From: Mesorhizobium sp.
GTDB taxonomy: Bacteria; Pseudomonadota; Alphaproteobacteria; Rhizobiales; Rhizobiaceae
NCBI GenBank assembly: GCA_004020545.1
Contig: SAQE01000001.1
Span: 62,001 to 126,000, forward strand
Length of the DNA: 64,000 bases
Reading direction: 5' to 3'
Shown: piece after piece, positions 1 through 64,000 of the stretch
How the letters are laid out: each line of letters begins with the position of its first letter
Numbering within the stretch: the stretch's first letter is position 1
Made by a program: the position numbers and the translations under genes
The notes under the pieces: generated by a model
Database searches by the model: none
What the model saw: only the letters and a program-made list of their open reading frames with translations
What the model was told of the DNA's origin: nothing

Positions 1-622
1 CGCGGCCGTTATAGGGCTCGGCGGCATCCGGCGCGAGCGAGATCGCGGTCGAGAAATCCTCGATGGCGAACTTGTGCTGGCCCTGGCTTTGATAGATCAG
101 GCCACGATTGTGGTAGGCGCGGGCGTCGGTCGTGTCGAGTTGGATCGCCTTCTGGAAGTCGTTGAAGGCATCCTGGGTGCGACCCGCCTTTCGATAAAGA
201 TTGCCACGGCCGATATAGGCGGCGTCGTAGTTGGCATTGATCTGGATCGAGCGGTTGTAGTCGGCAAGCGCTGCTTCCTGGTTGCCGAGGAAGCGCTGGA
301 TGAGCGCCCGGTTCGAATAGGCCTGGTAGAAATTCGGATTGAGCTGGATGGCTTGGTTGAAGTCCTTCAGGGCCGCCTGATACTGACCGCCGCGGCCATA
401 GGCCGAGCCGCGCACATTGTAGCCCTCGGGATCCTGCGGGTTGCGCTGGATCACGGCCGACAGCGAGGAGATGTTCTCGGTCGACCCTTGCGCCTTGTCG
501 ATATTGTTGAACTCACCCGTTGGGGCTGTCTGGCATGCTGCAAGCGTCAGGCCCGAAAGCAGGGCCGCCGTCAGGGCGAAGCCGCGAAAAGCGGCTCTGC
601 GCTCCACGGAAATTGCGTTCAT
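1..622 (-). CDS. TPR-repeat lipoprotein (3' end outside window)
   Basis: The minus-strand reading frame opens with ATG at 622 and runs off the window edge, so about 207 residues are visible and the C-terminus is missing. The N-terminus has a hydrophobic signal segment and a lipobox ending in LAAC with Cys30, so it is probably an envelope lipoprotein. From about residue 50 onward the sequence is a series of 34-residue tetratricopeptide repeats carrying the usual G-Y-A-F/P pattern (for example YNRSIQINANYDAAYIGRGN). TPR proteins act as protein-protein scaffolds, and the partner here cannot be told. It lies 132 bp downstream of rpsU on the same strand, separated from it by an intrinsic terminator, so it likely has its own promoter. 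Confidence 0.88.
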   Translation of the reverse strand, partial: MNAISVERRAAFRGFALTAALLSGLTLAACQTAPTGEFNNIDKAQGSTENISSLSAVIQRNPQDPEGYNVRGSAYGRGGQYQAALKDFNQAIQLNPNFYQAYSNRALIQRFLGNQEAALADYNRSIQINANYDAAYIGRGNLYRKAGRTQDAFNDFQKAIQLDTTDARAYHNRGLIYQSQGQHKFAIEDFSTAISLAPDAAEPYNGR

Positions 623-687
623 CTTTGTCCTCACTGCCGCGGCGCCGTCAGTCCGTTCCCTCTCCGAACCGGCTCGAATGCATAAAC

Positions 688-720
688 AAAAAGGTGGCGG
701 CGATTCCGCATCGCGCCACC
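688..720 (-). terminator. Rho-independent terminator of rpsU
   Basis: The arms GGTGGCG and CGCCACC plus an inner CGAT/ATCG, with one bulged base, form a hairpin. Read on the minus strand it is followed directly by five T. It sits 34 bp past the rpsU stop and before the TPR gene. Confidence 0.7.
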
Positions 721-754
721 CTCGGTATCCTTCGAAAAGGACGAAAAATTGGCG

Positions 755-1021
755 TTATGAGCGCGGCGAGCGCGATGCGCCGGCAGCACCGGCCGGGGCC
801 GGGCGCGGGGTCATCGGCAGCAGGCCTTCGCGCTGCGCGCGCTTGCGGGCCAGCTTGCGGGCGCGGCGCACGGCTTCAGCCTTCTCGCGGGCACGCTTCT
901 CGGACGGCTTCTCGTAATGACCGCGCATCTTCATTTCGCGGAAAATACCTTCGCGCTGCATCTTCTTCTTCAGCGCGCGAAGCGCCTGATCAACGTTGTT
1001 GTCGCGGACGAGTACCTGCAC
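755..1021 (-). CDS. rpsU: 30S ribosomal protein S21
   Basis: This is bacterial ribosomal protein S21, a small basic protein of the 30S subunit near the anti-Shine-Dalgarno region of 16S rRNA. The 88-residue product starts [18 protein letters not shown] and carries the family's basic central segment ([13 protein letters not shown], then many Arg/Lys). I chose a GTG start at 1021 because the homologous N-terminus begins there and an AGGA ribosome-binding site lies just upstream. The longer in-frame extension to 1165 has no family similarity. The C-terminal tail after about residue 70 is rich in Pro/Ala/Gly, as in other rhizobial S21 proteins. It is transcribed alone and ends at the terminator at 688-720. 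Confidence 0.95.
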
Positions 1022-1198
1022 GTGCAATCCTGTCTTCGGGTTTGAAATCATCAGGCAAACGGCCATAGCCGCTAACCTCCGCAGTGACCTGCACCGCGAA
1101 TTGTGCCGGCTGATAGCAGAATCAGGCTGTGCTGTCCACCGTTGATTGCAGGAAACCGCGATCAAAGACCGGAACGGCTGCGCTTGCCGATCCCGCGC

Positions 1199-1585
1199 TC
1201 AGGCGGTCGCCAAATGGAGGCGGGCGAAATCCTCGAAAAACTCGCCGTAATCGCAGGTGATTTCCTCGCCGGCGGCGATGTCGCGGATGGCGGTGGCGCC
1301 GCCATATTGCGAAAAATCCGTGTTCGGCCGTTCGGCATGGTTCATGAACCGGCCATTGTCGACCTCATAGACCATGAAACCCGGCTTGTCCGGGCTCGGA
1401 TAGGCGTAGCGGTCGAGCAGTTCGCGCAGATGCGGCGGCGCCGCCTCGTATTTCTCCATCGGGATCAGCCGGTCGAAATCCGGGTCGAGCCGCCAGATCG
1501 AGGCGCCCTTCCTGATCGGCTCGGCGGCGAAAACACCGACGCCTTCGATGGCGCTCTGGGCGACATAGGTTCTGATCAGCAGCAT
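1199..1585 (-). CDS. SET-domain protein (putative protein-lysine methyltransferase)
   Basis: The product is a 128-residue protein consisting almost entirely of a SET domain. Visible motifs are GVGVFAAEPIRKG near the N-terminus (SAM-binding strand), RFMNHAERPNTDF (equivalent to the RFxNHSCxPN motif that forms the pseudoknot and active site) and GEEITCDYGEFF at the C-terminal end, with the catalytic-type Tyr. SET enzymes transfer methyl groups from S-adenosylmethionine to lysine side chains. Stand-alone bacterial copies are common and mostly of unknown target. I start it at the ATG at 1585 (MLLIRTYV); the in-frame upstream extension to 1651 is not SET-like. No partner gene is evident nearby. 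Confidence 0.86.
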   Translation of the reverse strand: MLLIRTYVAQSAIEGVGVFAAEPIRKGASIWRLDPDFDRLIPMEKYEAAPPHLRELLDRYAYPSPDKPGFMVYEVDNGRFMNHAERPNTDFSQYGGATAIRDIAAGEEITCDYGEFFEDFARLHLATA

Positions 1586-1693
1586 CGGTCCGGTCCGATT
1601 TCGACGGGAAACCAAATCTCGAAATCGAACCGGAATGCAAGGCCGTATCACGAGATTTCAACGGATGAGCATATTTGCTGTCCGCCTTGCGGA

Positions 1694-2452
1694 TCACGTC
1701 CGGTTGATCGAGACGCCGCCGTCGGCGAACAGCGCCGTGCCGGTGGTGAAGCTCGATGCGTCGGAAGCCAGATAAAGCGCCGAGCGGGCGATCTCTTCCG
1801 GCTGCGCCATGCGCTTCAAGGCATGGATGCCTTCGACGAAAGCGCGCGCCTCTGGCGTGGTGGTCGTGGCGCCGGGCGTGTCGGTGCCGCCGGGCAGCAG
1901 CGCGTTGACGCGCAGACCTCTCGGACCATATTCGGCGGCCAGCACCTGCGTCAGCCCGATCAGCCCGGCCTTGGCGGCGGCATAGGCCGCCATACCTGGC
2001 ATGCCGGCGGTGTAGCCGACGAAGCTCGAGGTGAAGATCAGCGAGCCGCCGCCGCGCTCCAGCATGGCCGGTATCTGATGCTTCGCGGCGAGATAGGCGC
2101 TGGTCAGGTTGGTGTCCATCGTCTCGTGCCAGGTCGCCGGCGCCATGTCCGGTACCGGCCCCATCACGCCGACGGCGCCGGCATTGTTGAAGGCGATGTC
2201 GAGGCCGCCGAAGCGGGCAACCGCGAGCTCGACCAGTGCCTGCGCATAGGCTTCATCCCTGACGTCGCCGGCAAGGGCGGCCGCCTTGCCGCCGGCTGTT
2301 TCGATTTCGTTGACGAGCGCGTCGAGCTCCGCCTGGCGACGTGCCGCGACGACGAGGCTTGCGCTTTGCTCGGCGAACTGTTTCGCCGTGGCGCGGCCGA
2401 TGCCGGAACTGGCGCCGGTGACGATGGCGACCTTGTTTGTCAGGGTGAACAT
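1694..2452 (-). CDS. SDR family oxidoreductase
   Basis: This is a classical short-chain dehydrogenase/reductase of 252 residues, probably soluble and NAD(P)-dependent. The cofactor motif VTGASSGIG is at about residues 11-19, NNAG at about 89-92, and the catalytic Ser-Tyr-Lys set is present (SS at 142-143, Tyr157, Lys161 in YAAAK). It closes with the family's GTALFADGGVS segment. I start at ATG 2452 (MFTLTNKVAIV); the longer frame up to 2527 adds 25 residues without similarity. The substrate is unknown. It stands as a single gene between the SET gene and the small membrane protein, so context does not help. Confidence 0.9.
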   Translation of the reverse strand: MFTLTNKVAIVTGASSGIGRATAKQFAEQSASLVVAARRQAELDALVNEIETAGGKAAALAGDVRDEAYAQALVELAVARFGGLDIAFNNAGAVGVMGPVPDMAPATWHETMDTNLTSAYLAAKHQIPAMLERGGGSLIFTSSFVGYTAGMPGMAAYAAAKAGLIGLTQVLAAEYGPRGLRVNALLPGGTDTPGATTTTPEARAFVEGIHALKRMAQPEEIARSALYLASDASSFTTGTALFADGGVSINRT

Positions 2453-2554
2453 GTCTCTGCATCCTTCCTTCGTGCCGGCCCGCCGGCGATTGGATGCTTG
2501 GTCGCAAATGGGGGAGGTCGGAGCCACCCGAAACCGGCAGACGTCGCTATTACC

Positions 2555-2923
2555 CTACTGCCGCAACAGCCAAGCCAGTCGGTCCAGTGAGAAGGCGTAG
2601 CTGAGGGCAATCAGCATAGCCATGGCAATGCCGGTGGCCGCATGACCGGCCAGGTAGAACCCAGCGGCACCGCCAAACAGTATGACAAGTTCCAGCATCA
2701 GCCTGGCGGCGCCCGGCACCGGCACCGGGGCGCGGCCCGATCGGCTCGGATCATTGAGCACGGCAAAGGTGCCCCACAGCACAGCCGCGACGAGCGGCAA
2801 GGCTATGGCGAGAATCCAGCGCCAGAACGCGGCCGAAAAGGTCCAGCCGGCCATGCCGAGGCCAAGCAACGCAGAAAGTTCGAGCAGAAAGCGCAGAGTC
2901 AGATTCCACCAAGCGTTACCCAT
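2555..2923 (-). CDS. Small membrane protein, YrdB/DUF2568 type
   Basis: This is a 122-residue protein with four predicted transmembrane helices separated by short loops ([16 protein letters not shown], then [17 protein letters not shown], a basic/proline loop [31 protein letters not shown], and a last helix). The pattern matches the YrdB family (DUF2568), whose function is unknown. The start at 2923 is preferred over the ATG at 2929 because an AGAGG ribosome-binding site lies 6 nt upstream of it. It is divergent from soxB, with a 213-bp shared upstream region. Confidence 0.78.
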
Positions 2924-3136
2924 CGTCATCCTCTGGCATCGGCGAAAGGGAGTGTCGCCGAAAAGAGCCGCGGAAGCCAGATCGGATGCTTCATTTTGAC
3001 CACGGCGCAAAACGGCAAGCGCCGTCGCAAACAGCGCAAGGATGGCAGCGCGGTTTCGGTAGTGATATTCCTCGCGCGCCGAGGCGGAGATGCCCGGCCG
3101 CAAATCCGCGAGAGCTATTGGCGCGAGGCCTGGAAC

Positions 3137-4390
3137 GTGAAGAAATATTCGGTATTCGCCATCGCCCGCGAGGCCATGCGCGGCCACAAGGGCTGGGAAG
3201 AGCAATGGACCTCCCCCGAGCCGAAGAAGGAATACGACGTCATCATCGTCGGCGCCGGCGGCCACGGCCTGGCGACTGCCTATTATCTGGCGAGCGAGCA
3301 CGGCATCACCAATGTCGCGGTGCTGGAGAAGGGCTGGCTCGGCGGCGGCAACACCGGCCGCAACACAACCATCATCCGCTCCAACTACCTCTATGACGAG
3401 AGCGCCGGCATCTACGACCATGCGCTGAAGCTGTGGGACGGATTGAGCCAAGAGCTCAACTACAACGTCATGTACTCGGCGCGCGGCGTCATGATGCTCG
3501 CCCACAACGTTCATGACGTCCAGGTGTTCAAGCGCCACATCCATGCCAACCGGCTCAACGGCATCGACAATGAATGGCTGACGCCGGAGCAGGCGAAGGA
3601 ATTCTGTCCGCCGCTCAACATCGCCAAAGAGGCGCGCTATCCGGTGATGGGCGCGGCTCTGCAGCGGCGCGGCGGCACGGCGCGCCACGATGCGGTCGCC
3701 TGGGGCTATGCGCGCGGCGCCTCGGCGCGCGGCGTCCACATCATCCAGAATTGCGAGGTCACCGGCATCAAGCGCGCGGCCAATGGCGCGGTCGCCGGCG
3801 TCGAGACGACGCGCGGCTTCATCGGCGCCAAGAAGGTCGGCGTCGTCGCCGCGGGCCATTCGTCGGTCATCATGGATATGGCCGGCGTGCGCATGCCGCT
3901 CGAGAGCTATCCGCTGCAGGCGCTGGTGTCGGAGCCGGTCAAGCCGGTGGTGCCCTGCGTGGTGATGTCGAACACGGTGCACGCCTATATCTCGCAGTCC
4001 GACAAGGGCGAGCTGGTGATCGGCGCCGGCACCGACCAGTACATCTCCTATTCGCAGACCGGCGGCCTGCACATATTGCAGCACACGCTCGACGCCATCT
4101 GTGAGATGTTTCCGATCTTCACCCGCATGAAGATGCTGCGCTCATGGGGCGGCATCGTCGACGTGACGCCCGACCGCTCGCCGATCCTGGCGAAGACGCC
4201 GGTCAAGGGTCTCTATGTCAATTGCGGCTGGGGTACGGGCGGCTTCAAGGCGACGCCGGGGTCGGGCAATGTCTTTGCCCACACCATCGCCAGGGACGAC
4301 CCGCACCCGATCAACGCGCCCTTCACGCTCGAGCGCTTCCGCCGCGGCCGTCTCATCGACGAGGCGGCCGCGGCGGCGGTGGCGCACTGA
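3137..4390 (+). CDS. soxB: Sarcosine oxidase subunit beta
   Basis: This is the beta subunit of heterotetrameric sarcosine oxidase, which demethylates sarcosine to glycine. The methyl group passes to tetrahydrofolate on the alpha subunit and electrons go to O2. The 417-residue protein has the FAD-binding motif [10 protein letters not shown] (about 35-44) and the conserved [13 protein letters not shown] segment behind it. GTG at 3137 gives the family N-terminus [15 protein letters not shown] and has a GAGG site 8 nt upstream; the frame extends further upstream, but without similarity. It is the first gene of soxBDAG. A gap of 92 bp separates it from soxD. Confidence 0.96.
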
Positions 4391-4482
4391 CGATGGCCGC
4401 AATGATGCCGCGGATACCCGCCGGCGAACAGGAAACGGCCGGCGCCCGCGTCGGCCATGGCGAATTGTAGGATCGACCGAAA

Positions 4483-4779
4483 ATGCTTCTCATCCGCTGT
4501 CCCTATTGCGAGGAAGAGCGCCCGGAACTCGAGTTCCGCAATGCCGGCGAGGCGCATGTCGTGCGCTCGACCAACATTGCCGGCGAGAGCGACGACGATT
4601 TCGAGAAATTCTTCTTCATCCGCTCGAACCCGAAAGGCGTTATCTATGAGCGCTGGCGGCATATCCATGGCTGCGCGCGCTTCTTCAACGCCGTGCGCGA
4701 CACCGTCACCGACAAGTTCGTCATGACCTACAAGGCCGGCGAGCCGAAGCCCGCGAAGCTGCCTGGAGCCTCGAAATGA
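4483..4779 (+). CDS. soxD: Sarcosine oxidase subunit delta
   Basis: This is the small zinc-binding delta subunit of heterotetrameric sarcosine oxidase, 98 residues. Cys6 and Cys9 (LIRCPYCEEE) with His60, His62 and Cys64 (HIHGC) supply the zinc ligands expected of the family. The C-terminal part (RFFNAVRDTVTDKF, then YKAGEPKP) is the typical tail that packs against the alpha subunit. Its stop overlaps the start of soxA by 4 nt (ATGA), which indicates translational coupling and equal subunit production. Confidence 0.95.
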   Translation: MLLIRCPYCEEERPELEFRNAGEAHVVRSTNIAGESDDDFEKFFFIRSNPKGVIYERWRHIHGCARFFNAVRDTVTDKFVMTYKAGEPKPAKLPGASK

Positions 4780-7776
4780 ACGCCGCGTTCCGTATTCCCG
4801 GCGCCGGGCGCCTCAGCCAGGCGAAGACTGCGTCGTTCAGCTTCGACGGCCGGTCCTATATCGGCATCGAGGGCGACACGCTCGCCTCGGCGCTGCTCGC
4901 CAACGGCGTGCATCTGGTCGGCCGTTCGTTCAAGTACCATCGTCCGCGCGGCTTCCTTTCCGCCGGCGCGGAAGAGCCCAACGCGCTGGTGCAGATCGTG
5001 CGCGACGACGCACGCAAGACGCCGAATGTGCGGGCAACCGTGCAGGAGCTCTATGACGGGCTCACCGCCAATTCGCAGAACCGCTGGCCCTCGCTTGCCT
5101 TCGACGTCAGCGCGGTCAACGACCTTGCCTCGCCGATGTTCTCGGCCGGCTTCTACTATAAAACCTTCATGTGGCCGAAGTCGGCTTGGAAGAGCCTCTA
5201 CGAGCCGCAGATCCGCTCGGCTGCGGGCCTTGGCGTTTCTCCGGACAGGCCGGACCCCGACCACTATGCCGCGCGCTATGCGCATTGCGAGGTGCTGGTG
5301 CTGGGCGGCGGTGCCGCCGGCATTGCCGCGGCGCTCGCCGCTGCCGAAACCGGCGTGCGGGTGATCTTCGCCGACGAGCAGGCTGAATTCGGCGGCAGCC
5401 TGCGCTTCGAGAGCGGCGCCAAAATCGACGGCGAGAATGGCTATGCCTGGGCGCAAGCCGCGATCGCGAAGCTCAAGGCCATGGACAATGTCCGCGTGCT
5501 TTCACGCACGACTGCTTTTGGGTATTACGCGCAGAACTTTGTCGGCCTTGTCGAACGGGTCAGCGACCATCTCAAGGCCCCTGGCCGGGAGCTGGCGCGC
5601 GAGCGCCTGTGGCAGGTCCGCGCTAGCCGAGTCGTGCTGGCGACCGGCGCTATCGAGCGCCACATGGTGTTCGCCAACAACGACCGTCCGGGCATCATGT
5701 TGGCGTCGGCCGCACGCACCTATCTCAATCACTATGGCGTCGCGGTCGGCAGGAATGTCGGCGTCTATACCGCGAACGACTCGGCTTACGCGGCCGCGAT
5801 CGACCTGAAGAAGGCCGGCGTCAATATCGCCGCCATCGTCGACCTGCGCGACAATCCCACCGGACCGATGATCGACGAGGCGAGGGGCCTCGGCATCGAG
5901 ATCAATTTCGGCCGCGCCGTTATCCGCGCCGGCGGCAAGCTGCGCGTCTCATCGATGACCGTGCAGCCGAAGAATGGCGGCGGCGAGCGCACCATCCCTG
6001 TCGATACGATCCTGATGTCGGCCGGCTGGACGCCGTCGGTGCATCTCTTCTCGCAGTCGCGCGGCAAGGTCGCCTTCAACGAGGAGACGCGACGTTTCGT
6101 GCCGGGAACCTACGCGCAGGACTGCGTGTCGGTCGGCGCCTGCAACGGCACCGACGGGCTGGACGCGGCCATCGACGAGGCCTATGCGGCGGGCGTCAAG
6201 GCGGCGAAGGAGGCTGGCGGCAAGGATTCCAGCGTCAAAACGGGCAAAGGCGCCAAGCCGAAGGTCGATGCCAGCGAAAGCTGGTCGCGCGGCATGCTGG
6301 GCGCCGCCCCCGGTGCCGGGCCGGGCACCACCGTCAAGGCTTTCATCGATTTCCAGAACGACGTCACCGCCAAGGACATCCGCCAGGCGGTGCATGAAGG
6401 CATGCATTCGATCGAGCACGTCAAGCGCTTCACCACCAATGGCATGGCGACCGACCAGGGCAAGACCTCGAACATGCACGGCCTGGCGATCGCCGCCGAG
6501 ACACTGGGTAAGCCGATCCCGCAAGTCGGTCTCACCACCTTCCGCCCCCCTTACACGCCGGTGACCTTCGGTTCGATCGTCGGCCATGCGCGCGGGGCCT
6601 TGTTCGACCCGACCCGCAGGACGGCGACCCATGGCTGGGCGGCGGCCCAAGGCGCTGTGTTCGAGGATGTCGGCCAATGGAAGCGCGCCTGGTATTTCTC
6701 CAAGGCCGGCGAGGACATGCATGCCGCCGTCAACCGCGAATGTGTGACGGTGCGCAAGACGGCCGGCCTGTTCGACGCCTCGACGCTCGGAAAGATCGAG
6801 GTGGTCGGGCCGGACGCGGCGAAGTTCATGGAGCTGCTCTACACCAACCCGTGGGAGAAGCTGGAACCGGGCCGCTGCCGCTACGGCATCATGCTGCGCG
6901 AGGACGGCTTCATCTATGACGACGGCGTCGTCGGCAGGCTGGCGCCGGACCGCTTTCATGTGACGACGACCACCGGCGGCGCGCCGCGCGTCATGCACCA
7001 CATGGAGGATTACCTCCAGACCGAGTTCCCGCATCTGAACGTCTGGCTGACCTCGATCACCGAACAATGGGCGGTCATCGCGGTGCAGGGACCGAAGTCG
7101 CGCGAGATCATCGCGCCGCTGGTCGAGGGCATCGACATGTCGGACGAGGCGCTGCCGCATATGTCGGTGCGCGAGGGCAAGATCTGCGGCGTGCCGACGA
7201 GGCTGTTCCGCATGTCCTTCACCGGCGAGCGCGGCTTCGAGGTCAACGTGCCGGCCGACTATGGCGAGGCGGTCTGGGAAGCGCTGTGGGCCGAAGGCCA
7301 GAAGCATGGCGCGACCGCTTACGGCACCGAAACGATGCACGTGCTGCGCGCCGAGAAGGGCTACATCATCGTCGGCCAGGACACCGACGGCACGGTAACG
7401 CCGAACGATGCCGGGCTCGACTGGGCGGTCGGCAAGAAGAAGACCGACTTCGTCGGCATCCGCGGCATGGCCCGGTCCGACCTCGTCGCCAAGGGACGCA
7501 AGCAACTCGTCGGCCTGAAGACCAAGGACCCGAAGGTCGTGCTGGAAGAGGGCGCGCAGATCGTCGATGATCCGAAGCAGGCGATCCCGATGAAGATGAT
7601 CGGTCACGTCACCTCCAGCTACTGGTCGGAGAATTGCGGGCTCTCGATCGCGCTGGCGCTTGTCGCCGGCGGCCGCGACCGCATGGGCCAGACGCTCTAT
7701 GTGCCGATGCCGAACGGCACGATCGAGGTGGAGGTCACCGGCACGGTGTTCGTCGACGAGAAGGGAGGACGCCTCA

Positions 7777-7784
<8 letters not shown>
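4776..7784 (+). CDS. soxA: Sarcosine oxidase subunit alpha
   Basis: This is the large alpha subunit, 1002 residues, which binds NAD+ and carries the folate site. Domains in order are: an N-terminal ferredoxin-like fold (residues about 20-80, HLVGRSFKYHRPRG), a pyridine-nucleotide-disulfide oxidoreductase domain with VLVLGGGAAGIAAAL at about 174-188, and from about residue 600 a GcvT-type aminomethyltransferase domain that transfers the one-carbon unit to tetrahydrofolate (motif YGIMLREDGFIYDDGV). Length and order are as expected for the family. It overlaps soxD by 4 nt and soxG by 8 nt, so the four subunits form one operon. Confidence 0.97.
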
Positions 7785-8672
<888 letters not shown>

Positions 8673-8715
8673 GCACTGCGCCGGATCGCTCAAGGCAATC
8701 GGGATACAGGCGGAA

Positions 8716-8754
8716 ACGAAAACGGGCGGCACGTGGCCGCCCGTTTTCGTTTTT
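8716..8754 (+). terminator. Strong intrinsic terminator between convergent genes
   Basis: A perfect 15-bp stem (8716-8730 with 8736-8750) closes a 5-nt loop and is followed by four more T. It ends the plus-strand unit at 8448-8672. Because the stem also begins with ACGAAAA, it could partly serve the convergent minus gene at 8771. Confidence 0.85.
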
Positions 8755-8770
8755 CCCAGTTTTGCGGTGT

Positions 8771-9007
8771 TTAGAGGCCGGGCACGAACCACGGATCCAC
8801 GTCGATACCGAGCCGCGGGCCCTTGGTCGCTTGGGCCTTGCTGGCGTCCGGCTTTTCAACCGAGCCGGTCGCGGTGCAGTCGAGCGTCACGTTGGCCTTG
8901 GTCTGAGCGCAGGCCGCCGGGCCGTGCTTGGCCGGCTGGTCCGCGCCGGCAAAAGCGGCGCCCGAGAAAGCCAGCACGGTCGCAAGCGCGAGGATCGTCT
9001 TTTTCAT
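8771..9007 (-). CDS. Small secreted protein, possibly DUF680-like
   Basis: This is a 78-residue preprotein with a classical signal peptide: MKKT, then a hydrophobic core LALATVLAFSGAAFA, with predicted cleavage after AFA. The mature part of about 58 residues is Lys/Ala/Asp-rich with two cysteines (about residues 33 and 44), which could form a disulfide in the periplasm. It resembles the short, paralogous Mesorhizobium secreted proteins that I recall being filed as DUF680, though I cannot confirm that assignment. Its upstream region holds three palindromic sites that fit control by the TetR regulator encoded next to it. Confidence 0.7.
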   Translation of the reverse strand: MKKTILALATVLAFSGAAFAGADQPAKHGPAACAQTKANVTLDCTATGSVEKPDASKAQATKGPRLGIDVDPWFVPGL

Positions 9008-9029
9008 CTTCCGTCTCCGGTAATCTTTC

Positions 9030-9101
9030 CGTACATGTACGATACGCCGTACATATACGGTTAACGGAAGCTGAATTCAAGGGAGAATTTGTACGTGTAC
9101 G
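9030..9101. promoter_or_regulatory. Three clustered palindromic operator candidates
   Basis: Three related sites lie here: CGTACATGTACG at 9030-9041 (perfect 12-bp palindrome), CCGTACATATACGG at 9047-9060 (near-perfect) and TGTACGTGTACG at 9090-9101. They sit between the small secreted protein gene and the TetR gene. A related half-site pattern lies in the tetR promoter. They are best read as TetR operators. Confidence 0.55.
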
Positions 9102-9175
9102 ACAACTTTTTTTGAACGTAGGAATTCACCGCCGCGAATCAAGCGATCGACGTGAGTTAGACTGCGCGACGCCGG

Positions 9176-9820
9176 TCAGCAGTTGACGGGCGTTTCGGTG
9201 AGCGGGGGAATGTCCTGCGCCGACAAGGAGGCCAGCATGAAGTCGCACATGCGCTTCACATAGGCCTGGGGGTCGCCAAACGGATAGAAGGGGAAAGTGA
9301 TCAGCAGCGAGATCGTGCCGTGACCGACGGTCCACAGCATGGTCGCGATGGCGCGCGGGTCGCCCTTGAGCTTGCCGGCGGCCACGCAAGCCTCGACCCT
9401 GCTTATCAGCACCTTCATCGCCGGGTTGCCCTCTTCCATGTCCTCGTAGCTGCGGCCTTCCGGCAGCCGGGTCTTCTCGGTCATGAAAACGGTTCGGTAT
9501 TCATTGGGATTGCCGAGCCCGAAGGCGGCATACTCGGTCATCACCGCCCGCAGCGCCTCAACGGGATCGTCGGCGGGATGCTCTTCGATGCGCCGGGCAA
9601 GCGTCTCGAAGGCGTCCTCGGCGAGCGCGAACAGGATGTCCTGCTTGTCGGCGAAATAGGAATAAACCGACATCGGCGCGTAGCCGACCCGCTTGGCCAG
9701 CTTGCGGATGGTAAGCCCTTCATAGCCCTCTTCCTGGACGAGCTTATGTGCCGCGTCGACCAGTTCGGAGCGAAGCTCGGCTTTCTGTTTCTCGCGGCGT
9801 TTCTGAACGCTCAGCGGCAA
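9176..9820 (-). CDS. TetR/AcrR family transcriptional regulator
   Basis: The product is 214 residues. The N-terminal helix-turn-helix reads LTIRKLAKRVGYAPMSVYSY followed by FADKQDILFALAED, the standard TetR DNA-binding end (about residues 35-65). The C-terminal ligand domain is not diagnostic (FGLGNPNEYRTVFM, then WTVGHGTISLL). The start is TTG at 9820 with AGGCGG upstream; no ATG precedes the HTH in frame. It lies downstream of the acyl-CoA-type operon on the same strand (141-bp gap). The regulator could therefore control that operon, the small secreted gene whose promoter carries palindromes, or itself. Confidence 0.9.
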   Translation of the reverse strand: MPLSVQKRREKQKAELRSELVDAAHKLVQEEGYEGLTIRKLAKRVGYAPMSVYSYFADKQDILFALAEDAFETLARRIEEHPADDPVEALRAVMTEYAAFGLGNPNEYRTVFMTEKTRLPEGRSYEDMEEGNPAMKVLISRVEACVAAGKLKGDPRAIATMLWTVGHGTISLLITFPFYPFGDPQAYVKRMCDFMLASLSAQDIPPLTETPVNC

Positions 9821-9852
9821 TGTCCGCCTGCCTTATGGTTGGTTGCCTGACG

Positions 9853-9872
9853 AAATTATATACAGCGTACGG
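9853..9872 (-). promoter_or_regulatory. Probable tetR promoter with operator-like half-sites
   Basis: On the minus strand a TATAAT-like element (GTATATAAT) directly follows CCGTAC. The CCGTAC and GTATA halves match the palindromes at 9030-9101, which suggests autoregulation. Confidence 0.4.
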
Positions 9873-9914
9873 AAACGAACAAGGGAGTGGACGGTTCCCC
9901 AACGTCCGGTTTCA

Positions 9915-9962
9915 CCGCAAATTCCGGACGGAAAACCGCCAGGCACTTTTCCTGGAATTGCT
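9915..9962. repeat. Dispersed rhizobial intergenic repeat, copy 1
   Basis: The element contains ATTCCGGACGGAAAACCGC followed by GCACTTTTCCTGGAATTGCT. Its ends pair as a hairpin (ATTCCGGACGGAAAA against TTTTCCTGGAAT). A second copy is at 61618-61662. I recall this as a frequent Mesorhizobium intergenic element; copy number was not checked. It abuts the stop of the SDR gene at 9962. Confidence 0.6.
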
Positions 9963-10738
9963 CAGATGGCCCCGATGCCGCCATCGAGTGCGAGAGCGTG
10001 GCCGGTCATGAAGGAGTTGGCGGGATCGGCAAGATAAAGGATGCCGGTTACGATCTCGTCGACTTCGCCGACCCGTTTCATCGGCACGCCGCGTGTGAGC
10101 TCGGCAATGGCTTCGGCTTCCGGCGCGCCGGTGGAGCGGACGAAGCCGTCGACCATCGCCGTCCTGGTGTGAGCCGGGCAAACTGCGTTGATGCGTATCC
10201 CCTTGCTGGCATATTCGACCGCCGCGGAGCGCGTCAGCCCAACGACGCCATGCTTGGCGGCGGCATAGACGGACAGCTTCGGCGCGCCGGAGAGACCGGC
10301 CACCGAGGCGATGTTGACGATGACGCCGCCCCTGCCGCTCTCCCTGAACTGGCGCTCCATCCGCGGGATCTGGTGCTTCATGGCGTAGAAGACGCCAAGC
10401 AGGTCGACCTCCAGCACCCGGCGCGCTTCCTCCGAGGTCACCTGCGGCAGGCGCACGAAGGCGTGCACGATTCCGGCATTGTTGACGGCAATGTCCAGCC
10501 GGCCGAACGTTTCGACAGCCAGCTTCACGAGATCCTCCGAGAGCCTCTCGTCGGCAATGTTGCCGGCAAGGAACGCGGTTTCGGCGCCGAGCGTCGCCGC
10601 GAAATCGCCGAGCGCCGTTTCGTCGAGGTCGGAAAGAACAAGCCGCGCGCCTTCAGCGGCGAAGGCTTTGGCCGCGCCGCTGCCGAGGCCACCGGTCGCA
10701 CCGGTTATCAGCACGGTCGCTCCATCGAAACGGCCCAT
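9962..10738 (-). CDS. SDR family oxidoreductase
   Basis: This is a classical short-chain dehydrogenase of 258 residues with ITGATGGLG (about 11-19), NNAG (about 86-89) and catalytic Tyr158/Lys162 (YAAAKHG). It ends in LALDGGIGAI, as usual for the family. It is the last enzyme of the minus-strand operon SDR - MaoC - kinase - SDR (19 bp after the kinase gene). An alcohol or 3-hydroxyacyl-CoA dehydrogenase step in acyl-CoA catabolism is therefore plausible; the exact substrate is not visible. Confidence 0.92.
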   Translation of the reverse strand: MGRFDGATVLITGATGGLGSGAAKAFAAEGARLVLSDLDETALGDFAATLGAETAFLAGNIADERLSEDLVKLAVETFGRLDIAVNNAGIVHAFVRLPQVTSEEARRVLEVDLLGVFYAMKHQIPRMERQFRESGRGGVIVNIASVAGLSGAPKLSVYAAAKHGVVGLTRSAAVEYASKGIRINAVCPAHTRTAMVDGFVRSTGAPEAEAIAELTRGVPMKRVGEVDEIVTGILYLADPANSFMTGHALALDGGIGAI

Positions 10739-10757
10739 CGCTCAGCTCTCCGCGTTT

Positions 10758-11852
10758 TCAAGTCTTCTTGTCGATCAGGTCCACCGCCAGCGCGGCAAGC
10801 AGCTTCACCGCCTCGCCGTAGGTCTTTGCCTTTTCCGGGTTGGAGGCGTTGCCGTCCAGCGCGCGGCGGTAGACACCCTGGCAGATCGCCGCCAGCCGGA
10901 AGAAGGAGAAGGCGAGGAAGAACGTCCAGTTGCCGATGCCCTCGATGTCGCGCCGGCGGCAATAGGCGGCGACATAGGCTTCCTCGGAGGGCAGGCCGAG
11001 CGTGGCGCGGTCGACGCCGCCAAGGCCACGAAAGCCGGACGCGTGCGGCAGCCGCCACTGCATGCATTGATAGGCGAGGTCGGCGAAGGGATGGCCGAGC
11101 GTCGACAGTTCCCAGTCGAGCACGGCGATGACCTTCGGCTCATCCTTGGCAAAGATCATGTTGTCCAGCCGGTAGTCGCCATGCACCAGCGAGACCCGGC
11201 CGTCATCGGCCGGCATGTGCGTCTCGAGCCAGGCAATCAGCCGGTCCATGTCGGCAATCGTTTCGGTTTCCGAGGCGCGGTACTGGCTGGTCCAGCGGGC
11301 GAACTGGCGTTCGAAATAGCTGCCGGGCTTGCCGAAATCGTTGAGACCGACGGCCTCGACGTCGACGTCATGCAAGGCGGCGAGCGTCGCATTCATGGCG
11401 TCGTAGATCGCGGCGCGCTCGCCATTGCTGGATGTGTTGGGGCCGGCTGCGTCCGGCAAGGATGGATCCCAGAAGATGCGCCCGTCGAGGAACTCCATGA
11501 CATAGAACATGCGGCCGATCGGGGAGTCCTCGCCGGACAGGTGCAGCATGCGCGGCACCGGCACGGCAGTGCCGGCGAGCGCTTGCATCACCCGGAACTC
11601 GCGGTCGACCTGGTGCGCGGATTTCAAAAGCTGTCCCGGCGGCTTGGCGCGCAGCACGTAGCGGCCGCTTGCGGCTGTCAGGAGATAGGTCGGGTTCGAC
11701 TGTCCGGACTTGAACTTCTCGATCGCGGAAAGTCCCACAAAACCGGGGATATGCGCTTCGAGATAGGGCGCGAGCGTCACTTGGTCGAGCGCAAGCGCCG
11801 CCTTGTCGAGCGCAAGCGCCGCCTTGTCGAGCGCGTTGGCGTCGCCGCTCAT
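10758..11852 (-). CDS. Phosphotransferase, ACAD10/11 kinase-like (LvaA type)
   Basis: This is a 364-residue aminoglycoside-phosphotransferase-fold kinase. The catalytic loop is LVHGDYRLDNMIF and the metal-binding segment is AVLDWELSTLGHPFADLAY, which is the specific wording of the ACAD10/ACAD11-associated kinases rather than of antibiotic-resistance enzymes. Those kinases, and LvaA of Pseudomonas levulinate catabolism, phosphorylate 4-hydroxyacyl-CoA so that an acyl-CoA-dehydrogenase-like partner can eliminate phosphate. The partner type is encoded at 13315. The N-terminus carries three tandem heptads (ALDKAAL, ALDKAAL, ALDQVTL). The start overlaps the MaoC stop by 4 nt. Confidence 0.88.
   Translation of the reverse strand: MSGDANALDKAALALDKAALALDQVTLAPYLEAHIPGFVGLSAIEKFKSGQSNPTYLLTAASGRYVLRAKPPGQLLKSAHQVDREFRVMQALAGTAVPVPRMLHLSGEDSPIGRMFYVMEFLDGRIFWDPSLPDAAGPNTSSNGERAAIYDAMNATLAALHDVDVEAVGLNDFGKPGSYFERQFARWTSQYRASETETIADMDRLIAWLETHMPADDGRVSLVHGDYRLDNMIFAKDEPKVIAVLDWELSTLGHPFADLAYQCMQWRLPHASGFRGLGGVDRATLGLPSEEAYVAAYCRRRDIEGIGNWTFFLAFSFFRLAAICQGVYRRALDGNASNPEKAKTYGEAVKLLAALAVDLIDKKT
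11784..11834. repeat. 21-bp tandem repeat inside the kinase gene
   Basis: Two perfect 21-bp copies (11784-11804 and 11805-11825) and the first 9 bp of a third encode repeated ALDKAAL heptads near the N-terminus. The repeat length keeps the frame, so slippage would change the protein by whole heptads. Confidence 0.85.
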
Positions 11853-12328
11853 GCGGTCTCTGGCTGGCGTTCGATCAGCGTCAGCGTCAGCCAGCGCGCG
11901 GTGAGCGCCGGCTTCTTTGACCCCTCGATCTCGATGGTCACGTCATGCGCCGTCTGCACCCAGCCCGAGGGCCTGACCTTGACGTCGGCCAGCACGAAGC
12001 GGGTGCGGATGCGCGAGCCGGTCTTGACCGGCGCCAGGAAGCGCAGCGTGTCGAAGCCGTGGTTGACGCCCATTTTGGTGTTTTCGATCGGCGGCATGGT
12101 CTCGAAGGTCATCGCCGACAGAAGCGACAGCGACAGGAAGCCGTGCGCGATGGTGCCGCCGAACGGCGTCTCGCGCGCGGCGCGCTCCGGATCGCAATGG
12201 ATGAACTGGTGGTCGTCGGTGGCGTCGGCGAACTGGTCGATCATACGCTGCGTCACCGTGCGCCAGGGCGACACGCCGACTTCCTTGCCGACGCTGGCCA
12301 GAAGCGTATCGAGACTGATCGGTTCCAC
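11849..12328 (-). CDS. MaoC family (R)-specific enoyl-CoA hydratase-like protein
   Basis: This is a 159-residue hot-dog-fold protein. The hydratase motif is visible as QRMIDQFADATDDHQFIHCDPERA, giving the Asp and His of the MaoC active site, followed by GTIAHGFLSLSLLS. These enzymes hydrate trans-2-enoyl-CoA to (R)-3-hydroxyacyl-CoA. The start is GTG at 12328 with GGAGGA 8 nt upstream. It sits between an SDR and the kinase in one operon, which supports a role in beta-oxidation-like processing of the product made by the kinase/dehydrogenase pair. Confidence 0.93.
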   Translation of the reverse strand: MEPISLDTLLASVGKEVGVSPWRTVTQRMIDQFADATDDHQFIHCDPERAARETPFGGTIAHGFLSLSLLSAMTFETMPPIENTKMGVNHGFDTLRFLAPVKTGSRIRTRFVLADVKVRPSGWVQTAHDVTIEIEGSKKPALTARWLTLTLIERQPETA

Positions 12329-12380
12329 GCTGATGTCCTCCGCACCCCGCCCGGATCGCGATTCCTCGAACCGGGCGCCT

Positions 12381-13196
12381 TCATTCCTTGAACAATGTCA
12401 TCCCGTGCTGCACCGACTGGCCGCCGTCGATCGGCAGGATGGCGCCGGTGACATAGCTGCCGGCACGGCTGCACAAATAGAGCGTTGCGCCGGCAATGTC
12501 ATCCGGTACCCCGATGCGGCCCAGCGGAACGTGGTTACCGACATGTTTCGCCTGCTCCTCGGTGGCGGTGGCAAACGCCGTCATGCGGCTCTGGAAGGGG
12601 CCGGGCGCAAAGGCATTGACGGTGATGCGGCGGGCGGCGAACTCGAGCGCCAGCGTGCGTGTCAGGTGATGCACCGCGGCCTTGGAGGCGGTGTAGGAAT
12701 AGGCGTCGTCGGCAAGCGGCTGAGTGCCCATCACCGAGCCCAGATTGATCACGCGGGCCGGGTCCTCGTCGCTTGCGGCGGCGTCGAGCAGCGGCAAAAG
12801 CTCCCGCGTCAGGTGGAAGACGGCGGTGACGTTGACGCCGAACACCTTGGCCCAGGCGTGATAGGGAAACTCTTCCAGCGGCGCGCCCCAGGAAATGCCG
12901 GCATTGTTGACCAGGATGTGCAGACGGTCCGTGCGCACCTTCACCTCGGCGACCAACGCGGCGATGCCAGCTTCGCTGGAGACGTCGCCGGCGAAACCCT
13001 CGGCCCGGCCGGAGCCGCCAAGCGCATTCAATTCGTTGGCGACCTTCACACAGTCCTCGCCCTTGCGCGAGGCGATCATCACGGTGGCGCCGGCCCGCAC
13101 CAGCCCGGTCGCGATCATACGGCCGATGCCGGTCGCTGCACCGGTCACCAGCGCGGTCTTGCCGGCAACCGAGAACAGCTTGTCCAGATAGCTCAT
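12381..13196 (-). CDS. SDR family oxidoreductase
   Basis: This is a 271-residue short-chain dehydrogenase: VTGAATGIG at about 17-25, NNAG at about 97-100, catalytic Ser154, Tyr168 and Lys172 (YTASK). It ends ILPIDGGQSVQHGMTLF. I place the start at ATG 13196 (MSYLDKLFSV), which has GGGAGGA 6 nt upstream; the longer in-frame extension to 13337 overlaps the divergent gene and lacks similarity. It is the first gene of the minus-strand SDR-MaoC-kinase-SDR operon and is divergent from the acyl-CoA dehydrogenase gene. Confidence 0.93.
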   Translation of the reverse strand: MSYLDKLFSVAGKTALVTGAATGIGRMIATGLVRAGATVMIASRKGEDCVKVANELNALGGSGRAEGFAGDVSSEAGIAALVAEVKVRTDRLHILVNNAGISWGAPLEEFPYHAWAKVFGVNVTAVFHLTRELLPLLDAAASDEDPARVINLGSVMGTQPLADDAYSYTASKAAVHHLTRTLALEFAARRITVNAFAPGPFQSRMTAFATATEEQAKHVGNHVPLGRIGVPDDIAGATLYLCSRAGSYVTGAILPIDGGQSVQHGMTLFKE

Positions 13197-13314
13197 CGCA
13201 TTCCTCCCGTGCCTCGTCCCGAGCCGAACCGAAGGACTCGCGTTGACAAGGCTAGCCGAAGTACGGTCATCCTTGCCATGGGTAAAGATTTGATCTGCGA
13301 AAGGGCCGGAACCG

Positions 13315-14556
13315 ATGGCGGACATGAATCTCGGCATGAGCGAGCGGCTGAAGCCGATCCATCAGCGCGTGGCCGCGATGGTGCGCGACGAGATCGCGCC
13401 GCTCAGCGAGGATTTTCTCGTCGAGGTCGGCAGGAACGGCGACCGCTGGACCTACACGGCCAGACAGACCGAGATCCTCGAAGGGTTGAAGCGGACTGCG
13501 CGGGAGCGCGGCCTGTGGAATTTCTGGCTCACCGATTCCGAGCGCGGCTATGGCCTGTCGACGGTCGAATACGCCTATCTGGCGGAGGAGATGGGCAAGG
13601 CGCATCTTGGCGCCGAGACCTTCAACTGCTCGGCGCCCGACACCGGCAACATGGAGGTGCTGGAACGCTACGGCTCGGAAGAGCATAAGCGACAATGGCT
13701 GGAGCCGCTGCTCGACGGCAGGATCCGCTCCGCCTACCTGATGACCGAGCCGGACGTCGCCTCATCGGACGCCACCAACATTTCGATGCGCTGCGAGCGG
13801 CGCGGCGACGACTATGTGCTCAACGGCGAGAAATGGTGGGCGTCCGGCGCCGGCGATCCGCGCTGCGCCATCTACATCGTGATGGTCAGGACGGGTTCGG
13901 ATGAAGAGCCGCAGCATCGCCGGCATTCGATGATCCTGGTGCCAGCGGGCAGCAAAGGCGTGACCAAGCTCCGGGCCATGCAGGTCTATGGCGAGGACGA
14001 CGCGCCGCACGGCCATATGCATCTGAGGTTCGAGGATGTGCGGGTGCCGGCGGCGAACCTGATCCTCGGCGAGGGCAGGGGGTTCGAAATCGCGCAGGGG
14101 CGGTTGGGGCCGGGCCGCATCCATCACTGCATGCGCGCCATCGGCCAGGCCGAGATGGCGCTGGAGATGCTCTGTCTACGCTCGGTGCGGCGCGAGGCCT
14201 TTGGCCAGTCGCTGGCCAAGCTCGGCGCCAATTTCGACATCATCGCCGAGTGCCGCATGGAGATCGAGATGGCCAGGCTGCTCTGCCTCAAGGCGGCGTG
14301 GATGATCGACCAGGGCGACGCGCGCGCCGCGGCGCCCTGGATCAGCCAGATCAAGGTCGTCGCGCCGCGCGTCGCGCTCAAGGTCACCGACGAGGCGGTG
14401 CAGATGTTCGGCGCGCAGGGTATCAGCCAGGATACGCCGCTCGCCCGCTCGTGGACGCATCTTCGGACCCTGCGCCTGGCCGACGGACCGGACGCCGTCC
14501 ACAGGCGGCAGGTGGCTCGCACGGAACTCAAGAAATACACGCAGGAAAAGGTCTGA
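13315..14556 (+). CDS. Acyl-CoA dehydrogenase, ACAD11/LvaC-like
   Basis: This is a 413-residue FAD enzyme of the acyl-CoA dehydrogenase superfamily. Motifs seen are AYLMTEPDVASSDATNI (FAD contact), NGEKWWASGAGDP, and RLGPGRIHHCMRAIGQAE in the helical C-terminal domain. This wording matches the ACAD10/11 group, whose members act on phosphorylated 4-hydroxyacyl-CoA delivered by an APH-fold kinase. Such a kinase is encoded in the divergent operon (10758-11852). The downstream oxidoreductase follows at 5 nt. The divergent promoter region is 118 bp. Confidence 0.93.
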   Translation: MADMNLGMSERLKPIHQRVAAMVRDEIAPLSEDFLVEVGRNGDRWTYTARQTEILEGLKRTARERGLWNFWLTDSERGYGLSTVEYAYLAEEMGKAHLGAETFNCSAPDTGNMEVLERYGSEEHKRQWLEPLLDGRIRSAYLMTEPDVASSDATNISMRCERRGDDYVLNGEKWWASGAGDPRCAIYIVMVRTGSDEEPQHRRHSMILVPAGSKGVTKLRAMQVYGEDDAPHGHMHLRFEDVRVPAANLILGEGRGFEIAQGRLGPGRIHHCMRAIGQAEMALEMLCLRSVRREAFGQSLAKLGANFDIIAECRMEIEMARLLCLKAAWMIDQGDARAAAPWISQIKVVAPRVALKVTDEAVQMFGAQGISQDTPLARSWTHLRTLRLADGPDAVHRRQVARTELKKYTQEKV

Positions 14557-14561
14557 CCATC

Positions 14562-15599
14562 ATGGCGCTTCCGTCGGAAATGAAGGCCTTGCTGCTCGTC
14601 GGCGACGGCTACACCAGGACACCTTCGGCCGGCCCGCTGGAGGCGATGGAGCCCTATCTCCGGCCTGGCAGCGTTGCGCTGCCCACGCCCGGCCCGACAC
14701 AGGCGCTGATCAAGGTTAACCTCGCCTCGATCAACCCTTCCGACGTCGCCTTCATCAAAGGGCAATACGGCCAGCCGCGCGTGCAGGGCCGGCCGGCGGG
14801 TTTCGAAGGCGTCGGCATCGTCGTCGCTACTGGCAGTGACCCCTATGCAAAAAGTCTGGAGGGAAAGCGCGTCGCCTTCGCCACCGGCGTGTCGAACTGG
14901 GGTTCGTGGGCCGACTATGCGGTTGCCGAGGCGGCTTCCTGCATTCCGCTGCTCGACACGGTGCGCGACGAGGATGCAGCGGCGATGATCGTCAATCCGC
15001 TGACCGCGCTTGCCATGTTCGATATCGTCAAGCAGGAGGGTGACAAGGCCTTCATCATGACCGCCGGCGCCAGCCAGCTCTGCAAGCTGATCATCGGGCT
15101 CGCGAAGGAGGAAGGTTTCCGGCCGATCGTCACCGTGCGCCGCGAGGAGCAGATCCCGTTGCTGAAAGGCATCGGCGCGGCCCATGTGCTCAACGAGAAG
15201 GCGGCGGATTTCGAGGCGACACTGCGCGAAGTGATGAAGGCCGAGCAGCCGCGCATCTTCCTCGACGCGGTGACCGGACCATTGGCCTCGGCCATCTTCA
15301 ACGCCATGCCGAAGCGTTCGCGCTGGATCGTCTATGGAAGGCTCGATGCCGAGCCGACGATCATCCGCGAGCCTGGCCAACTGATCTTCCAGCACAAGCA
15401 TATCGAAGGCTTCTGGCTGGCCGAATGGATGCGGCAGTTCCGCGATAGGCTAGGCCCGGCCGTGCTGGAGGCGCAGAAGCGCTTTTCCGACGGGCGTTGG
15501 TCAACGGATGTGACAGCGGTGGTGCCGTTGGACGAGGCGATGGCGCGCCTGCCGGCGGAATTGGCAAAGCCGAACGGCAAGGTGTTCATCAAGCCGTAG
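14562..15599 (+). CDS. Zinc-binding-dehydrogenase-like quinone oxidoreductase (MDR)
   Basis: This is a 345-residue member of the medium-chain dehydrogenase/reductase superfamily. The GroES-like N-terminal half contains INPSDVAFIKGQYG and GFEGVGIV. The Rossmann half is less canonical (FIMTAGASQLCKLIIGLAK in place of GxGxxG) but retains the fold pattern. The catalytic-zinc cysteine of alcohol dehydrogenases is not evident, so a quinone or enone reductase role is more likely. It starts at ATG 14562, 5 nt after the acyl-CoA dehydrogenase gene, and is probably co-transcribed with it. Confidence 0.88.
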   Translation: MALPSEMKALLLVGDGYTRTPSAGPLEAMEPYLRPGSVALPTPGPTQALIKVNLASINPSDVAFIKGQYGQPRVQGRPAGFEGVGIVVATGSDPYAKSLEGKRVAFATGVSNWGSWADYAVAEAASCIPLLDTVRDEDAAAMIVNPLTALAMFDIVKQEGDKAFIMTAGASQLCKLIIGLAKEEGFRPIVTVRREEQIPLLKGIGAAHVLNEKAADFEATLREVMKAEQPRIFLDAVTGPLASAIFNAMPKRSRWIVYGRLDAEPTIIREPGQLIFQHKHIEGFWLAEWMRQFRDRLGPAVLEAQKRFSDGRWSTDVTAVVPLDEAMARLPAELAKPNGKVFIKP

Positions 15600-15714
15600 C
15601 GGCGTCCTTCCCTTCGCCCCGGCCAAGCAGAAGACAAGCGACCGGGGACAGGAACAGCGTCGAGACGGTGGAGGCCGAGGCCGCCCACCGCCTTTCTTGT
15701 GGGTGACGATAGGT

Positions 15715-16542
15715 TCACCGCAGGCTTTCCAGGTCGCGGATGCGCTTGGCGCCGGCAGTTTCGAGCTGCCTGGTGACCGCGCCGATCAGCGTTTCGGCGA
15801 CGACAAAGAGTGCGGCAGACGAATCCCATGCTGAAGGCACGGCGGTGCGCCCGGCGATCACATGGCGGGCGAAGCGGGCGATCGGCGAGAGCCATTGGTC
15901 GGTGAAGAGCACGATCTGCACACCGCGCTGGCGTGCCTTTTCGGCAAAGCGGATCAGGCTCTCCTGGTAGCGCCTGATGTCGAAGATCACCAGCACGTCG
16001 CGCTTGCCCATGTCGATCAGCCGGTCGCGCCAGATGCTCTCCTGGCCGGCGAGGTGGTAGACGTCCGGCTGGATGATGGTGAGGTGCGCGGCCATGTAGC
16101 GCGCCAGCGGGTCGGTGAAGCGGCCGCCGATCAGGAAGGTCTTGCCGCGCCGCTCGGCGAGTGTCTTGGCGATGTCGGCCAGTTGCCTGTCGGACAGATG
16201 CCGGAACGTCTCGCGCAGGTTGTCGAGCGTCGCCTCCAGCATCGGCGAGACGGCGCCGCCGGCGGGCGATGCCGGGTCGAGCGTGCGCGAGGCCGGGGAC
16301 TGCAACTGTGCCGCCAGTTCATCCTGCAGCGCCGACTGGAACTCGGGATAGTTCTGGAAGCCCAATCTCGCGACGAAACGCAGGATCGTCGGCGACGAGA
16401 CGCCGGCCGCGGCCGAGAATTCGGCGACCGTCTTCAGTCCGGTCAGCGGATAGTTGGCAATCAGCGTCTGCGCGGCTCGGCGCTCGCCCGCGGGCATGGT
16501 GCCGATGCGGTCCGAGATCAGTTCGGCAATGCTGGAGATCAT
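15715..16542 (-). CDS. RpiR/MurR family transcriptional regulator
   Basis: This is a 275-residue regulator with the two-domain RpiR layout: an N-terminal HTH (residues about 1-77, with KTVAEFSAAAGVSSPTILRF) and a C-terminal SIS sugar-phosphate-isomerase-like domain (GKTFLIGGRFTDPLARYMA, then RGVQIVLFTDQWLSPIA). SIS domains sense phosphorylated or other small ligands. It is transcribed divergently from the amidohydrolase/permease/ligase operon, and the shared 147-bp region carries a palindrome on the operon promoter. It is therefore the likely regulator of that operon. ATG 16542 is preceded by a GGGG-A-rich site. Confidence 0.93.
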   Translation of the reverse strand: MISSIAELISDRIGTMPAGERRAAQTLIANYPLTGLKTVAEFSAAAGVSSPTILRFVARLGFQNYPEFQSALQDELAAQLQSPASRTLDPASPAGGAVSPMLEATLDNLRETFRHLSDRQLADIAKTLAERRGKTFLIGGRFTDPLARYMAAHLTIIQPDVYHLAGQESIWRDRLIDMGKRDVLVIFDIRRYQESLIRFAEKARQRGVQIVLFTDQWLSPIARFARHVIAGRTAVPSAWDSSAALFVVAETLIGAVTRQLETAGAKRIRDLESLR

Positions 16543-16593
16543 CGTTTTCCCCACCCCTTTGGCCCGGCTGACGTCGTTTTCGGAATTCCGCGT

Positions 16594-16630
16594 TTGACAA
16601 AGCCGGACAAAGTGTATGAAATCATTCATA
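16594..16630 (+). promoter_or_regulatory. Sigma70-type promoter with RpiR-type palindrome on its -10
   Basis: TTGACA at 16594-16599 is followed after 17 bp by TGAAAT at 16617-16622. The inverted repeat TATGAA-ATCA-TTCATA (16615-16630) covers the -10. This fits repression of the plus-strand operon by the divergent RpiR protein. Confidence 0.6.
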
Positions 16631-16689
16631 GAGGCGCAATGAGGCAAAATACGTAACATACGATACAGCGCTCTCCAGGGGACGGCAGT

Positions 16690-17508
16690 ATGGAGAAAGC
16701 ACGGCTCACCGGCCCTGCACCGTCGGAGACCGTAAGGGTGACCAACCCCGGCGGCTCGAGCCCCTTCGTCTTCACCTGCGACCACGCCTCGAACTACATG
16801 CCCGCCGAATTCGGAACGCTCGGCCTGCCTGTCGAGGACCTTTCCCGCCACATCGCCTGGGATCCGGGCGCGCTTCCCGTCGCCAGCCGCATGGCTGACG
16901 CGCTCGACGCCACGCTGGTCGAGACCCGCGTCTCGCGCCTGGTGATCGACTGCAACCGGCCGCTCGACGCGCCCGACCTCGTGCCGCCGGTCAGCGAGAC
17001 CACGGTCATTCCCGGCAATTCGGATCTCACCGACAAGCAGTGCGCCGCGCGGATCGACCTTGCATGGCGCCCCTTCCACGACGCGATCGCTCACGTCATC
17101 GACGATCGGCTGTCGCGTGGCCAGGAAACGCGTCTGGTGTCGGTGCATTCCTTCACGCCGGTCTACAAGGGCAAAAGCCGGCCCTGGCATATCGGCATCA
17201 TCCATGACGATGACCGCCGGCTGGCGGCGCCACTGATATCGGCGCTGCAGCGGCTTGCCGGCGTCACCGTCGGCGTCAACGAACCTTATTCGCCGGCCGA
17301 CCGCGTCTATTTCACGCTGGAAAAGCACGCGCGCTCGCGCGGCCTTGCCTGCGCGATGATCGAGATCCGCAACGATGAAATCTCCGGCGAGACCGGGCAG
17401 CGGAAATGGGCGGATCTGCTCACAGGCATATTTTCCAATCTGGAGCCCGAGGAGGCCAGGGGCTCCCGACAACGCGCAATGGGAAAGTCAGTACAGTCGG
17501 CCAGCTAA
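16690..17508 (+). CDS. N-formylglutamate amidohydrolase family protein
   Basis: This is a 272-residue protein of the N-formylglutamate amidohydrolase (FGase) family, a zinc-dependent amide hydrolase fold. Recognisable are FVFTCDHASNYMP near the N-terminus, DCNRPLDAPDL and a later VSVHSFTPVYKG. It belongs to the family's divergent branch and not to the HutG-like branch, whose typical member is the second paralog at 49093. Its place at the head of a permease/ligase/dehydrogenase operon suggests it hydrolyses an N-acyl or gamma-glutamyl amide formed in that pathway rather than formylglutamate from histidine. That reassignment is inference. Confidence 0.88.
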   Translation: MEKARLTGPAPSETVRVTNPGGSSPFVFTCDHASNYMPAEFGTLGLPVEDLSRHIAWDPGALPVASRMADALDATLVETRVSRLVIDCNRPLDAPDLVPPVSETTVIPGNSDLTDKQCAARIDLAWRPFHDAIAHVIDDRLSRGQETRLVSVHSFTPVYKGKSRPWHIGIIHDDDRRLAAPLISALQRLAGVTVGVNEPYSPADRVYFTLEKHARSRGLACAMIEIRNDEISGETGQRKWADLLTGIFSNLEPEEARGSRQRAMGKSVQSAS

Positions 17509-17528
17509 GAACCAAACAGGGGACCAAC

Positions 17529-19091
17529 ATGTCAGCGCAAGACTATACGGAACACGACAAGCACGAGGACCTAAAGGTCCTTCACGGAATGGGCTATGCC
17601 CAGGAACTGTCGCGAAGCATGAGCCGCTTCTCGAACTTCGCGATCTCGTTCTCGATCATCTGCATCCTGTCGGGCGGCATCAATTCCTTTGCCCAGGCAA
17701 CGTCTTCGATCGGCGGCGCCGGTGCCGGCATCGGCTGGATCGTCGGGTGCGCCGTATCCGGATTCTTCGCCATCGCAATGGCGCAGATCGCCTCGGCGTT
17801 CCCGACGGCGGGTGGCCTTTATCACTGGGCGTCGATCCTAGGGAACCGCTTTACCGGCTGGCTGACCGCGTGGCTCAACCTACTCGGCCTGATCACCGTG
17901 CTGGGCGCCATCAATATCGGCACAGCGTTCTTCTTCACCGGAACGTTCGGGAGCTGGTTCGGGATGACCGGAACGCCGGGCGAAATTGTCGGATTCGTCG
18001 CTTTCATTACCGTGCTGCAGGCTTTGCTCAATCATTTTGGCATCAAGCTGACCGCCCTGCTGACCGATGCTTCAGGCTTCATCATTCTCGGCACGACTGC
18101 GGTGTTGATCGTGGCCTGCCTGGTGTTTGCCCCGGCGATCGACGTCACCCGGCTGTGGACCTTCACCAACTATTCGGGTGACGCTGGCGGCGGTGTCTTC
18201 CCGCAGTCCGATTCCATGACCTACCTGTTCCTGCTCTGCCTGCTGCTGCCGGTCTACACCATCACCGGCTATGATGCGTCGGCGCACACATCGGAAGAAA
18301 CGCTGAAGGCTGCGCACTCGGTTCCGCGGGCGATCATTTCGTCCGTGCTCTGGTCCTCGCTGATCGGTTGGGTGATGCTATGCGCCATCGTTCTGGCGAT
18401 CCCGGACCTGGCGGCGGGCGCAAAGCAGGGCTGGAACGTCTTTTTCGCCACGATGGACGCGATCCTGCCGGTATGGCTGAAGGAGCTGCTCTATCTGGGA
18501 ATCCTGATCGCGCAGTTCCTCTGCGGCCTCGCCACCGTGACCTCGGCGTCGCGCATGTTGTTCGCCTTCTCGCGCGACGGCGGCATGCCGGTTGGTTCGG
18601 CCTCGCTTGCCAAGGTCAGCCCGACCTGGCGCACACCTGTCCACGCGATCTGGACCGCGGCGATCCTCGAGATCATCTACGTCTTCCTCGCCCAGTTCAT
18701 CTCGATCGGCGGCACGAACATCTACACTATCGTCGTCAACTCGACGCTGGTCTTCCTGTTCCTCTCCTTCATCATCCCGATCGTGCTCGGTATGATGGCC
18801 TTCGGAACGGCGAAATGGCCGAGCCCGGGACCGTGGAATCTCGGCGCTGGCCTGTTCAAGCTGGTTTGCATCCTGTCGATCATCGGCATGGCGATCATCT
18901 TCTACATCGCCGTCCAGCCGCCGAACGATAAGGTGCTTTATATCACCATCGGCTTCCTCCTGCTGACCGCGGTGCTTTGGTTCGGCTTCGAGAACCGCCG
19001 CTTCCAGGGCCCGCCGATCGGCGACGAGATCGCCAAGCGCCAGGCGGCGATCAAGGCGGCCGAACAGGCAGTCGGCGAAACCGGCAACTGA
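17529..19091 (+). CDS. APC-superfamily amino acid/amine permease
   Basis: This is a 520-residue integral membrane protein with about 12 hydrophobic segments. The N-terminal cytoplasmic stretch ends in HGMGYAQELSRSMSRFSNFA, typical of the amino acid/choline (ACT) branch of the APC superfamily. The helix 1 loop SGGINSFAQATSSIGGAG and ITGYDASAHTSEET are further branch signatures. Family members import GABA, choline, ethanolamine or related compounds. ATG 17529 lies 20 nt after the amidohydrolase gene, so the two are co-transcribed. An amine or amino-alcohol substrate is consistent with the ligase and two dehydrogenases that follow. Confidence 0.92.
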   Translation: MSAQDYTEHDKHEDLKVLHGMGYAQELSRSMSRFSNFAISFSIICILSGGINSFAQATSSIGGAGAGIGWIVGCAVSGFFAIAMAQIASAFPTAGGLYHWASILGNRFTGWLTAWLNLLGLITVLGAINIGTAFFFTGTFGSWFGMTGTPGEIVGFVAFITVLQALLNHFGIKLTALLTDASGFIILGTTAVLIVACLVFAPAIDVTRLWTFTNYSGDAGGGVFPQSDSMTYLFLLCLLLPVYTITGYDASAHTSEETLKAAHSVPRAIISSVLWSSLIGWVMLCAIVLAIPDLAAGAKQGWNVFFATMDAILPVWLKELLYLGILIAQFLCGLATVTSASRMLFAFSRDGGMPVGSASLAKVSPTWRTPVHAIWTAAILEIIYVFLAQFISIGGTNIYTIVVNSTLVFLFLSFIIPIVLGMMAFGTAKWPSPGPWNLGAGLFKLVCILSIIGMAIIFYIAVQPPNDKVLYITIGFLLLTAVLWFGFENRRFQGPPIGDEIAKRQAAIKAAEQAVGETGN

Positions 19092-19173
19092 TAGACGTCA
19101 TCATGGCCATGGCCGGCATCGCGCCGGCCATGGTTTGTCCCTTTCAATCGACAAGCACTGGAGTGCCAAAGGA

Positions 19174-20544
19174 ATGGCCGGGAATTTCTCGTTCGATCAG
19201 TTGAAGCAAGCGGTCTCGAACGGCGAGATCGACACGGTGCTTGCCTGCATCGTCGACATGCAGGGCCGGCTCGCGGGAAAGCGCTTCCTGGCTCAATATT
19301 TCGTCGATTCCGCGCATGGTGAGACGCATGGCTGCAACTATCTCATGGCCTGCGACATCGATATGGAGCCGGTGCCCGGCTACAAAGCGGCGAGCTGGTC
19401 GAAGGGCTATGGCGACTTCGTCATGAAGCCCGACCTTTCGACGCTGAGGCGCGTTCCCTGGCTCGAGAAGACGGCGCTGGTCATCTGCGACGTGCTCGAT
19501 CATCACGACCACGAGGACCTCTCGCATTCGCCGCGCGCCATCTTGAAGAGACAGGTCCAGCGGCTCAAGGAACGCGGCTATATCGGTTATTTCGCCTCAG
19601 AGCTCGAATTCTACCTGTTCAGCGAGACCTACGATTCCGCCCGCAAGAAGCACTGGCAGGGCCTCGACACCGCTTCGCCCTATATCGGCGACTACCAGAT
19701 CGGCATCACCACCAAGGAAGAGGGCGTCATGCGCCGGCTTCGCAACGAGATGGAGGCGGCCGGCATCCCGATCGAGAATTCGAAGGGCGAGTGGGGGCCC
19801 GGCCAGGAAGAGATCAATGTGCGCTATGCCGAGGCGCTCGAGATGGCCGACCGCCATGTCATCCTGAAGAACGGCGCCAAGGAGATCGCCGAGTCCGAAG
19901 GCAAGGCGATCTCGTTCATGGCCAAATACAATTACGGGCTCGCCGGCAATTCCAGCCACATCCACAATTCGCTGTGGAGCGCCGACGGCAAGACGCCGCT
20001 GTTCTTCGACAAGAACGCGGAGTGGACGCTGTCCGCCCTCGGCCAGCAATGGGCGGCCGGCCAGCTCAAATACGCCAAGGAGTTCACCTGGTTCCTGGCG
20101 CCCTACATCAACTCCTACAAGCGCTTCCAGGCCGGCACCTTCGCGCCGACCAAGATCATGTGGAGCGAGGACAACCGCACCGCCGGCTTCCGGCTCTGTG
20201 GCGAGGGCACCAAGGGCATCCGCATGGAGTGCCGCATCGGCGGCGCCGACCTCAACCCCTATCTCGCCTTCGCTGCGCTGATCGCGTCGGGCCTCGCCGG
20301 CATCGATGAGAAGCTGGAGTTGCAGAAGCCGTTTGTCGGCGATGCCTATCAGGCCTCGCAACTGCCCGAAATCCCGAAGACGCTGCGCGACGCCACCGAG
20401 ACACTGGCGAACTCCACGATGCTGAAGCAGGCCTTCGGCGAGGATGTGATCGAGCACTACGTGCACACCGCCCGCTGGGAGCAGTTCGAATACGATCGCC
20501 GCATCACGGATTGGGAACTGCACAGGGGGTTTGAGCGGTACTAA
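19174..20544 (+). CDS. Glutamine synthetase-family ligase (gamma-glutamylamide synthetase-like)
   Basis: This is a 456-residue member of the glutamine synthetase superfamily. Active-site segments are ASELEFYLF, GPGQEEINVRYAEALE, GNSSHIHNSLW and MECRIGGADLNPYLA. The N-terminus (VLACIVDMQGRLAGKRF) is that of the PuuA/IpuC/GlnA4-like group, which joins glutamate to amines (putrescine, isopropylamine, ethanolamine), rather than of housekeeping GlnA. I start at ATG 19174 because the alternative upstream TTG (19135) adds only weak residues. The position between an amine-type permease and alcohol/aldehyde dehydrogenases supports gamma-glutamylation of an amine; the substrate is not determined. Confidence 0.9.
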   Translation: MAGNFSFDQLKQAVSNGEIDTVLACIVDMQGRLAGKRFLAQYFVDSAHGETHGCNYLMACDIDMEPVPGYKAASWSKGYGDFVMKPDLSTLRRVPWLEKTALVICDVLDHHDHEDLSHSPRAILKRQVQRLKERGYIGYFASELEFYLFSETYDSARKKHWQGLDTASPYIGDYQIGITTKEEGVMRRLRNEMEAAGIPIENSKGEWGPGQEEINVRYAEALEMADRHVILKNGAKEIAESEGKAISFMAKYNYGLAGNSSHIHNSLWSADGKTPLFFDKNAEWTLSALGQQWAAGQLKYAKEFTWFLAPYINSYKRFQAGTFAPTKIMWSEDNRTAGFRLCGEGTKGIRMECRIGGADLNPYLAFAALIASGLAGIDEKLELQKPFVGDAYQASQLPEIPKTLRDATETLANSTMLKQAFGEDVIEHYVHTARWEQFEYDRRITDWELHRGFERY

Positions 20545-20591
20545 AGCTGTATATAACGTTGACTGGTGCCCAGATAAAGCTGTAATACAGC
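20543..20591 (+). promoter_or_regulatory. Promoter/operator of the toxin-antitoxin cassette
   Basis: A perfect 13-nt palindrome GCTGTAATACAGC (20579-20591) and a direct repeat AAAGCTGTA (20543-20551 and 20577-20585) lie just upstream of the antitoxin gene. TTGACT (20559-20564) with TAATAC (20583-20588), spacer 18, forms a promoter whose -10 lies inside the palindrome. This is the usual arrangement for autoregulated toxin-antitoxin operons. Confidence 0.6.
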
Positions 20592-20615
20592 AAAGTTAGG
20601 CATCAGGAGCGTGAA

Positions 20616-21026
20616 ATGGGAAAGTATTCACCGTTGCGTTCGTATCTCATGTCCCAGGCCGCCGAACGGGTTCCGATGTCGTTCCAAGATATCGAGAAGC
20701 TGCTCGGCGAGAGGTTGCCGGCGTCAAAGCGGTACCCAGCCTGGTGGAGCAACAACCCCAGCAACAATCCAATGACCAAGGAATGGCTGGCTGCCGGGTT
20801 CCAAACGGAGTCGGTCAACATCGCCGGGGAAAATCTGGTGTTTCGGCGTATGCAGGGACATTCGAATGGTCCGAAAGGTTTTGCTGAATCGCCACAGGCC
20901 GAGATCCGTGGAACTCCGTCGCGCCATCCGATTTTCGGCTGCATGAAGGGAACGCTTACGATCAATCCCGATGTCGATCTGACGGAGCCCGCCGACCCGG
21001 ATTGGGGCAAAGTCTATGAAGACTGA
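20616..21026 (+). CDS. Antitoxin: DUF7662-like domain fused to a VapB-like tail
   Basis: This is a 136-residue protein directly before, and overlapping by 11 bp, a PIN-domain toxin gene. Residues 1-80 (YSPLRSYLMSQ, FQDIEKLLGERLPASKR, PAWWSNNPSNNPMTKEWLAA, GFQTESVNI) match the small domain I know from database labels as DUF7662, thought to bind nucleic acid or protein. The last 30 residues (IFGCMKGTLTINPDVDLTEP, then DPDWGK) look like the toxin-binding tail of VapB-type antitoxins. I infer that the DUF7662 domain replaces the usual AbrB or ribbon-helix-helix DNA-binding domain. GC content is visibly lower than that of flanking genes, which suggests acquisition. Confidence 0.75.
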   Translation: MGKYSPLRSYLMSQAAERVPMSFQDIEKLLGERLPASKRYPAWWSNNPSNNPMTKEWLAAGFQTESVNIAGENLVFRRMQGHSNGPKGFAESPQAEIRGTPSRHPIFGCMKGTLTINPDVDLTEPADPDWGKVYED

Positions 21027-21432
21027 AAACCTTCTTCTCGATACGTGCGCGGTCATCTGGATATCGCAGGACGAGCCGATTGCCGAAACGGCAGTAGAGG
21101 CCATCAGCAAGGTTCCGCAATCCGGCACCTTGAGCGTGTCCGTCATGACTGCATGGGAGATGGGCATGCTGGTGTCGAAGGGCAGACTGCCCTCGACGAA
21201 ATCTCCCGATCGCTGGTTCGATGAGTTTGTCGAAGCGGCGGCCGTAGAGGTTGAAGGGGTGACGCCGCGTATCCTGGTGGCGGCGTCATATCTTCCCGGC
21301 GCTGCGCATAGCGATCCTATGGATCGAATTCTCATAGCGACTGCGCGGGAGCGCGATCTGACGATTGTAACGCGTGACAGAGCCATCCTGGCCTATGCCG
21401 CACAAGGTCATGTTCGCGCCATTGCCTGCTGA
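21016..21432 (+). CDS. vapC: PIN-domain ribonuclease toxin (VapC family)
   Basis: This is a 138-residue PIN-domain protein. The metal-binding acidic residues are visible in LLLDTCAVIW (first Asp), TAWEMGML (Glu), SDPMDRILIATA (Asp pair) and IVTRDRAILAY (last Asp). VapC toxins are Mg-dependent endoribonucleases that cut tRNA or rRNA and are blocked by the cognate antitoxin. The reading frame overlaps the antitoxin gene by 11 nt, so the two are coupled. The pair lies between a glutamine-synthetase-like gene and an aldehyde dehydrogenase gene of what is otherwise a metabolic operon. Confidence 0.92.
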   Translation: MKTENLLLDTCAVIWISQDEPIAETAVEAISKVPQSGTLSVSVMTAWEMGMLVSKGRLPSTKSPDRWFDEFVEAAAVEVEGVTPRILVAASYLPGAAHSDPMDRILIATARERDLTIVTRDRAILAYAAQGHVRAIAC

Positions 21433-21456
21433 AAACGATCAACTGGAGACGTCATT

Positions 21457-22842
21457 TTGGAGACCGTAAAACTCAAATCCCCCATCGACGGCTCGATCTA
21501 CGCCGAACGGCCGGTCGCGAGCGACCAGGCAATCAACGCCGCCGTCGAACGCGCCAAGGCAGCGCAGGAGAAGTGGGCCGAAACGCCGGTCGTCGAGCGC
21601 GGCAAATACATGCTGGCGATGCTGGAAGCGCTGGTCGGCATGAGCGACGAGATCGTGCCGGAGATCGCCTGGCAGATGGGGCGGCCGGTGCGCTACGGCG
21701 GCGAGTTCGGCGGCGTCAAGGAACGCACCAGCTACATGGTCGAGATCGCTGAAGCTGCGCTGAAGCCGGTCATGGCCTCCAACCCGAAGGACGGGTTCCG
21801 CCGCTATGTGAGGAAGGTGCCGCTCGGCGTGGTGCTGGTGATCGCGCCCTGGAACTATCCCTATCTCACCGCGGTCAACACCATCGTGCCGGCGCTGATG
21901 GCTGGCAGTGCGGTCATCCTCAAGCATGCGGCGCAGACGCTGCTGGTCGGCGAGCGCTTCCAGCAGGCCTTCGACAAGGCCGGCCTGCCCAAGGGGCTGT
22001 TCCAGAACCTGGTCATGAACCACGTCCAGACCGAAAAGCTGCTCGGCTCGGGCAAGATCGACCATGTCAATTTCACCGGCTCGGTCGCCGGCGGCCGCGC
22101 CATCGAGAAGGCGGCGGCCGGCACCTTCATGACGCTCGGCCTCGAGCTCGGCGGCAAGGACCCCGCCTATGTGCTGCCCGACGCCAAGATGGACCATGCG
22201 GTCGCCAACCTCGTCGACGGCGCCTTCTTCAATTCCGGCCAGTGCTGCTGCGGCATCGAGCGCGTCTATGTGCATGAGAAGGTCTATGACGAATTCGTCG
22301 AAGGCTTCATCGCCGAGACGAAGACCTATGTCGTCGGCAATCCGCTGGAGGAGGCCACGACCATGGGGCCGATGGCGCAGGCGCGTTTCGCCGACCTGAT
22401 CCGCGAGCAGAAGGCCGAGGCGCTGCGCAAGGGCGCCAAGGCGCATATCGGCATGAAGGTCGAGAACGACAGGCCGGGCTCGCCCTATCTGGCGCCGGAA
22501 GTGCTGACCGGCGTCGATCACCAGATGAGCGTCATGCGCGAGGAAAGCTTCGGGCCGATCGTCGGCATCATGAAGGTGCGCGACGACGAGGAGGCGATCG
22601 CGCTGATGAACGACAGCCCGTACGGGCTGACGGCCTCGATCTGGACGCGCGACACCGAGCGCGCTGTGGCGATCGGCGACCGCGTCGAGACCGGCACGGT
22701 GTTCATGAACCGCTGCGACTACCTCGATCCGGCGCTGGTCTGGACCGGCGTCAAGGACACCGGCAAAGGCGCCGCGCTCTCGGCCATCGGCTACGACAAT
22801 TTGACCCGGCCGAAATCCTACCATCTGCGTGAAGCGATCTGA
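21457..22842 (+). CDS. Aldehyde dehydrogenase
   Basis: This is a 461-residue NAD(P)-dependent aldehyde dehydrogenase. The catalytic Cys lies in FFNSGQCCCG (Cys264 by the GQxC rule) and the general base Glu230 in LELGGKDP; FTGSVAGGR is the cofactor loop. It begins at TTG 21457 with GGAG 9 nt upstream; no ATG start exists in frame upstream. It is 24 nt after vapC and 18 nt before the iron alcohol dehydrogenase. The natural pair is alcohol to aldehyde to acid, acting on the (possibly gamma-glutamylated) amino alcohol. Confidence 0.93.
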   Translation: METVKLKSPIDGSIYAERPVASDQAINAAVERAKAAQEKWAETPVVERGKYMLAMLEALVGMSDEIVPEIAWQMGRPVRYGGEFGGVKERTSYMVEIAEAALKPVMASNPKDGFRRYVRKVPLGVVLVIAPWNYPYLTAVNTIVPALMAGSAVILKHAAQTLLVGERFQQAFDKAGLPKGLFQNLVMNHVQTEKLLGSGKIDHVNFTGSVAGGRAIEKAAAGTFMTLGLELGGKDPAYVLPDAKMDHAVANLVDGAFFNSGQCCCGIERVYVHEKVYDEFVEGFIAETKTYVVGNPLEEATTMGPMAQARFADLIREQKAEALRKGAKAHIGMKVENDRPGSPYLAPEVLTGVDHQMSVMREESFGPIVGIMKVRDDEEAIALMNDSPYGLTASIWTRDTERAVAIGDRVETGTVFMNRCDYLDPALVWTGVKDTGKGAALSAIGYDNLTRPKSYHLREAI

Positions 22843-22860
22843 TTTTTCGAAAGACAAGTG

Positions 22861-24033
22861 ATGTCCAAGCTCATCTCCAAATGGAACTACCCCACCACCG
22901 TCCGTTTCGGCGCCGGCCGCATCAAGGAACTGCCGGACGCGCTGGCAGCCGCCGGCATCAAGCGGCCGCTCTTCGTCACCGATCCGGGCCTGGCGAAACT
23001 TCCGGTCGTCGCCTCGACGCTGAAGATCCTCGACGACGCCAAGGTCCCGTATGGCGTGTTTTCCGAGGTGAAGCCGAACCCGGTCGAGTCCAACCTCACC
23101 GCCGGCATCGCCGTGTTCAAGAAGGGCAAGCATGACGGCGTCATCGCCTTTGGCGGCGGCTCGGCGCTCGATCTCGGCAAGCTGATTGCCTTCCAGGCCG
23201 GGCAGACGCGTCCGGTGTGGGATTTCGAGGATATCGGCGACTGGTGGACCAGAGCCAATTCGGACGCGATCGCGCCGATCATCGCGGTGCCGACCACGGC
23301 CGGCACCGGCTCCGAGGTCGGCCGCGCGGGCGTCATCACCAACGAGGAGACCCACACCAAGAAGGTCATCTTCCATCCGAAGCTTCTGCCGGCGATCGTC
23401 ATTGCCGATCCGGAGCTGTCGGTCGGCATGCCGCCCTTCATCACGGCCGGCACCGGCATGGACGCGCTGGCCCACTGCCTCGAGGCCTATTGCGCGCCGG
23501 GCTATCACCCGATGGCCGACGGCATCGCCGTAGAAGGCATCCGGCTGGTGTTCGAGAACCTGCCCAAGGCCTTCGCCAACGGCAAGGATCTGGTCGCCCG
23601 CGCGAATATGATGAGCGCCGCCGCGATGGGCGCCGCAGCCTTCCAGAAGGGACTGGGCGCCATTCACTCGCTGTCGCATCCGATCGGCGCGCTTTACGAC
23701 ACCCATCACGGCATGACCAATGCGGTGTTCATGCCCTATGTGCTCGCCTTCAACCGCGAGGCGATCGAGGACCGCATCGCGCGGCTCGCCGCCTATTGCG
23801 GCATCAAGGGCGGCTTCGACGGTTTCGCCAAGGCGGTCATCAAGCTGCGCAAGGAACTCAAGGTGCCGCATGCGCTGCCCGGCCTGATCAAGGGCCTCGA
23901 CATGGACAAGAAGCGCAAGGCGCTGATAGCCGACATGGCGGTGGTCGATCCGACCGCCGGCGGCAACCCGGTCAAGCTCACCAAGAAGGCGGCGCTTTCG
24001 CTCTTGGAAAATGCCATTGCCGGTGCTGTCTAA
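22861..24033 (+). CDS. Iron-containing alcohol dehydrogenase
   Basis: This is a 390-residue group III (iron-dependent) alcohol dehydrogenase. The NAD-binding motif is FGGGSALDLGK (97-107). Metal ligands fit Asp201 and His205 (GTGMDALAHCLEAY), His269 and His283 (AIHSLSHPIGALYDTHHG). The translation start could be GTG 22858 or ATG 22861; the latter matches family N-termini. It oxidises a primary alcohol or reduces an aldehyde. Its position next to an aldehyde dehydrogenase suggests the two-step oxidation of a hydroxyl group in the substrate of this operon. Confidence 0.93.
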   Translation: MSKLISKWNYPTTVRFGAGRIKELPDALAAAGIKRPLFVTDPGLAKLPVVASTLKILDDAKVPYGVFSEVKPNPVESNLTAGIAVFKKGKHDGVIAFGGGSALDLGKLIAFQAGQTRPVWDFEDIGDWWTRANSDAIAPIIAVPTTAGTGSEVGRAGVITNEETHTKKVIFHPKLLPAIVIADPELSVGMPPFITAGTGMDALAHCLEAYCAPGYHPMADGIAVEGIRLVFENLPKAFANGKDLVARANMMSAAAMGAAAFQKGLGAIHSLSHPIGALYDTHHGMTNAVFMPYVLAFNREAIEDRIARLAAYCGIKGGFDGFAKAVIKLRKELKVPHALPGLIKGLDMDKKRKALIADMAVVDPTAGGNPVKLTKKAALSLLENAIAGAV

Positions 24034-24277
24034 GGGCGGATTTCGGTGCCGGAATTTGATGTCGAAAACGAGGGGAAAGGAAGGTCAAGGGGCGGAAGGC
24101 AAAGCCAAATATAATTAGCCGGAAAAAGAATCGCGAGGCGATTGCTACAGCCGGTTAAAAAGAGTTTACTTTTTCATACTGCGGGGTGCCGGTTTCACAA
24201 AGCTTTCATCTGGCTGTCATACGAAAACGATACCGCATCGCAGGCGTCCAATGGCGTCAGTTCAACGGAGAGAACAC

Positions 24278-25384
24278 ATGTTCAAATTCACGGGGAAGGT
24301 GCTTTCCCTTTCAGCCGCGGCGCTGTTTGCGTCGACGGTGATTTCGTCCGCGGCTTCGCTGGACGATCTCGCCAAGGCGGCGAAGGCGGAAGGCGAACTC
24401 ACGGTCATCGCGCTGCCGCATGACTGGTGCGGCTATGGCGCCGTCATCGACGGCTTCAAGGCGAAGTATCCGGACATCAAGATCAACGAACTCAACCCCG
24501 ACGCCGGCTCGGGCGACGAGGTCGAGGCGATCAAGGCCAACAAGGACAACAAGGGCCCGCAGGCGCCCGACGTGATCGACGTCGGCCTGTCGTTCGGCCC
24601 GTCCGCCAAGAAGGACGGCCTGATCCAGCCCTACAAAGTGTCGACCTGGGATTCCATTCCGGACAGCGCCAAGGATGCCGAAGGTTACTGGACCGGCGAC
24701 TACTATGGCGTGCTTGCCTTCGAAGTGAACAAGGATCTGGTCAAGGAAGCGCCGGCTGATTGGGCTGACCTGCTGAAGTCCGATTACGCCAACACCGTGG
24801 CGCTCGCCGGTGATCCACGTGCCTCGAACCAAGCGATCCAGGGCGTCTATGCCGCAGGCCTGTCGACGGGTGCGGCCGCTGGCGAAGCCGCCGGCACTGC
24901 CGGCCTCGACTTCTTCAAGAAGCTTAATGGCGCCGGCAATTTCGTGCCTGTCATCGGCAAGGCTGCGACGCTGGCCCAGGGCCAAACTCCGATCCTGGTC
25001 ACCTGGGACTACAACGCGCTCTCCGGCCGCGACACGCTTAAGGGCAATCCGCCGGTCGATGTCATCGTGCCGAAGACCGGTGTCGTCGCCGGCGTCTATG
25101 TGCAGGCGATCAGCGCCTTCGCGCCGCATCCGAATGCCGCCAAGCTCTGGCTGGAATATCTCTATTCCGACGAAGGCCAGATCGGCTGGCTGAAGGGTTA
25201 TTGCCACCCGATCCGCTTCAACGACCTCTCCAAGAACGGCAAGCTGCCGGCCGACGTGATGGCGAAGATGCCGCCGGCCGATTCCTACGCCGCAGCGGTG
25301 TTCCCGACGCTCGACGAGCAGGGCAAGGCCAAGGAAGCCATCACCAAGAACTGGGATGCCGTTGTCGGCGCCAACGTGAAGTAA
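24278..25384 (+). CDS. ABC transporter substrate-binding protein (family 1)
   Basis: This is a 368-residue periplasmic binding protein with a signal peptide (MFKFTGKVLSLSAAALFAST, cleavage near residue 26). The mature part starts SLDDLAKAAKAEGELTVIAL, the layout of the spermidine/putrescine/iron(III) group (PotD/AfuA-like). ATG 24278 has GGAGAGAAC upstream. The following permease and ATPase genes complete an importer. The 244-bp region before it contains no gene and no promoter I can defend, but the gap suggests an independent promoter. Substrate could be an amine related to the preceding operon. Confidence 0.9.
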   Translation: MFKFTGKVLSLSAAALFASTVISSAASLDDLAKAAKAEGELTVIALPHDWCGYGAVIDGFKAKYPDIKINELNPDAGSGDEVEAIKANKDNKGPQAPDVIDVGLSFGPSAKKDGLIQPYKVSTWDSIPDSAKDAEGYWTGDYYGVLAFEVNKDLVKEAPADWADLLKSDYANTVALAGDPRASNQAIQGVYAAGLSTGAAAGEAAGTAGLDFFKKLNGAGNFVPVIGKAATLAQGQTPILVTWDYNALSGRDTLKGNPPVDVIVPKTGVVAGVYVQAISAFAPHPNAAKLWLEYLYSDEGQIGWLKGYCHPIRFNDLSKNGKLPADVMAKMPPADSYAAAVFPTLDEQGKAKEAITKNWDAVVGANVK

Positions 25385-25395
25385 ACAAGCAAATT

Positions 25396-25424
25396 GTCCG
25401 GGCGGCCGTACGGGCCGCCCGGAC
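25396..25424 (+). other. GC-rich hairpin after the binding-protein gene
   Basis: A perfect 12-bp stem GTCCGGGCGGCC/GGCCGCCCGGAC with a 5-nt loop lies between the binding-protein and permease genes and has no T-run. Such hairpins usually protect the upstream mRNA and so raise binding-protein levels relative to the permease. Confidence 0.7.
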
Positions 25425-25448
25425 GTCCTCGAAGACGGTAGCCGGCGC

Positions 25449-26438
25449 ATGACCGACCTCTCGCTTTCCAATCGGGCAATCGCGGGGAAGACCGCGCCAC
25501 CCAGCGAGACGCGCGCCTTGCGGCTGCCAACGCAATGGCTTGGCGTCGCGCCCTTCTTCATCTTCGCCATCATGTTCCTGATCCTACCCACGCTCTATCT
25601 GATGCTGGGCGCGTTTCAGAACGACGCCGGAGAGTTCACATTTGCCAACATTGTCGGCATCTTCGACCCACCGAATCTGAAGCTCTATCTACTGTGCCAA
25701 TCTGCGTCCTGGCTCTCGTGGACTTCCGGCAATTGCCAACTGCCCACAATTCTGGCGGCTTACTGGATATCGATGAAGGTCAGCCTCGCCTCAGCGCTGA
25801 TCGGCGCCTTCGCCGGCCTTGCGATTGCCATTGCCATCGTGCGCGGCGGGCTGCCGGACTGGATACGCTCGGCGACGCTGACATTCTCGGGTGTCGCTTC
25901 CAATTTCGCCGGCGTGCCGCTGGCCTTCGCCTTTCTTGCCACGCTTGGCCGGCTCGGCCTCGCCACGGTGATCCTGAACACCGTGTTCGGTCTCAACATC
26001 TACGCGCATGGCTTCAACATCCTGTCGTTCTGGGGCCTGACGCTGACTTACGTATATTTTCAGATCCCGCTGATGGTGGTCATCATCACGCCGGCGATCG
26101 ACGGGCTGAAGCGGGAATGGGGCGAGGCGGCCGCCACGCTTGGCGCAACGACGGCGCAATACTGGCGAATGGTGGTCATTCCGGTGATCTGGCCGAGCTT
26201 CCTCGGCACCGTGATACTGCTTTTCGCCAACGCCTTTGGCGCTATCGCCACCGCCTATGCGCTGACCGGCTCGTCTCTGAACATCATCCCGATCGTGCTT
26301 TATGCGCAGATCCGTGGCGACGTGCTGCACAACGCCCATCTCGGCTATGCGATCGCCTTCGGCATGATCGTCATCACTGGCCTGGCCAATGTCTTCTACA
26401 TCTGGTTCCGGACCCGCTCGGAGAGGTGGCTGAAATGA
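25449..26438 (+). CDS. ABC transporter permease
   Basis: This is a 329-residue inner-membrane permease with about six to seven hydrophobic segments, related to PotB/CysT-type components. The EAA loop that contacts the ATPase is GEAAATLGATTAQYWRM followed by VVIPVIWP. A hydrophilic loop near residue 80 (LYLLCQSASWLSWTSGNC) is longer than in the average permease. Its stop overlaps the next permease start by 4 nt. It is the second gene of the importer operon. Confidence 0.92.
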   Translation: MTDLSLSNRAIAGKTAPPSETRALRLPTQWLGVAPFFIFAIMFLILPTLYLMLGAFQNDAGEFTFANIVGIFDPPNLKLYLLCQSASWLSWTSGNCQLPTILAAYWISMKVSLASALIGAFAGLAIAIAIVRGGLPDWIRSATLTFSGVASNFAGVPLAFAFLATLGRLGLATVILNTVFGLNIYAHGFNILSFWGLTLTYVYFQIPLMVVIITPAIDGLKREWGEAAATLGATTAQYWRMVVIPVIWPSFLGTVILLFANAFGAIATAYALTGSSLNIIPIVLYAQIRGDVLHNAHLGYAIAFGMIVITGLANVFYIWFRTRSERWLK

Positions 26439-27226
26439 AATCCGGCAGGTTCTGGGCCTGGGTCGTCTTCATTCTCGGTGCGGGCTATTTCTTCATTCCG
26501 CTGATTGCGACGGTGGAATTCTCGATGCGCATGCGGCGCGGTGCTTATTCCTTCGACGCCTACCAGATCGTGCTGGGCGACCCGCGTTTCCAGGCGACGT
26601 TCATGTATTCGGTGATCGCCGCCATCTTCACCATTATCCTCGGCGTGCTGATCGTGGTGCCGGCCGCCTACTGGATTCGGCTGCGCTTGCCGCAGCTCAG
26701 GCCGATCGTGGAATTCATCACGCTCCTCCCGCTAGTCATTCCGGCCATCGTCATCGTCTTCGGCTACATCAGGATGTATGGCTCGAGCTCGCCGCTGCCG
26801 TTCCTAGCCAGCGATCCCGGTACCAATGCCTTGCTGGTGATCGGTTATGCGACGCTCGCGCTACCTTACATGTACCGGGCCGTCGACACCGGGTTGCGCA
26901 CCATAGACGTCAGAACGCTGACAGAGGCTGCGCAGATCCTCGGTGCCGGTTGGGGCACGATCATCAGTCGGGTAATCCTCCCAAATGTGCTGATCGCGGT
27001 GTTGTCTGGCGCATTCTTGACCTTCGCCATCGTTATCGGCGAGTTCACCATGGCCAGCCTGCTCAACCGTCCGGCCTTCGGACCGTACCTGCAGAACATC
27101 GGCGCCAACCGCGCCTATGAGCCCGCGGCGCTTGCCATTATCGCCTTCGCCATTACCTGGGGCTGCATGTCGCTGATCCAGATCCTGTCTCGCTTCGCGC
27201 CGAAATCGGCAAATCGACCGAACTGA
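26435..27226 (+). CDS. ABC transporter permease
   Basis: This is a 263-residue permease of the PotC type with six hydrophobic segments. The EAA loop is LTEAAQILGAGWGTIISRVI. The hydrophobic GFLTF-type end (FLTFAIVIGEFTMASLL) is as in spermidine/putrescine permeases. ATG 26435 sits inside the stop codon of the preceding permease (ATGA overlap), so the two permeases are translationally coupled. The ATPase gene follows after 11 nt. Confidence 0.92.
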   Translation: MKSGRFWAWVVFILGAGYFFIPLIATVEFSMRMRRGAYSFDAYQIVLGDPRFQATFMYSVIAAIFTIILGVLIVVPAAYWIRLRLPQLRPIVEFITLLPLVIPAIVIVFGYIRMYGSSSPLPFLASDPGTNALLVIGYATLALPYMYRAVDTGLRTIDVRTLTEAAQILGAGWGTIISRVILPNVLIAVLSGAFLTFAIVIGEFTMASLLNRPAFGPYLQNIGANRAYEPAALAIIAFAITWGCMSLIQILSRFAPKSANRPN

Positions 27227-27237
27227 AAGTCAAAGCC

Positions 27238-28302
27238 ATGGCCGACCCGTTCCTCTCCATCCAACACGTTCGAAAATCCTTCGGCGCCACAACGGTGGTT
27301 GAGGATTTCAACCTCGATGTCGAGCCGGGTGAATTCGTCTCCTTCCTCGGGCCGTCCGGATGCGGCAAGACCACAGTGCTGCGCATGGTGGCAGGCTTCG
27401 AGGAGCCCTCGGCAGGCAAGATCGTCGTCGGCGGCAAGGACATCACCAGGCTGAAGCCCAATCAGCGCAATGTCGGCATGGTGTTCCAGGCTTACGCGCT
27501 GTTCCCCAACCTGACGGTGGCGCAGAATATCGGCTTCGGCCTGAAGGTGGCGGGTATGGCCAAGGCGGCCATTGATAGCCGCGTCGCGGAGATGCTCGAC
27601 ATCATCAAGCTGCCGCAGATGGCCGATCGCTATCCCTATCAGCTCTCCGGCGGCCAGCAGCAGCGTATCGCGCTCGCGCGCGCGATCGCGCCGAAGCCGA
27701 AGCTTTTGCTGCTCGACGAGCCGCTGTCAGCGCTGGACGCCAAGGTGCGCGTGTCGCTGCGCGAGGAAATCCGTTCGATCCAGAAGAAGCTCGGCATCAC
27801 CACCATCTTCGTTACGCACGACCAGGAAGAGGCGCTGTCGATCTCCGACCGCATCGCCGTCATGTATGGCGGCAAGGCCGAGCAGGTCGGCACGCCATTC
27901 GAGATATACAATCGGCCGGCGACGAAGTTCGTCGCCAATTTCGTCGGCACGCTCAACGTGCTGGAAGGCAAAGTCACCGACGCCGCCTCGGGCAAGGTCC
28001 AGGTCAACGCTCAGGAAGTCTCGCTCAAGGGCAAGCTCAACGGCTCGAAGTCCGGCGACACGCTGTCGCTGGCGCTGCGGCCGGAAGCGATTTCACTCGG
28101 ACGCCAGCCCGGCCACGACACCAGCCTGTCGGGCGAGATCGCCGAAGTGCATTTCCTTGGCTCGGTCATCCGCGTGCGCGTCGGCATCGGCGGCAACACG
28201 GTGTCGCTCGACACCTTCAACAATTCCGCGACGCCGCCGCCTGTCGTCGGCGAAAAGGCGGATATCTCCTTTTCGTCGGGCGACATGCTGGTCCTGCACT
28301 AG
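27238..28302 (+). CDS. ABC transporter ATP-binding protein (PotA-like)
   Basis: This is a 354-residue ATPase: Walker A GPSGCGKTT, Q-loop MVFQAYALFPN, signature LSGGQQQR, Walker B LLLLDEP and switch THD. A C-terminal TOBE-type domain (about 250-354) is present, as in polyamine, iron and sugar importers. It drives uptake with the two permeases and the binding protein just upstream. It is the last gene of this operon; no terminator was recognised in the 118 bp before the antiporter gene. Confidence 0.94.
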   Translation: MADPFLSIQHVRKSFGATTVVEDFNLDVEPGEFVSFLGPSGCGKTTVLRMVAGFEEPSAGKIVVGGKDITRLKPNQRNVGMVFQAYALFPNLTVAQNIGFGLKVAGMAKAAIDSRVAEMLDIIKLPQMADRYPYQLSGGQQQRIALARAIAPKPKLLLLDEPLSALDAKVRVSLREEIRSIQKKLGITTIFVTHDQEEALSISDRIAVMYGGKAEQVGTPFEIYNRPATKFVANFVGTLNVLEGKVTDAASGKVQVNAQEVSLKGKLNGSKSGDTLSLALRPEAISLGRQPGHDTSLSGEIAEVHFLGSVIRVRVGIGGNTVSLDTFNNSATPPPVVGEKADISFSSGDMLVLH

Positions 28303-28420
28303 GCTATGCAGCCTGAGCCAACTGGACAGAGGCTCTTCAAGCCGATGCGAGGTTGGACAATCAACAGCATCCTGACTCGAGGGTACTGCCAACCATCGCG
28401 CTTCGCCGTTACGATGAGCC

Positions 28421-29971
28421 ATGGCGCTGTTCGAACTCACCCTTGTCCTGCTTCTCATCGCCGTCGCGCTGACGGCGGTTTCGCGATGGCTGGAGGTCCC
28501 TTATCCCTCGCTGCTGGCTCTGGCCGGAGCTGGGCTCGCCTTCCTGCCGGGCGCCCCGATGATCGAGATCGATCCGGAGCTGGCACTGGCGCTGTTCATT
28601 GCGCCGGTGCTTCTCGATGCCGCCTATGACACCTCGCTGCGCGACCTCAAGCGCTATCGCCTGTCGCTGGCGCTTTTGGCGCTGGGCGCTGTCGTCTTCA
28701 CCACCGTGGCGGTTGCCGTCGTCGGCTGGAAGATGGCCGGCCTGCCGATCGCGGCGGCAATCGCGCTCGGCGCCATCGTCGCCCCACCGGACGCGGTGGC
28801 GGCGAGTGCCGTGCTCGGGCAGTTCAAGGTGCCGCACCGCATCACCGCCATCCTGCAAGGCGAGAGCCTGCTCAACGACGCCACCGCGCTGTTGATCTAC
28901 CGGATATCGGTTTCGGCGACGATCGGCGCTGTCATGCTGAAAGACGCAGTCCCGGTCATCCTGCTGTCGACGGTCGGCAGTGTCGCCGCCGGCTATTTGT
29001 TCGGCCGCATCTCGCTCATCGCGCTCACGCGGATAGAGGATGCGGCGAGCAGCACGGTGGTGCAGTTCGCGGGAACCTTCGCCGTCTGGATCGTCGCCGA
29101 CAAGATCGGCCTTTCGGCCATCATCACCATCGTCGTCTATGCCATCACCATCGCGCGCACCGCACCGCGCCGCATATCGGCGAGACGCCGCGTCAGCACC
29201 TATTCGGTCTGGGAGTCGGCGGTGTTCGTGCTCAACGTGCTGGCTTTTGTGCTGATGGGTCTGCAGGCACGGTCGATCGTCGGCCGACTCTCCGGCGAAG
29301 GGCAAGGCGATGCATTTCTCTTTGCCGCGACGGTGCTGGCCGTCGTCATCGCGGCACGCCTCGTCTGGGTGCTGGGCTACGTCGCGGTCATGCGGCGGTT
29401 CGCCCGCTTCGACGGCGAAGACCAAAGGCGGGATGCGCCGACGTTTCGCGGCGCCGTGCTCGTCGGTTGGTGCGGCATGCGCGGGCTGGTGACGCTGGTG
29501 GCGGCCTTCGCCTTGCCGACCGGTTTCCCTGGCCGCGACCCGATCGTGCTTGCTGCCTTCGCGGTCGTTCTCGGCACGCTGGTGATGCAAGGGATGAGCT
29601 TGAAGACTCTGCTGCGCCGGCTGAACTTCGAGCGGGATACGACGATAGACCGCGAAGTGGCGCAGGCGCGCGTTGCCATCATGCAGGCCGCGCTCGATGT
29701 GCTGAGCCGCAAGACATCCGCCGCGGCGGCCGTCGTGCGCGAGCAATACGAAGCTCAGCGCCTGGTCGCCGAGAACCCTGAGGATGCGCAGGCTGCGACC
29801 GAATACGACCGGCTGCGCCTTTATGCCATCAAACGGCAACGCGACACGCTGGAGGAACTGCGCCGCAACGGAACGATCGGCGACGAGGCCTATCACCGGC
29901 TGGAAGAAGAAATCGACTGGTCGGAACTGGCGGCGTCGCCGGCCGGCCGGTTTCAGCCGCTTACGACCTAG
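28421..29971 (+). CDS. Na+/H+ antiporter (CPA1 family)
   Basis: This is a 516-residue membrane protein with about 12 hydrophobic segments and a soluble C-terminal part after about residue 400. The core APPDAVAASAVLG (about 124-136) and LQGESLLNDATALLIYRI (about 146-163) are the CPA1/NhaP signatures that carry the ion-binding Asp residues. It exchanges protons for Na+ or K+ and contributes to pH and salt homeostasis. It is a stand-alone gene. Confidence 0.93.
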   Translation: MALFELTLVLLLIAVALTAVSRWLEVPYPSLLALAGAGLAFLPGAPMIEIDPELALALFIAPVLLDAAYDTSLRDLKRYRLSLALLALGAVVFTTVAVAVVGWKMAGLPIAAAIALGAIVAPPDAVAASAVLGQFKVPHRITAILQGESLLNDATALLIYRISVSATIGAVMLKDAVPVILLSTVGSVAAGYLFGRISLIALTRIEDAASSTVVQFAGTFAVWIVADKIGLSAIITIVVYAITIARTAPRRISARRRVSTYSVWESAVFVLNVLAFVLMGLQARSIVGRLSGEGQGDAFLFAATVLAVVIAARLVWVLGYVAVMRRFARFDGEDQRRDAPTFRGAVLVGWCGMRGLVTLVAAFALPTGFPGRDPIVLAAFAVVLGTLVMQGMSLKTLLRRLNFERDTTIDREVAQARVAIMQAALDVLSRKTSAAAAVVREQYEAQRLVAENPEDAQAATEYDRLRLYAIKRQRDTLEELRRNGTIGDEAYHRLEEEIDWSELAASPAGRFQPLTT

Positions 29972-30079
29972 GCTCGGCCCGGCCGTCACTAGCTGGACTA
30001 TTTCGCGTGGCGCCGCGGTCCATTGCAACGCCATGGCCCAGGCGTTACTGGCGTGGCAATATATTCAGCCGGTTAATCA

Positions 30080-30997
30080 ATGAAGTTGATCAGCTACAAC
30101 ATCCAGTATGGCTATGGCAGCGACGGCCGCTACGATCTGGCGCGCGCCGCGCGCATCGTCGACGGCGCCGACATCATCGCCCTGCAAGAGGTCGAGCGGC
30201 ACTGGCAGCGCAGCAATGGCGACGACCAGCCGGAAATCCTGTCCAGGCTGCTGCCGGACTATCACTGGGTTTACGGCCCGGCCTTCGACATGGATGCAAG
30301 CGAAAGGCGCGACGGCCGTGTGGTGAACCGGCGGCGGCAGTTCGGCACGATGGTGCTGTCGAAGCTGCCGATCGTCTGGTCGCGGCTTCACGCGCTGCCG
30401 CTGCGCCGCACGCTCAGGCCTCTCAATACCCGCAACGCCGCGCTCGAATGCATGATCCGCGCGCCGGCGGGAGCGGTGCGGATATTCTCGCTGCATCTTG
30501 CCCATATCGGGACCGAGGAGCGGCTGGAGCAGATCGACTACCTGTTTGCCGAGCATCGCCGGGCGCCGTCCGACGGCGGCCCGTGGAGCGGCATCGACGA
30601 CGAGCCGCAGCGCAACTGGAGTGACGGCCAGCCGGAGCCGGAAAGCCCGCTGGCGGCGATCTGGCTCGGCGATTTCAACATGGAGCCGGACAGCGCCGAA
30701 TACCGGCGCATCGTCGGCAGCACGCCCTACCATCGCGCCGCCGCCTATATCGACGGCTTTGTCGATGCGGCCGCCGTCGCCAGCGAGCGCGTGCCGGACT
30801 TCCACACGCACGAAAAGATCATCGACGGCAGGCTGGCGAAGCGCCGCCTCGATCATTGCTTCGTCGGCGGTATGTTGGCTGGGCGCGTGCGTTCGGTCAG
30901 CGCCGACATCGGCGAGGTGGCTTCCGACCATTTTCCGCTCAGGGTCGATATCGATCTGGAAACGCGAGGCATCGCCTCGGGCTTTGCGGGCGGGTGA
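30080..30997 (+). CDS. Endonuclease/exonuclease/phosphatase family protein
   Basis: This is a 305-residue protein of the EEP superfamily. The metal-dependent phosphoesterase motifs are complete: ISYNIQYG at the N-terminus, IIALQEVERH (catalytic Glu), WLGDFNMEP (Asn/Asp) and GEVASDHFPLRV (final Asp-His). EEP enzymes hydrolyse phosphodiesters in DNA, RNA, phospholipids or inositol phosphates; the substrate here cannot be told. There is no signal peptide. It ends 7 nt before the EamA transporter gene, so the two are probably co-transcribed. Confidence 0.9.
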   Translation: MKLISYNIQYGYGSDGRYDLARAARIVDGADIIALQEVERHWQRSNGDDQPEILSRLLPDYHWVYGPAFDMDASERRDGRVVNRRRQFGTMVLSKLPIVWSRLHALPLRRTLRPLNTRNAALECMIRAPAGAVRIFSLHLAHIGTEERLEQIDYLFAEHRRAPSDGGPWSGIDDEPQRNWSDGQPEPESPLAAIWLGDFNMEPDSAEYRRIVGSTPYHRAAAYIDGFVDAAAVASERVPDFHTHEKIIDGRLAKRRLDHCFVGGMLAGRVRSVSADIGEVASDHFPLRVDIDLETRGIASGFAGG

Positions 30998-31004
30998 GAC
31001 GGAC

Positions 31005-31850
31005 GTGACGCTGTTCGTCTTCCTCGCGGTGCTCTCGGCGGCCGCCATGCATGCGATCTGGAACGCGCTGGTCAAGGTGCATCTCGACCGCTTCCTGTCG
31101 ATCACGCTGATGACGCTCGGCATGGGATTTGCGGCGCTGTTCGCGCTCCCCTTCGTCGAGGTGCCGAGGGCCGAAGTGTGGCCCTTCATTCTCGCCTCGG
31201 TCTTCTTCCACATGGGCTACCGGACATTCCTGATCGGCGCCTACAAGGCCGGCGATTTCGCCCAGACCTATCCGCTGGCGCGCGGCACCGCGCCGCTGCT
31301 CTCGGCGTTCGGCGGCATCATCCTGCTGGGGGAGGTGCCGGCGCCGCTTGCCATCCTCGGCATCGTGCTGTTGTCGGCGGGCACGCTGGTGATGTCGTTC
31401 CGTGGCGGCGCGCATCTCGAGCGATTTAATCTTCGCGCGGTCGGCTTCGCGCTCGGGACCTCGATCTTCATCGCCAGCTATACGCTTTCCGACGGCAGCG
31501 GCGCACGGCTGGCGGCAACCGCGCAAAGTTACGCCGCATGGCTCTTCGTCTGCGACGCGCTCTGGGCGATGGTGCTGTGCGTCGCCTTTCGCGGGCCGCA
31601 GTCGCTTCTCGTGCTGGCGCGGGACTGGAAGGCTGGGCTCTTCACCGGCGTGCTCAGCGGCGCCGCTTACTGGATCGTCATGTGGGCGATGACCAAAGCG
31701 CCGATCGCCTCGGTCGCGTCATTGCGCGAGACCTCGATCCTGTTTGCCATGCTGATCTCGGTCTTCGCGCTGGGCGAGAGGATGACGCCCTGGCGCGGGG
31801 CCGCCGCGCTCGGCATCGTCGCGGGCGTCGTCGCGCTCAGACTGGGGTAA
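31005..31850 (+). CDS. EamA/DMT family transporter
   Basis: This is a 281-residue membrane protein with about ten hydrophobic helices in two homologous halves, the layout of the drug/metabolite transporter superfamily (EamA domain). Visible segments include AAMHAIWNALVKV at the N-terminus, YPLARGTAPLLSAFGGIILL at the end of the first repeat, and IASVASLRETSILFAMLISV in the second. The start is GTG at 31005, in the only frame continuous with the domain. These proteins usually export metabolites such as amino acids. It is convergent with the Dabb gene, 12 bp away. Confidence 0.9.
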   Translation: MTLFVFLAVLSAAAMHAIWNALVKVHLDRFLSITLMTLGMGFAALFALPFVEVPRAEVWPFILASVFFHMGYRTFLIGAYKAGDFAQTYPLARGTAPLLSAFGGIILLGEVPAPLAILGIVLLSAGTLVMSFRGGAHLERFNLRAVGFALGTSIFIASYTLSDGSGARLAATAQSYAAWLFVCDALWAMVLCVAFRGPQSLLVLARDWKAGLFTGVLSGAAYWIVMWAMTKAPIASVASLRETSILFAMLISVFALGERMTPWRGAAALGIVAGVVALRLG

Positions 31851-31862
31851 TTTCTCAGCCGG

Positions 31863-32177
31863 TCAGCCGAGAATTTCCAAATCGAACACCATCAGCCCGT
31901 CGGTGCCGCCTTCGAGCGCGGCAACCAGCCGGGCCCCGGCGCGCCGATGCGCTTCGTGCACCAGATAGGCGTCGCGGGCATCGGCATCGCGGAAGTCGAT
32001 GGTGAAGCCATGGCTGAAGCCGCGTCCGAAAGGCTCGGGGCTGACATTGGCGCTGAAATGGACCTTGCCCATGCCGTCGATCAACGAGCGCAGCGCCTCC
32101 AGATCGGCGTGGATCGCCGCGCGCTCGGAGGAGGAGACATCGTCGCGGAAGCGGACGAAGACGCAGTGCCGGATCAT
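31863..32177 (-). CDS. Dabb (stress-responsive alpha/beta barrel) domain protein
   Basis: This 104-residue protein is a single dimeric alpha/beta barrel (Dabb) domain. It begins MIRHCVFVRFRDDVS, has NVSPEPFGRGFSHGFTIDF in the middle, and ends in a beta strand (LMVFDLEIL). Dabb domains are found in olivetolic-acid-cyclase-like enzymes and in small stress proteins. It is the last gene of the long minus-strand operon, 10 nt after the choline-dehydrogenase-like gene, which suggests an accessory or isomerase/cyclase role in that pathway. This is inference. Confidence 0.88.
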   Translation of the reverse strand: MIRHCVFVRFRDDVSSSERAAIHADLEALRSLIDGMGKVHFSANVSPEPFGRGFSHGFTIDFRDADARDAYLVHEAHRRAGARLVAALEGGTDGLMVFDLEILG

Positions 32178-32187
32178 TGTTCTTCCC

Positions 32188-33816
32188 TCAAGCCGCCCGG
32201 TTGCCCTTGAACACGGCCGGCGGCAGCGGCTCGCGGCCGAGGATCAGGTCGGCGCCCTTTTCGCCCACCATGATCGTCGGCGCGTTGGTGTTGGAGGAGG
32301 GAACACGCGGCATCACAGAGGCATCGCAGACGCGCAGGCCTTCTATCCCGCGCAGCCTGAGGTCCGGCGTCACCACCGCCATTTCGTCATGGCCCATGCG
32401 GCAGGTGCCGACCGGATGGTGGTCGGTCTTGGACGTGCGGCAGGCATAGTCGAAGAGGTCGTCATCGCTTTGCAAGGCAGGGCCGGGCAGCACCTCGCGC
32501 AGCACATAGGGCTGAAGCGCCTTCTGCCGCATGATCTCGCGTGCCAGCCGCAGGCCCTTGATCGACATATCGCGATCGTAGGGGTCGGACCAGTAGTTCG
32601 GATCTATCAGCGGATGGTCGACCGGGTCGGCGCTCTTCAGCCGCACCGTGCCGCGCGAGCGCGGGCGCAGGAAGGCGGAGTTCAGCGTCACGCCCGGGTT
32701 GTTCAGCTTCTCGACACCGGCCTCGATGCCGGAGCCGAGGCCGAGATGGAACTGGATGTCGGGCGAGGCGGATGTCGGGTCGGCGTACCAGAAGCCGCCC
32801 GTCTCGAACAGGCTGGAGGCGACAGGTCCCTTCTTGAGCAGAAGATATTGTAGGCCGGCCCATAGCGTGCGGTGCAGCTTGGCGTAATTGTCATAGGTGT
32901 GGTCGCCGGTGCATTCGGCGATCACGAACAGGTCAAGATGGTCCTGCATGTTTGAGCCGACGCCAGGCAGGTCGTGGACAGGTGTCACGCCGACCGATTT
33001 CAGATGGTCGGCCGGGCCGATGCCCGACTGCATCAGGAGCTTCGGCGAGCCGATGGACCCCGAGGAGACGATCACCTCGCGCGTGGCGCGCAGGATGGTC
33101 TTCTGCCCGCCCGGCTTGTCGACGATTTCGACGCCAACGGCTCGGCCCTTCTCGACGACGACGCGGGTGACGAGCACATCAGTCCTGACCGTCAAATTCT
33201 TCCGCGTACGGATCGGCTTCAGGTAGGCGACCGAGGCGGACGAGCGGCGCGCATCCTTCTGTGTGAGCTGGTAGTAGCCGACGCCCTCCTGGCTGGCGCC
33301 GTTGAAATCCGGATTGAAGGGGATGCCCATCTCCTGCCCGGCGCGGAAATAGGCCTCGCAGATCGGCAGCGGCGAGATCGGGTTGGAGACGCCGAGCGGG
33401 CCCTGGTCGCCATGGAAATCGTTGGCGAAGCGCTGGTTGTTCTCGGCGCGCTTGAAGTAGGGCAGCACGTCGCGATAGCCCCAGCCGGCGAGGCCCTCTT
33501 CCCTCTCCCAGGCGTCGTAATCGCGGGCGTTGCCGCGCGTGTAGATCTGGGCGTTGATCGATGAGCCGCCGCCCACCACCTTGGCCTGGGTATACCAGAA
33601 GACGCGGTCCTTCATGTTCTTCTGCGGCACGGTCGACCAGCCCCAGGAAGCGATGCCCTTGGTCATCTTGGCGAAGCCCGCCGGCATGTGGATCAGCGGA
33701 TGCCAGTCCTTGCCGCCGGCTTCCAGCAGCAGCACCGAATTCGATGGATCCTCGCTCAGCCGGTTGGCCAGCACGCAACCGGCCGGACCGGCGCCAACGA
33801 TGATGTAGTCAGCCAT
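32188..33816 (-). CDS. GMC oxidoreductase, choline dehydrogenase-like
   Basis: This is a 542-residue FAD-dependent GMC oxidoreductase. The FAD motif is IIVGAGPAGCVLANRLSED at the N-terminus; GGGSSINAQIYTRG is the GMC signature 1 region; the catalytic His is in HPVGTCRMG and the C-terminal NTNAPTIMVGEKG is the second signature. Members oxidise choline or other alcohols. The start is at ATG 33816 (MADYIIVG). It is unlikely to be a glycine-betaine gene here, since no betaine aldehyde dehydrogenase or BetI accompanies it. It lies 12 nt after the SDR in the large catabolic operon. Confidence 0.93.
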   Translation of the reverse strand: MADYIIVGAGPAGCVLANRLSEDPSNSVLLLEAGGKDWHPLIHMPAGFAKMTKGIASWGWSTVPQKNMKDRVFWYTQAKVVGGGSSINAQIYTRGNARDYDAWEREEGLAGWGYRDVLPYFKRAENNQRFANDFHGDQGPLGVSNPISPLPICEAYFRAGQEMGIPFNPDFNGASQEGVGYYQLTQKDARRSSASVAYLKPIRTRKNLTVRTDVLVTRVVVEKGRAVGVEIVDKPGGQKTILRATREVIVSSGSIGSPKLLMQSGIGPADHLKSVGVTPVHDLPGVGSNMQDHLDLFVIAECTGDHTYDNYAKLHRTLWAGLQYLLLKKGPVASSLFETGGFWYADPTSASPDIQFHLGLGSGIEAGVEKLNNPGVTLNSAFLRPRSRGTVRLKSADPVDHPLIDPNYWSDPYDRDMSIKGLRLAREIMRQKALQPYVLREVLPGPALQSDDDLFDYACRTSKTDHHPVGTCRMGHDEMAVVTPDLRLRGIEGLRVCDASVMPRVPSSNTNAPTIMVGEKGADLILGREPLPPAVFKGNRAA

Positions 33817-33828
33817 TGTTCCACTCAC

Positions 33829-34593
33829 TCACAAGCGAGGCACGGAAAGCGCGCCGTCGACATCGATGACCGATCCGGTCGAAAAGCCGAACTTGCCGGA
33901 GGCCAAAGCGGCTACCACCGCGCCGATATCTGCGGCTTCACCCCAGCGCTTGGCCGGCACCAGTCCGCCTTCGATCAGCGCGTCATATTTGGCGGAAACG
34001 CTTGACGTCATGTCGGTGCGGATGATGCCCGGCCGCACCTCGAACACGCCGATGTTTTCCGCCGCGAGTCGCAGCGCCAGGTTCTTCACCCACATCGAAA
34101 GGCCGGCCTTGGAGACGCAATAGTCGGCGCGTTCCGGCGAGGCCATCGTCGCGCTGACAGAGGTGATGGTGATGATCGATCTGGCGGAAACGGCAGGTCT
34201 CGCCAGCATCGCCTTGGCGACCGCCTGGCTGAGGAACACCGTGCCGCGCAGGTTGACAGCAATCGCGCGGTCGAAGTTTTCGGGTTTCAGCTCCAGAAGG
34301 TCGCCGCGCAGCACGGCGCCTATGCCGGCATTGTTGACCAGGCAGTCGATGCGGCCGAAGGCGCGCATGGCGGCACCGACAAGCGTTGTGTGATCGGCAA
34401 GGTCGGCAATATCACAGCGATGGTAGGCGAACGCTGCACGACGCGTTGTGATGTTCTCTATAAGCCGTTTGGTGGGGTCGTCGGCGAGGTCGGCGACAAG
34501 GATGTCGAAGCCGGCATCGGCCAGCGCTTCGGCACAGGCAAGCCCGATGCCGCGCGCGCCTCCGGTGACGATGGCCGCCGGGCGGTTCATCAT
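33829..34593 (-). CDS. SDR family oxidoreductase
   Basis: This is a 254-residue short-chain dehydrogenase: VTGGARGIG (9-17), NNAG (about 87-90), catalytic Tyr158/Lys162 in YCVSK and the family C-terminus GSVIDVDGALSV. The start is ATG 34593, giving a 4-nt overlap with the stop of the upstream GMC gene (ATGA), so the two are coupled. It probably works on an intermediate from the GMC-oxidised substrate (for example reduction of a ketone); no substrate can be read from sequence. Confidence 0.93.
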   Translation of the reverse strand: MMNRPAAIVTGGARGIGLACAEALADAGFDILVADLADDPTKRLIENITTRRAAFAYHRCDIADLADHTTLVGAAMRAFGRIDCLVNNAGIGAVLRGDLLELKPENFDRAIAVNLRGTVFLSQAVAKAMLARPAVSARSIITITSVSATMASPERADYCVSKAGLSMWVKNLALRLAAENIGVFEVRPGIIRTDMTSSVSAKYDALIEGGLVPAKRWGEAADIGAVVAALASGKFGFSTGSVIDVDGALSVPRL

Positions 34594-36107
34594 GACGCGA
34601 GCTCCGTCTTGCGGATATGGTCGGCGACGCGCAGCGCTTGCGCCGCGATCGACAGCGCCGGATTGACCGCGGCCGACGTCGGCAGGAAACCACCGTCGAC
34701 GACGAAAAGGTTCTTGTGATCGAAGGCGCGGCAGAATGGATCGAGCGGCGAGGTTGCCGGATCGTTGCCCATCTTCACAGTGCCGCACTGGTGCGACGGC
34801 GTGCGTTTGTCGAAGGGGCGCGACAGCACGATCGGATAACCGCAGGCGCGGAAGTTTTCACGCATCACCTTGGTCAGGCCCTCCAGCGACTGCATGTTGG
34901 AGCGCCGCCACTGCATGACGATCTCCTTGCCGTCGACCATGATGCGGCTCTCCGGATCGGGCAGGTCCTCGCACATCAGGTACCAGTCGACGGCGTGGCC
35001 GGCCATGAAATCGAGCGCGAATTTCGGCGCCAGCTTCACATTGGCTCTCAGCATGTTGCCGTCGATCTTGCCGAGCAACTGCACATTGCCCAGCGGCTTG
35101 CCGCCCTTGCCGTCCGACAGATAGTAGTCGTTGAGCATCAGCGTCTTCTGGTAGACGGCATCGTTGCGGCGGCGCGGATCGATCGCCAGCATCGCGCTCG
35201 AATTGTGGTTCATGAAATTGCGGCCGACCTGATCGGAGCTGTTGGCGAGACCCTTGCCGCCTGCCTTGCCATTGCCGGCGGAAGGCGAGCGCAGCAGGAT
35301 GACGGCGGAGTTGACCGCGCCGGCCGAGAGGATGACCAGCTTCGGCGAGAGCGCCTTTTGCGAACCGTTCTGCGTGTAGTGGATTGCGGCGATCGATTTG
35401 CCGTCCGGCGAGGCTTCGAGCCAGTCGACATGGGCGCCGGTCTCGAGCCGGATGTTGCTATCGGCGAGCGCCGCCGCCAGCGGTCCGGTCTGGGCATCGA
35501 CCTTGCCCTGGCCTGTATTCGGGAAAGCATCCCAACCGGTCTTGCCGTCCTTCAGCCAGGCTTCGATGTCGACGCCGAGCGGCAGCGAGGCCGGATGCAG
35601 GCCAAGGCTTTTGAGCTCGGCACGGGCGCGCGCGATTGCAGGCTCGTCAGGTACCGGCTTGAAGGCATAGGGGATCGAATGGAACGGCTCGGTCGGATCC
35701 TCGCCGAGCGTTCCGCGCACGCGAAAAAGCTGCTCGGCCTTCGAGTACCAGGGCTCGAACTCGTCATAGGAAAACGGCCAGGCCGGCGAGACGCCGCCGA
35801 AGTGTTCCAGCTCGGAGAAATCCTCCTTGCGGTAACGGATCAGCACCGCGCCGAAGAATTTCGAATTGCCGCCGACATAATAGTAGTTGCCGGGGTTGAA
35901 GGCCGGGCCGCCGGCCTCGCGCCACATCTCCTTCGGCCGGTAATGCTCCTCGACGAAGATGGATCGCGTCGAGCGCGCATGCGGCGTCGCAGGGAGATGG
36001 TCGCCTCGCTCCAAAATCAGGATCGAGGCACCGCTGCCGGCCAAGCCGGAGGCGATCGTGGCGCCGCCGATGCCGGAGCCGATGATGACGATATCCGGAT
36101 TTGCCAT
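34590..36107 (-). CDS. GMC family FAD oxidoreductase, sugar/glycoside oxidase-like
   Basis: This is a 505-residue GMC protein with IIGSGIGGATIASGLAGSG (FAD), GGNSKFFGAVLIRYRKEDF (a branch-specific segment in place of the choline-oxidase signature), the catalytic His in SHQCGTVKMG, and NPALSIAAQALR at the C-terminus. The branch includes pyranose- or glycoside-oxidising flavoenzymes that attack the sugar C3 hydroxyl. This assignment rests on remembered sequence features and not on a search. It is in the same operon as a sugar ABC importer, which fits a carbohydrate or glycoside substrate. Confidence 0.9.
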   Translation of the reverse strand: MANPDIVIIGSGIGGATIASGLAGSGASILILERGDHLPATPHARSTRSIFVEEHYRPKEMWREAGGPAFNPGNYYYVGGNSKFFGAVLIRYRKEDFSELEHFGGVSPAWPFSYDEFEPWYSKAEQLFRVRGTLGEDPTEPFHSIPYAFKPVPDEPAIARARAELKSLGLHPASLPLGVDIEAWLKDGKTGWDAFPNTGQGKVDAQTGPLAAALADSNIRLETGAHVDWLEASPDGKSIAAIHYTQNGSQKALSPKLVILSAGAVNSAVILLRSPSAGNGKAGGKGLANSSDQVGRNFMNHNSSAMLAIDPRRRNDAVYQKTLMLNDYYLSDGKGGKPLGNVQLLGKIDGNMLRANVKLAPKFALDFMAGHAVDWYLMCEDLPDPESRIMVDGKEIVMQWRRSNMQSLEGLTKVMRENFRACGYPIVLSRPFDKRTPSHQCGTVKMGNDPATSPLDPFCRAFDHKNLFVVDGGFLPTSAAVNPALSIAAQALRVADHIRKTELAS

Positions 36108-36112
36108 AGTCG

Positions 36113-37228
36113 TTAGAGGATACGCTTCTCGGTCGCCGGATCGAAGAACACCGCCTTGCTGAGGTTGAAGGCCAGCGGCGTGCTGGTGCCGGGCTGGATC
36201 CTGGCATCGGCGCGCAGCCGTGCCACCACGCCCTTGCCGCCGAGATTGGTGACGGCGAAGGTGTCGGAGCCGGCCGGCTCGACCACTTCGATGTGGCAGT
36301 CGGCGGTGGCGATCTCGGACCCGTTGCGCTCGGCGCCTTCCGGATCGGTCAGCGCCTCCGGGCGAACGCCGAAGATGACCTGCTTATCCTTGAAGGCCGC
36401 AAGGCCGGCCGGCGCTCCGGTCAGCGACAGCGTGATCGGCTGGCGCGCCTCGCGATCGAGCACGACGGAGAGCTCGCTGCCATTGGCGCCGATCTTGGCC
36501 GGAATCAGGTTCATCGCCGGCGAGCCCATGAAGTCGGCGACGAACACATTGGTGGGGTTGTTGTAGACCTCGGCCGGCGTGCCGAACTGCTGCACCTCGC
36601 CGTCGCGCATCACGGCGATCTTGGTCGCAAGCGTCATCGCCTCGATCTGATCGTGCGTGACATAGACGATCGTCGTGCCGGTGGTCGCGTGCAGGCGCTT
36701 GATCTCGATGCGCATGTCGACGCGCAGCTTGGCGTCGAGGTTGGAGAGCGGCTCGTCGAACAGGAACAACTTCGGGTCGCGCACCAGCGCGCGACCCATG
36801 GCGACACGCTGGCGCTGGCCGCCGGAGAGCTGGCTGGGCTTGCGCTGCAGGAGATGGCCGATCTGTAGGATCTTGGCCACCTTGTCGATGGCAGCCTGCC
36901 GCTCCGCCGCCGGCACGCCGCGCATTTCCATGCCAAAGGCGATGTTTCCGGCTACCGTCATGTTCGGATAGAGCGCGTAGCTTTGGAACACCATGGCGAT
37001 GTCGCGCTTCGAGGGATGCAGGTCGTTGATCGCCCGGCCCTCGACGCGGATCTCGCCTTCGGTGATGTTCTCCAGCCCGGCGATGGTGTTGAGCAGCGTG
37101 GACTTGCCGCAGCCGGACGGACCGACCAGCACGAGGAAGCCGCCCTTTTCGAGCTCGACATTGATGCCCTTCAGGATCTCGACATTCCCGAAGCGCTTCT
37201 TCAGCCCATCAATTTCCAGAAAAGCCAT
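36113..37228 (-). CDS. Sugar ABC transporter ATP-binding protein (UgpC/MsmK-like)
   Basis: This is a 371-residue ATPase of a CUT1-type carbohydrate importer. Walker A GPSGCGKST (36-44), Q-loop MVFQSYALYPNM, signature LSGGQRQRVAMG, Walker B LFLFDEPLSNLDAK, and a C-terminal OB/TOBE domain for regulation. The start is ATG 37228. It lies 23 nt after a permease and 5 nt before the GMC oxidoreductase gene, so transport and first oxidation are encoded together. Confidence 0.95.
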   Translation of the reverse strand: MAFLEIDGLKKRFGNVEILKGINVELEKGGFLVLVGPSGCGKSTLLNTIAGLENITEGEIRVEGRAINDLHPSKRDIAMVFQSYALYPNMTVAGNIAFGMEMRGVPAAERQAAIDKVAKILQIGHLLQRKPSQLSGGQRQRVAMGRALVRDPKLFLFDEPLSNLDAKLRVDMRIEIKRLHATTGTTIVYVTHDQIEAMTLATKIAVMRDGEVQQFGTPAEVYNNPTNVFVADFMGSPAMNLIPAKIGANGSELSVVLDREARQPITLSLTGAPAGLAAFKDKQVIFGVRPEALTDPEGAERNGSEIATADCHIEVVEPAGSDTFAVTNLGGKGVVARLRADARIQPGTSTPLAFNLSKAVFFDPATEKRIL

Positions 37229-37251
37229 GGTCGTTCCTTCAGAAAATAGGG

Positions 37252-38196
37252 TCAGCCCTTGACCGCGCCAGCCATCAGCCCGCGCACGAAATAACGGCCG
37301 GCGACGACATAGACGATCAGGGTGGGGAGCGCGGCGATCATCGCCGCAGCCATGTTGACGTTGTATTCGACGACGCCGGTCGAGGTGTTGACGACATTGT
37401 TCAGCGCCACCGTCATCGGCATCACGTCGCCGGTGCCGGCGTAGGCGGAAGCGAACAGGAAGTCGTTCCAGATGTTGGTGAATTGGTAGATGACGGTGAC
37501 GACGAAGATCGGCATCGAGTTCGGCAGCATGATGCGGCGGAAGATCTGGAAGAAGGACGCGCCGTCGACCTGCGCCGCCTTGATCAGTTCGGTCGGGAAG
37601 GCCTCGTAGTAGTTGCGGAAGAACAGCGTGGTGAAGCCGAGGCCGTAGACGACATGGACGAAGACCAGGTTGACGGTCGAATTGCCGAGACCGAAGTTGA
37701 AGCCGGTCGCGTTCCGCAGGCTGGCGCCGAAGCGGCCGATGCTGCCGAGGATCGTCGCCATCGGCAGAAGCACCGACTGGAACGGGATGAAGCAGGCGAA
37801 CAGCATCATCGCGAAGACAAGCGTATGGCCGCGGAAGCGCCATTTGGTCAGCACATAGCCGTTGAGCGCGCCGAGTAGCGTCGAGATCAGCACCGCCGGC
37901 ACCACCATCTTGATGGAGTTCCAGAAGTAGCCCTTGATCCCCGCACAGGTCAGACCGACGCAGGTCTCACCCCAGGCCTTGAACCATGGCTCGATGGTCG
38001 GCGACTGCGGCAGCGCCAGCATGTTGCCGTTCTGGATCTCGTCCATGGTCTTGAACGAGGTGACCAGCATGACGAAGAGCGGCATCAGGTAGAACAGCGC
38101 GAACAGCGCAAGCAGCCCGTAGATGACGATGCGGTTGATCGTCTTGGCGCTGACGCCGCTCGAGGCCTGGCGGGCAGGTGAGGTGACGGCGCTCAT
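37252..38196 (-). CDS. Carbohydrate ABC transporter permease
   Basis: This is a 314-residue membrane permease of the CUT1 MalG type. About six hydrophobic segments are visible, with the ATPase-contact EAA loop AFPTELIKAAQVDGASFF and the conserved C-terminal segment RYFVRGLMAGAVKG. It overlaps the partner permease gene by 4 nt. Glucose/mannose-type importers (GtsABCD-like) have this length and loop. Substrate unknown; probably a mono- or disaccharide-like compound. Confidence 0.94.
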   Translation of the reverse strand: MSAVTSPARQASSGVSAKTINRIVIYGLLALFALFYLMPLFVMLVTSFKTMDEIQNGNMLALPQSPTIEPWFKAWGETCVGLTCAGIKGYFWNSIKMVVPAVLISTLLGALNGYVLTKWRFRGHTLVFAMMLFACFIPFQSVLLPMATILGSIGRFGASLRNATGFNFGLGNSTVNLVFVHVVYGLGFTTLFFRNYYEAFPTELIKAAQVDGASFFQIFRRIMLPNSMPIFVVTVIYQFTNIWNDFLFASAYAGTGDVMPMTVALNNVVNTSTGVVEYNVNMAAAMIAALPTLIVYVVAGRYFVRGLMAGAVKG

Positions 38197-39152
38197 CGCG
38201 GCTTCTCCCTGAGCTCGGAATAGAGGTAAGGCACGATGATCGCGGTCAGCGTCATCAGCATGATCACGGCGCTCGCCGATCCGACCGCCATCTCGTTTCG
38301 CTTGAAGGTGAACTCATACATGAAGTTGGACGGCAGCCAGGCCGAGCCGCCCGGCCCGCCGCTGGTCAGCGCCACCACCAAGTCATAGGACTTGATGGCC
38401 AGATGGGCGAGCACGATGAAGGCCGACAGGAACACCGGACGCAGCAGCGGAATGACGATGCGGCGGTAGAGCTGGAAGGTGGAGGCGCCGTCGATCTGCG
38501 CGGCCTTCATGATCTCGCCGTCGATGCCGCGCAGGCCGGCCAGGAACATCGCCATGATGAATCCGGAAGCCTGCCAGACGCCGGCGATGACCACTGTGTA
38601 GATGACGAAATCCTTGTTCTTGATCCAGTCGAAATGGAAGCTCGTCCAGCCCCATTGATGCAGCGTCTGCTCGAGGCCGAGGCCGGGGTCGAGGAACCAC
38701 TTCCAGGCGACGCCGGTGACGATGAAGGACAGCGCCATCGGGTAGAGGTAGATCGGCCGCAGCACGCCTTCGCCGCGGATCTTCTGGTCGAGCAGGATGG
38801 CCAGGAACAGGCCGAGCGCCAGGCAGATCAGGATGTAGAGGAAGCCGAAAATGCCCATGTTGGTGATCGAGGTGTACCAGCTCGACGGCGGGTCGCTCTC
38901 GAAGGTCCAGCGCCACAGCCGCTGATAGGCGCGGGCGCCTGTGATGTCATAGGACGGGAAGGTCTTGGAGTTGGTGAACGACAGATAGATCGTCCACAGG
39001 ATGAAGCCATAGACGAAAACGATCGTCGCCGCGAAGCTCGGCGCCAGAACGATCTTCGGCAACAGATCCTGCAACCGCGAGCGGACGGTCGCGCTAGGGC
39101 GGGTGTCGGGCCCCCGTGTCAGCTTGATGGTGGTTTCGGCAACTGTGCTCAT
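38193..39152 (-). CDS. Carbohydrate ABC transporter permease
   Basis: This is a 319-residue MalF-type permease. The N-terminal cytoplasmic part holds KLTRGPDTRPSATVRSRLQD, followed by six hydrophobic segments and the EAA loop GEIMKAAQIDGASTFQLYRR. I start at ATG 39152 (MSTVAETTIKL); the frame extends upstream to 39203 without clear similarity. It is 131 nt after the binding-protein gene, a gap holding a strong hairpin, and overlaps the second permease. Confidence 0.93.
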   Translation of the reverse strand: MSTVAETTIKLTRGPDTRPSATVRSRLQDLLPKIVLAPSFAATIVFVYGFILWTIYLSFTNSKTFPSYDITGARAYQRLWRWTFESDPPSSWYTSITNMGIFGFLYILICLALGLFLAILLDQKIRGEGVLRPIYLYPMALSFIVTGVAWKWFLDPGLGLEQTLHQWGWTSFHFDWIKNKDFVIYTVVIAGVWQASGFIMAMFLAGLRGIDGEIMKAAQIDGASTFQLYRRIVIPLLRPVFLSAFIVLAHLAIKSYDLVVALTSGGPGGSAWLPSNFMYEFTFKRNEMAVGSASAVIMLMTLTAIIVPYLYSELREKPR

Positions 39153-39238
39153 CGGCTCATCCCAGTACCGGTTGGTCGGAAACTGCCCGGCGCAAAGACG
39201 CACCAGGATCTGCTCCGCACCTTTTGTCGACAGGACAC

Positions 39239-39260
39239 CTCCCCCGCCGAGGCGGGGGAG
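39239..39260 (-). other. GC-rich hairpin after the sugar-binding-protein gene
   Basis: A 10-bp self-complementary run CTCCCCCGCC/GGCGGGGGAG lies between the binding-protein and permease genes. There is no T-run. It mirrors the arrangement after the first importer's binding-protein gene and probably raises binding-protein mRNA stability. Confidence 0.65.
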
Positions 39261-39283
39261 ACTCGAGTTTACGGCAAAACGCC

Positions 39284-40537
39284 TTACTTGGCGTCGTCGA
39301 TGGCCTTGACCAGCTCGGTCACGGCCTCATCCGAGGTCTTGATCTGACCGTGAACGAACTTCGACACGACGTCCTTGTAGGCGTTGGCGACCGCCGGAGG
39401 CGCGCCGTAGCCCTGGGCCAGCGAGCCGAACAGCGTGCCGCCTTCGTTGGCCTTCTTCAGGTCGGCGATGCCCTTCTTGCCGCAGGCGTCGAAGTCGGTG
39501 TCCGGCACGTCGGTACGGGCCGGGACCGAGCCCTTCACGACGTTGAAGGCCGACTGGAAGCTCTTCGACAGGGTGGCGGTGGCAAGTGCCACCTGGGCGG
39601 CCTTGCGGTCGTCCGGAACGTTGAACATGCCGAACATGTCGGAGTTGTAGACCACCGAGCCGTCGGTGCCCGGGAAGCGGTAGCAGAGGAAGTCGGTGCC
39701 CGGGGTCTTGTTGGCGGCGTGGAACTCGCCCTTGGCCCAGTCGCCCATGACCTGAACCAGCGCGTCGCCCTTGATGACCATGGCGGTGGCAAGGTTCCAG
39801 TCGCGGCCCGAGAAGTTCGGGTCGACATAGGTGACGAGCTTGGCGAGGTTGTCGAACGACTTCTTCATCGTGTCGGACTTGAGCGACTCGTCATCGAGGT
39901 CGTTCATCGCCTTCTTGTAGAACTCCGGTCCGCCGGTCGACAGCACGACGGAGTCGAACATGGTGGCTTCCTGCCAGTTCTGGCCGCCGAGAGCGAGCGG
40001 GATGACGCCCGCAGCCTTGGCCTTGTCGAGCAAGGCGACGAAGTCGTCGAAGGTCTTCGGCTCGGTGCCGCCGATCTTGTCCATCACCGCCTTGTTGATC
40101 CACAGCCAGTTGACGGAGTGGACGTTGACCGGAGCTGCGACCCACTTGCCGTCATAAACGGAGAATTTCTGCAGGGCGGCCGGAACCGACTTGTCCCAGC
40201 CTTCCTTCTTGGCGGTCTCGGTGAGGTCGCCCATGACGCCGGCGGCGGCATAGTCGAGCACGGTGTAGCCGAGCATCTGCGAGGCGGTCGGATAGTTGCC
40301 GGCCGCGACCATCGCCTTCAGCGCGGTCATGGCGGCGTCGCCGCCGCCGCCGGCCACCGGCACGTCCTTCCAGGCATAGCCTTCCTTGGCCAGATCCTGC
40401 TTCAGCACGTTCAGAGCAGCCGCTTCGCCGCCCGACGTCCACCAATGCAGCATCTGCACTTCCTTGACGTCCGCGGCATGCGCCGAGAACGCAAAGCTCG
40501 TCGCAAGAGCCGTTCCGATAAGCAGTTTGCGCAACAT
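39284..40537 (-). CDS. Carbohydrate ABC transporter substrate-binding protein
   Basis: This is a 417-residue periplasmic protein. The signal peptide [20 protein letters not shown] ends near AHA-AD; the mature start [19 protein letters not shown] is that of glucose/mannose-type family-1 binding proteins (GtsA-like). Aromatic-rich segments such as [13 protein letters not shown] are the expected sugar-binding type. It is the binding component for the permeases and ATPase that follow, and it sits 58 nt after the aldehyde dehydrogenase gene. Confidence 0.94.
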
Positions 40538-40595
40538 GTACTACCTCCCTTGTTGCATGCACATAACCGGCGGATGGCCGCCGGGGTCTCCCAAC

Positions 40596-42107
40596 TCAGC
40601 CGACCCACCATCCGGTGCGCTGGCCGCGATGAAACTGGATAGTCTTTTCCTCGGTATAATCCTCGACGGCGCGTTTGCCGAGTTCGCGTCCGAGACCGGA
40701 CTGCTTGTAGCCGCCGAAGGGCAGTTCGGGATAACCTTCCATGAACGTATTCACCCAAACCGTCCCCGAACGCACACCGCGCGCCACCGACATGCATGTG
40801 TCGATGCTGGCGCTCCACACACCCGCAGACAAACCATAGGGCGTGTTGTTGGCGATGTGCAATGCCTTTTCAATCGTTTCAAAAGTGAGCACGGACAGCA
40901 CCGGCCCGAACACTTCCTCGCGGGCGATGGCCATGTCCTCGGTGACGTCCCGCACGATGGTCGGGTCGAGATACTGACCGGCGTTGGAGGCGAGCTGTCC
41001 GCCGCCGCTGTAGACGCTGCCGCCATCGGTTTTCGCCGCCGTCACATAGCCGGCTACTTTTGTCATGTGGTCGGCCGAGATCATGGCGCCGACCTTGGTG
41101 CGGTCGTCAAGCGGATCGCCGACTTTCACCTTCTCGGCCAGCGCCTTGACCGCACCGAGGAAGTCATCGGCGATCGCTTCGTGCACGATCAGCCGGCTGC
41201 CGGCATTGCAGCATTCGCCGGCGTTGAAGAAGCCGCCGAACACCGCGGCATCCGCCGCCGCTTCGAGGTCGGCATCGGGGAAGACGATCTGGCCGTTCTT
41301 GCCGCCAAGCTCCATCGAAACCTTCTTCAAGGAATTCGAGGCGGCGGCCATGGTCATCTTGCCGACGCGGGTCGAGCCGGTGAAGGACACCATCTCGACC
41401 AGCGGGTGGCTGACCATCGGCGCGCCGACATCGGCGCCGAGACCCGCGAGGATGTTGACGACGCCAGCCGGCAGGCCAGCCTCGAGCAGGATGTCGCCGA
41501 GCACGAAGGTCGAGGCCGAGGTCATCTCGCTCGGCTTGACCACCGCCGTGCAGCCAGCGGCGAGCGCGAAGGGCAGCTTCTGGCTGACGATCAGGAACGG
41601 GAAATTCCACGGCGTGATGATCGAGACGACGCCGATCGGCTCGCGCAGCACAACGCCCAGCATGGACTCGCCGAGATTGGCGTAGCTCTCGCCATGCAGC
41701 GTCCGCGCAAGCGAGGCGGCGTAGCGCCAGATATCGACGCCGCCGCCGATCTCGCCGCGCGCCTGGGCGATCGGCTTGCCGGATTCCAGCGCGTCGAGCC
41801 TAGCAATCTCTTCCAGCCGGGTCTCGATCAGGTCGGCCGCCTTGAGCAGTACCGCGGCGCGCTCTGAGGCCTTCATGCGCGGCCATGGGCCGGTCTCGAA
41901 AGCCTTGTGAGCAGCCTGCACAGCGGCCTCGACCTCCGCCGCGCCTGCCTGGGCATAGCGCGAAACGGCAAAGCCGTGGCCTGGGCTGCTGCGCTCGATG
42001 GCGCGGCCGTCGCGGGCGTCGACATGCTTGCCGTCGATCAAAAGCTTGTAGGTCTTCGGCGCCTGCGACGCCTCGGCCGGCATGGCAATGTTGAGAGGTG
42101 CGTTCAT
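40596..42107 (-). CDS. Aldehyde dehydrogenase
   Basis: This is a 503-residue NAD(P)-dependent aldehyde dehydrogenase. Catalytic Cys in GFFNAGECCNAG, general base Glu in MELGGKNGQIVFPD, cofactor loop FTGSTRVGK, and NVSTF-like C-terminal VNTFMEGYPELPFGGYKQSG. Members of this branch oxidise betaine, succinate or glyceraldehyde-type aldehydes; the exact substrate is unknown. It lies 9 nt after the enoyl-CoA hydratase gene and likely oxidises an aldehyde made by cleavage or oxidation earlier in the pathway. Confidence 0.94.
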   Translation of the reverse strand: MNAPLNIAMPAEASQAPKTYKLLIDGKHVDARDGRAIERSSPGHGFAVSRYAQAGAAEVEAAVQAAHKAFETGPWPRMKASERAAVLLKAADLIETRLEEIARLDALESGKPIAQARGEIGGGVDIWRYAASLARTLHGESYANLGESMLGVVLREPIGVVSIITPWNFPFLIVSQKLPFALAAGCTAVVKPSEMTSASTFVLGDILLEAGLPAGVVNILAGLGADVGAPMVSHPLVEMVSFTGSTRVGKMTMAAASNSLKKVSMELGGKNGQIVFPDADLEAAADAAVFGGFFNAGECCNAGSRLIVHEAIADDFLGAVKALAEKVKVGDPLDDRTKVGAMISADHMTKVAGYVTAAKTDGGSVYSGGGQLASNAGQYLDPTIVRDVTEDMAIAREEVFGPVLSVLTFETIEKALHIANNTPYGLSAGVWSASIDTCMSVARGVRSGTVWVNTFMEGYPELPFGGYKQSGLGRELGKRAVEDYTEEKTIQFHRGQRTGWWVG

Positions 42108-42116
42108 CAGGTTCCT

Positions 42117-42885
42117 CTAGGATCTCGAAAAGGCCGGCTTCTGCTTGGCCTTGAAGGCGCCGACGCCGGCCTTGAGGTCAGCGGTGAGCGCGATGAAGCC
42201 GCTGGCCAGCGCTTCGGCCGCCGCGGCATTCTCCTCGCCCTCGGCAATGCCGATCATCAGCTTGGTGGCCTCGGTCGCCAGCGGCCCGCGTTCGGCGATC
42301 TTTTCTCCCCAGGCCTTCGCATCCTCGAAGGCCTTGCCGGTCTCGACGACGCGGTCGACGATGCCAAGCGCGAGCGCGTCGGCCGCCAGGAAAATCTCGC
42401 CGCCAAGCGCCATGCGCTTGACCGCCTGCGTGCCGAAGCGGCGCACGGCGCGCTGCGTGCCGGACCAGCCGGGCACCACGCCGATCGAGGTTTCCGGAAA
42501 GCCGAGCTTCACCTGGGTTTCGGCGACACGGAAGTCGCAGGCCGCGGCCAGTTCCAGCCCGCCGCCCAGCGCATGGCCGGACAGCACCGCGATGGTCGGT
42601 TGCCGAAGCCGCGCCAGCCGGTCGAAGACGCGGTGGCCGTAGCGCACCCATTGCACCTGAAAATCGGCGGCGCTCAATTGTGCCCAGGCCTCGACGTCGC
42701 CGCCGGCGCAGAAGCCTTTGCCTTCGCCACGGATGAGTACGACGCGGACGCCCTCGGCCAGTTCCGCCTCGTGGAGTGCGGTTTCGAGTGCCCGCAACAT
42801 CGGAATGTCGAGCGCGTTGAATTTTTCCGGCCGGCGCAGCGTGACGACGCCGATGGCGCCGTCCTGCTCGAAGGTGACAAGGCGC

Positions 42886-42893
<8 letters not shown>
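42117..42893 (-). CDS. Enoyl-CoA hydratase/isomerase
   Basis: This is a 258-residue crotonase-fold protein. The oxyanion-hole and substrate segments are seen in GKGFCAGGDVEAW, ALGGGLELAAACDFRV and the catalytic-type Glu in GFPETSIGVVPGWSG. It hydrates or isomerises enoyl-CoA, or cleaves a beta-keto/hydroxy CoA. ATG 42893 lies 8 nt inside the end of the CoA-transferase gene, so the two are translationally coupled. CoA-transferase plus crotonase indicate that the pathway activates a carboxylic acid as its CoA ester. Confidence 0.94.
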
Positions 42894-46549
<3,656 letters not shown>

Positions 46550-46584
46550 GTCAGTGCTTTCCTCCGCGTCTGGCATCAAATCTA

Positions 46585-46621
46585 TTGGAACGTTCTAAAC
46601 GTGATACCAAACCAGAGTCAA
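46585..46621 (-). promoter_or_regulatory. Promoter/operator of the LacI-headed operon
   Basis: On the minus strand TTGACT (46616-46621) and TTAGAA (46593-46598) have a 17-bp spacer. The operator TTAGAACGTTCCAA (46585-46598) overlaps the -10, with the CG-centred half-sites GGAACG/CGTTCT expected of LacI proteins. This supports repression of the whole operon and autoregulation. Confidence 0.7.
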
Positions 46622-46729
46622 TCGGGATTCGCGCGGAAACCGAAAAATTGATGGATGAGCCGCAAACGCAAGGGTATAGCGCCATGATTCGACATTGAAT
46701 CGCTTCAGTCGCAGGGATCATAAAGATCC

Positions 46730-46758
46730 TTGATTTATTGGAACGTTCCATTTATAGG
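46730..46758 (+). promoter_or_regulatory. Promoter/operator of the DUF993 gene
   Basis: TTGATT (46730-46735) and TATAGG (46753-46758) are spaced by exactly 17 bp. The perfect palindrome TGGAACGTTCCA (46739-46750) fills the spacer, an ideal place for LacI-type repression. The core is shared with the site at 46585-46598. Confidence 0.75.
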
Positions 46759-46779
46759 CTGCCGCAAAGGGAGACTTCC

Positions 46780-47934
46780 ATGGACATCATCCTGCCTGCG
46801 GAGAATGGCGCTCGAGCCAGCTACCGGCTGGTCGGCCAACCGGCGAAGGCGACCGTCGGCGCGGATTTTCCCCGCGTCGCCTATGCTGCGGCCCATGTCG
46901 TCGCCGACCCCTTCGCCATGACCGATCCCTGGTCGCGGCCAGCGGTCGACTGGGACAGGACCATGGCCTTCCGTCATCATCTGTGGCGGCTTGGTTTCCG
47001 GATTGCGGAAGCGATGGACACCTCGCAGCGCGGCATGGGTTTCGACTGGGTGAGCGCGAAGGAACTGATCCGGCGCTCGATCGCCGAGGCGCGCACGGTG
47101 AAGGGCGCCGATCTCGCTTCGGGCGCCGGCACCGACCATCTGGCGCCTGCGGCGGCCAAGTCGCTGGATGACGTGATCCATGCCTACGAGGAGCAGTTCG
47201 CCTTCATCGAGGGCGAGGGCGGCAAGGCGATCATGATGGCAAGCCGCGCGCTGGCGGCGGTGGCCAAGGGGCCGGACGACTATGCCCGCGTCTACGACCG
47301 CATCCTGTCGCAGGCGTCCGGCAAGGTCATCCTGCATTGGCTGGGCGACATGTTCGATCCGGCATTGAAAGGGTATTGGGGAAGCGATGAATTCGACGCC
47401 GCGCTCGATACGGTCGTCGCGATCATCGAGCGGCATGCCGGCAAGGTCGAAGGCATAAAGATATCGTTGCTCGATGCCGGCAAGGAGGTGTCGCTACGCA
47501 ACCGGTTGCCCGAGGGCGTGGTGATGTTCACGGGCGACGATTTCAACTACCCGGAATTGATCGCCGGCGACGGCAAGAGGCATTCGCACGCGCTGCTCGG
47601 CATTTTCGACGCCATCGCGCCGGTTGCCAACGCCGCGCTGGTGAAGCTCGGCGCGGGTGATCGGGCCGGCTATGACGCGCTGATGGCGCCGACCGTGCCG
47701 CTGTCGCGCAAAATCTTCGAGGCGCCGACCGAATATTACAAGGCCGGCATCGTCTTCATGGCCTGGCTGAACGGGCACCAGGACCATTTCACCATGGTCG
47801 GCGGCATGCAGTCGGCGCGTGGCATATGCCACTACGCCGACGTCTTCCGCCTCGCCGATCAGGCCGGATTGCTGGCCGATCCCGAGCGCGCCGTCGCCAG
47901 GATGAAGAGCCTCTTAGCGGTCGCAGGTGCCTGA
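46780..47934 (+). CDS. DUF993, dihydrodipicolinate-synthase-like protein
   Basis: This is a 384-residue protein I recognise as the DUF993 family, distantly related to the DHDPS/NAL class of Schiff-base aldolases. A lysine (about 227) lies in KVEGIKISLLDAG, resembling the VGIKD motif with the DHDPS catalytic lysine. The DFNYPELIAGDGKRHSH segment may be the active-site loop. The start is ATG 46780 with AAAGGGAG upstream. It is divergent from, and co-regulated with, the LacI operon, so it may carry out the aldol cleavage step of that pathway. The function is inferred. Confidence 0.85.
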   Translation: MDIILPAENGARASYRLVGQPAKATVGADFPRVAYAAAHVVADPFAMTDPWSRPAVDWDRTMAFRHHLWRLGFRIAEAMDTSQRGMGFDWVSAKELIRRSIAEARTVKGADLASGAGTDHLAPAAAKSLDDVIHAYEEQFAFIEGEGGKAIMMASRALAAVAKGPDDYARVYDRILSQASGKVILHWLGDMFDPALKGYWGSDEFDAALDTVVAIIERHAGKVEGIKISLLDAGKEVSLRNRLPEGVVMFTGDDFNYPELIAGDGKRHSHALLGIFDAIAPVANAALVKLGAGDRAGYDALMAPTVPLSRKIFEAPTEYYKAGIVFMAWLNGHQDHFTMVGGMQSARGICHYADVFRLADQAGLLADPERAVARMKSLLAVAGA

Positions 47935-48065
47935 GCCGGCAGGCTTGTTGGCTCCTGCCGATCTGCCGGCTGGCAAAAGATTCCTTCTCTCCTTTTGAAC
48001 CGATCCGTGACGAAGCGCGACCAAGCGCTGCGTAAGGAACCAAGTTCACCAGGGAGAACGCCACT

Positions 48066-48269
48066 ATGACTATCGTTTCAAGGAAGGTCTTTCTCGCGGC
48101 CATCGCCGTTTCCGTTCTGGCCGGCTGCAAGACCACAAGTTTCAGGGACTGCGACAACATCAAGCCGAACGTGACCCACAACGCCAAATGCTGCGGCATC
48201 GGCGATGCGCCGTGCCGTGAAGGCAAGGGCGGCAATCACGACCACAGGCCCGATCCTCGGCCGCAGTGA
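48066..48269 (+). CDS. Small lipoprotein-like protein
   Basis: This is a 67-residue protein with a basic N-terminus, a short hydrophobic stretch and a lipobox LAGC (Cys21), so it is probably a secreted lipoprotein. The mature part has three more cysteines (DC, and the pair CC before GIGDAPC) and a His/Pro/Asp-rich tail that could bind metal. AGGGAGA lies 8 nt before ATG 48066. I do not recognise a family. It lies between the DUF993 gene and tRNA-Val. Confidence 0.65.
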   Translation: MTIVSRKVFLAAIAVSVLAGCKTTSFRDCDNIKPNVTHNAKCCGIGDAPCREGKGGNHDHRPDPRPQ

Positions 48270-48284
48270 GGGATAGGGGAGTAA

Positions 48285-48333
48285 GGCAGTAGGGCATAGG
48301 GAACGGAATACGCCGACGCAAAGCCCTACTGCC
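48285..48333. repeat. Intergenic inverted repeat
   Basis: The 11-bp arms GGCAGTAGGGC (48285-48295) and GCCCTACTGCC (48323-48333) are perfect complements separated by 27 nt; flanking AGTAAGGCA-type sequence extends the symmetry loosely. It could be a copy of a mobile intergenic repeat. Nothing else lies in this gap. Confidence 0.5.
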
Positions 48334-48375
48334 CGTATTGCCTTGCTCACTTATTCCCGTGGGGATTTGTCAGGA

Positions 48376-48450
48376 TGGTGGGCGTGACAAGGATTGAACT
48401 TGTGACCCCTGCAATGTCAATGCAGTGCTCTCCCGCTGAGCTACACGCCC
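48376..48450 (-). tRNA. tRNA-Val (anticodon GAC)
   Basis: This is a complete cloverleaf of 75 nt including an encoded CCA. Acceptor GGGCGTG/CACGCCC, D stem GCTC/GAGC with loop AGCGGGA, anticodon arm CTGCA-TTGACAT-TGCAG giving anticodon GAC, five-base variable loop GGGTC, and T arm ACAAG/CTTGT with loop TTCAATC. It reads valine GUC codons. It is on the minus strand upstream of the small lipoprotein's end and next to cpdR. Confidence 0.97.
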
Positions 48451-48564
48451 ATCCGAAGCCGCGCATACACCATTTTTGGTCCGGCGCGTCAATAGCAGGA
48501 ACAAGAAAAGAAGCTCCGTTTTGCCGCATCGGCGACGAGCGCCGATATCTTGCCGGAAAATCCT

Positions 48565-48927
48565 TCAGGCCGCCTGCAGCATCTTCTCGACCTCGTTGAC
48601 GAGATCACGCAGGTGGAAGGGTTTCGACAGTACCTTGGCGTCCTTGGGCGCCTTGGAATCCGGATTGAGCGCGACCGCGGCAAAGCCGGTGATGAACATG
48701 ACCTTGAGGTCCGGATCGATCTCGGTGGCACGGCGGGCGAGCTCGATGCCGTCCATCTCCGGCATGACGATATCGGTCAGGAGCAGCGAGAAAGGCTCCT
48801 CGCGCAGCCGCTCATAGGCGCTGGCGCCATTGTCGAAATCGCTCACCTGGTAACCGGCTCGTTCCAGTGCCTTGACGAGGAACCGGCGCATATCGTCGTC
48901 GTCTTCCGCCAGCAGAATGCGTGCCAT
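48565..48927 (-). CDS. cpdR: Cell-cycle response regulator CpdR
   Basis: This is a 120-residue single-domain response regulator. The acidic pocket is EDDDD (8-12), the phosphoacceptor Asp52 (LLLTDIVMPEMDG), the switch Thr in FITGFAA and the conserved Lys in LSKPFHLRDLV. It matches CpdR, which in alphaproteobacteria controls ClpXP-dependent proteolysis (for example of CtrA) and is itself regulated through the CckA-ChpT phosphorelay. The alternate start at 48930 gives MM; I use 48927 (MARILLAEDD). It is next to tRNA-Val and an amidohydrolase, as I remember from other rhizobia. Confidence 0.93.
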   Translation of the reverse strand: MARILLAEDDDDMRRFLVKALERAGYQVSDFDNGASAYERLREEPFSLLLTDIVMPEMDGIELARRATEIDPDLKVMFITGFAAVALNPDSKAPKDAKVLSKPFHLRDLVNEVEKMLQAA

Positions 48928-49092
48928 CATATCCCGTCCGAATCACCCGCCCCAAGCCTGCCGCCGCGCAAGCCCGTTAACCATCCTGTATATGAGGAGG
49001 AGACGGTAAACATCAAGTGAACATTGGCCTCGTTCCGACCACTTCGGCTGTCCGTTTCGCAGGGCTGAAATGCTGGACATGCCGGACGCAAG

Positions 49093-50034
49093 ATGGCAGT
49101 TTCGCGTGATGATGCAATGCTTCATCCTGGTTCGTTCAAATTGAAGACGGCAGCCGAGGATTTTTCGGTCGTTCCACCCTTCGAAATCCGATTGGGCGCC
49201 GAGCAGCGCGTCCCTTTCCTGTTCAATTCGCCGCATAGCGGCCGCCACTATCCCGAGCGCTTCCTCGCCATGGCGAGGCTCGACCGCAACGCCATCCGGC
49301 GGTCGGAGGATTGCTATGTCGAGGAGCTTTTCGGCGGCGCCGTTGCGCTCGGCGCGCCGATGCTGGCGGCGAATTTCCCGCGCGCCTATCTCGACGTCAA
49401 CCGCGAGCCGTGGGAGCTCGATCCGCGCATGTTCGCGGAGCCGGTGCCGTCCTTCTGCAATATCCGCTCGGCCCGTGTGGCAGGCGGGCTCGGCACGGTG
49501 CCGAAACTGGTGGGGGAGGGGCTGGACATCTATCCAGGGCGCCTGCCGCTTGCCGAGGCCGTCGGACGCATAGAGGCCGTCTACAAGCCGTATCACGAGA
49601 CGCTGAAGCGGCTGCTGACCAGAACCCATGCGAGGTTCGGCTATGCCGTGCTCATCGACTGCCATTCGATGCCGGCCAGCATCCGCGTCGGCGACAATGG
49701 GGTGCGGCCCGACTTCATCATCGGCGACCGTTTCGGCATTTCCGCGGCGGCGGCTTTGACCGAGACGGCGATCGGCCTGCTCACCGGCATGGGTTACGCG
49801 GTCGCGCACAACAAGCCCTATGCCGGCGGCTTCATCACCGAGCATTACGGGCGGCCGGCACGTCATCTGCATGCGCTGCAGATCGAGGTCAATCGCGGGC
49901 TTTACATGAACGAGCGGACGTTCCAGAGATCGGCCGGCTTCGACGCTTTAGCCGACGACCTGACGCGCTTTTCGGCCGAACTGGTGTCGATGCCCGACCA
50001 TAATTTCGTCGATCTGCCGCTCGCCGCGGAATGA
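49093..50034 (+). CDS. N-formylglutamate amidohydrolase (HutG-like branch)
   Basis: This is a 313-residue N-formylglutamate amidohydrolase. Zinc- and substrate-site motifs: FLFNSPHSGRHYPERF, DVNREPWELDPRMFA, IDCHSMPA and GGFITEHYGRP. It releases formate and glutamate from N-formylglutamate, the last step of one histidine-utilisation route. No hut genes are near, and the gene neighbours cpdR and an sRNA gene, so its role may be general. It is a second, more typical paralog of the protein at 16690-17508. Confidence 0.93.
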   Translation: MAVSRDDAMLHPGSFKLKTAAEDFSVVPPFEIRLGAEQRVPFLFNSPHSGRHYPERFLAMARLDRNAIRRSEDCYVEELFGGAVALGAPMLAANFPRAYLDVNREPWELDPRMFAEPVPSFCNIRSARVAGGLGTVPKLVGEGLDIYPGRLPLAEAVGRIEAVYKPYHETLKRLLTRTHARFGYAVLIDCHSMPASIRVGDNGVRPDFIIGDRFGISAAAALTETAIGLLTGMGYAVAHNKPYAGGFITEHYGRPARHLHALQIEVNRGLYMNERTFQRSAGFDALADDLTRFSAELVSMPDHNFVDLPLAAE

Positions 50035-50059
50035 CAGCCGCGTTTGCGGCTCGCGGCTC

Positions 50060-50092
50060 AAAAAAAGACCGCATCGTTTTCACGACACGGTC
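50060..50092 (-). terminator. Rho-independent terminator of the sRNA
   Basis: On the minus strand GACCGUGUCGU closes a GAAA loop with ACGAUGCGGUC, and seven U follow. Two of the 11 pairs are G-U wobbles that would be C-A mismatches if the other strand were transcribed, so minus-strand transcription is favoured. Confidence 0.88.
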
Positions 50093-50148
50093 GAAGTCTA
50101 GGGAGGAAACGCCCAAGGAGGGCATGGACAGGATAACCTGTCCGAGAA
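50060..50148 (-). ncRNA. Candidate trans-acting sRNA, alpha-r8/MmgR-like
   Basis: A free-standing minus-strand transcription unit of about 85-90 nt, with a promoter (TTGACA at 50173-50178), a first hairpin GGACAGG-TTAT-CCTGTCC (50126-50143), a second GCCC-TCCTT-GGGC (50111-50123) with an anti-Shine-Dalgarno-like loop, a single-stranded TTTCCTCCC (50101-50109) and a terminator. The UUUCCUCCCU-type stretch is what I recall as the conserved unpaired motif of the rhizobial MmgR (alpha-r8) RNAs; the CU-rich loops could also suggest alpha-r14. It lies between the amidohydrolase and hisN genes. Such sRNAs pair with Shine-Dalgarno sequences of target mRNAs, usually with Hfq. Confidence 0.78.
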
Positions 50149-50150
50149 CA

Positions 50151-50178
50151 AAACTATTGTGCGATGCACAAATGTCAA
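50151..50178 (-). promoter_or_regulatory. sRNA promoter with a palindrome in its spacer
   Basis: A perfect TTGACA -35 (50173-50178, minus) is followed after 16 nt by TAGTTT. The spacer holds TTGTGC-N3-GCACAA (50157-50171, perfect arms), a likely operator for an unidentified regulator. Confidence 0.65.
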
Positions 50179-50339
50179 TCGACTTCGGGCTTTTTTAATT
50201 CAATATGATGTGCAAATTCCGTTTCGACGGCTGAGGTGTGACATTCGGGCAACAAATGCGCGACGCCCGTGCGGCTTTGCGTCTCTGGTCCGGGCAGAAA
50301 ACAGCGGCTGCCGACGGCTGCCGCAATGGGGAGAGTGAG

Positions 50340-51113
50340 TTGGATATCAGCATCGATTTCATGCGGCGCATCGCGCGTGCGGCCGCCGCCGAGACCCTGC
50401 CGCGCTTCCGCAGCCAGGGCGCGGTGGCCAACAAGCAGGCGGAAAGCTTCGACCCGGTGACGGAGGCCGATCGCGAAGCCGAGCGGGCGATCCGGGCGCT
50501 GATAGCCGCGGAATACCCCGATCACGGCATTCTCGGTGAGGAGCATGGCAGCGAGAACATGTCGAGCCGGCATGTCTGGGTCATCGACCCGATCGACGGC
50601 ACACGCGCCTTCATCTCCGGCCTGCCGGTGTGGGGAACGCTGGTCGGGCTGACCGTCGACGGCAACGCCGTCGCGGGCCTGATGTCGCAACCCTTCACCG
50701 GCGAGCTGTTCTATGCCAACGCGTCCGGCTCGCATTACGAAGGTCCGGGCGGCCCGCGCAAGCTAGCGACCCGCAAGACGACGGAGCTCGCCAAAGCGAC
50801 GCTGTTCACCACCACGCCGGCACTCTACAAGGGCGAGGCGCGCAATCGCTACGACCGGTTCGAGAAGCAGGTGCAACTCGCCCGCTACGGCACCGACTGC
50901 TATGCCTTCGCCATGGTGGCGGCGGGAAACGTCGACATTGTCGCCGATCCAGGCCTGAAGCCTTATGACATCGTGGCGTTGATTCCGATCATCGAGAAGG
51001 CAGGCGGCGTCGTCACCACATTTGAGGGCGGACCGGCGGAGAAGGGCGGCGACATACTGGCGGCGGCGACGCCCGAATTGCACGCGGCTGCGATGGCGGC
51101 GCTGCGCGACTGA
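50340..51113 (+). CDS. hisN: Histidinol-phosphatase, inositol monophosphatase family
   Basis: This is a 257-residue Mg-dependent phosphatase of the inositol-monophosphatase fold. Motifs: DPVTEADREAE, GEEHGSEN (metal Glu), WVIDPIDGTRAF (catalytic Asp set) and GLKPYDIVALIPIIEKAGG. Rhizobial members of this size act as histidinol-phosphatase (HisN) in histidine synthesis, though IMP or FBP-type activity cannot be excluded. It starts at TTG 50340 with GGGGAGAG upstream; the next in-frame ATG at 50361 is an alternative. Upstream is the sRNA gene, transcribed away from it. Confidence 0.88.
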   Translation: MDISIDFMRRIARAAAAETLPRFRSQGAVANKQAESFDPVTEADREAERAIRALIAAEYPDHGILGEEHGSENMSSRHVWVIDPIDGTRAFISGLPVWGTLVGLTVDGNAVAGLMSQPFTGELFYANASGSHYEGPGGPRKLATRKTTELAKATLFTTTPALYKGEARNRYDRFEKQVQLARYGTDCYAFAMVAAGNVDIVADPGLKPYDIVALIPIIEKAGGVVTTFEGGPAEKGGDILAAATPELHAAAMAALRD

Positions 51114-51140
51114 TCCGCGGCGCCTTGGCGCCCGGTGTGG

Positions 51141-52097
51141 TCAGGGCGCGTCCCCGGATCCCGGAACGAAAGCGTCGAAGGCCGCCAGGAGCTGCTCCCG
51201 GTAAAGGTCCTTCTCCTGCAGGATCTCGTGATGCGCGCCGTCGATCATCAACAGCGATCCGACGCGCAACCGCCGGGCATAGGATTCCACAGCCTTGGTC
51301 GAGACGACCTGGTCGGCGCCGGCGGCGACGATCAGCATCGGCACCTGGATCCTGGCCATGAAATCCGCATCGCTGACCGCCTCCGAGGCCTCGGCGGCGG
51401 CCTTCAGCCAGCGGATGGTCGGGCCGCCGAGCGCGAGCTGGGGCCAAGCTTTGTGGATGTCGGTGTTGCGCCGATAGCGCTCGGGGTCCGAGGTCACCTT
51501 GTTGGTTTCGAAGGGCGTCGGCAATTTTGGGCGCGGTCCCCAGGCGGCATAGAGCCTGCCGAGGCCCAGCGCGCAAAACACAGCGCAGACGCGTCGGACC
51601 GTGGAGATCGAAACCGGCGAGTCGGGTACGGCCAGGAAGGGTGCGATCAGCACCATGCGCCGGACCCGGTTGACCATCGAGGGCGAAGCAAGCAGCGCAA
51701 TCACCGCCCCGGTCGAGTGGGCGAGGATGTAGTAGGGGCCGCGGCAATCAGGCAGCACGATCTCCTCGAAGAACTGCTCGAGGTCGCTTGTATAGTCGCG
51801 GAAGCTGCGAACATAGCCGCGCTGCTGGTCGCGCAGCAGGCGGCTGGAATCGCCCTGGCCGCGCCAGTCAAGGACGGCGACGCCGAAGCCGCGGTCGGCG
51901 AGGTTGCGGATGGTCTCGAAATATTTTTCGATGCACTCGTTGCGGCCGGTAAGCAGCACCACTGTGCCCTGCAGCGGGCGGGCGACCGCGCCGAAGACGC
52001 CATAGCGGATCTTCTTGCCGTCGCGTGTGGTGAAAAAGCCGCCGCCGGCATTTTCGGGCTGCGGATTGCCCTCGGTCTGGTGGAAAAGGTCCGTCAT
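51141..52097 (-). CDS. Alpha/beta hydrolase, lysophospholipase L2-like
   Basis: This is a 318-residue alpha/beta hydrolase of the PldB (lysophospholipase L2/monoacylglycerol lipase) group. Nucleophile elbow HSTGA (variant of GxSxG), oxyanion region LTGRNECIEKYFETIRNLAD, DWRGQGDSSR, catalytic Asp in AAGADQVVS and His in GAHHEILQEKD. The start is ATG 52097 (MTDLFHQTEG). It cleaves acyl chains from lysophospholipids or monoglycerides. It stands alone and is divergent from the hsp20 region. Confidence 0.92.
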   Translation of the reverse strand: MTDLFHQTEGNPQPENAGGGFFTTRDGKKIRYGVFGAVARPLQGTVVLLTGRNECIEKYFETIRNLADRGFGVAVLDWRGQGDSSRLLRDQQRGYVRSFRDYTSDLEQFFEEIVLPDCRGPYYILAHSTGAVIALLASPSMVNRVRRMVLIAPFLAVPDSPVSISTVRRVCAVFCALGLGRLYAAWGPRPKLPTPFETNKVTSDPERYRRNTDIHKAWPQLALGGPTIRWLKAAAEASEAVSDADFMARIQVPMLIVAAGADQVVSTKAVESYARRLRVGSLLMIDGAHHEILQEKDLYREQLLAAFDAFVPGSGDAP

Positions 52098-52221
52098 TCG
52101 GCGCCACGTTGATTGTTCTTTGCCCGAACGGGCCAGGCGTTGCCATGGTGATAGACGGCCATGGGCCAAAAGCAAAGGCGTTGCGGGGATCTGCGCGACC
52201 TGCCGTGAACGGAAATGGGGA

Positions 52222-52254
52222 AGGCCGGAAGTGCCTGCGGCGCACTTCCGGCCT
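52222..52254. other. Long hairpin in the hydrolase-hsp20 gap
   Basis: The stem AGGCCGGAAGTGC/GCACTTCCGGCCT is a perfect 13 bp with a 7-nt loop. It has no T-run on either side. The rest of the gap 52098-52440 shows no gene I can support. Confidence 0.65.
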
Positions 52255-52440
52255 CTGTCGATCCGGGAGGAAGGGACGTTGCACCCGGTTCGGCCTCGGC
52301 GCGGCGCCCTCGGCGAGGGGCCGCTTGTCCGTCATCTTGGCTAAAGCTTAGCGTCGCGTGGCTGAACGGATGCCGAAGCTGCGGTTCATCTGGCGTTCAT
52401 CGGGCAGAAAAATCGAAGGGAAACTTGATCGCGCGAAGTC

Positions 52441-52469
52441 CTTGAAATGGCCTTTTGCGCTTCCCAAAT
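52441..52469 (+). promoter_or_regulatory. Probable RpoH (sigma32) promoter of hsp20
   Basis: CTTGAA (52441-52446) and CCCAAAT (52463-52469) are spaced 16 bp, close to the alphaproteobacterial heat-shock promoter pattern (CTTGAA with a CCxxxT -10). It lies about 110 bp upstream of the hsp20 start, leaving a leader long enough for the thermometer below. Confidence 0.6.
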
Positions 52470-52479
52470 TGAGGTTGCG

Positions 52480-52576
52480 GCCGCCGATGTCGGGGTCGCT
52501 GGCTCACCCGGAACGCCTTTCGAGGGTTTTGCACCGGGCCATACGCAAACCATGTTGCTCAACAGGAGAACACATC
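52480..52576 (+). promoter_or_regulatory. ROSE-type RNA thermometer in the hsp20 leader
   Basis: The last leader hairpin pairs TTGCT (52555-52559) with AGGAG (52564-52568), which is the ribosome-binding site, across a CAAC loop. One position is G opposite G, the hallmark of ROSE elements, which also carry the UYGCU signature seen here. At low temperature the site is masked; heat opens it. The leader upstream is GC-rich and can form further stems. Confidence 0.75.
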
Positions 52577-53044
52577 ATGCGTCACGTTGATTTTTCCCCG
52601 CTTTATCGTTCGACCGTCGGCTTCGACCGGCTGTTCACCATGCTTGATTCGCTCGGCCAGCCCGAGAGTGCGCAGACCTATCCGCCCTACAACATCGAGC
52701 GCACCGGCGAGAACGCCTATCGCATCTCGATGGCGGTTGCCGGCTTCTCGGAAGACGAGATTTCGATCGAGGCGCACCGCAACGTGCTGACCGTCAAGGG
52801 CGAGCGCAAGGAAGAGGGCAATGGCGAGGGTTCCGAGCTGCTCTATCGCGGCATTGCCTCGCGCGCCTTCGAGCGCCGCTTCCAGCTCGCCGACCATGTC
52901 GAGGTCGAGGGTGCCACGCTGAAGAACGGCCTGCTCTTCGTCGACCTCAAGCGCAACATCCCCGAGGAGCTCAAGCCGCGCAAGATCGCGATCTCCTCGT
53001 CTTCGGACAAGGCCAAGCAGATCGAGGCCAAGGCTGCCGCGTAA
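52577..53044 (+). CDS. Small heat-shock protein Hsp20 (IbpA-like)
   Basis: This is a 155-residue alpha-crystallin-domain chaperone. It has the family's N-terminal DFSPLYRSTVGFDRLFTMLD, the core from about 35-130 (YPPYNIERTGENAYRISMAV, LTVKGERKEE, RGIASRAFERRFQLADHVEV, GLLFVDLKRNIPEE) and the C-terminal RKIAI that anchors oligomers. It holds unfolded proteins for refolding by DnaK/ClpB. It is preceded by a RpoH-type promoter and ROSE element, and followed by a terminator. Confidence 0.97.
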   Translation: MRHVDFSPLYRSTVGFDRLFTMLDSLGQPESAQTYPPYNIERTGENAYRISMAVAGFSEDEISIEAHRNVLTVKGERKEEGNGEGSELLYRGIASRAFERRFQLADHVEVEGATLKNGLLFVDLKRNIPEELKPRKIAISSSSDKAKQIEAKAAA

Positions 53045-53088
53045 CCCGCGCGCTCCATCCGTAAGATACGTCTCCCTCCCGAGACGGA

Positions 53089-53115
53089 AGCGGCGCCGAG
53101 AGGCGCCGCTTTTTT
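53089..53115 (+). terminator. Rho-independent terminator of hsp20
   Basis: A perfect 9-bp stem AGCGGCGCC/GGCGCCGCT with a GAGA loop, directly followed by T5. It lies 45 bp past the hsp20 stop. Confidence 0.9.
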
Positions 53116-53120
53116 GTTGG

Positions 53121-54173
53121 CTATTCAACCAGCAAGTGGCCAAGCCGGTTGATCTCTTCCGTCGTGGTCGCGAAGCTCGCGACGAAGCGGTAGATCGCTT
53201 CGTTATCGCCGACATGACCGTCGAAGCCCTGCGGCACGCCCCATTCGTAGAATTTGGCGCCGGCTGCTTGCAGCTTTTCAGCAACCGCGCGGTCGAGGAT
53301 CGCGAACACTTCGTTGGCTTGCGGCAGCCAGGCGAGCCTGCCTGTTAGCGCATCCTCGATCGTTTCTGCCAAGTGAGCGGCCATCGCATTGGCATGGCGC
53401 GCCATCCTCAACCACAAATCGTCGGTGAAATAGGCTTCGAACTGAGCCGAGATGAAGCGCGCCTTGGAAAAGGTCTGCCCGGCGCGCTGGCGAAGAAGGC
53501 GCAGATCGCGGCCGACTTCCGGGTTGAAGATCACCACCGCATCGGCCATCCAGCAGCCGTTCTTGGTGCCGCCGAAGGAGATGAGGTCGACGCCGCTCTT
53601 CCAGGTCATCTCCGCCGGCGTGACGTCGGTCGCGGCAATCGCGTTGGCAAAGCGCGCTCCGTCCATGTGCAGCGGCAGTTTATGGTGGCGGCTGACCTCG
53701 GCGATCGCCTTGACGTCGTCGACGGTGTAGACCGTGCCCACTTCGGTCGCCTGGGTGATCGTCACCGCCATTGGCTGGCCGGCGGGAGCGAGATCCTGCG
53801 AATAGCGTTTGATGGCCTTGTCCAGAGCCTGCGGGTTCATGCGCCCCAGCGGCCCCGGAACCGGCGCCATGCGCGCGCCGCCGGTACAGAAACCCATCGC
53901 GCCAAATTCATCGACATTCATATGCGCTTCGGAATGGCAAAGCGCGATGCCTCCGATACGGTTCAACGCCGCCATCGAAAGGGCGTTGGCTGCGGTGCCG
54001 GTCGCGACGAAGAACACTTGAACTTCACGTTCGAAGATCTCGCTGAAGCGGCGGTAGACTGCGCGATCGAGATCGCCATCGCCATAGGCTGTCGCAACGC
54101 CAGCAGCGTGCCGTGAAAGGTTGGCCGAAATGTCGGGATGGACGCCCGCCCAGTTGTCGGATGCAAAGAACAT
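53121..54173 (-). CDS. Low-specificity threonine aldolase-like protein
   Basis: This is a 350-residue PLP enzyme of the beta-eliminating lyase/threonine aldolase family. N-terminal FFASDNWAGVHPDISANL, the PLP-binding site LHMDGARFANA with the Schiff-base lysine in ISFGGTKNGCWMAD, and FVATGTAANALSM. It cleaves threonine or allo-threonine to glycine and acetaldehyde. The start at ATG 54173 is chosen from homology; no strong ribosome-binding site is visible. It is convergent with hsp20 and divergent from gltB. Confidence 0.93.
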   Translation of the reverse strand: MFFASDNWAGVHPDISANLSRHAAGVATAYGDGDLDRAVYRRFSEIFEREVQVFFVATGTAANALSMAALNRIGGIALCHSEAHMNVDEFGAMGFCTGGARMAPVPGPLGRMNPQALDKAIKRYSQDLAPAGQPMAVTITQATEVGTVYTVDDVKAIAEVSRHHKLPLHMDGARFANAIAATDVTPAEMTWKSGVDLISFGGTKNGCWMADAVVIFNPEVGRDLRLLRQRAGQTFSKARFISAQFEAYFTDDLWLRMARHANAMAAHLAETIEDALTGRLAWLPQANEVFAILDRAVAEKLQAAGAKFYEWGVPQGFDGHVGDNEAIYRFVASFATTTEEINRLGHLLVE

Positions 54174-54668
54174 CGAGAGGTCCGTATAGTGATTGGCAAA
54201 ACGGGCGCGACTTGACTGCTTTGGCGCCGGAAGTGCAAGGGCCAGTCCTTGGCAAAGCGGTGAAGCCACCCGGCGGTCCCATATGGCTGCGATCAAAGGT
54301 TGCGTTTCTTGACCTCGTCACGAAATTTTGTGTCGCGGCACGCCCAAGTTTTTTGTGAATCGGTCTTGTGCAGGGTCCCGATTTCTGCCATAAAAATTTA
54401 GGACAGTAGTGCTGTCTTATTTTGTCGCACAAAACAGGCTGGACTGGCGTATCATTCATGGCCATTCCGGCCATTGTTGCGAGCGGCGGGTAGACGGCTC
54501 CGCTCTGGCCTGTACGATACCGGATGCGAACCGGGCGTATAGCCGCATGGTTCGGCAAGAATTTCGCGAGACGTGCAGCAAGGATCAAGGGAAGCGTTGT
54601 GCTTCCCAAGGCAAACCAGCGCCCCGAGGCAAACTAGCGACAAGGGTGCGGAACGTGAGGACAGGACG
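54174..54668. other. Long gltB upstream region with palindromes
   Basis: No gene is apparent. Palindromes: GACAG-N5-CTGTC at 54402-54416, and TTTTGT-N3-ACAAAA at 54420-54434, adjacent in an AT-rich patch that may be the gltB promoter/operator area. A hairpin and direct repeats lie nearer the start (next entry). Confidence 0.45.
54589..54639 (+). repeat. Hairpin and 12-nt direct repeats in the gltB leader
   Basis: A perfect 7-bp hairpin GGGAAGC/GCTTCCC (54589-54607) is followed by GGCAAACCAGCG (54610-54621) and GGCAAACTAGCG (54628-54639), identical at 11 of 12 positions with an 18-nt period. They lie 30-80 nt before the gltB start, so they may be protein-binding or mRNA-control sites. Confidence 0.55.
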
Positions 54669-59390
<4,722 letters not shown>

Positions 59391-59401
59391 GCTTCGAGCA
59401 T

Positions 59402-59424
59402 GGCCGGGAAGGGATTTCCCGGCC
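59402..59424 (+). other. Hairpin between gltB and gltD
   Basis: A perfect 9-bp stem GGCCGGGAA/TTCCCGGCC with a 5-nt loop, 12 nt past the gltB stop and without a T-run. Possibly a stability or processing element between the cistrons. Confidence 0.6.
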
Positions 59425-59545
59425 GGCAATCCTCACCAACAATCCTGACCTCGGAACGAAGGTTGCCATGGCGGCCTTATGAGGTTAACGGGTGCGCCGA
59501 CAAGCTAGGCTTTCGAGCGTGCCTTCGGACAGCAGGGACTGGACT

Positions 59546-61000
59546 ATGGGCAAGGTAACAGGGTTTCTCGAGATCGACCGGCAGGTGCACAAGTACCAGC
59601 CAGCTTCCGACCGCATCCGGCATTTCCGCGAATTCACGCTGCCGATGTCGGACAAGGAGGTCGAGAAACAGGCCGCGCGCTGCATGGATTGCGGCATCCC
59701 GTACTGCCATGGGCCGACCGGCTGCCCGATCCACAACCAGATTCCGGACTGGAACGACCTCGTCTACAATGGCGACTGGGACAGCGCGATCCGCAACCTG
59801 CATTCGACCAACAATTTCCCGGAGTTCACCGGCCGCATCTGCCCGGCGCCGTGCGAGGAAGCCTGCACGCTGAATCTCGAGGACATTCCGGTCGCCATCA
59901 AGACCGTCGAGCAGGCGATCGCCGACAAGGCCTATGAGACCGGCCATATCCGGCCCTATCCGCCGGAGAGGAAGACCGGCAAGCGCGTCGCCATCATCGG
60001 CTCCGGGCCGGCCGGCATGGCCGCCGCCCAACAGCTCGGCCGCGCCGGCCACGACGTGCATGTCTATGAGCGCGAGAGCCGGCCGGGCGGATTGATGCGC
60101 TACGGCATTCCCGACTTCAAGATCGAGAAGCATTACATCGACCGGCGCATCGAGCAGATGCAGGGCGAGGGCGTGACCTTCCATTGCGGCGTCAATGTCG
60201 GCGTCGACAAGACGGTTTCGGAACTGCTCGCCGAGTACGATGCCGTGCTCTATTGCGGCGGTTCTGAAACGCCGCGCCCGGCCAACATTCCGGGCGATGA
60301 TCTCAGCGGCGTCTATGACGCCATGCCCTATCTTGTGCAGCAGAACCGGCGCGTCGGCGGCGAGCCGATCCAGTCGGTGGCCTGGCCCTCGCACCCGATC
60401 ATCGCCAGCGGCCAGCATGTCGTGGTTGTCGGCGGCGGCGACACCGCGTCCGACTGTATCGGCACGGCCTTCCGGCAAGGCGCGGTGCGCGTGACGCAAC
60501 TCGACATCCGCCCACAGCCGCCGGAGAAGGAAGACAAGCTCGCCGTCTGGCCCTATTGGGCGACGAAGATGCGCACGTCTTCCTCGCAGGCGGAAGGTGC
60601 GGAACGCGAGTTCCAGGTGGCGACGCTCGAATTCATCGGCGAGGACGGTCAGTTGACCGGTGTCCGCTGCTGCGAGGTCGACGAGAAGCGCAAGCCGATC
60701 GCCGGCACCGAATTCGTCATCCGCGCCGATCTCGCCTTCATCGCCATCGGCTTTGCCGGCCCGGCGGCCGACAGCGTGATGAAGGAACTCGACGGCGAGA
60801 TAAAGGTCGTCACCGACAGCCGCCGCTCGAAGAACGTCGAGGCCAACGACCGCGACTACAGGACCAGCGTCGACAGGCTCTACGCGGCGGGCGACGTGCG
60901 CCGCGGCCAGTCGCTGGTGGTGTGGGCGATCCGCGAGGGCCGCCAGGCGGCGCGCTCGATCGACGAGGCGCTGATGGGGTCGACGGTGCTGCCTCGTTGA
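59546..61000 (+). CDS. gltD: Glutamate synthase (NADPH) small subunit
   Basis: This 484-residue FAD protein passes NADPH electrons to GltB. Its N-terminal region has the 4Fe-4S cysteines (Cys46, Cys49, Cys54, Cys60 in CMDCGIPYCHGPTGCP, then CPAPCEEACT), the FAD motif IIGSGPAGMAAAQQLG (about 152-167), and the NADPH motif VVVVGGGDTASDCIG (about 296-310). Start at ATG 59546; the frame upstream to 59492 lacks similarity. It follows gltB after 155 bp, an interval with a hairpin. Confidence 0.97.
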   Translation: MGKVTGFLEIDRQVHKYQPASDRIRHFREFTLPMSDKEVEKQAARCMDCGIPYCHGPTGCPIHNQIPDWNDLVYNGDWDSAIRNLHSTNNFPEFTGRICPAPCEEACTLNLEDIPVAIKTVEQAIADKAYETGHIRPYPPERKTGKRVAIIGSGPAGMAAAQQLGRAGHDVHVYERESRPGGLMRYGIPDFKIEKHYIDRRIEQMQGEGVTFHCGVNVGVDKTVSELLAEYDAVLYCGGSETPRPANIPGDDLSGVYDAMPYLVQQNRRVGGEPIQSVAWPSHPIIASGQHVVVVGGGDTASDCIGTAFRQGAVRVTQLDIRPQPPEKEDKLAVWPYWATKMRTSSSQAEGAEREFQVATLEFIGEDGQLTGVRCCEVDEKRKPIAGTEFVIRADLAFIAIGFAGPAADSVMKELDGEIKVVTDSRRSKNVEANDRDYRTSVDRLYAAGDVRRGQSLVVWAIREGRQAARSIDEALMGSTVLPR

Positions 61001-61123
61001 TGAGGGCCGATGCGTTCTGCAAGGCAAAATGACTCCACTTGGCCGCAAATGCTCGAGGCCAGGAGTTTCTATATGGTCGAGGCTCAGCTTCGCGGAGACT
61101 TAATCTGTTCTCCTGGCTGCGTT

Positions 61124-61531
61124 CTAGCTCACCAGTAGCGCTGCCGCCCAATAGGCGCCGATGGCCATCTGGACCGCAAACGCCGAAAATCGAACCTTAA
61201 CAGCGGTTGCGCTTGTCGACGTCAAATGAACGACCGACTGCACAATACGGGCCGCGAGGAACCAGTACGCAAGAGGATCGGTGATCGAAACGCGTGAGGT
61301 CATGATCGCCAAAGCCATAAGACTTCCGAATATGGGTAGGCCCTCGATGCAATTCGCATGAGCCCGCGCAAGTCGCTGCATAAAGGGCGACAGGCCGGCG
61401 TTGTCGGGGCTGAAACCATTTGCTGGGATCCGGCCCGTCACAACCAGATAGGTTCGCACGACTTCCATGAAAATAAGCAGGCAAAGCGCCCAAGCTGTGA
61501 ACCCAATCAACGCGTAACCGGTCGCTGGCAT
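61124..61531 (-). CDS. MAPEG-family membrane protein
   Basis: This is a 135-residue protein with four hydrophobic helices. Between the first and second it holds the loop NAGLSPFMQRLARAHANCIE, typical of the MAPEG (eicosanoid and glutathione metabolism) family, including the conserved Arg-Ala-His-x-Asn segment. Bacterial members are small inner-membrane proteins whose activity (glutathione transferase-like) is mostly unproven. It is a single gene between gltD and the SGNH hydrolase gene, with short gaps on each side. Confidence 0.85.
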   Translation of the reverse strand: MPATGYALIGFTAWALCLLIFMEVVRTYLVVTGRIPANGFSPDNAGLSPFMQRLARAHANCIEGLPIFGSLMALAIMTSRVSITDPLAYWFLAARIVQSVVHLTSTSATAVKVRFSAFAVQMAIGAYWAAALLVS

Positions 61532-61617
61532 CTTGTCCCCCCAGTCATGGCCGCAGCCATGGAATTGCCATTGGCGAACAATGCCATTGTTCTACCCAGT
61601 CCGGAACGCCTGCATGC

Positions 61618-61662
61618 CGCAATTCCGGACGGAAACCGCTACGCACCTTCCCTGATTTGTTC
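61618..61662. repeat. Dispersed rhizobial intergenic repeat, copy 2
   Basis: CGCAATTCCGGACGGAAACC followed by GCTACGCACCTTCCCTGATTTGTT matches the copy at 9915-9962 with a few changes in the second arm (CTTCCCTGA for CTTTTCCTGGA). It ends at the stop codon of the SGNH gene. Confidence 0.55.
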
Positions 61663-62882
61663 TAGCGGTTGATGGCCGTCGTCTTGTCCGGCTGGGCGGT
61701 GGCCGCGGCAGCGGGTTGCTGCGGCCAGGTAAAATCGTCGGCGCGGCCGGGCGAAGCGGCCGGCGCCTTGCCCTCGACGGTCAGCTTCTCGCCGGGCAAG
61801 TTGGGATCGGCCTTGGCGGGCGGCACGGCGCCCAGCAGTTCCGTGCCACCGTCGAGCGCGGGGTCGCTGAGCAGCATCGGCGCAGTGCGGTCGACTATGA
61901 CAGGTGCCGCGGCAGGCTTCGACGCCTCGACCGGCGCGCCCGCCGGCGCCGAGACCGTCGTGACGCTGCCGGGCGCCGCCAGTCCAAGGATCTTGGCCAG
62001 CGGCTTTTCCGTATAAAAGGCCAGCTTGCGCTTGCCGGCCTTGGTCACGTTGATGCCGTCGTCGGAGCGCAGCCGCACCGCCTGGCCGTTGATGTCGGGA
62101 CCGGAGGTGACGAAGGCGCCGTTCTCGTCGACGAAACCGTCCCAGACATCGACGAATTCGCCGCCATGATCCTGGGCAGCCGAATGATAGATGTCGTTGA
62201 AGGCCAGCATGTCCGAGGTCATCTTCGCCACGCGGAACGCCGGGATGCCGACCCACAGGAAAGGCACCTTGGCCTCCTGTATGGCCTTGCCCAGCGCTTC
62301 GGTGCGGCGTTCGTATTCCTTGGTCCAGTTCTCGGAGCGCGGCTGCTCGCGCACGTCGCCGACACGCATCTGCTGGCGATCGTTGGAGCCAAGCATGACC
62401 ACCACGACGGAAGGCTTCTCCGTTTCGATCAGCGACTTGATCTCGACCGGCCAGTTGTAGAAATCCTCACGCACGAAGCCGGATGAACCGTTGCTGCGTG
62501 AAACGATCCTGACGGCCGGATTGTCGGCAAAGGCGGTGTCCAGGCCCTCGGCCAGCCCGCCTGCCAGGAAATCGCCGACCACCAGCACGACGCGGGCATC
62601 CGGCGTCTTCTCGACGATCGGCGTCTCCGGTTCGGCCGGCGGGCGCGGCTTGGGTTTCTTCCTTGGTTTCGGCCTTGCCTGCTGAATGTCGGCCGGCGGC
62701 TCGATGCGCTCGCTGCGGCGCGGAAACAGGAGGTCGCGCAACGACCAGCCGCGGCTTTCCTCCTCTTGCGCGAAGGCAGGCGCATGGAAGGCGCCGGAGG
62801 CGGCGACGGCAAGCACTGCGACGGCCAGAATGAGGATCGGCAGGCGGCGAACGATCAGCCAGATACGCGCAACCGTAACCAA
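61662..62882 (-). CDS. SGNH/GDSL hydrolase-like protein (DUF459 type)
   Basis: This is a 406-residue exported protein with a hydrophobic N-terminal segment (LPILILAVAVLAVAASGAFH, cleavage near AFA). A Pro/Lys-rich linker (about 65-90) precedes the hydrolase domain: VVLVVGDFLAGGLAEGL, then MLGSNDRQQM (block III Asn) and DGINVTKAGKRK near its end (His is replaced or not obvious). The C-terminus is Pro/Ala-rich and likely disordered. Such proteins are esterase-like or envelope-modifying; the substrate is unknown. Start TTG 62882 with GGAG 6 nt upstream. Confidence 0.84.
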   Translation of the reverse strand: MVTVARIWLIVRRLPILILAVAVLAVAASGAFHAPAFAQEEESRGWSLRDLLFPRRSERIEPPADIQQARPKPRKKPKPRPPAEPETPIVEKTPDARVVLVVGDFLAGGLAEGLDTAFADNPAVRIVSRSNGSSGFVREDFYNWPVEIKSLIETEKPSVVVVMLGSNDRQQMRVGDVREQPRSENWTKEYERRTEALGKAIQEAKVPFLWVGIPAFRVAKMTSDMLAFNDIYHSAAQDHGGEFVDVWDGFVDENGAFVTSGPDINGQAVRLRSDDGINVTKAGKRKLAFYTEKPLAKILGLAAPGSVTTVSAPAGAPVEASKPAAAPVIVDRTAPMLLSDPALDGGTELLGAVPPAKADPNLPGEKLTVEGKAPAASPGRADDFTWPQQPAAAATAQPDKTTAINR

Positions 62883-62993
62883 TCAGGTCTCCATCCCTTG
62901 GCGCATGACCGTGCAAACGCGGAGAAGTCATGCGCAAGCCGAAGCGCTACAGCATCCTTTCCGTATTTGAAAGGATTCACGCCACGGACGGCT

Positions 62994-64000
62994 CTACTGC
63001 TTGCGCAGCCATTTCAGCACTTCCAGGCTGGGATAGCCATCCTGGGTCAAGCCCACCTTTGCCTGGTAGGCCATGATGGCGGCCTTCGACCCATCGCCGA
63101 TCTTGCCGTCGAACTTGCCGTCATAATAGCCGTGCTCGGAAAGTCGCTTCTGCAATTCCTGCCGCTCTTCGAAGCTGAGCTTGGTGAAAGGCCGCTGCCA
63201 GTCCTGCACAAGCCCGGTGCCGCCGGCGATCTCGTCGGCGAGCAGGCCGACGGCCAAAGCGTATTTGTCGGCGTTGTTGTAGGCCTTGATGACCGAGAAG
63301 TTGCGAATCATCAGGAAGGCCGGGCCGCCTCGGCCGTCCGGCACTTTCAGCGTCGCCTTGTCGGTTAGGTTCCTGAACGGCTTGCCATTGGCCCTGGCGA
63401 CGCCGAGCGCCTGCCATTGCGCCAGCGTCTTCGATCCGGCGGACAGCTTGCCGGCCGGCAGGGTCACTTCGTAGCCCCAGGTCTTGCCTGCCTGCCAGCC
63501 GTTCTTCTTCAAGAGGTTGGCGGAGGTTGCCAGGGCATCGGGGATCGAGTTCCAGATGTCGCGCCGGCCGTTGCCGTCCATGTCGACCGCGTAGCGCTGG
63601 TAGCTGGTCGGGATGAACTGCGTCTGGCCCATCGCGCCGGCCCAGGAACCCATCAGGTGGCTTTCGTCGATGTCGCCGGTCTGCAGGATCTTCAACGCGG
63701 CGATCAGCTGGGTGCGGGCGTATTTCGACCGCTTCGGGTCGCCATAGGCAAGGGTCGCCAGCGAACGGATGACATTGCGCATGATGTCATCGCGCTTGAG
63801 CGTCTCGCCATAGTTGGATTCCATCGACCAGATGGCGAGAAGGATGTTGCGGTCGACACCGAACCTCGACTCGATGCGATCCAGCCACGGCTTCCATTTG
63901 CGCGCCATTGCCTGACCGTTGGCCACCGACTGGTCATGCACGCGGTTGTCGAAATAATCCCAGGCGGGAGCGGTGAATTCCGGCTGGGTGCGGGCCTTTT
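62994..64000 (-). CDS. Lytic murein transglycosylase, MltB type (5' end outside window)
   Basis: About 335 codons are visible; the N-terminus, including any signal peptide, lies beyond 64000. The SLT-type catalytic Glu is in WSMESNYGETL; GAMGQTQFIPTSYQRYAVDM, DGNGRRDIWNSIPDAL, GWQAGKTWGYEV follow the MltB pattern. The last 60 residues (LSEHGYYDGKFDGKIGDGSK, then AAIMAYQAKVG) are a peptidoglycan-binding domain. It cleaves glycan strands to 1,6-anhydro-muropeptides during wall remodelling. The 111 bp between it and the SGNH gene hold no gene. Confidence 0.92.
   Translation of the reverse strand, partial: KARTQPEFTAPAWDYFDNRVHDQSVANGQAMARKWKPWLDRIESRFGVDRNILLAIWSMESNYGETLKRDDIMRNVIRSLATLAYGDPKRSKYARTQLIAALKILQTGDIDESHLMGSWAGAMGQTQFIPTSYQRYAVDMDGNGRRDIWNSIPDALATSANLLKKNGWQAGKTWGYEVTLPAGKLSAGSKTLAQWQALGVARANGKPFRNLTDKATLKVPDGRGGPAFLMIRNFSVIKAYNNADKYALAVGLLADEIAGGTGLVQDWQRPFTKLSFEERQELQKRLSEHGYYDGKFDGKIGDGSKAAIMAYQAKVGLTQDGYPSLEVLKWLRKQ

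What the first reader, a model, noticed from the sequence alone, without database searches (positions are those of the whole stretch)
31863..47934. A self-regulated 13-gene catabolic operon plus divergent DUF993: possible undescribed carbohydrate/CoA pathway
Thirteen minus-strand genes (46549 to 31863) have only tiny gaps or overlaps (several ATGA/GTGA). Order: LacI, Gfo/Idh, CoA-transferase, crotonase, ALDH, sugar-binding protein, two permeases, ATPase, GMC, SDR, GMC, Dabb; DUF993 faces the regulator. Seen: a CUT1-type importer together with two GMC oxidases, CoA chemistry and a DHDPS-like protein with a candidate Schiff-base lysine. Known: sugars are imported by CUT1; GMC and Gfo/Idh enzymes oxidise sugars; DHDPS-fold enzymes cleave keto-acids. 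Inference: an imported glycoside or sugar acid is oxidised, cleaved (DUF993), and the acid pieces enter beta-oxidation by CoA-transferase and crotonase. I know no named pathway with this exact gene set.
Basis: partly seen in the sequence, partly recalled or inferred. Interest (0 to 1): 0.75.

Follow-up and report, generated by a model that had tools for sequence, protein, structure and literature searches.

The report
Anhydrosugar-reductase operon with CoA-linked breakdown genes
A conserved rhizobial operon, built around a known enzyme that reduces a starch-derived sugar (1,5-anhydrofructose), is a good candidate for the missing genes by which oxygen-using soil bacteria digest 1,5-anhydro sugars.

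Summary
In detail: thirteen minus-strand genes with gaps of -8 to 131 bp, DUF993 divergent. Two palindromic operators (46585-46598, 46738-46751) lie in the shared promoter region; 69 of 70 distinct related regions hold at least one, so self-regulation is likely. DUF993 probably starts at ATG 46780, not TTG 46738, which lies in an operator.

The S. meliloti AFR crystallised as 4koa is identical, over the 205 residues compared, to the gene at this place in the same operon of an S. meliloti strain. The solute-binding protein belongs to the glucose-binding clade.

AFR directly precedes the CoA-transferase in 62 of 63 loci holding both. Several relatives add glycerate kinase. DUF993 has the DHDPS aldolase fold with an invariant lysine at the Schiff-base position.

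Best reading: aerobic catabolism of 1,5-anhydro-hexoses. C2 is inverted via AF to anhydromannitol, C6 oxidised, the acid activated with CoA and dehydrated, and DUF993 cleaves the product to pyruvate and D-glyceraldehyde, then glycerate. The AFR step is known from relatives; the rest is inferred. A 2025 review calls the enzyme after AFR unidentified.

The parts
46780..47934 (+). DUF993 (PF06187) protein, DHDPS-superfamily fold; candidate aldolase, Lys227 at the Schiff-base position
   Evidence: start codon
46738..46751 (.). operator-like palindrome TTGGAACGTTCCAT, DUF993 side
46585..46598 (.). operator-like palindrome TTGGAACGTTCTAA, LacI side
45497..46549 (-). LacI-family regulator
44484..45494 (-). 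1,5-anhydro-D-fructose reductase (AFR) orthologue, Gfo/Idh/MocA family
42886..44487 (-). family I acyl-CoA transferase, YdiF/FadX type, single chain
42117..42893 (-). crotonase / enoyl-CoA hydratase with both Glu at the hydratase positions
40596..42107 (-). aldehyde dehydrogenase; best NCBIfam score betaine-aldehyde dehydrogenase, below that model's cutoff
39284..40537 (-). CUT1 solute-binding protein, 62% to glucose-bound Oant_3817 (4r2b)
38193..39152 (-). ABC permease 1
37252..38196 (-). ABC permease 2
36113..37228 (-). UgpC/MalK-type ABC ATPase
34590..36107 (-). GMC1 oxidoreductase (NCBIfam matches all far below cutoff: MftG, choline DH, pyranose oxidase); paired with AFR alone on a Bradyrhizobium plasmid
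33829..34593 (-). SDR (PRK12745 family, above NCBIfam cutoff)
32188..33828 (-). GMC2 oxidoreductase, choline-dehydrogenase-like (just above the subfamily cutoff, 608.2 against 605 bits)
31863..32177 (-). Dabb alpha/beta-barrel protein

Best explanation
The operon is a LacI-controlled system for importing and aerobically degrading 1,5-anhydro-hexoses: 1,5-anhydro-D-fructose (AF, from starch or glycogen) and probably 1,5-anhydroglucitol (AG) and 1,5-anhydromannitol (AM). The CUT1 transporter takes up the glucose-like ring. GMC1 oxidises C2 of AG to give AF (inferred), and AFR reduces AF to AM (activity known for the orthologues), so C2 is inverted. GMC2 and ALDH, a choline-DH/betaine-aldehyde-DH-like pair, oxidise C6 to the carboxylate (inferred). 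The CoA-transferase makes the uronyl-CoA and the crotonase removes the beta-hydroxyl at C4 (inferred); hydration of the resulting enol ether opens the ring to a 2-keto-3-deoxy-hexonate (inferred; enzyme for this hydration unassigned). DUF993, a DHDPS-fold enzyme with a lysine at the Schiff-base position, cleaves it to pyruvate and D-glyceraldehyde, which goes to D-glycerate and, by glycerate kinase, to glycerate phosphate (inferred). Working through the stereocentres, the manno compound gives 2-keto-3-deoxy-D-gluconate and D-glyceraldehyde whereas the gluco compound would give L-glyceraldehyde, which would explain why AFR makes the manno isomer. SDR and Dabb have no firm role in this scheme. 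Rough odds: substrate class 0.55; DUF993 as the C-C lyase 0.45; the exact CoA-dehydration route 0.3.
For: Gfo/Idh hits AFR of S. morelense (2glx, E 2e-140) and S. meliloti (4koa, E 3.5e-137), the next PDB sequence at 7e-30. It is 65.4% identical to the S. meliloti Ak57 gene, which equals 4koa over 205 of 205 compared residues and sits in the same operon, followed there by glycerate kinase. Lys93, His179 and Arg38 invariant in 64 of 64 loci. Of 63 loci with both AFR (50% or more) and CoA-transferase (55% or more), AFR lies directly upstream of the CoA-transferase in 62, and the genes found on that strand (3 to 13 per locus, median 8) follow the window's order in 61; in the other two LacI stands at the far end. 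In 199 genomes of the order, 16 of 21 AFR-like places lie next to a CoA-transferase of 60% identity or more, and 21 of 27 such CoA-transferases have DUF993 within 16 kb, against 2 of 44 at 38-43%. SBP: 62% to 4r2b 'with bound glucose', then glucose/galactose-binding proteins. smc04396, by number order this operon's SBP gene, is induced by dextrin (one passage of PMC4960864). AFR and GMC1 stand as a pair on a Bradyrhizobium plasmid. Glycerate kinase follows DUF993 directly in Microvirga and L087 and ends the operon in R. daejeonense; the own genome has a 52% homologue elsewhere. DUF993: Foldseek 4dnh, then DHDPS at E 3.5e-9 and weaker; Lys227 aligns with the DapA lysine and is invariant in 152 of 152 loci, 137 distinct. 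Crotonase Glu pair in 82 of 82 and CoA-transferase Glu327 in 85 of 85 loci with a close CoA-transferase. Rhizobiaceae metabolise AF via AFR, next enzyme unidentified (PMC12441222 section 5.1). Stereochemistry.
Against: The same review says AM is hydroxylated at C1 to mannose by an unidentified P450-like enzyme, which would not need the CoA genes. The SBP clade binds glucose itself. AFR also reduces osones (recalled), so AF need not be the natural substrate. The CoA module also occurs without AFR behind other front ends (pSymA, Paracoccus, Sagittula, Rhizobium plasmids), so it is not specific to AF. 5 of 21 AFR-like places lack the CoA-transferase; two of them, in G012, lie instead beside a related SBP, permease, ATPase, GMC and ALDH without CoA-transferase or DUF993. 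6 of 27 close CoA-transferases lack nearby DUF993; 5 of these 6 genomes have DUF993 elsewhere. SDR is in the smallest set seen (Polaromonas) but has no clear role here. DUF993 lacks the GTTGE motif, does not match PF00701, and the profile alignment with DapA has a probability of only 34.5%. The dextrin link rests on locus-number order and on a citation in another paper.
Confidence: 0.5

Rival explanations
1. Published route: AF is reduced to AM by AFR and AM is hydroxylated at C1 to D-mannose by a P450-like enzyme; the CoA-transferase, crotonase and DUF993 act later or on something else.
For: Stated in PMC12441222 section 5.1 for S. morelense. The own genome has four P450 matches.
Against: No P450 among the 14 operon genes, none of the four genome matches is on the window's contig, and none is listed in six annotated AFR loci read, whose gene tables are incomplete. 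The review calls the enzyme unidentified. AFR is nevertheless tightly linked to the CoA genes.
Confidence: 0.17
2. Deoxy-sugar-acid route like oxidative deoxyribonate catabolism: CoAT, crotonase and SDR act as a beta-oxidation loop and DUF993 takes the place of thiolase or beta-keto acid cleavage enzyme, releasing glyceryl-CoA, then glycerate.
For: Price et al. 2019 (PMC6365646; abstract and 12 passages seen) describe SDR + BKACE, or CoA-synthetase + dehydrogenase + thiolase, with glycerate kinase and, in Klebsiella, a CoA-transferase. The sister CUT2 clusters add acyl-CoA dehydrogenase and, in most, ETF. SDR belongs to the smallest set seen.
Against: No thiolase or DUF849 among the 14 genes. 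A DHDPS-fold lysine enzyme suits aldol chemistry, not thiolysis (inference). Leaves AFR, GMC1 and the glucose-type SBP unexplained.
Confidence: 0.15
3. The operon handles glucose or 2-keto-glucose (osones): the SBP imports glucose, GMC1 forms 2-keto-glucose and the AFR orthologue reduces it to mannose, which is oxidised further.
For: 4r2b and its nearest neighbours are glucose/galactose binders; AFR's osone activity is recalled, not from a call.
Against: Does not explain the CoA chemistry when Entner-Doudoroff enzymes would serve (inference); AFR comes from a strain isolated on AF as sole carbon source.
Confidence: 0.12
4. One reading: an imported glycoside is oxidised, cleaved by DUF993 and its pieces enter beta-oxidation.
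For: Family-level functions.
Against: No glycosidase, thiolase or acyl-CoA dehydrogenase among the 14 genes; the binding protein's nearest relatives bind monosaccharides.
Confidence: 0.05

Closest known systems
1,5-anhydro-D-fructose reductase pathway of Sinorhizobium morelense (Kuhn 2006; paper not held, known here through PMC12441222 and PDB 2glx/4koa)
   Same: The Gfo/Idh gene is an orthologue; the S. meliloti AFR of 4koa lies in this very operon type
   Different: The published scheme, as told by the review, ends in C1 hydroxylation to mannose by an unidentified enzyme; whether Kuhn 2006 discusses the neighbouring genes is not known to me
Oxidative deoxyribose/deoxyribonate catabolism (Price 2019, PMC6365646)
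   Same: SDR and glycerate kinase, and in Klebsiella a CoA-transferase, around a C-C cleaving enzyme
   Different: Uses BKACE or thiolase; in the passages seen no ABC transporter and no dihydrodipicolinate-synthase-like protein is mentioned
Anaerobic 1,5-AG/1,5-AM breakdown in gut bacteria (glycyl-radical YbiW/PflD; described in PMC12441222)
   Same: Same sugar class
   Different: PTS phosphorylation and oxygen-sensitive radical chemistry; none of these genes among the 14 here
DHDPS / N-acetylneuraminate lyase / KDG aldolase superfamily (PF00701)
   Same: DUF993 shares the fold and lysine position
   Different: Own Pfam family, no PF00701 match, GTTGE motif replaced by AMDTxQRGMG, invariant His186 near the place of the DHDPS tyrosine (inferred from strand order, not from a superposition)
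3-oxoacid/propionate CoA-transferase route from myo-inositol in Anaerostipes (PMC8355322; abstract and passages seen)
   Same: CoA-transferase and an enoyl-CoA hydratase/dehydratase in sugar-polyol catabolism
   Different: Works on 3-oxopropionate after phosphorylated iol steps; no AFR or DUF993 in the passages seen

Membership tests
1,5-anhydro-D-fructose reductase (AFR) | Orthology to characterised AFRs well above other Gfo/Idh proteins | tested here: met
   2glx E 2e-140, 4koa E 3.5e-137, next best E 7e-30
1,5-anhydro-D-fructose reductase (AFR) | EKP lysine and HDAD histidine (catalytic assignment recalled) | tested here: met
   64 of 64 loci
1,5-anhydro-D-fructose reductase (AFR) | NADPH-site Ser34/Arg38 (assignment recalled) | tested here: inconclusive
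   Arg38 in 64 of 64; position 34 Ser in 40, Thr in 19, Ala in 3, Val in 1 of 64
1,5-anhydro-D-fructose reductase (AFR) | Reduces AF to 1,5-anhydro-D-mannitol | not testable with these tools
   needs an assay
DHDPS/NAL aldolase superfamily | (beta/alpha)8 fold like DHDPS | tested here: met
   AF2 pLDDT 91.8; Foldseek DHDPS E 3.5e-9, probability 1.00, TM 0.64 of query and 0.81 of target
DHDPS/NAL aldolase superfamily | Schiff-base lysine | tested here: met
   Lys227 aligns with the DapA GVK lysine, profile probability only 34.5%; invariant in 152 of 152 loci
DHDPS/NAL aldolase superfamily | GTTGE pyruvate-carboxylate motif (recalled) | tested here: not met
   AMDTxQRGMG at that place
PF00701 (DHDPS family proper) | Pfam PF00701 match | tested here: not met
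   only PF06187 at E 0.001
Family I CoA-transferase, YdiF/FadX type | Two-domain single chain with catalytic Glu | tested here: met
   PF01144; 2ahu E 2e-111; Glu327 in 85 of 85 loci; catalytic role recalled
Enoyl-CoA hydratase (crotonase) | Two catalytic glutamates (recalled) | tested here: met
   both Glu in 82 of 82 loci
CUT1 sugar ABC importer | SBP_bac_1 protein, two permeases, UgpC/MalK ATPase | tested here: met
CUT1 sugar ABC importer | Binds an anhydro sugar | not testable with these tools
   nearest relatives bind glucose/galactose
Autoregulated LacI operon | HTH domain and palindromic operators in the shared promoter region | tested here: met
   PF00356; two sites in the window; at least one in 69 of 70 distinct related regions, two or more in 65 (a loose pattern); binding not tested
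Oxidative deoxyribonate pathway | BKACE (DUF849) or thiolase | tested here: not met
   absent from the 14 genes
Published AM-to-mannose route | P450-like C1 hydroxylase in the locus | tested here: not met
   four P450 matches in the genome, none on the window's contig

The most novel reading that the evidence does not exclude
Bacteria carry a CoA-thioester route for cyclic ether sugars: a crotonase dehydrates a 1,5-anhydro-uronyl-CoA, the resulting enol ether opens the ring to 2-keto-3-deoxy-gluconate, and DUF993 is a new family of unphosphorylated keto-deoxy-acid aldolase. Related clusters (CUT2 type on pSymA of S. meliloti and in Paracoccus; another in Raoultella) would use the same module for further polyols.
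Probability: 0.25. Interest if true: 0.85.

Novelty: new variant of a known kind. Interest (0 to 1): 0.62.

Why it matters
[quoted passage not shown] Linking AFR to a 14-gene, operator-controlled, widely conserved operon gives named genes to delete and assay, a candidate reaction class for a protein family of unknown function (DUF993; one structure, 4dnh, found by sequence search), and a possible CoA-dependent way to open an ether ring. The same review says that lowering intestinal 1,5-AG with a probiotic would need an enzyme that works aerobically; 1,5-AG is the precursor of the 6-phosphate behind the neutropenia of GSDIb and G6PC3 deficiency (abstract seen).

Tried and rejected
myo-Inositol by the Anaerostipes CoA route: rejected because iol genes are absent from the operon. 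Deoxyribonate route: kept as a rival. Glycoside hydrolysis: some large ORFs beside AFR loci were looked at for glycosidases by reading their first 70 residues; the 1170-1173 aa ones read like an RND pump by eye, and no family search was made on them. A third near-perfect operator site in the genome (G000:C122:146059) has none of the queried genes in the 16 kb fetched around it. The control for that whole-genome scan, the pattern read backwards, gave 12 sites against 7 for the true pattern at up to two mismatches, so only the near-perfect sites mean anything. The enolase-like reading of the protein beside type B DUF993 is weak: no Pfam hit, NCBIfam E 2e-4 and 3e-6, no PDB hit; it is not used as evidence. 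Paper searches: 'DUF993' gave 0 papers; GMC/CoA-transferase/sugar-transporter/inositol terms gave 2 unrelated papers; AF, operon and CoA-transferase terms gave nothing on such an operon among the 15 listed of 1,289; locus-tag searches gave 1 paper (unrelated organism), 1 paper and 33 papers, 25 listed, nearly all for the enzyme name. Kuhn 2006 and the S. meliloti transporter-induction study (DOI from memory) are not held. The ORF caller mislabels some genes (for instance antisense ORFs); conclusions rest on the tblastn layouts, family searches and annotated records. An earlier order count (63 of 63) left out LacI and genes on the other strand; one search gives the fuller count used here: 61 of 63, with four transporter genes of L067 and Dabb of L184 on the other strand.

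Full report
What is there. Twelve junctions between the thirteen minus-strand genes range from -8 to 131 bp; only two exceed 25 bp (58 and 131 bp), and no terminator-like site falls in either, though two overlapping weak ones lie at the permease/ATPase junction (one search printed 137 for the larger gap because I gave it a start 6 bp off). DUF993 faces the LacI gene. Its likely start is ATG 46780: the TTG at 46738 is the first base of an operator-like palindrome, and the ATG with its purine-rich leader aligns in most of the 12 regions compared.

Regulation. Two near-perfect palindromes, TTGGAACGTTCTAA (46585-46598) and TTGGAACGTTCCAT (46738-46751), are the only matches in the 64-kb window at up to two mismatches, against 0.08 expected. 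In the whole genome three sites have at most one mismatch, two of them here; at up to two mismatches the true pattern has 7 sites and the reversed control 12, so weaker sites mean nothing. Between divergent LacI and DUF993 genes, 69 of 70 distinct regions hold at least one such site and 65 two or more by a loose pattern; by the stricter palindrome filter many Rhizobium, Shinella and Sinorhizobium loci show one. The exception is L087. Self-regulation is therefore likely; binding is untested, and the consensus scan found no sigma-70-like promoter between the two genes. In R. daejeonense a second LacI gene lies between ALDH and SBP, and a similar gene lies there in several Shinella and Rhizobium loci, so the operon may be split there in relatives.

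Conservation. DUF993 is found in 33 of 37 same-genus genomes. LacI to GMC2 is complete in 7 of 7 same-genus loci fetched on the operon side, Dabb in 6 of 7. Named loci whose DUF993 is 85-90% identical are Mesorhizobium. Among the loci held, 63 (62 distinct AFR sequences) contain both a CoA-transferase of at least 55% and an AFR of at least 50% identity; AFR lies directly upstream of the CoA-transferase in 62, and the same-strand genes found (3 to 13 per locus, median 8, since many loci are cut) follow the window's order in 61; in L164 and L166 LacI stands at the far end. In 199 genomes of the order, searched at E 1e-100 for the CoA-transferase, 21 of 27 places of at least 60% identity have DUF993 within 16 kb, against 2 of 44 places at 38-43%; at genome level 22 of 23 genomes with the close CoA-transferase have DUF993, against 32 of 176 without (the genomes are related, so the Fisher value is not a probability).

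The anchor. The Gfo/Idh protein matches two characterised 1,5-anhydro-D-fructose reductases (2glx, S. morelense; 4koa, S. meliloti) at E 2e-140 and 3.5e-137; the next PDB sequence is at 7e-30. A gene annotated 1,5-anhydro-D-fructose reductase stands at the same place in the corresponding operon of S. meliloti Ak57, is 65.4% identical to the window protein, and equals 4koa over all 205 residues compared. So a biochemically studied enzyme belongs to this operon type. The AFR-like places in the order's genomes lie next to the close CoA-transferase in 16 of 21 cases, and in 13 of 15 at 60% identity or more. The exceptions are G078, G180, G051 and two in G012. The stretches fetched around them hold no CoA-transferase or DUF993 match; the G012 stretch does hold a related SBP (46%), permease, ATPase, GMC and ALDH.

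Uptake. The solute-binding protein is 62% identical to Oant_3817, solved with bound glucose, followed by glucose/galactose-binding proteins. In four Ochrobactrum/Brucella genomes with the operon the nearest relatives of this SBP lie at other places than the operon's own stretch, so Oant_3817 may not be the operon's transporter there. A paper states that smc04396 is induced by dextrin (one passage of PMC4960864). That smc04396 is this operon's SBP gene is inferred from number order: SMc04390-04392 are listed as L-sorbose dehydrogenase, SDR and a dehydrogenase (a passage of PMC12542648), and SMc04400 is AFR (recalled). AF arises from starch or glycogen by alpha-1,4-glucan lyase of fungi and red algae, and in traces by other GH31 glycosidases (PMC12441222, passages).

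Product. Several relatives place a glycerate kinase in the operon: after GMC2 in S. meliloti Ak57, after Dabb in R. daejeonense, and directly after DUF993 in Microvirga and L087. Others, such as Peteryoungia and Rhizobium CCGE531, show none in the stretch read. The own genome has a 52% and a 35% homologue elsewhere. GMC2 is choline-dehydrogenase-like and ALDH scores best with betaine-aldehyde dehydrogenase, below that model's cutoff; such a pair oxidises a primary alcohol to an acid (established knowledge).

DUF993. AlphaFold2 from 37 sequences gives pLDDT 91.8; Foldseek returns SMc04132 (4dnh, 61%) and then DHDPS-family enzymes at E 3.5e-9 and weaker. Profile alignment puts Lys227 on the DapA lysine, with low overall probability (34.5%). 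Lys227, His186, Thr81, Arg84 and Asp253 are invariant in 152 of 152 loci, 137 of them distinct. The GTTGE motif is absent, so its preferred keto-acid may differ from that of DHDPS.

Mechanism. The scheme in Best explanation uses every enzyme except SDR and Dabb. Known: AF to AM by AFR homologues. Shown here: gene linkage, folds and conserved catalytic residues. Inferred: all substrates after AM. Bookkeeping of stereocentres shows that oxidising C6, losing the C4 hydroxyl and opening at C5 turns the manno compound into 2-keto-3-deoxy-D-gluconate, hence D-glyceraldehyde and D-glycerate, while the gluco compound would give the L-series. GMC1 followed by AFR would invert C2; the two genes stand together without the rest on a Bradyrhizobium plasmid. 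Against it: the published next step is C1 hydroxylation to mannose by a P450-like enzyme, SDR is unassigned, the enzyme that would hydrate the enol ether is unassigned, and the CoA module also serves clusters without AFR.

Variants. A second arrangement (S. meliloti pSymA, Paracoccus, Sagittula, several Rhizobium plasmids, Roseateles) joins DUF993, SDR, CoA-transferase, crotonase, GMC and ALDH to an alcohol dehydrogenase, two aldo/keto reductases, acyl-CoA dehydrogenase and a sugar isomerase-like protein, with a CUT2 importer (outside the stretch read for Roseateles) and, in some, ETF and glycerate kinase; no GMC is annotated in the Paracoccus stretch. Polaromonas shows only DUF993, LacI, CoA-transferase, crotonase and SDR of this set in the 14.6 kb read, with a polar-amino-acid-type binding protein. 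A third arrangement (Gfo/Idh, DUF993, AP_endonuc_2) shows no CoA genes in the stretches read and goes with TctC- or NMT1-type transporters. DUF993 thus probably catalyses one reaction class in several pathways.

Verdict. It is not a pathway without any known part; its first intracellular step is known, and the remainder is a testable proposal for the missing aerobic genes of 1,5-anhydro-hexose catabolism.

Noticed in passing
L041:3129-24636: S. meliloti 1021 pSymA holds a sister cluster with DUF993, SDR, acyl-CoA dehydrogenase, CoA-transferase, crotonase, GMC, ALDH, two aldo/keto reductases, glycerate kinase, ETF and a CUT2 importer; substrate unknown.
   Followed up: partly
L083, L096, L103 and similar, around 8600-12100: Gfo/Idh - DUF993 - AP_endonuc_2 trio with TctC- or NMT1-type transporters and, in many loci, a divergent enolase-like protein (weak match only); a DUF993 setting without CoA genes in the stretches read.
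   Followed up: partly
L129:11503-15176: In Paraburkholderia caribensis a protein annotated as ThiF-family adenylyltransferase sits between the CoA-transferase and DUF993, where the crotonase would be expected.
   Followed up: no
L180:7989-10664: AFR (63%) and GMC1 (59%) stand as an isolated pair near transposases on a Bradyrhizobium diazoefficiens plasmid, with an MFS permease beside them.
   Followed up: partly
L178:57-19900 (G012:C27): Two AFR-like genes (47-51%) beside a related CUT1 binding protein, permease, ATPase, GMC and ALDH, without CoA-transferase or DUF993: possibly a paralogous anhydro-sugar cluster.
   Followed up: partly
L179:14998-26879: A small plasmid of Roseibium porphyridii, from the red alga Porphyridium cruentum, carries AFR, CoA-transferase, crotonase, ALDH, the CUT1 importer and GMC1; red algae are among the known makers of 1,5-anhydrofructose.
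   Followed up: no
L033:827-16119: DUF993 cluster with a 40% CoA-transferase, a CaiB-type CoA-transferase, MaoC, two GMC proteins and a CUT2-type importer: a further variant.
   Followed up: no
window 48376-48450: tRNA-Val (gac) on the minus strand about 440 bp beyond DUF993.
   Followed up: no
window 49093-51110: N-formylglutamate amidohydrolase and inositol monophosphatase family genes to the right of the operon.
   Followed up: no
L042 (CP090106.1): The record is titled pSymB but is 3.72 Mb long, which fits the S. meliloti chromosome better (size of chromosome recalled).
   Followed up: no
L133:1501-1514 (G000:C122:146059-146072): Third near-perfect operator-like palindrome in the genome, far from the operon; none of the queried genes lies within the 16 kb fetched around it.
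   Followed up: partly
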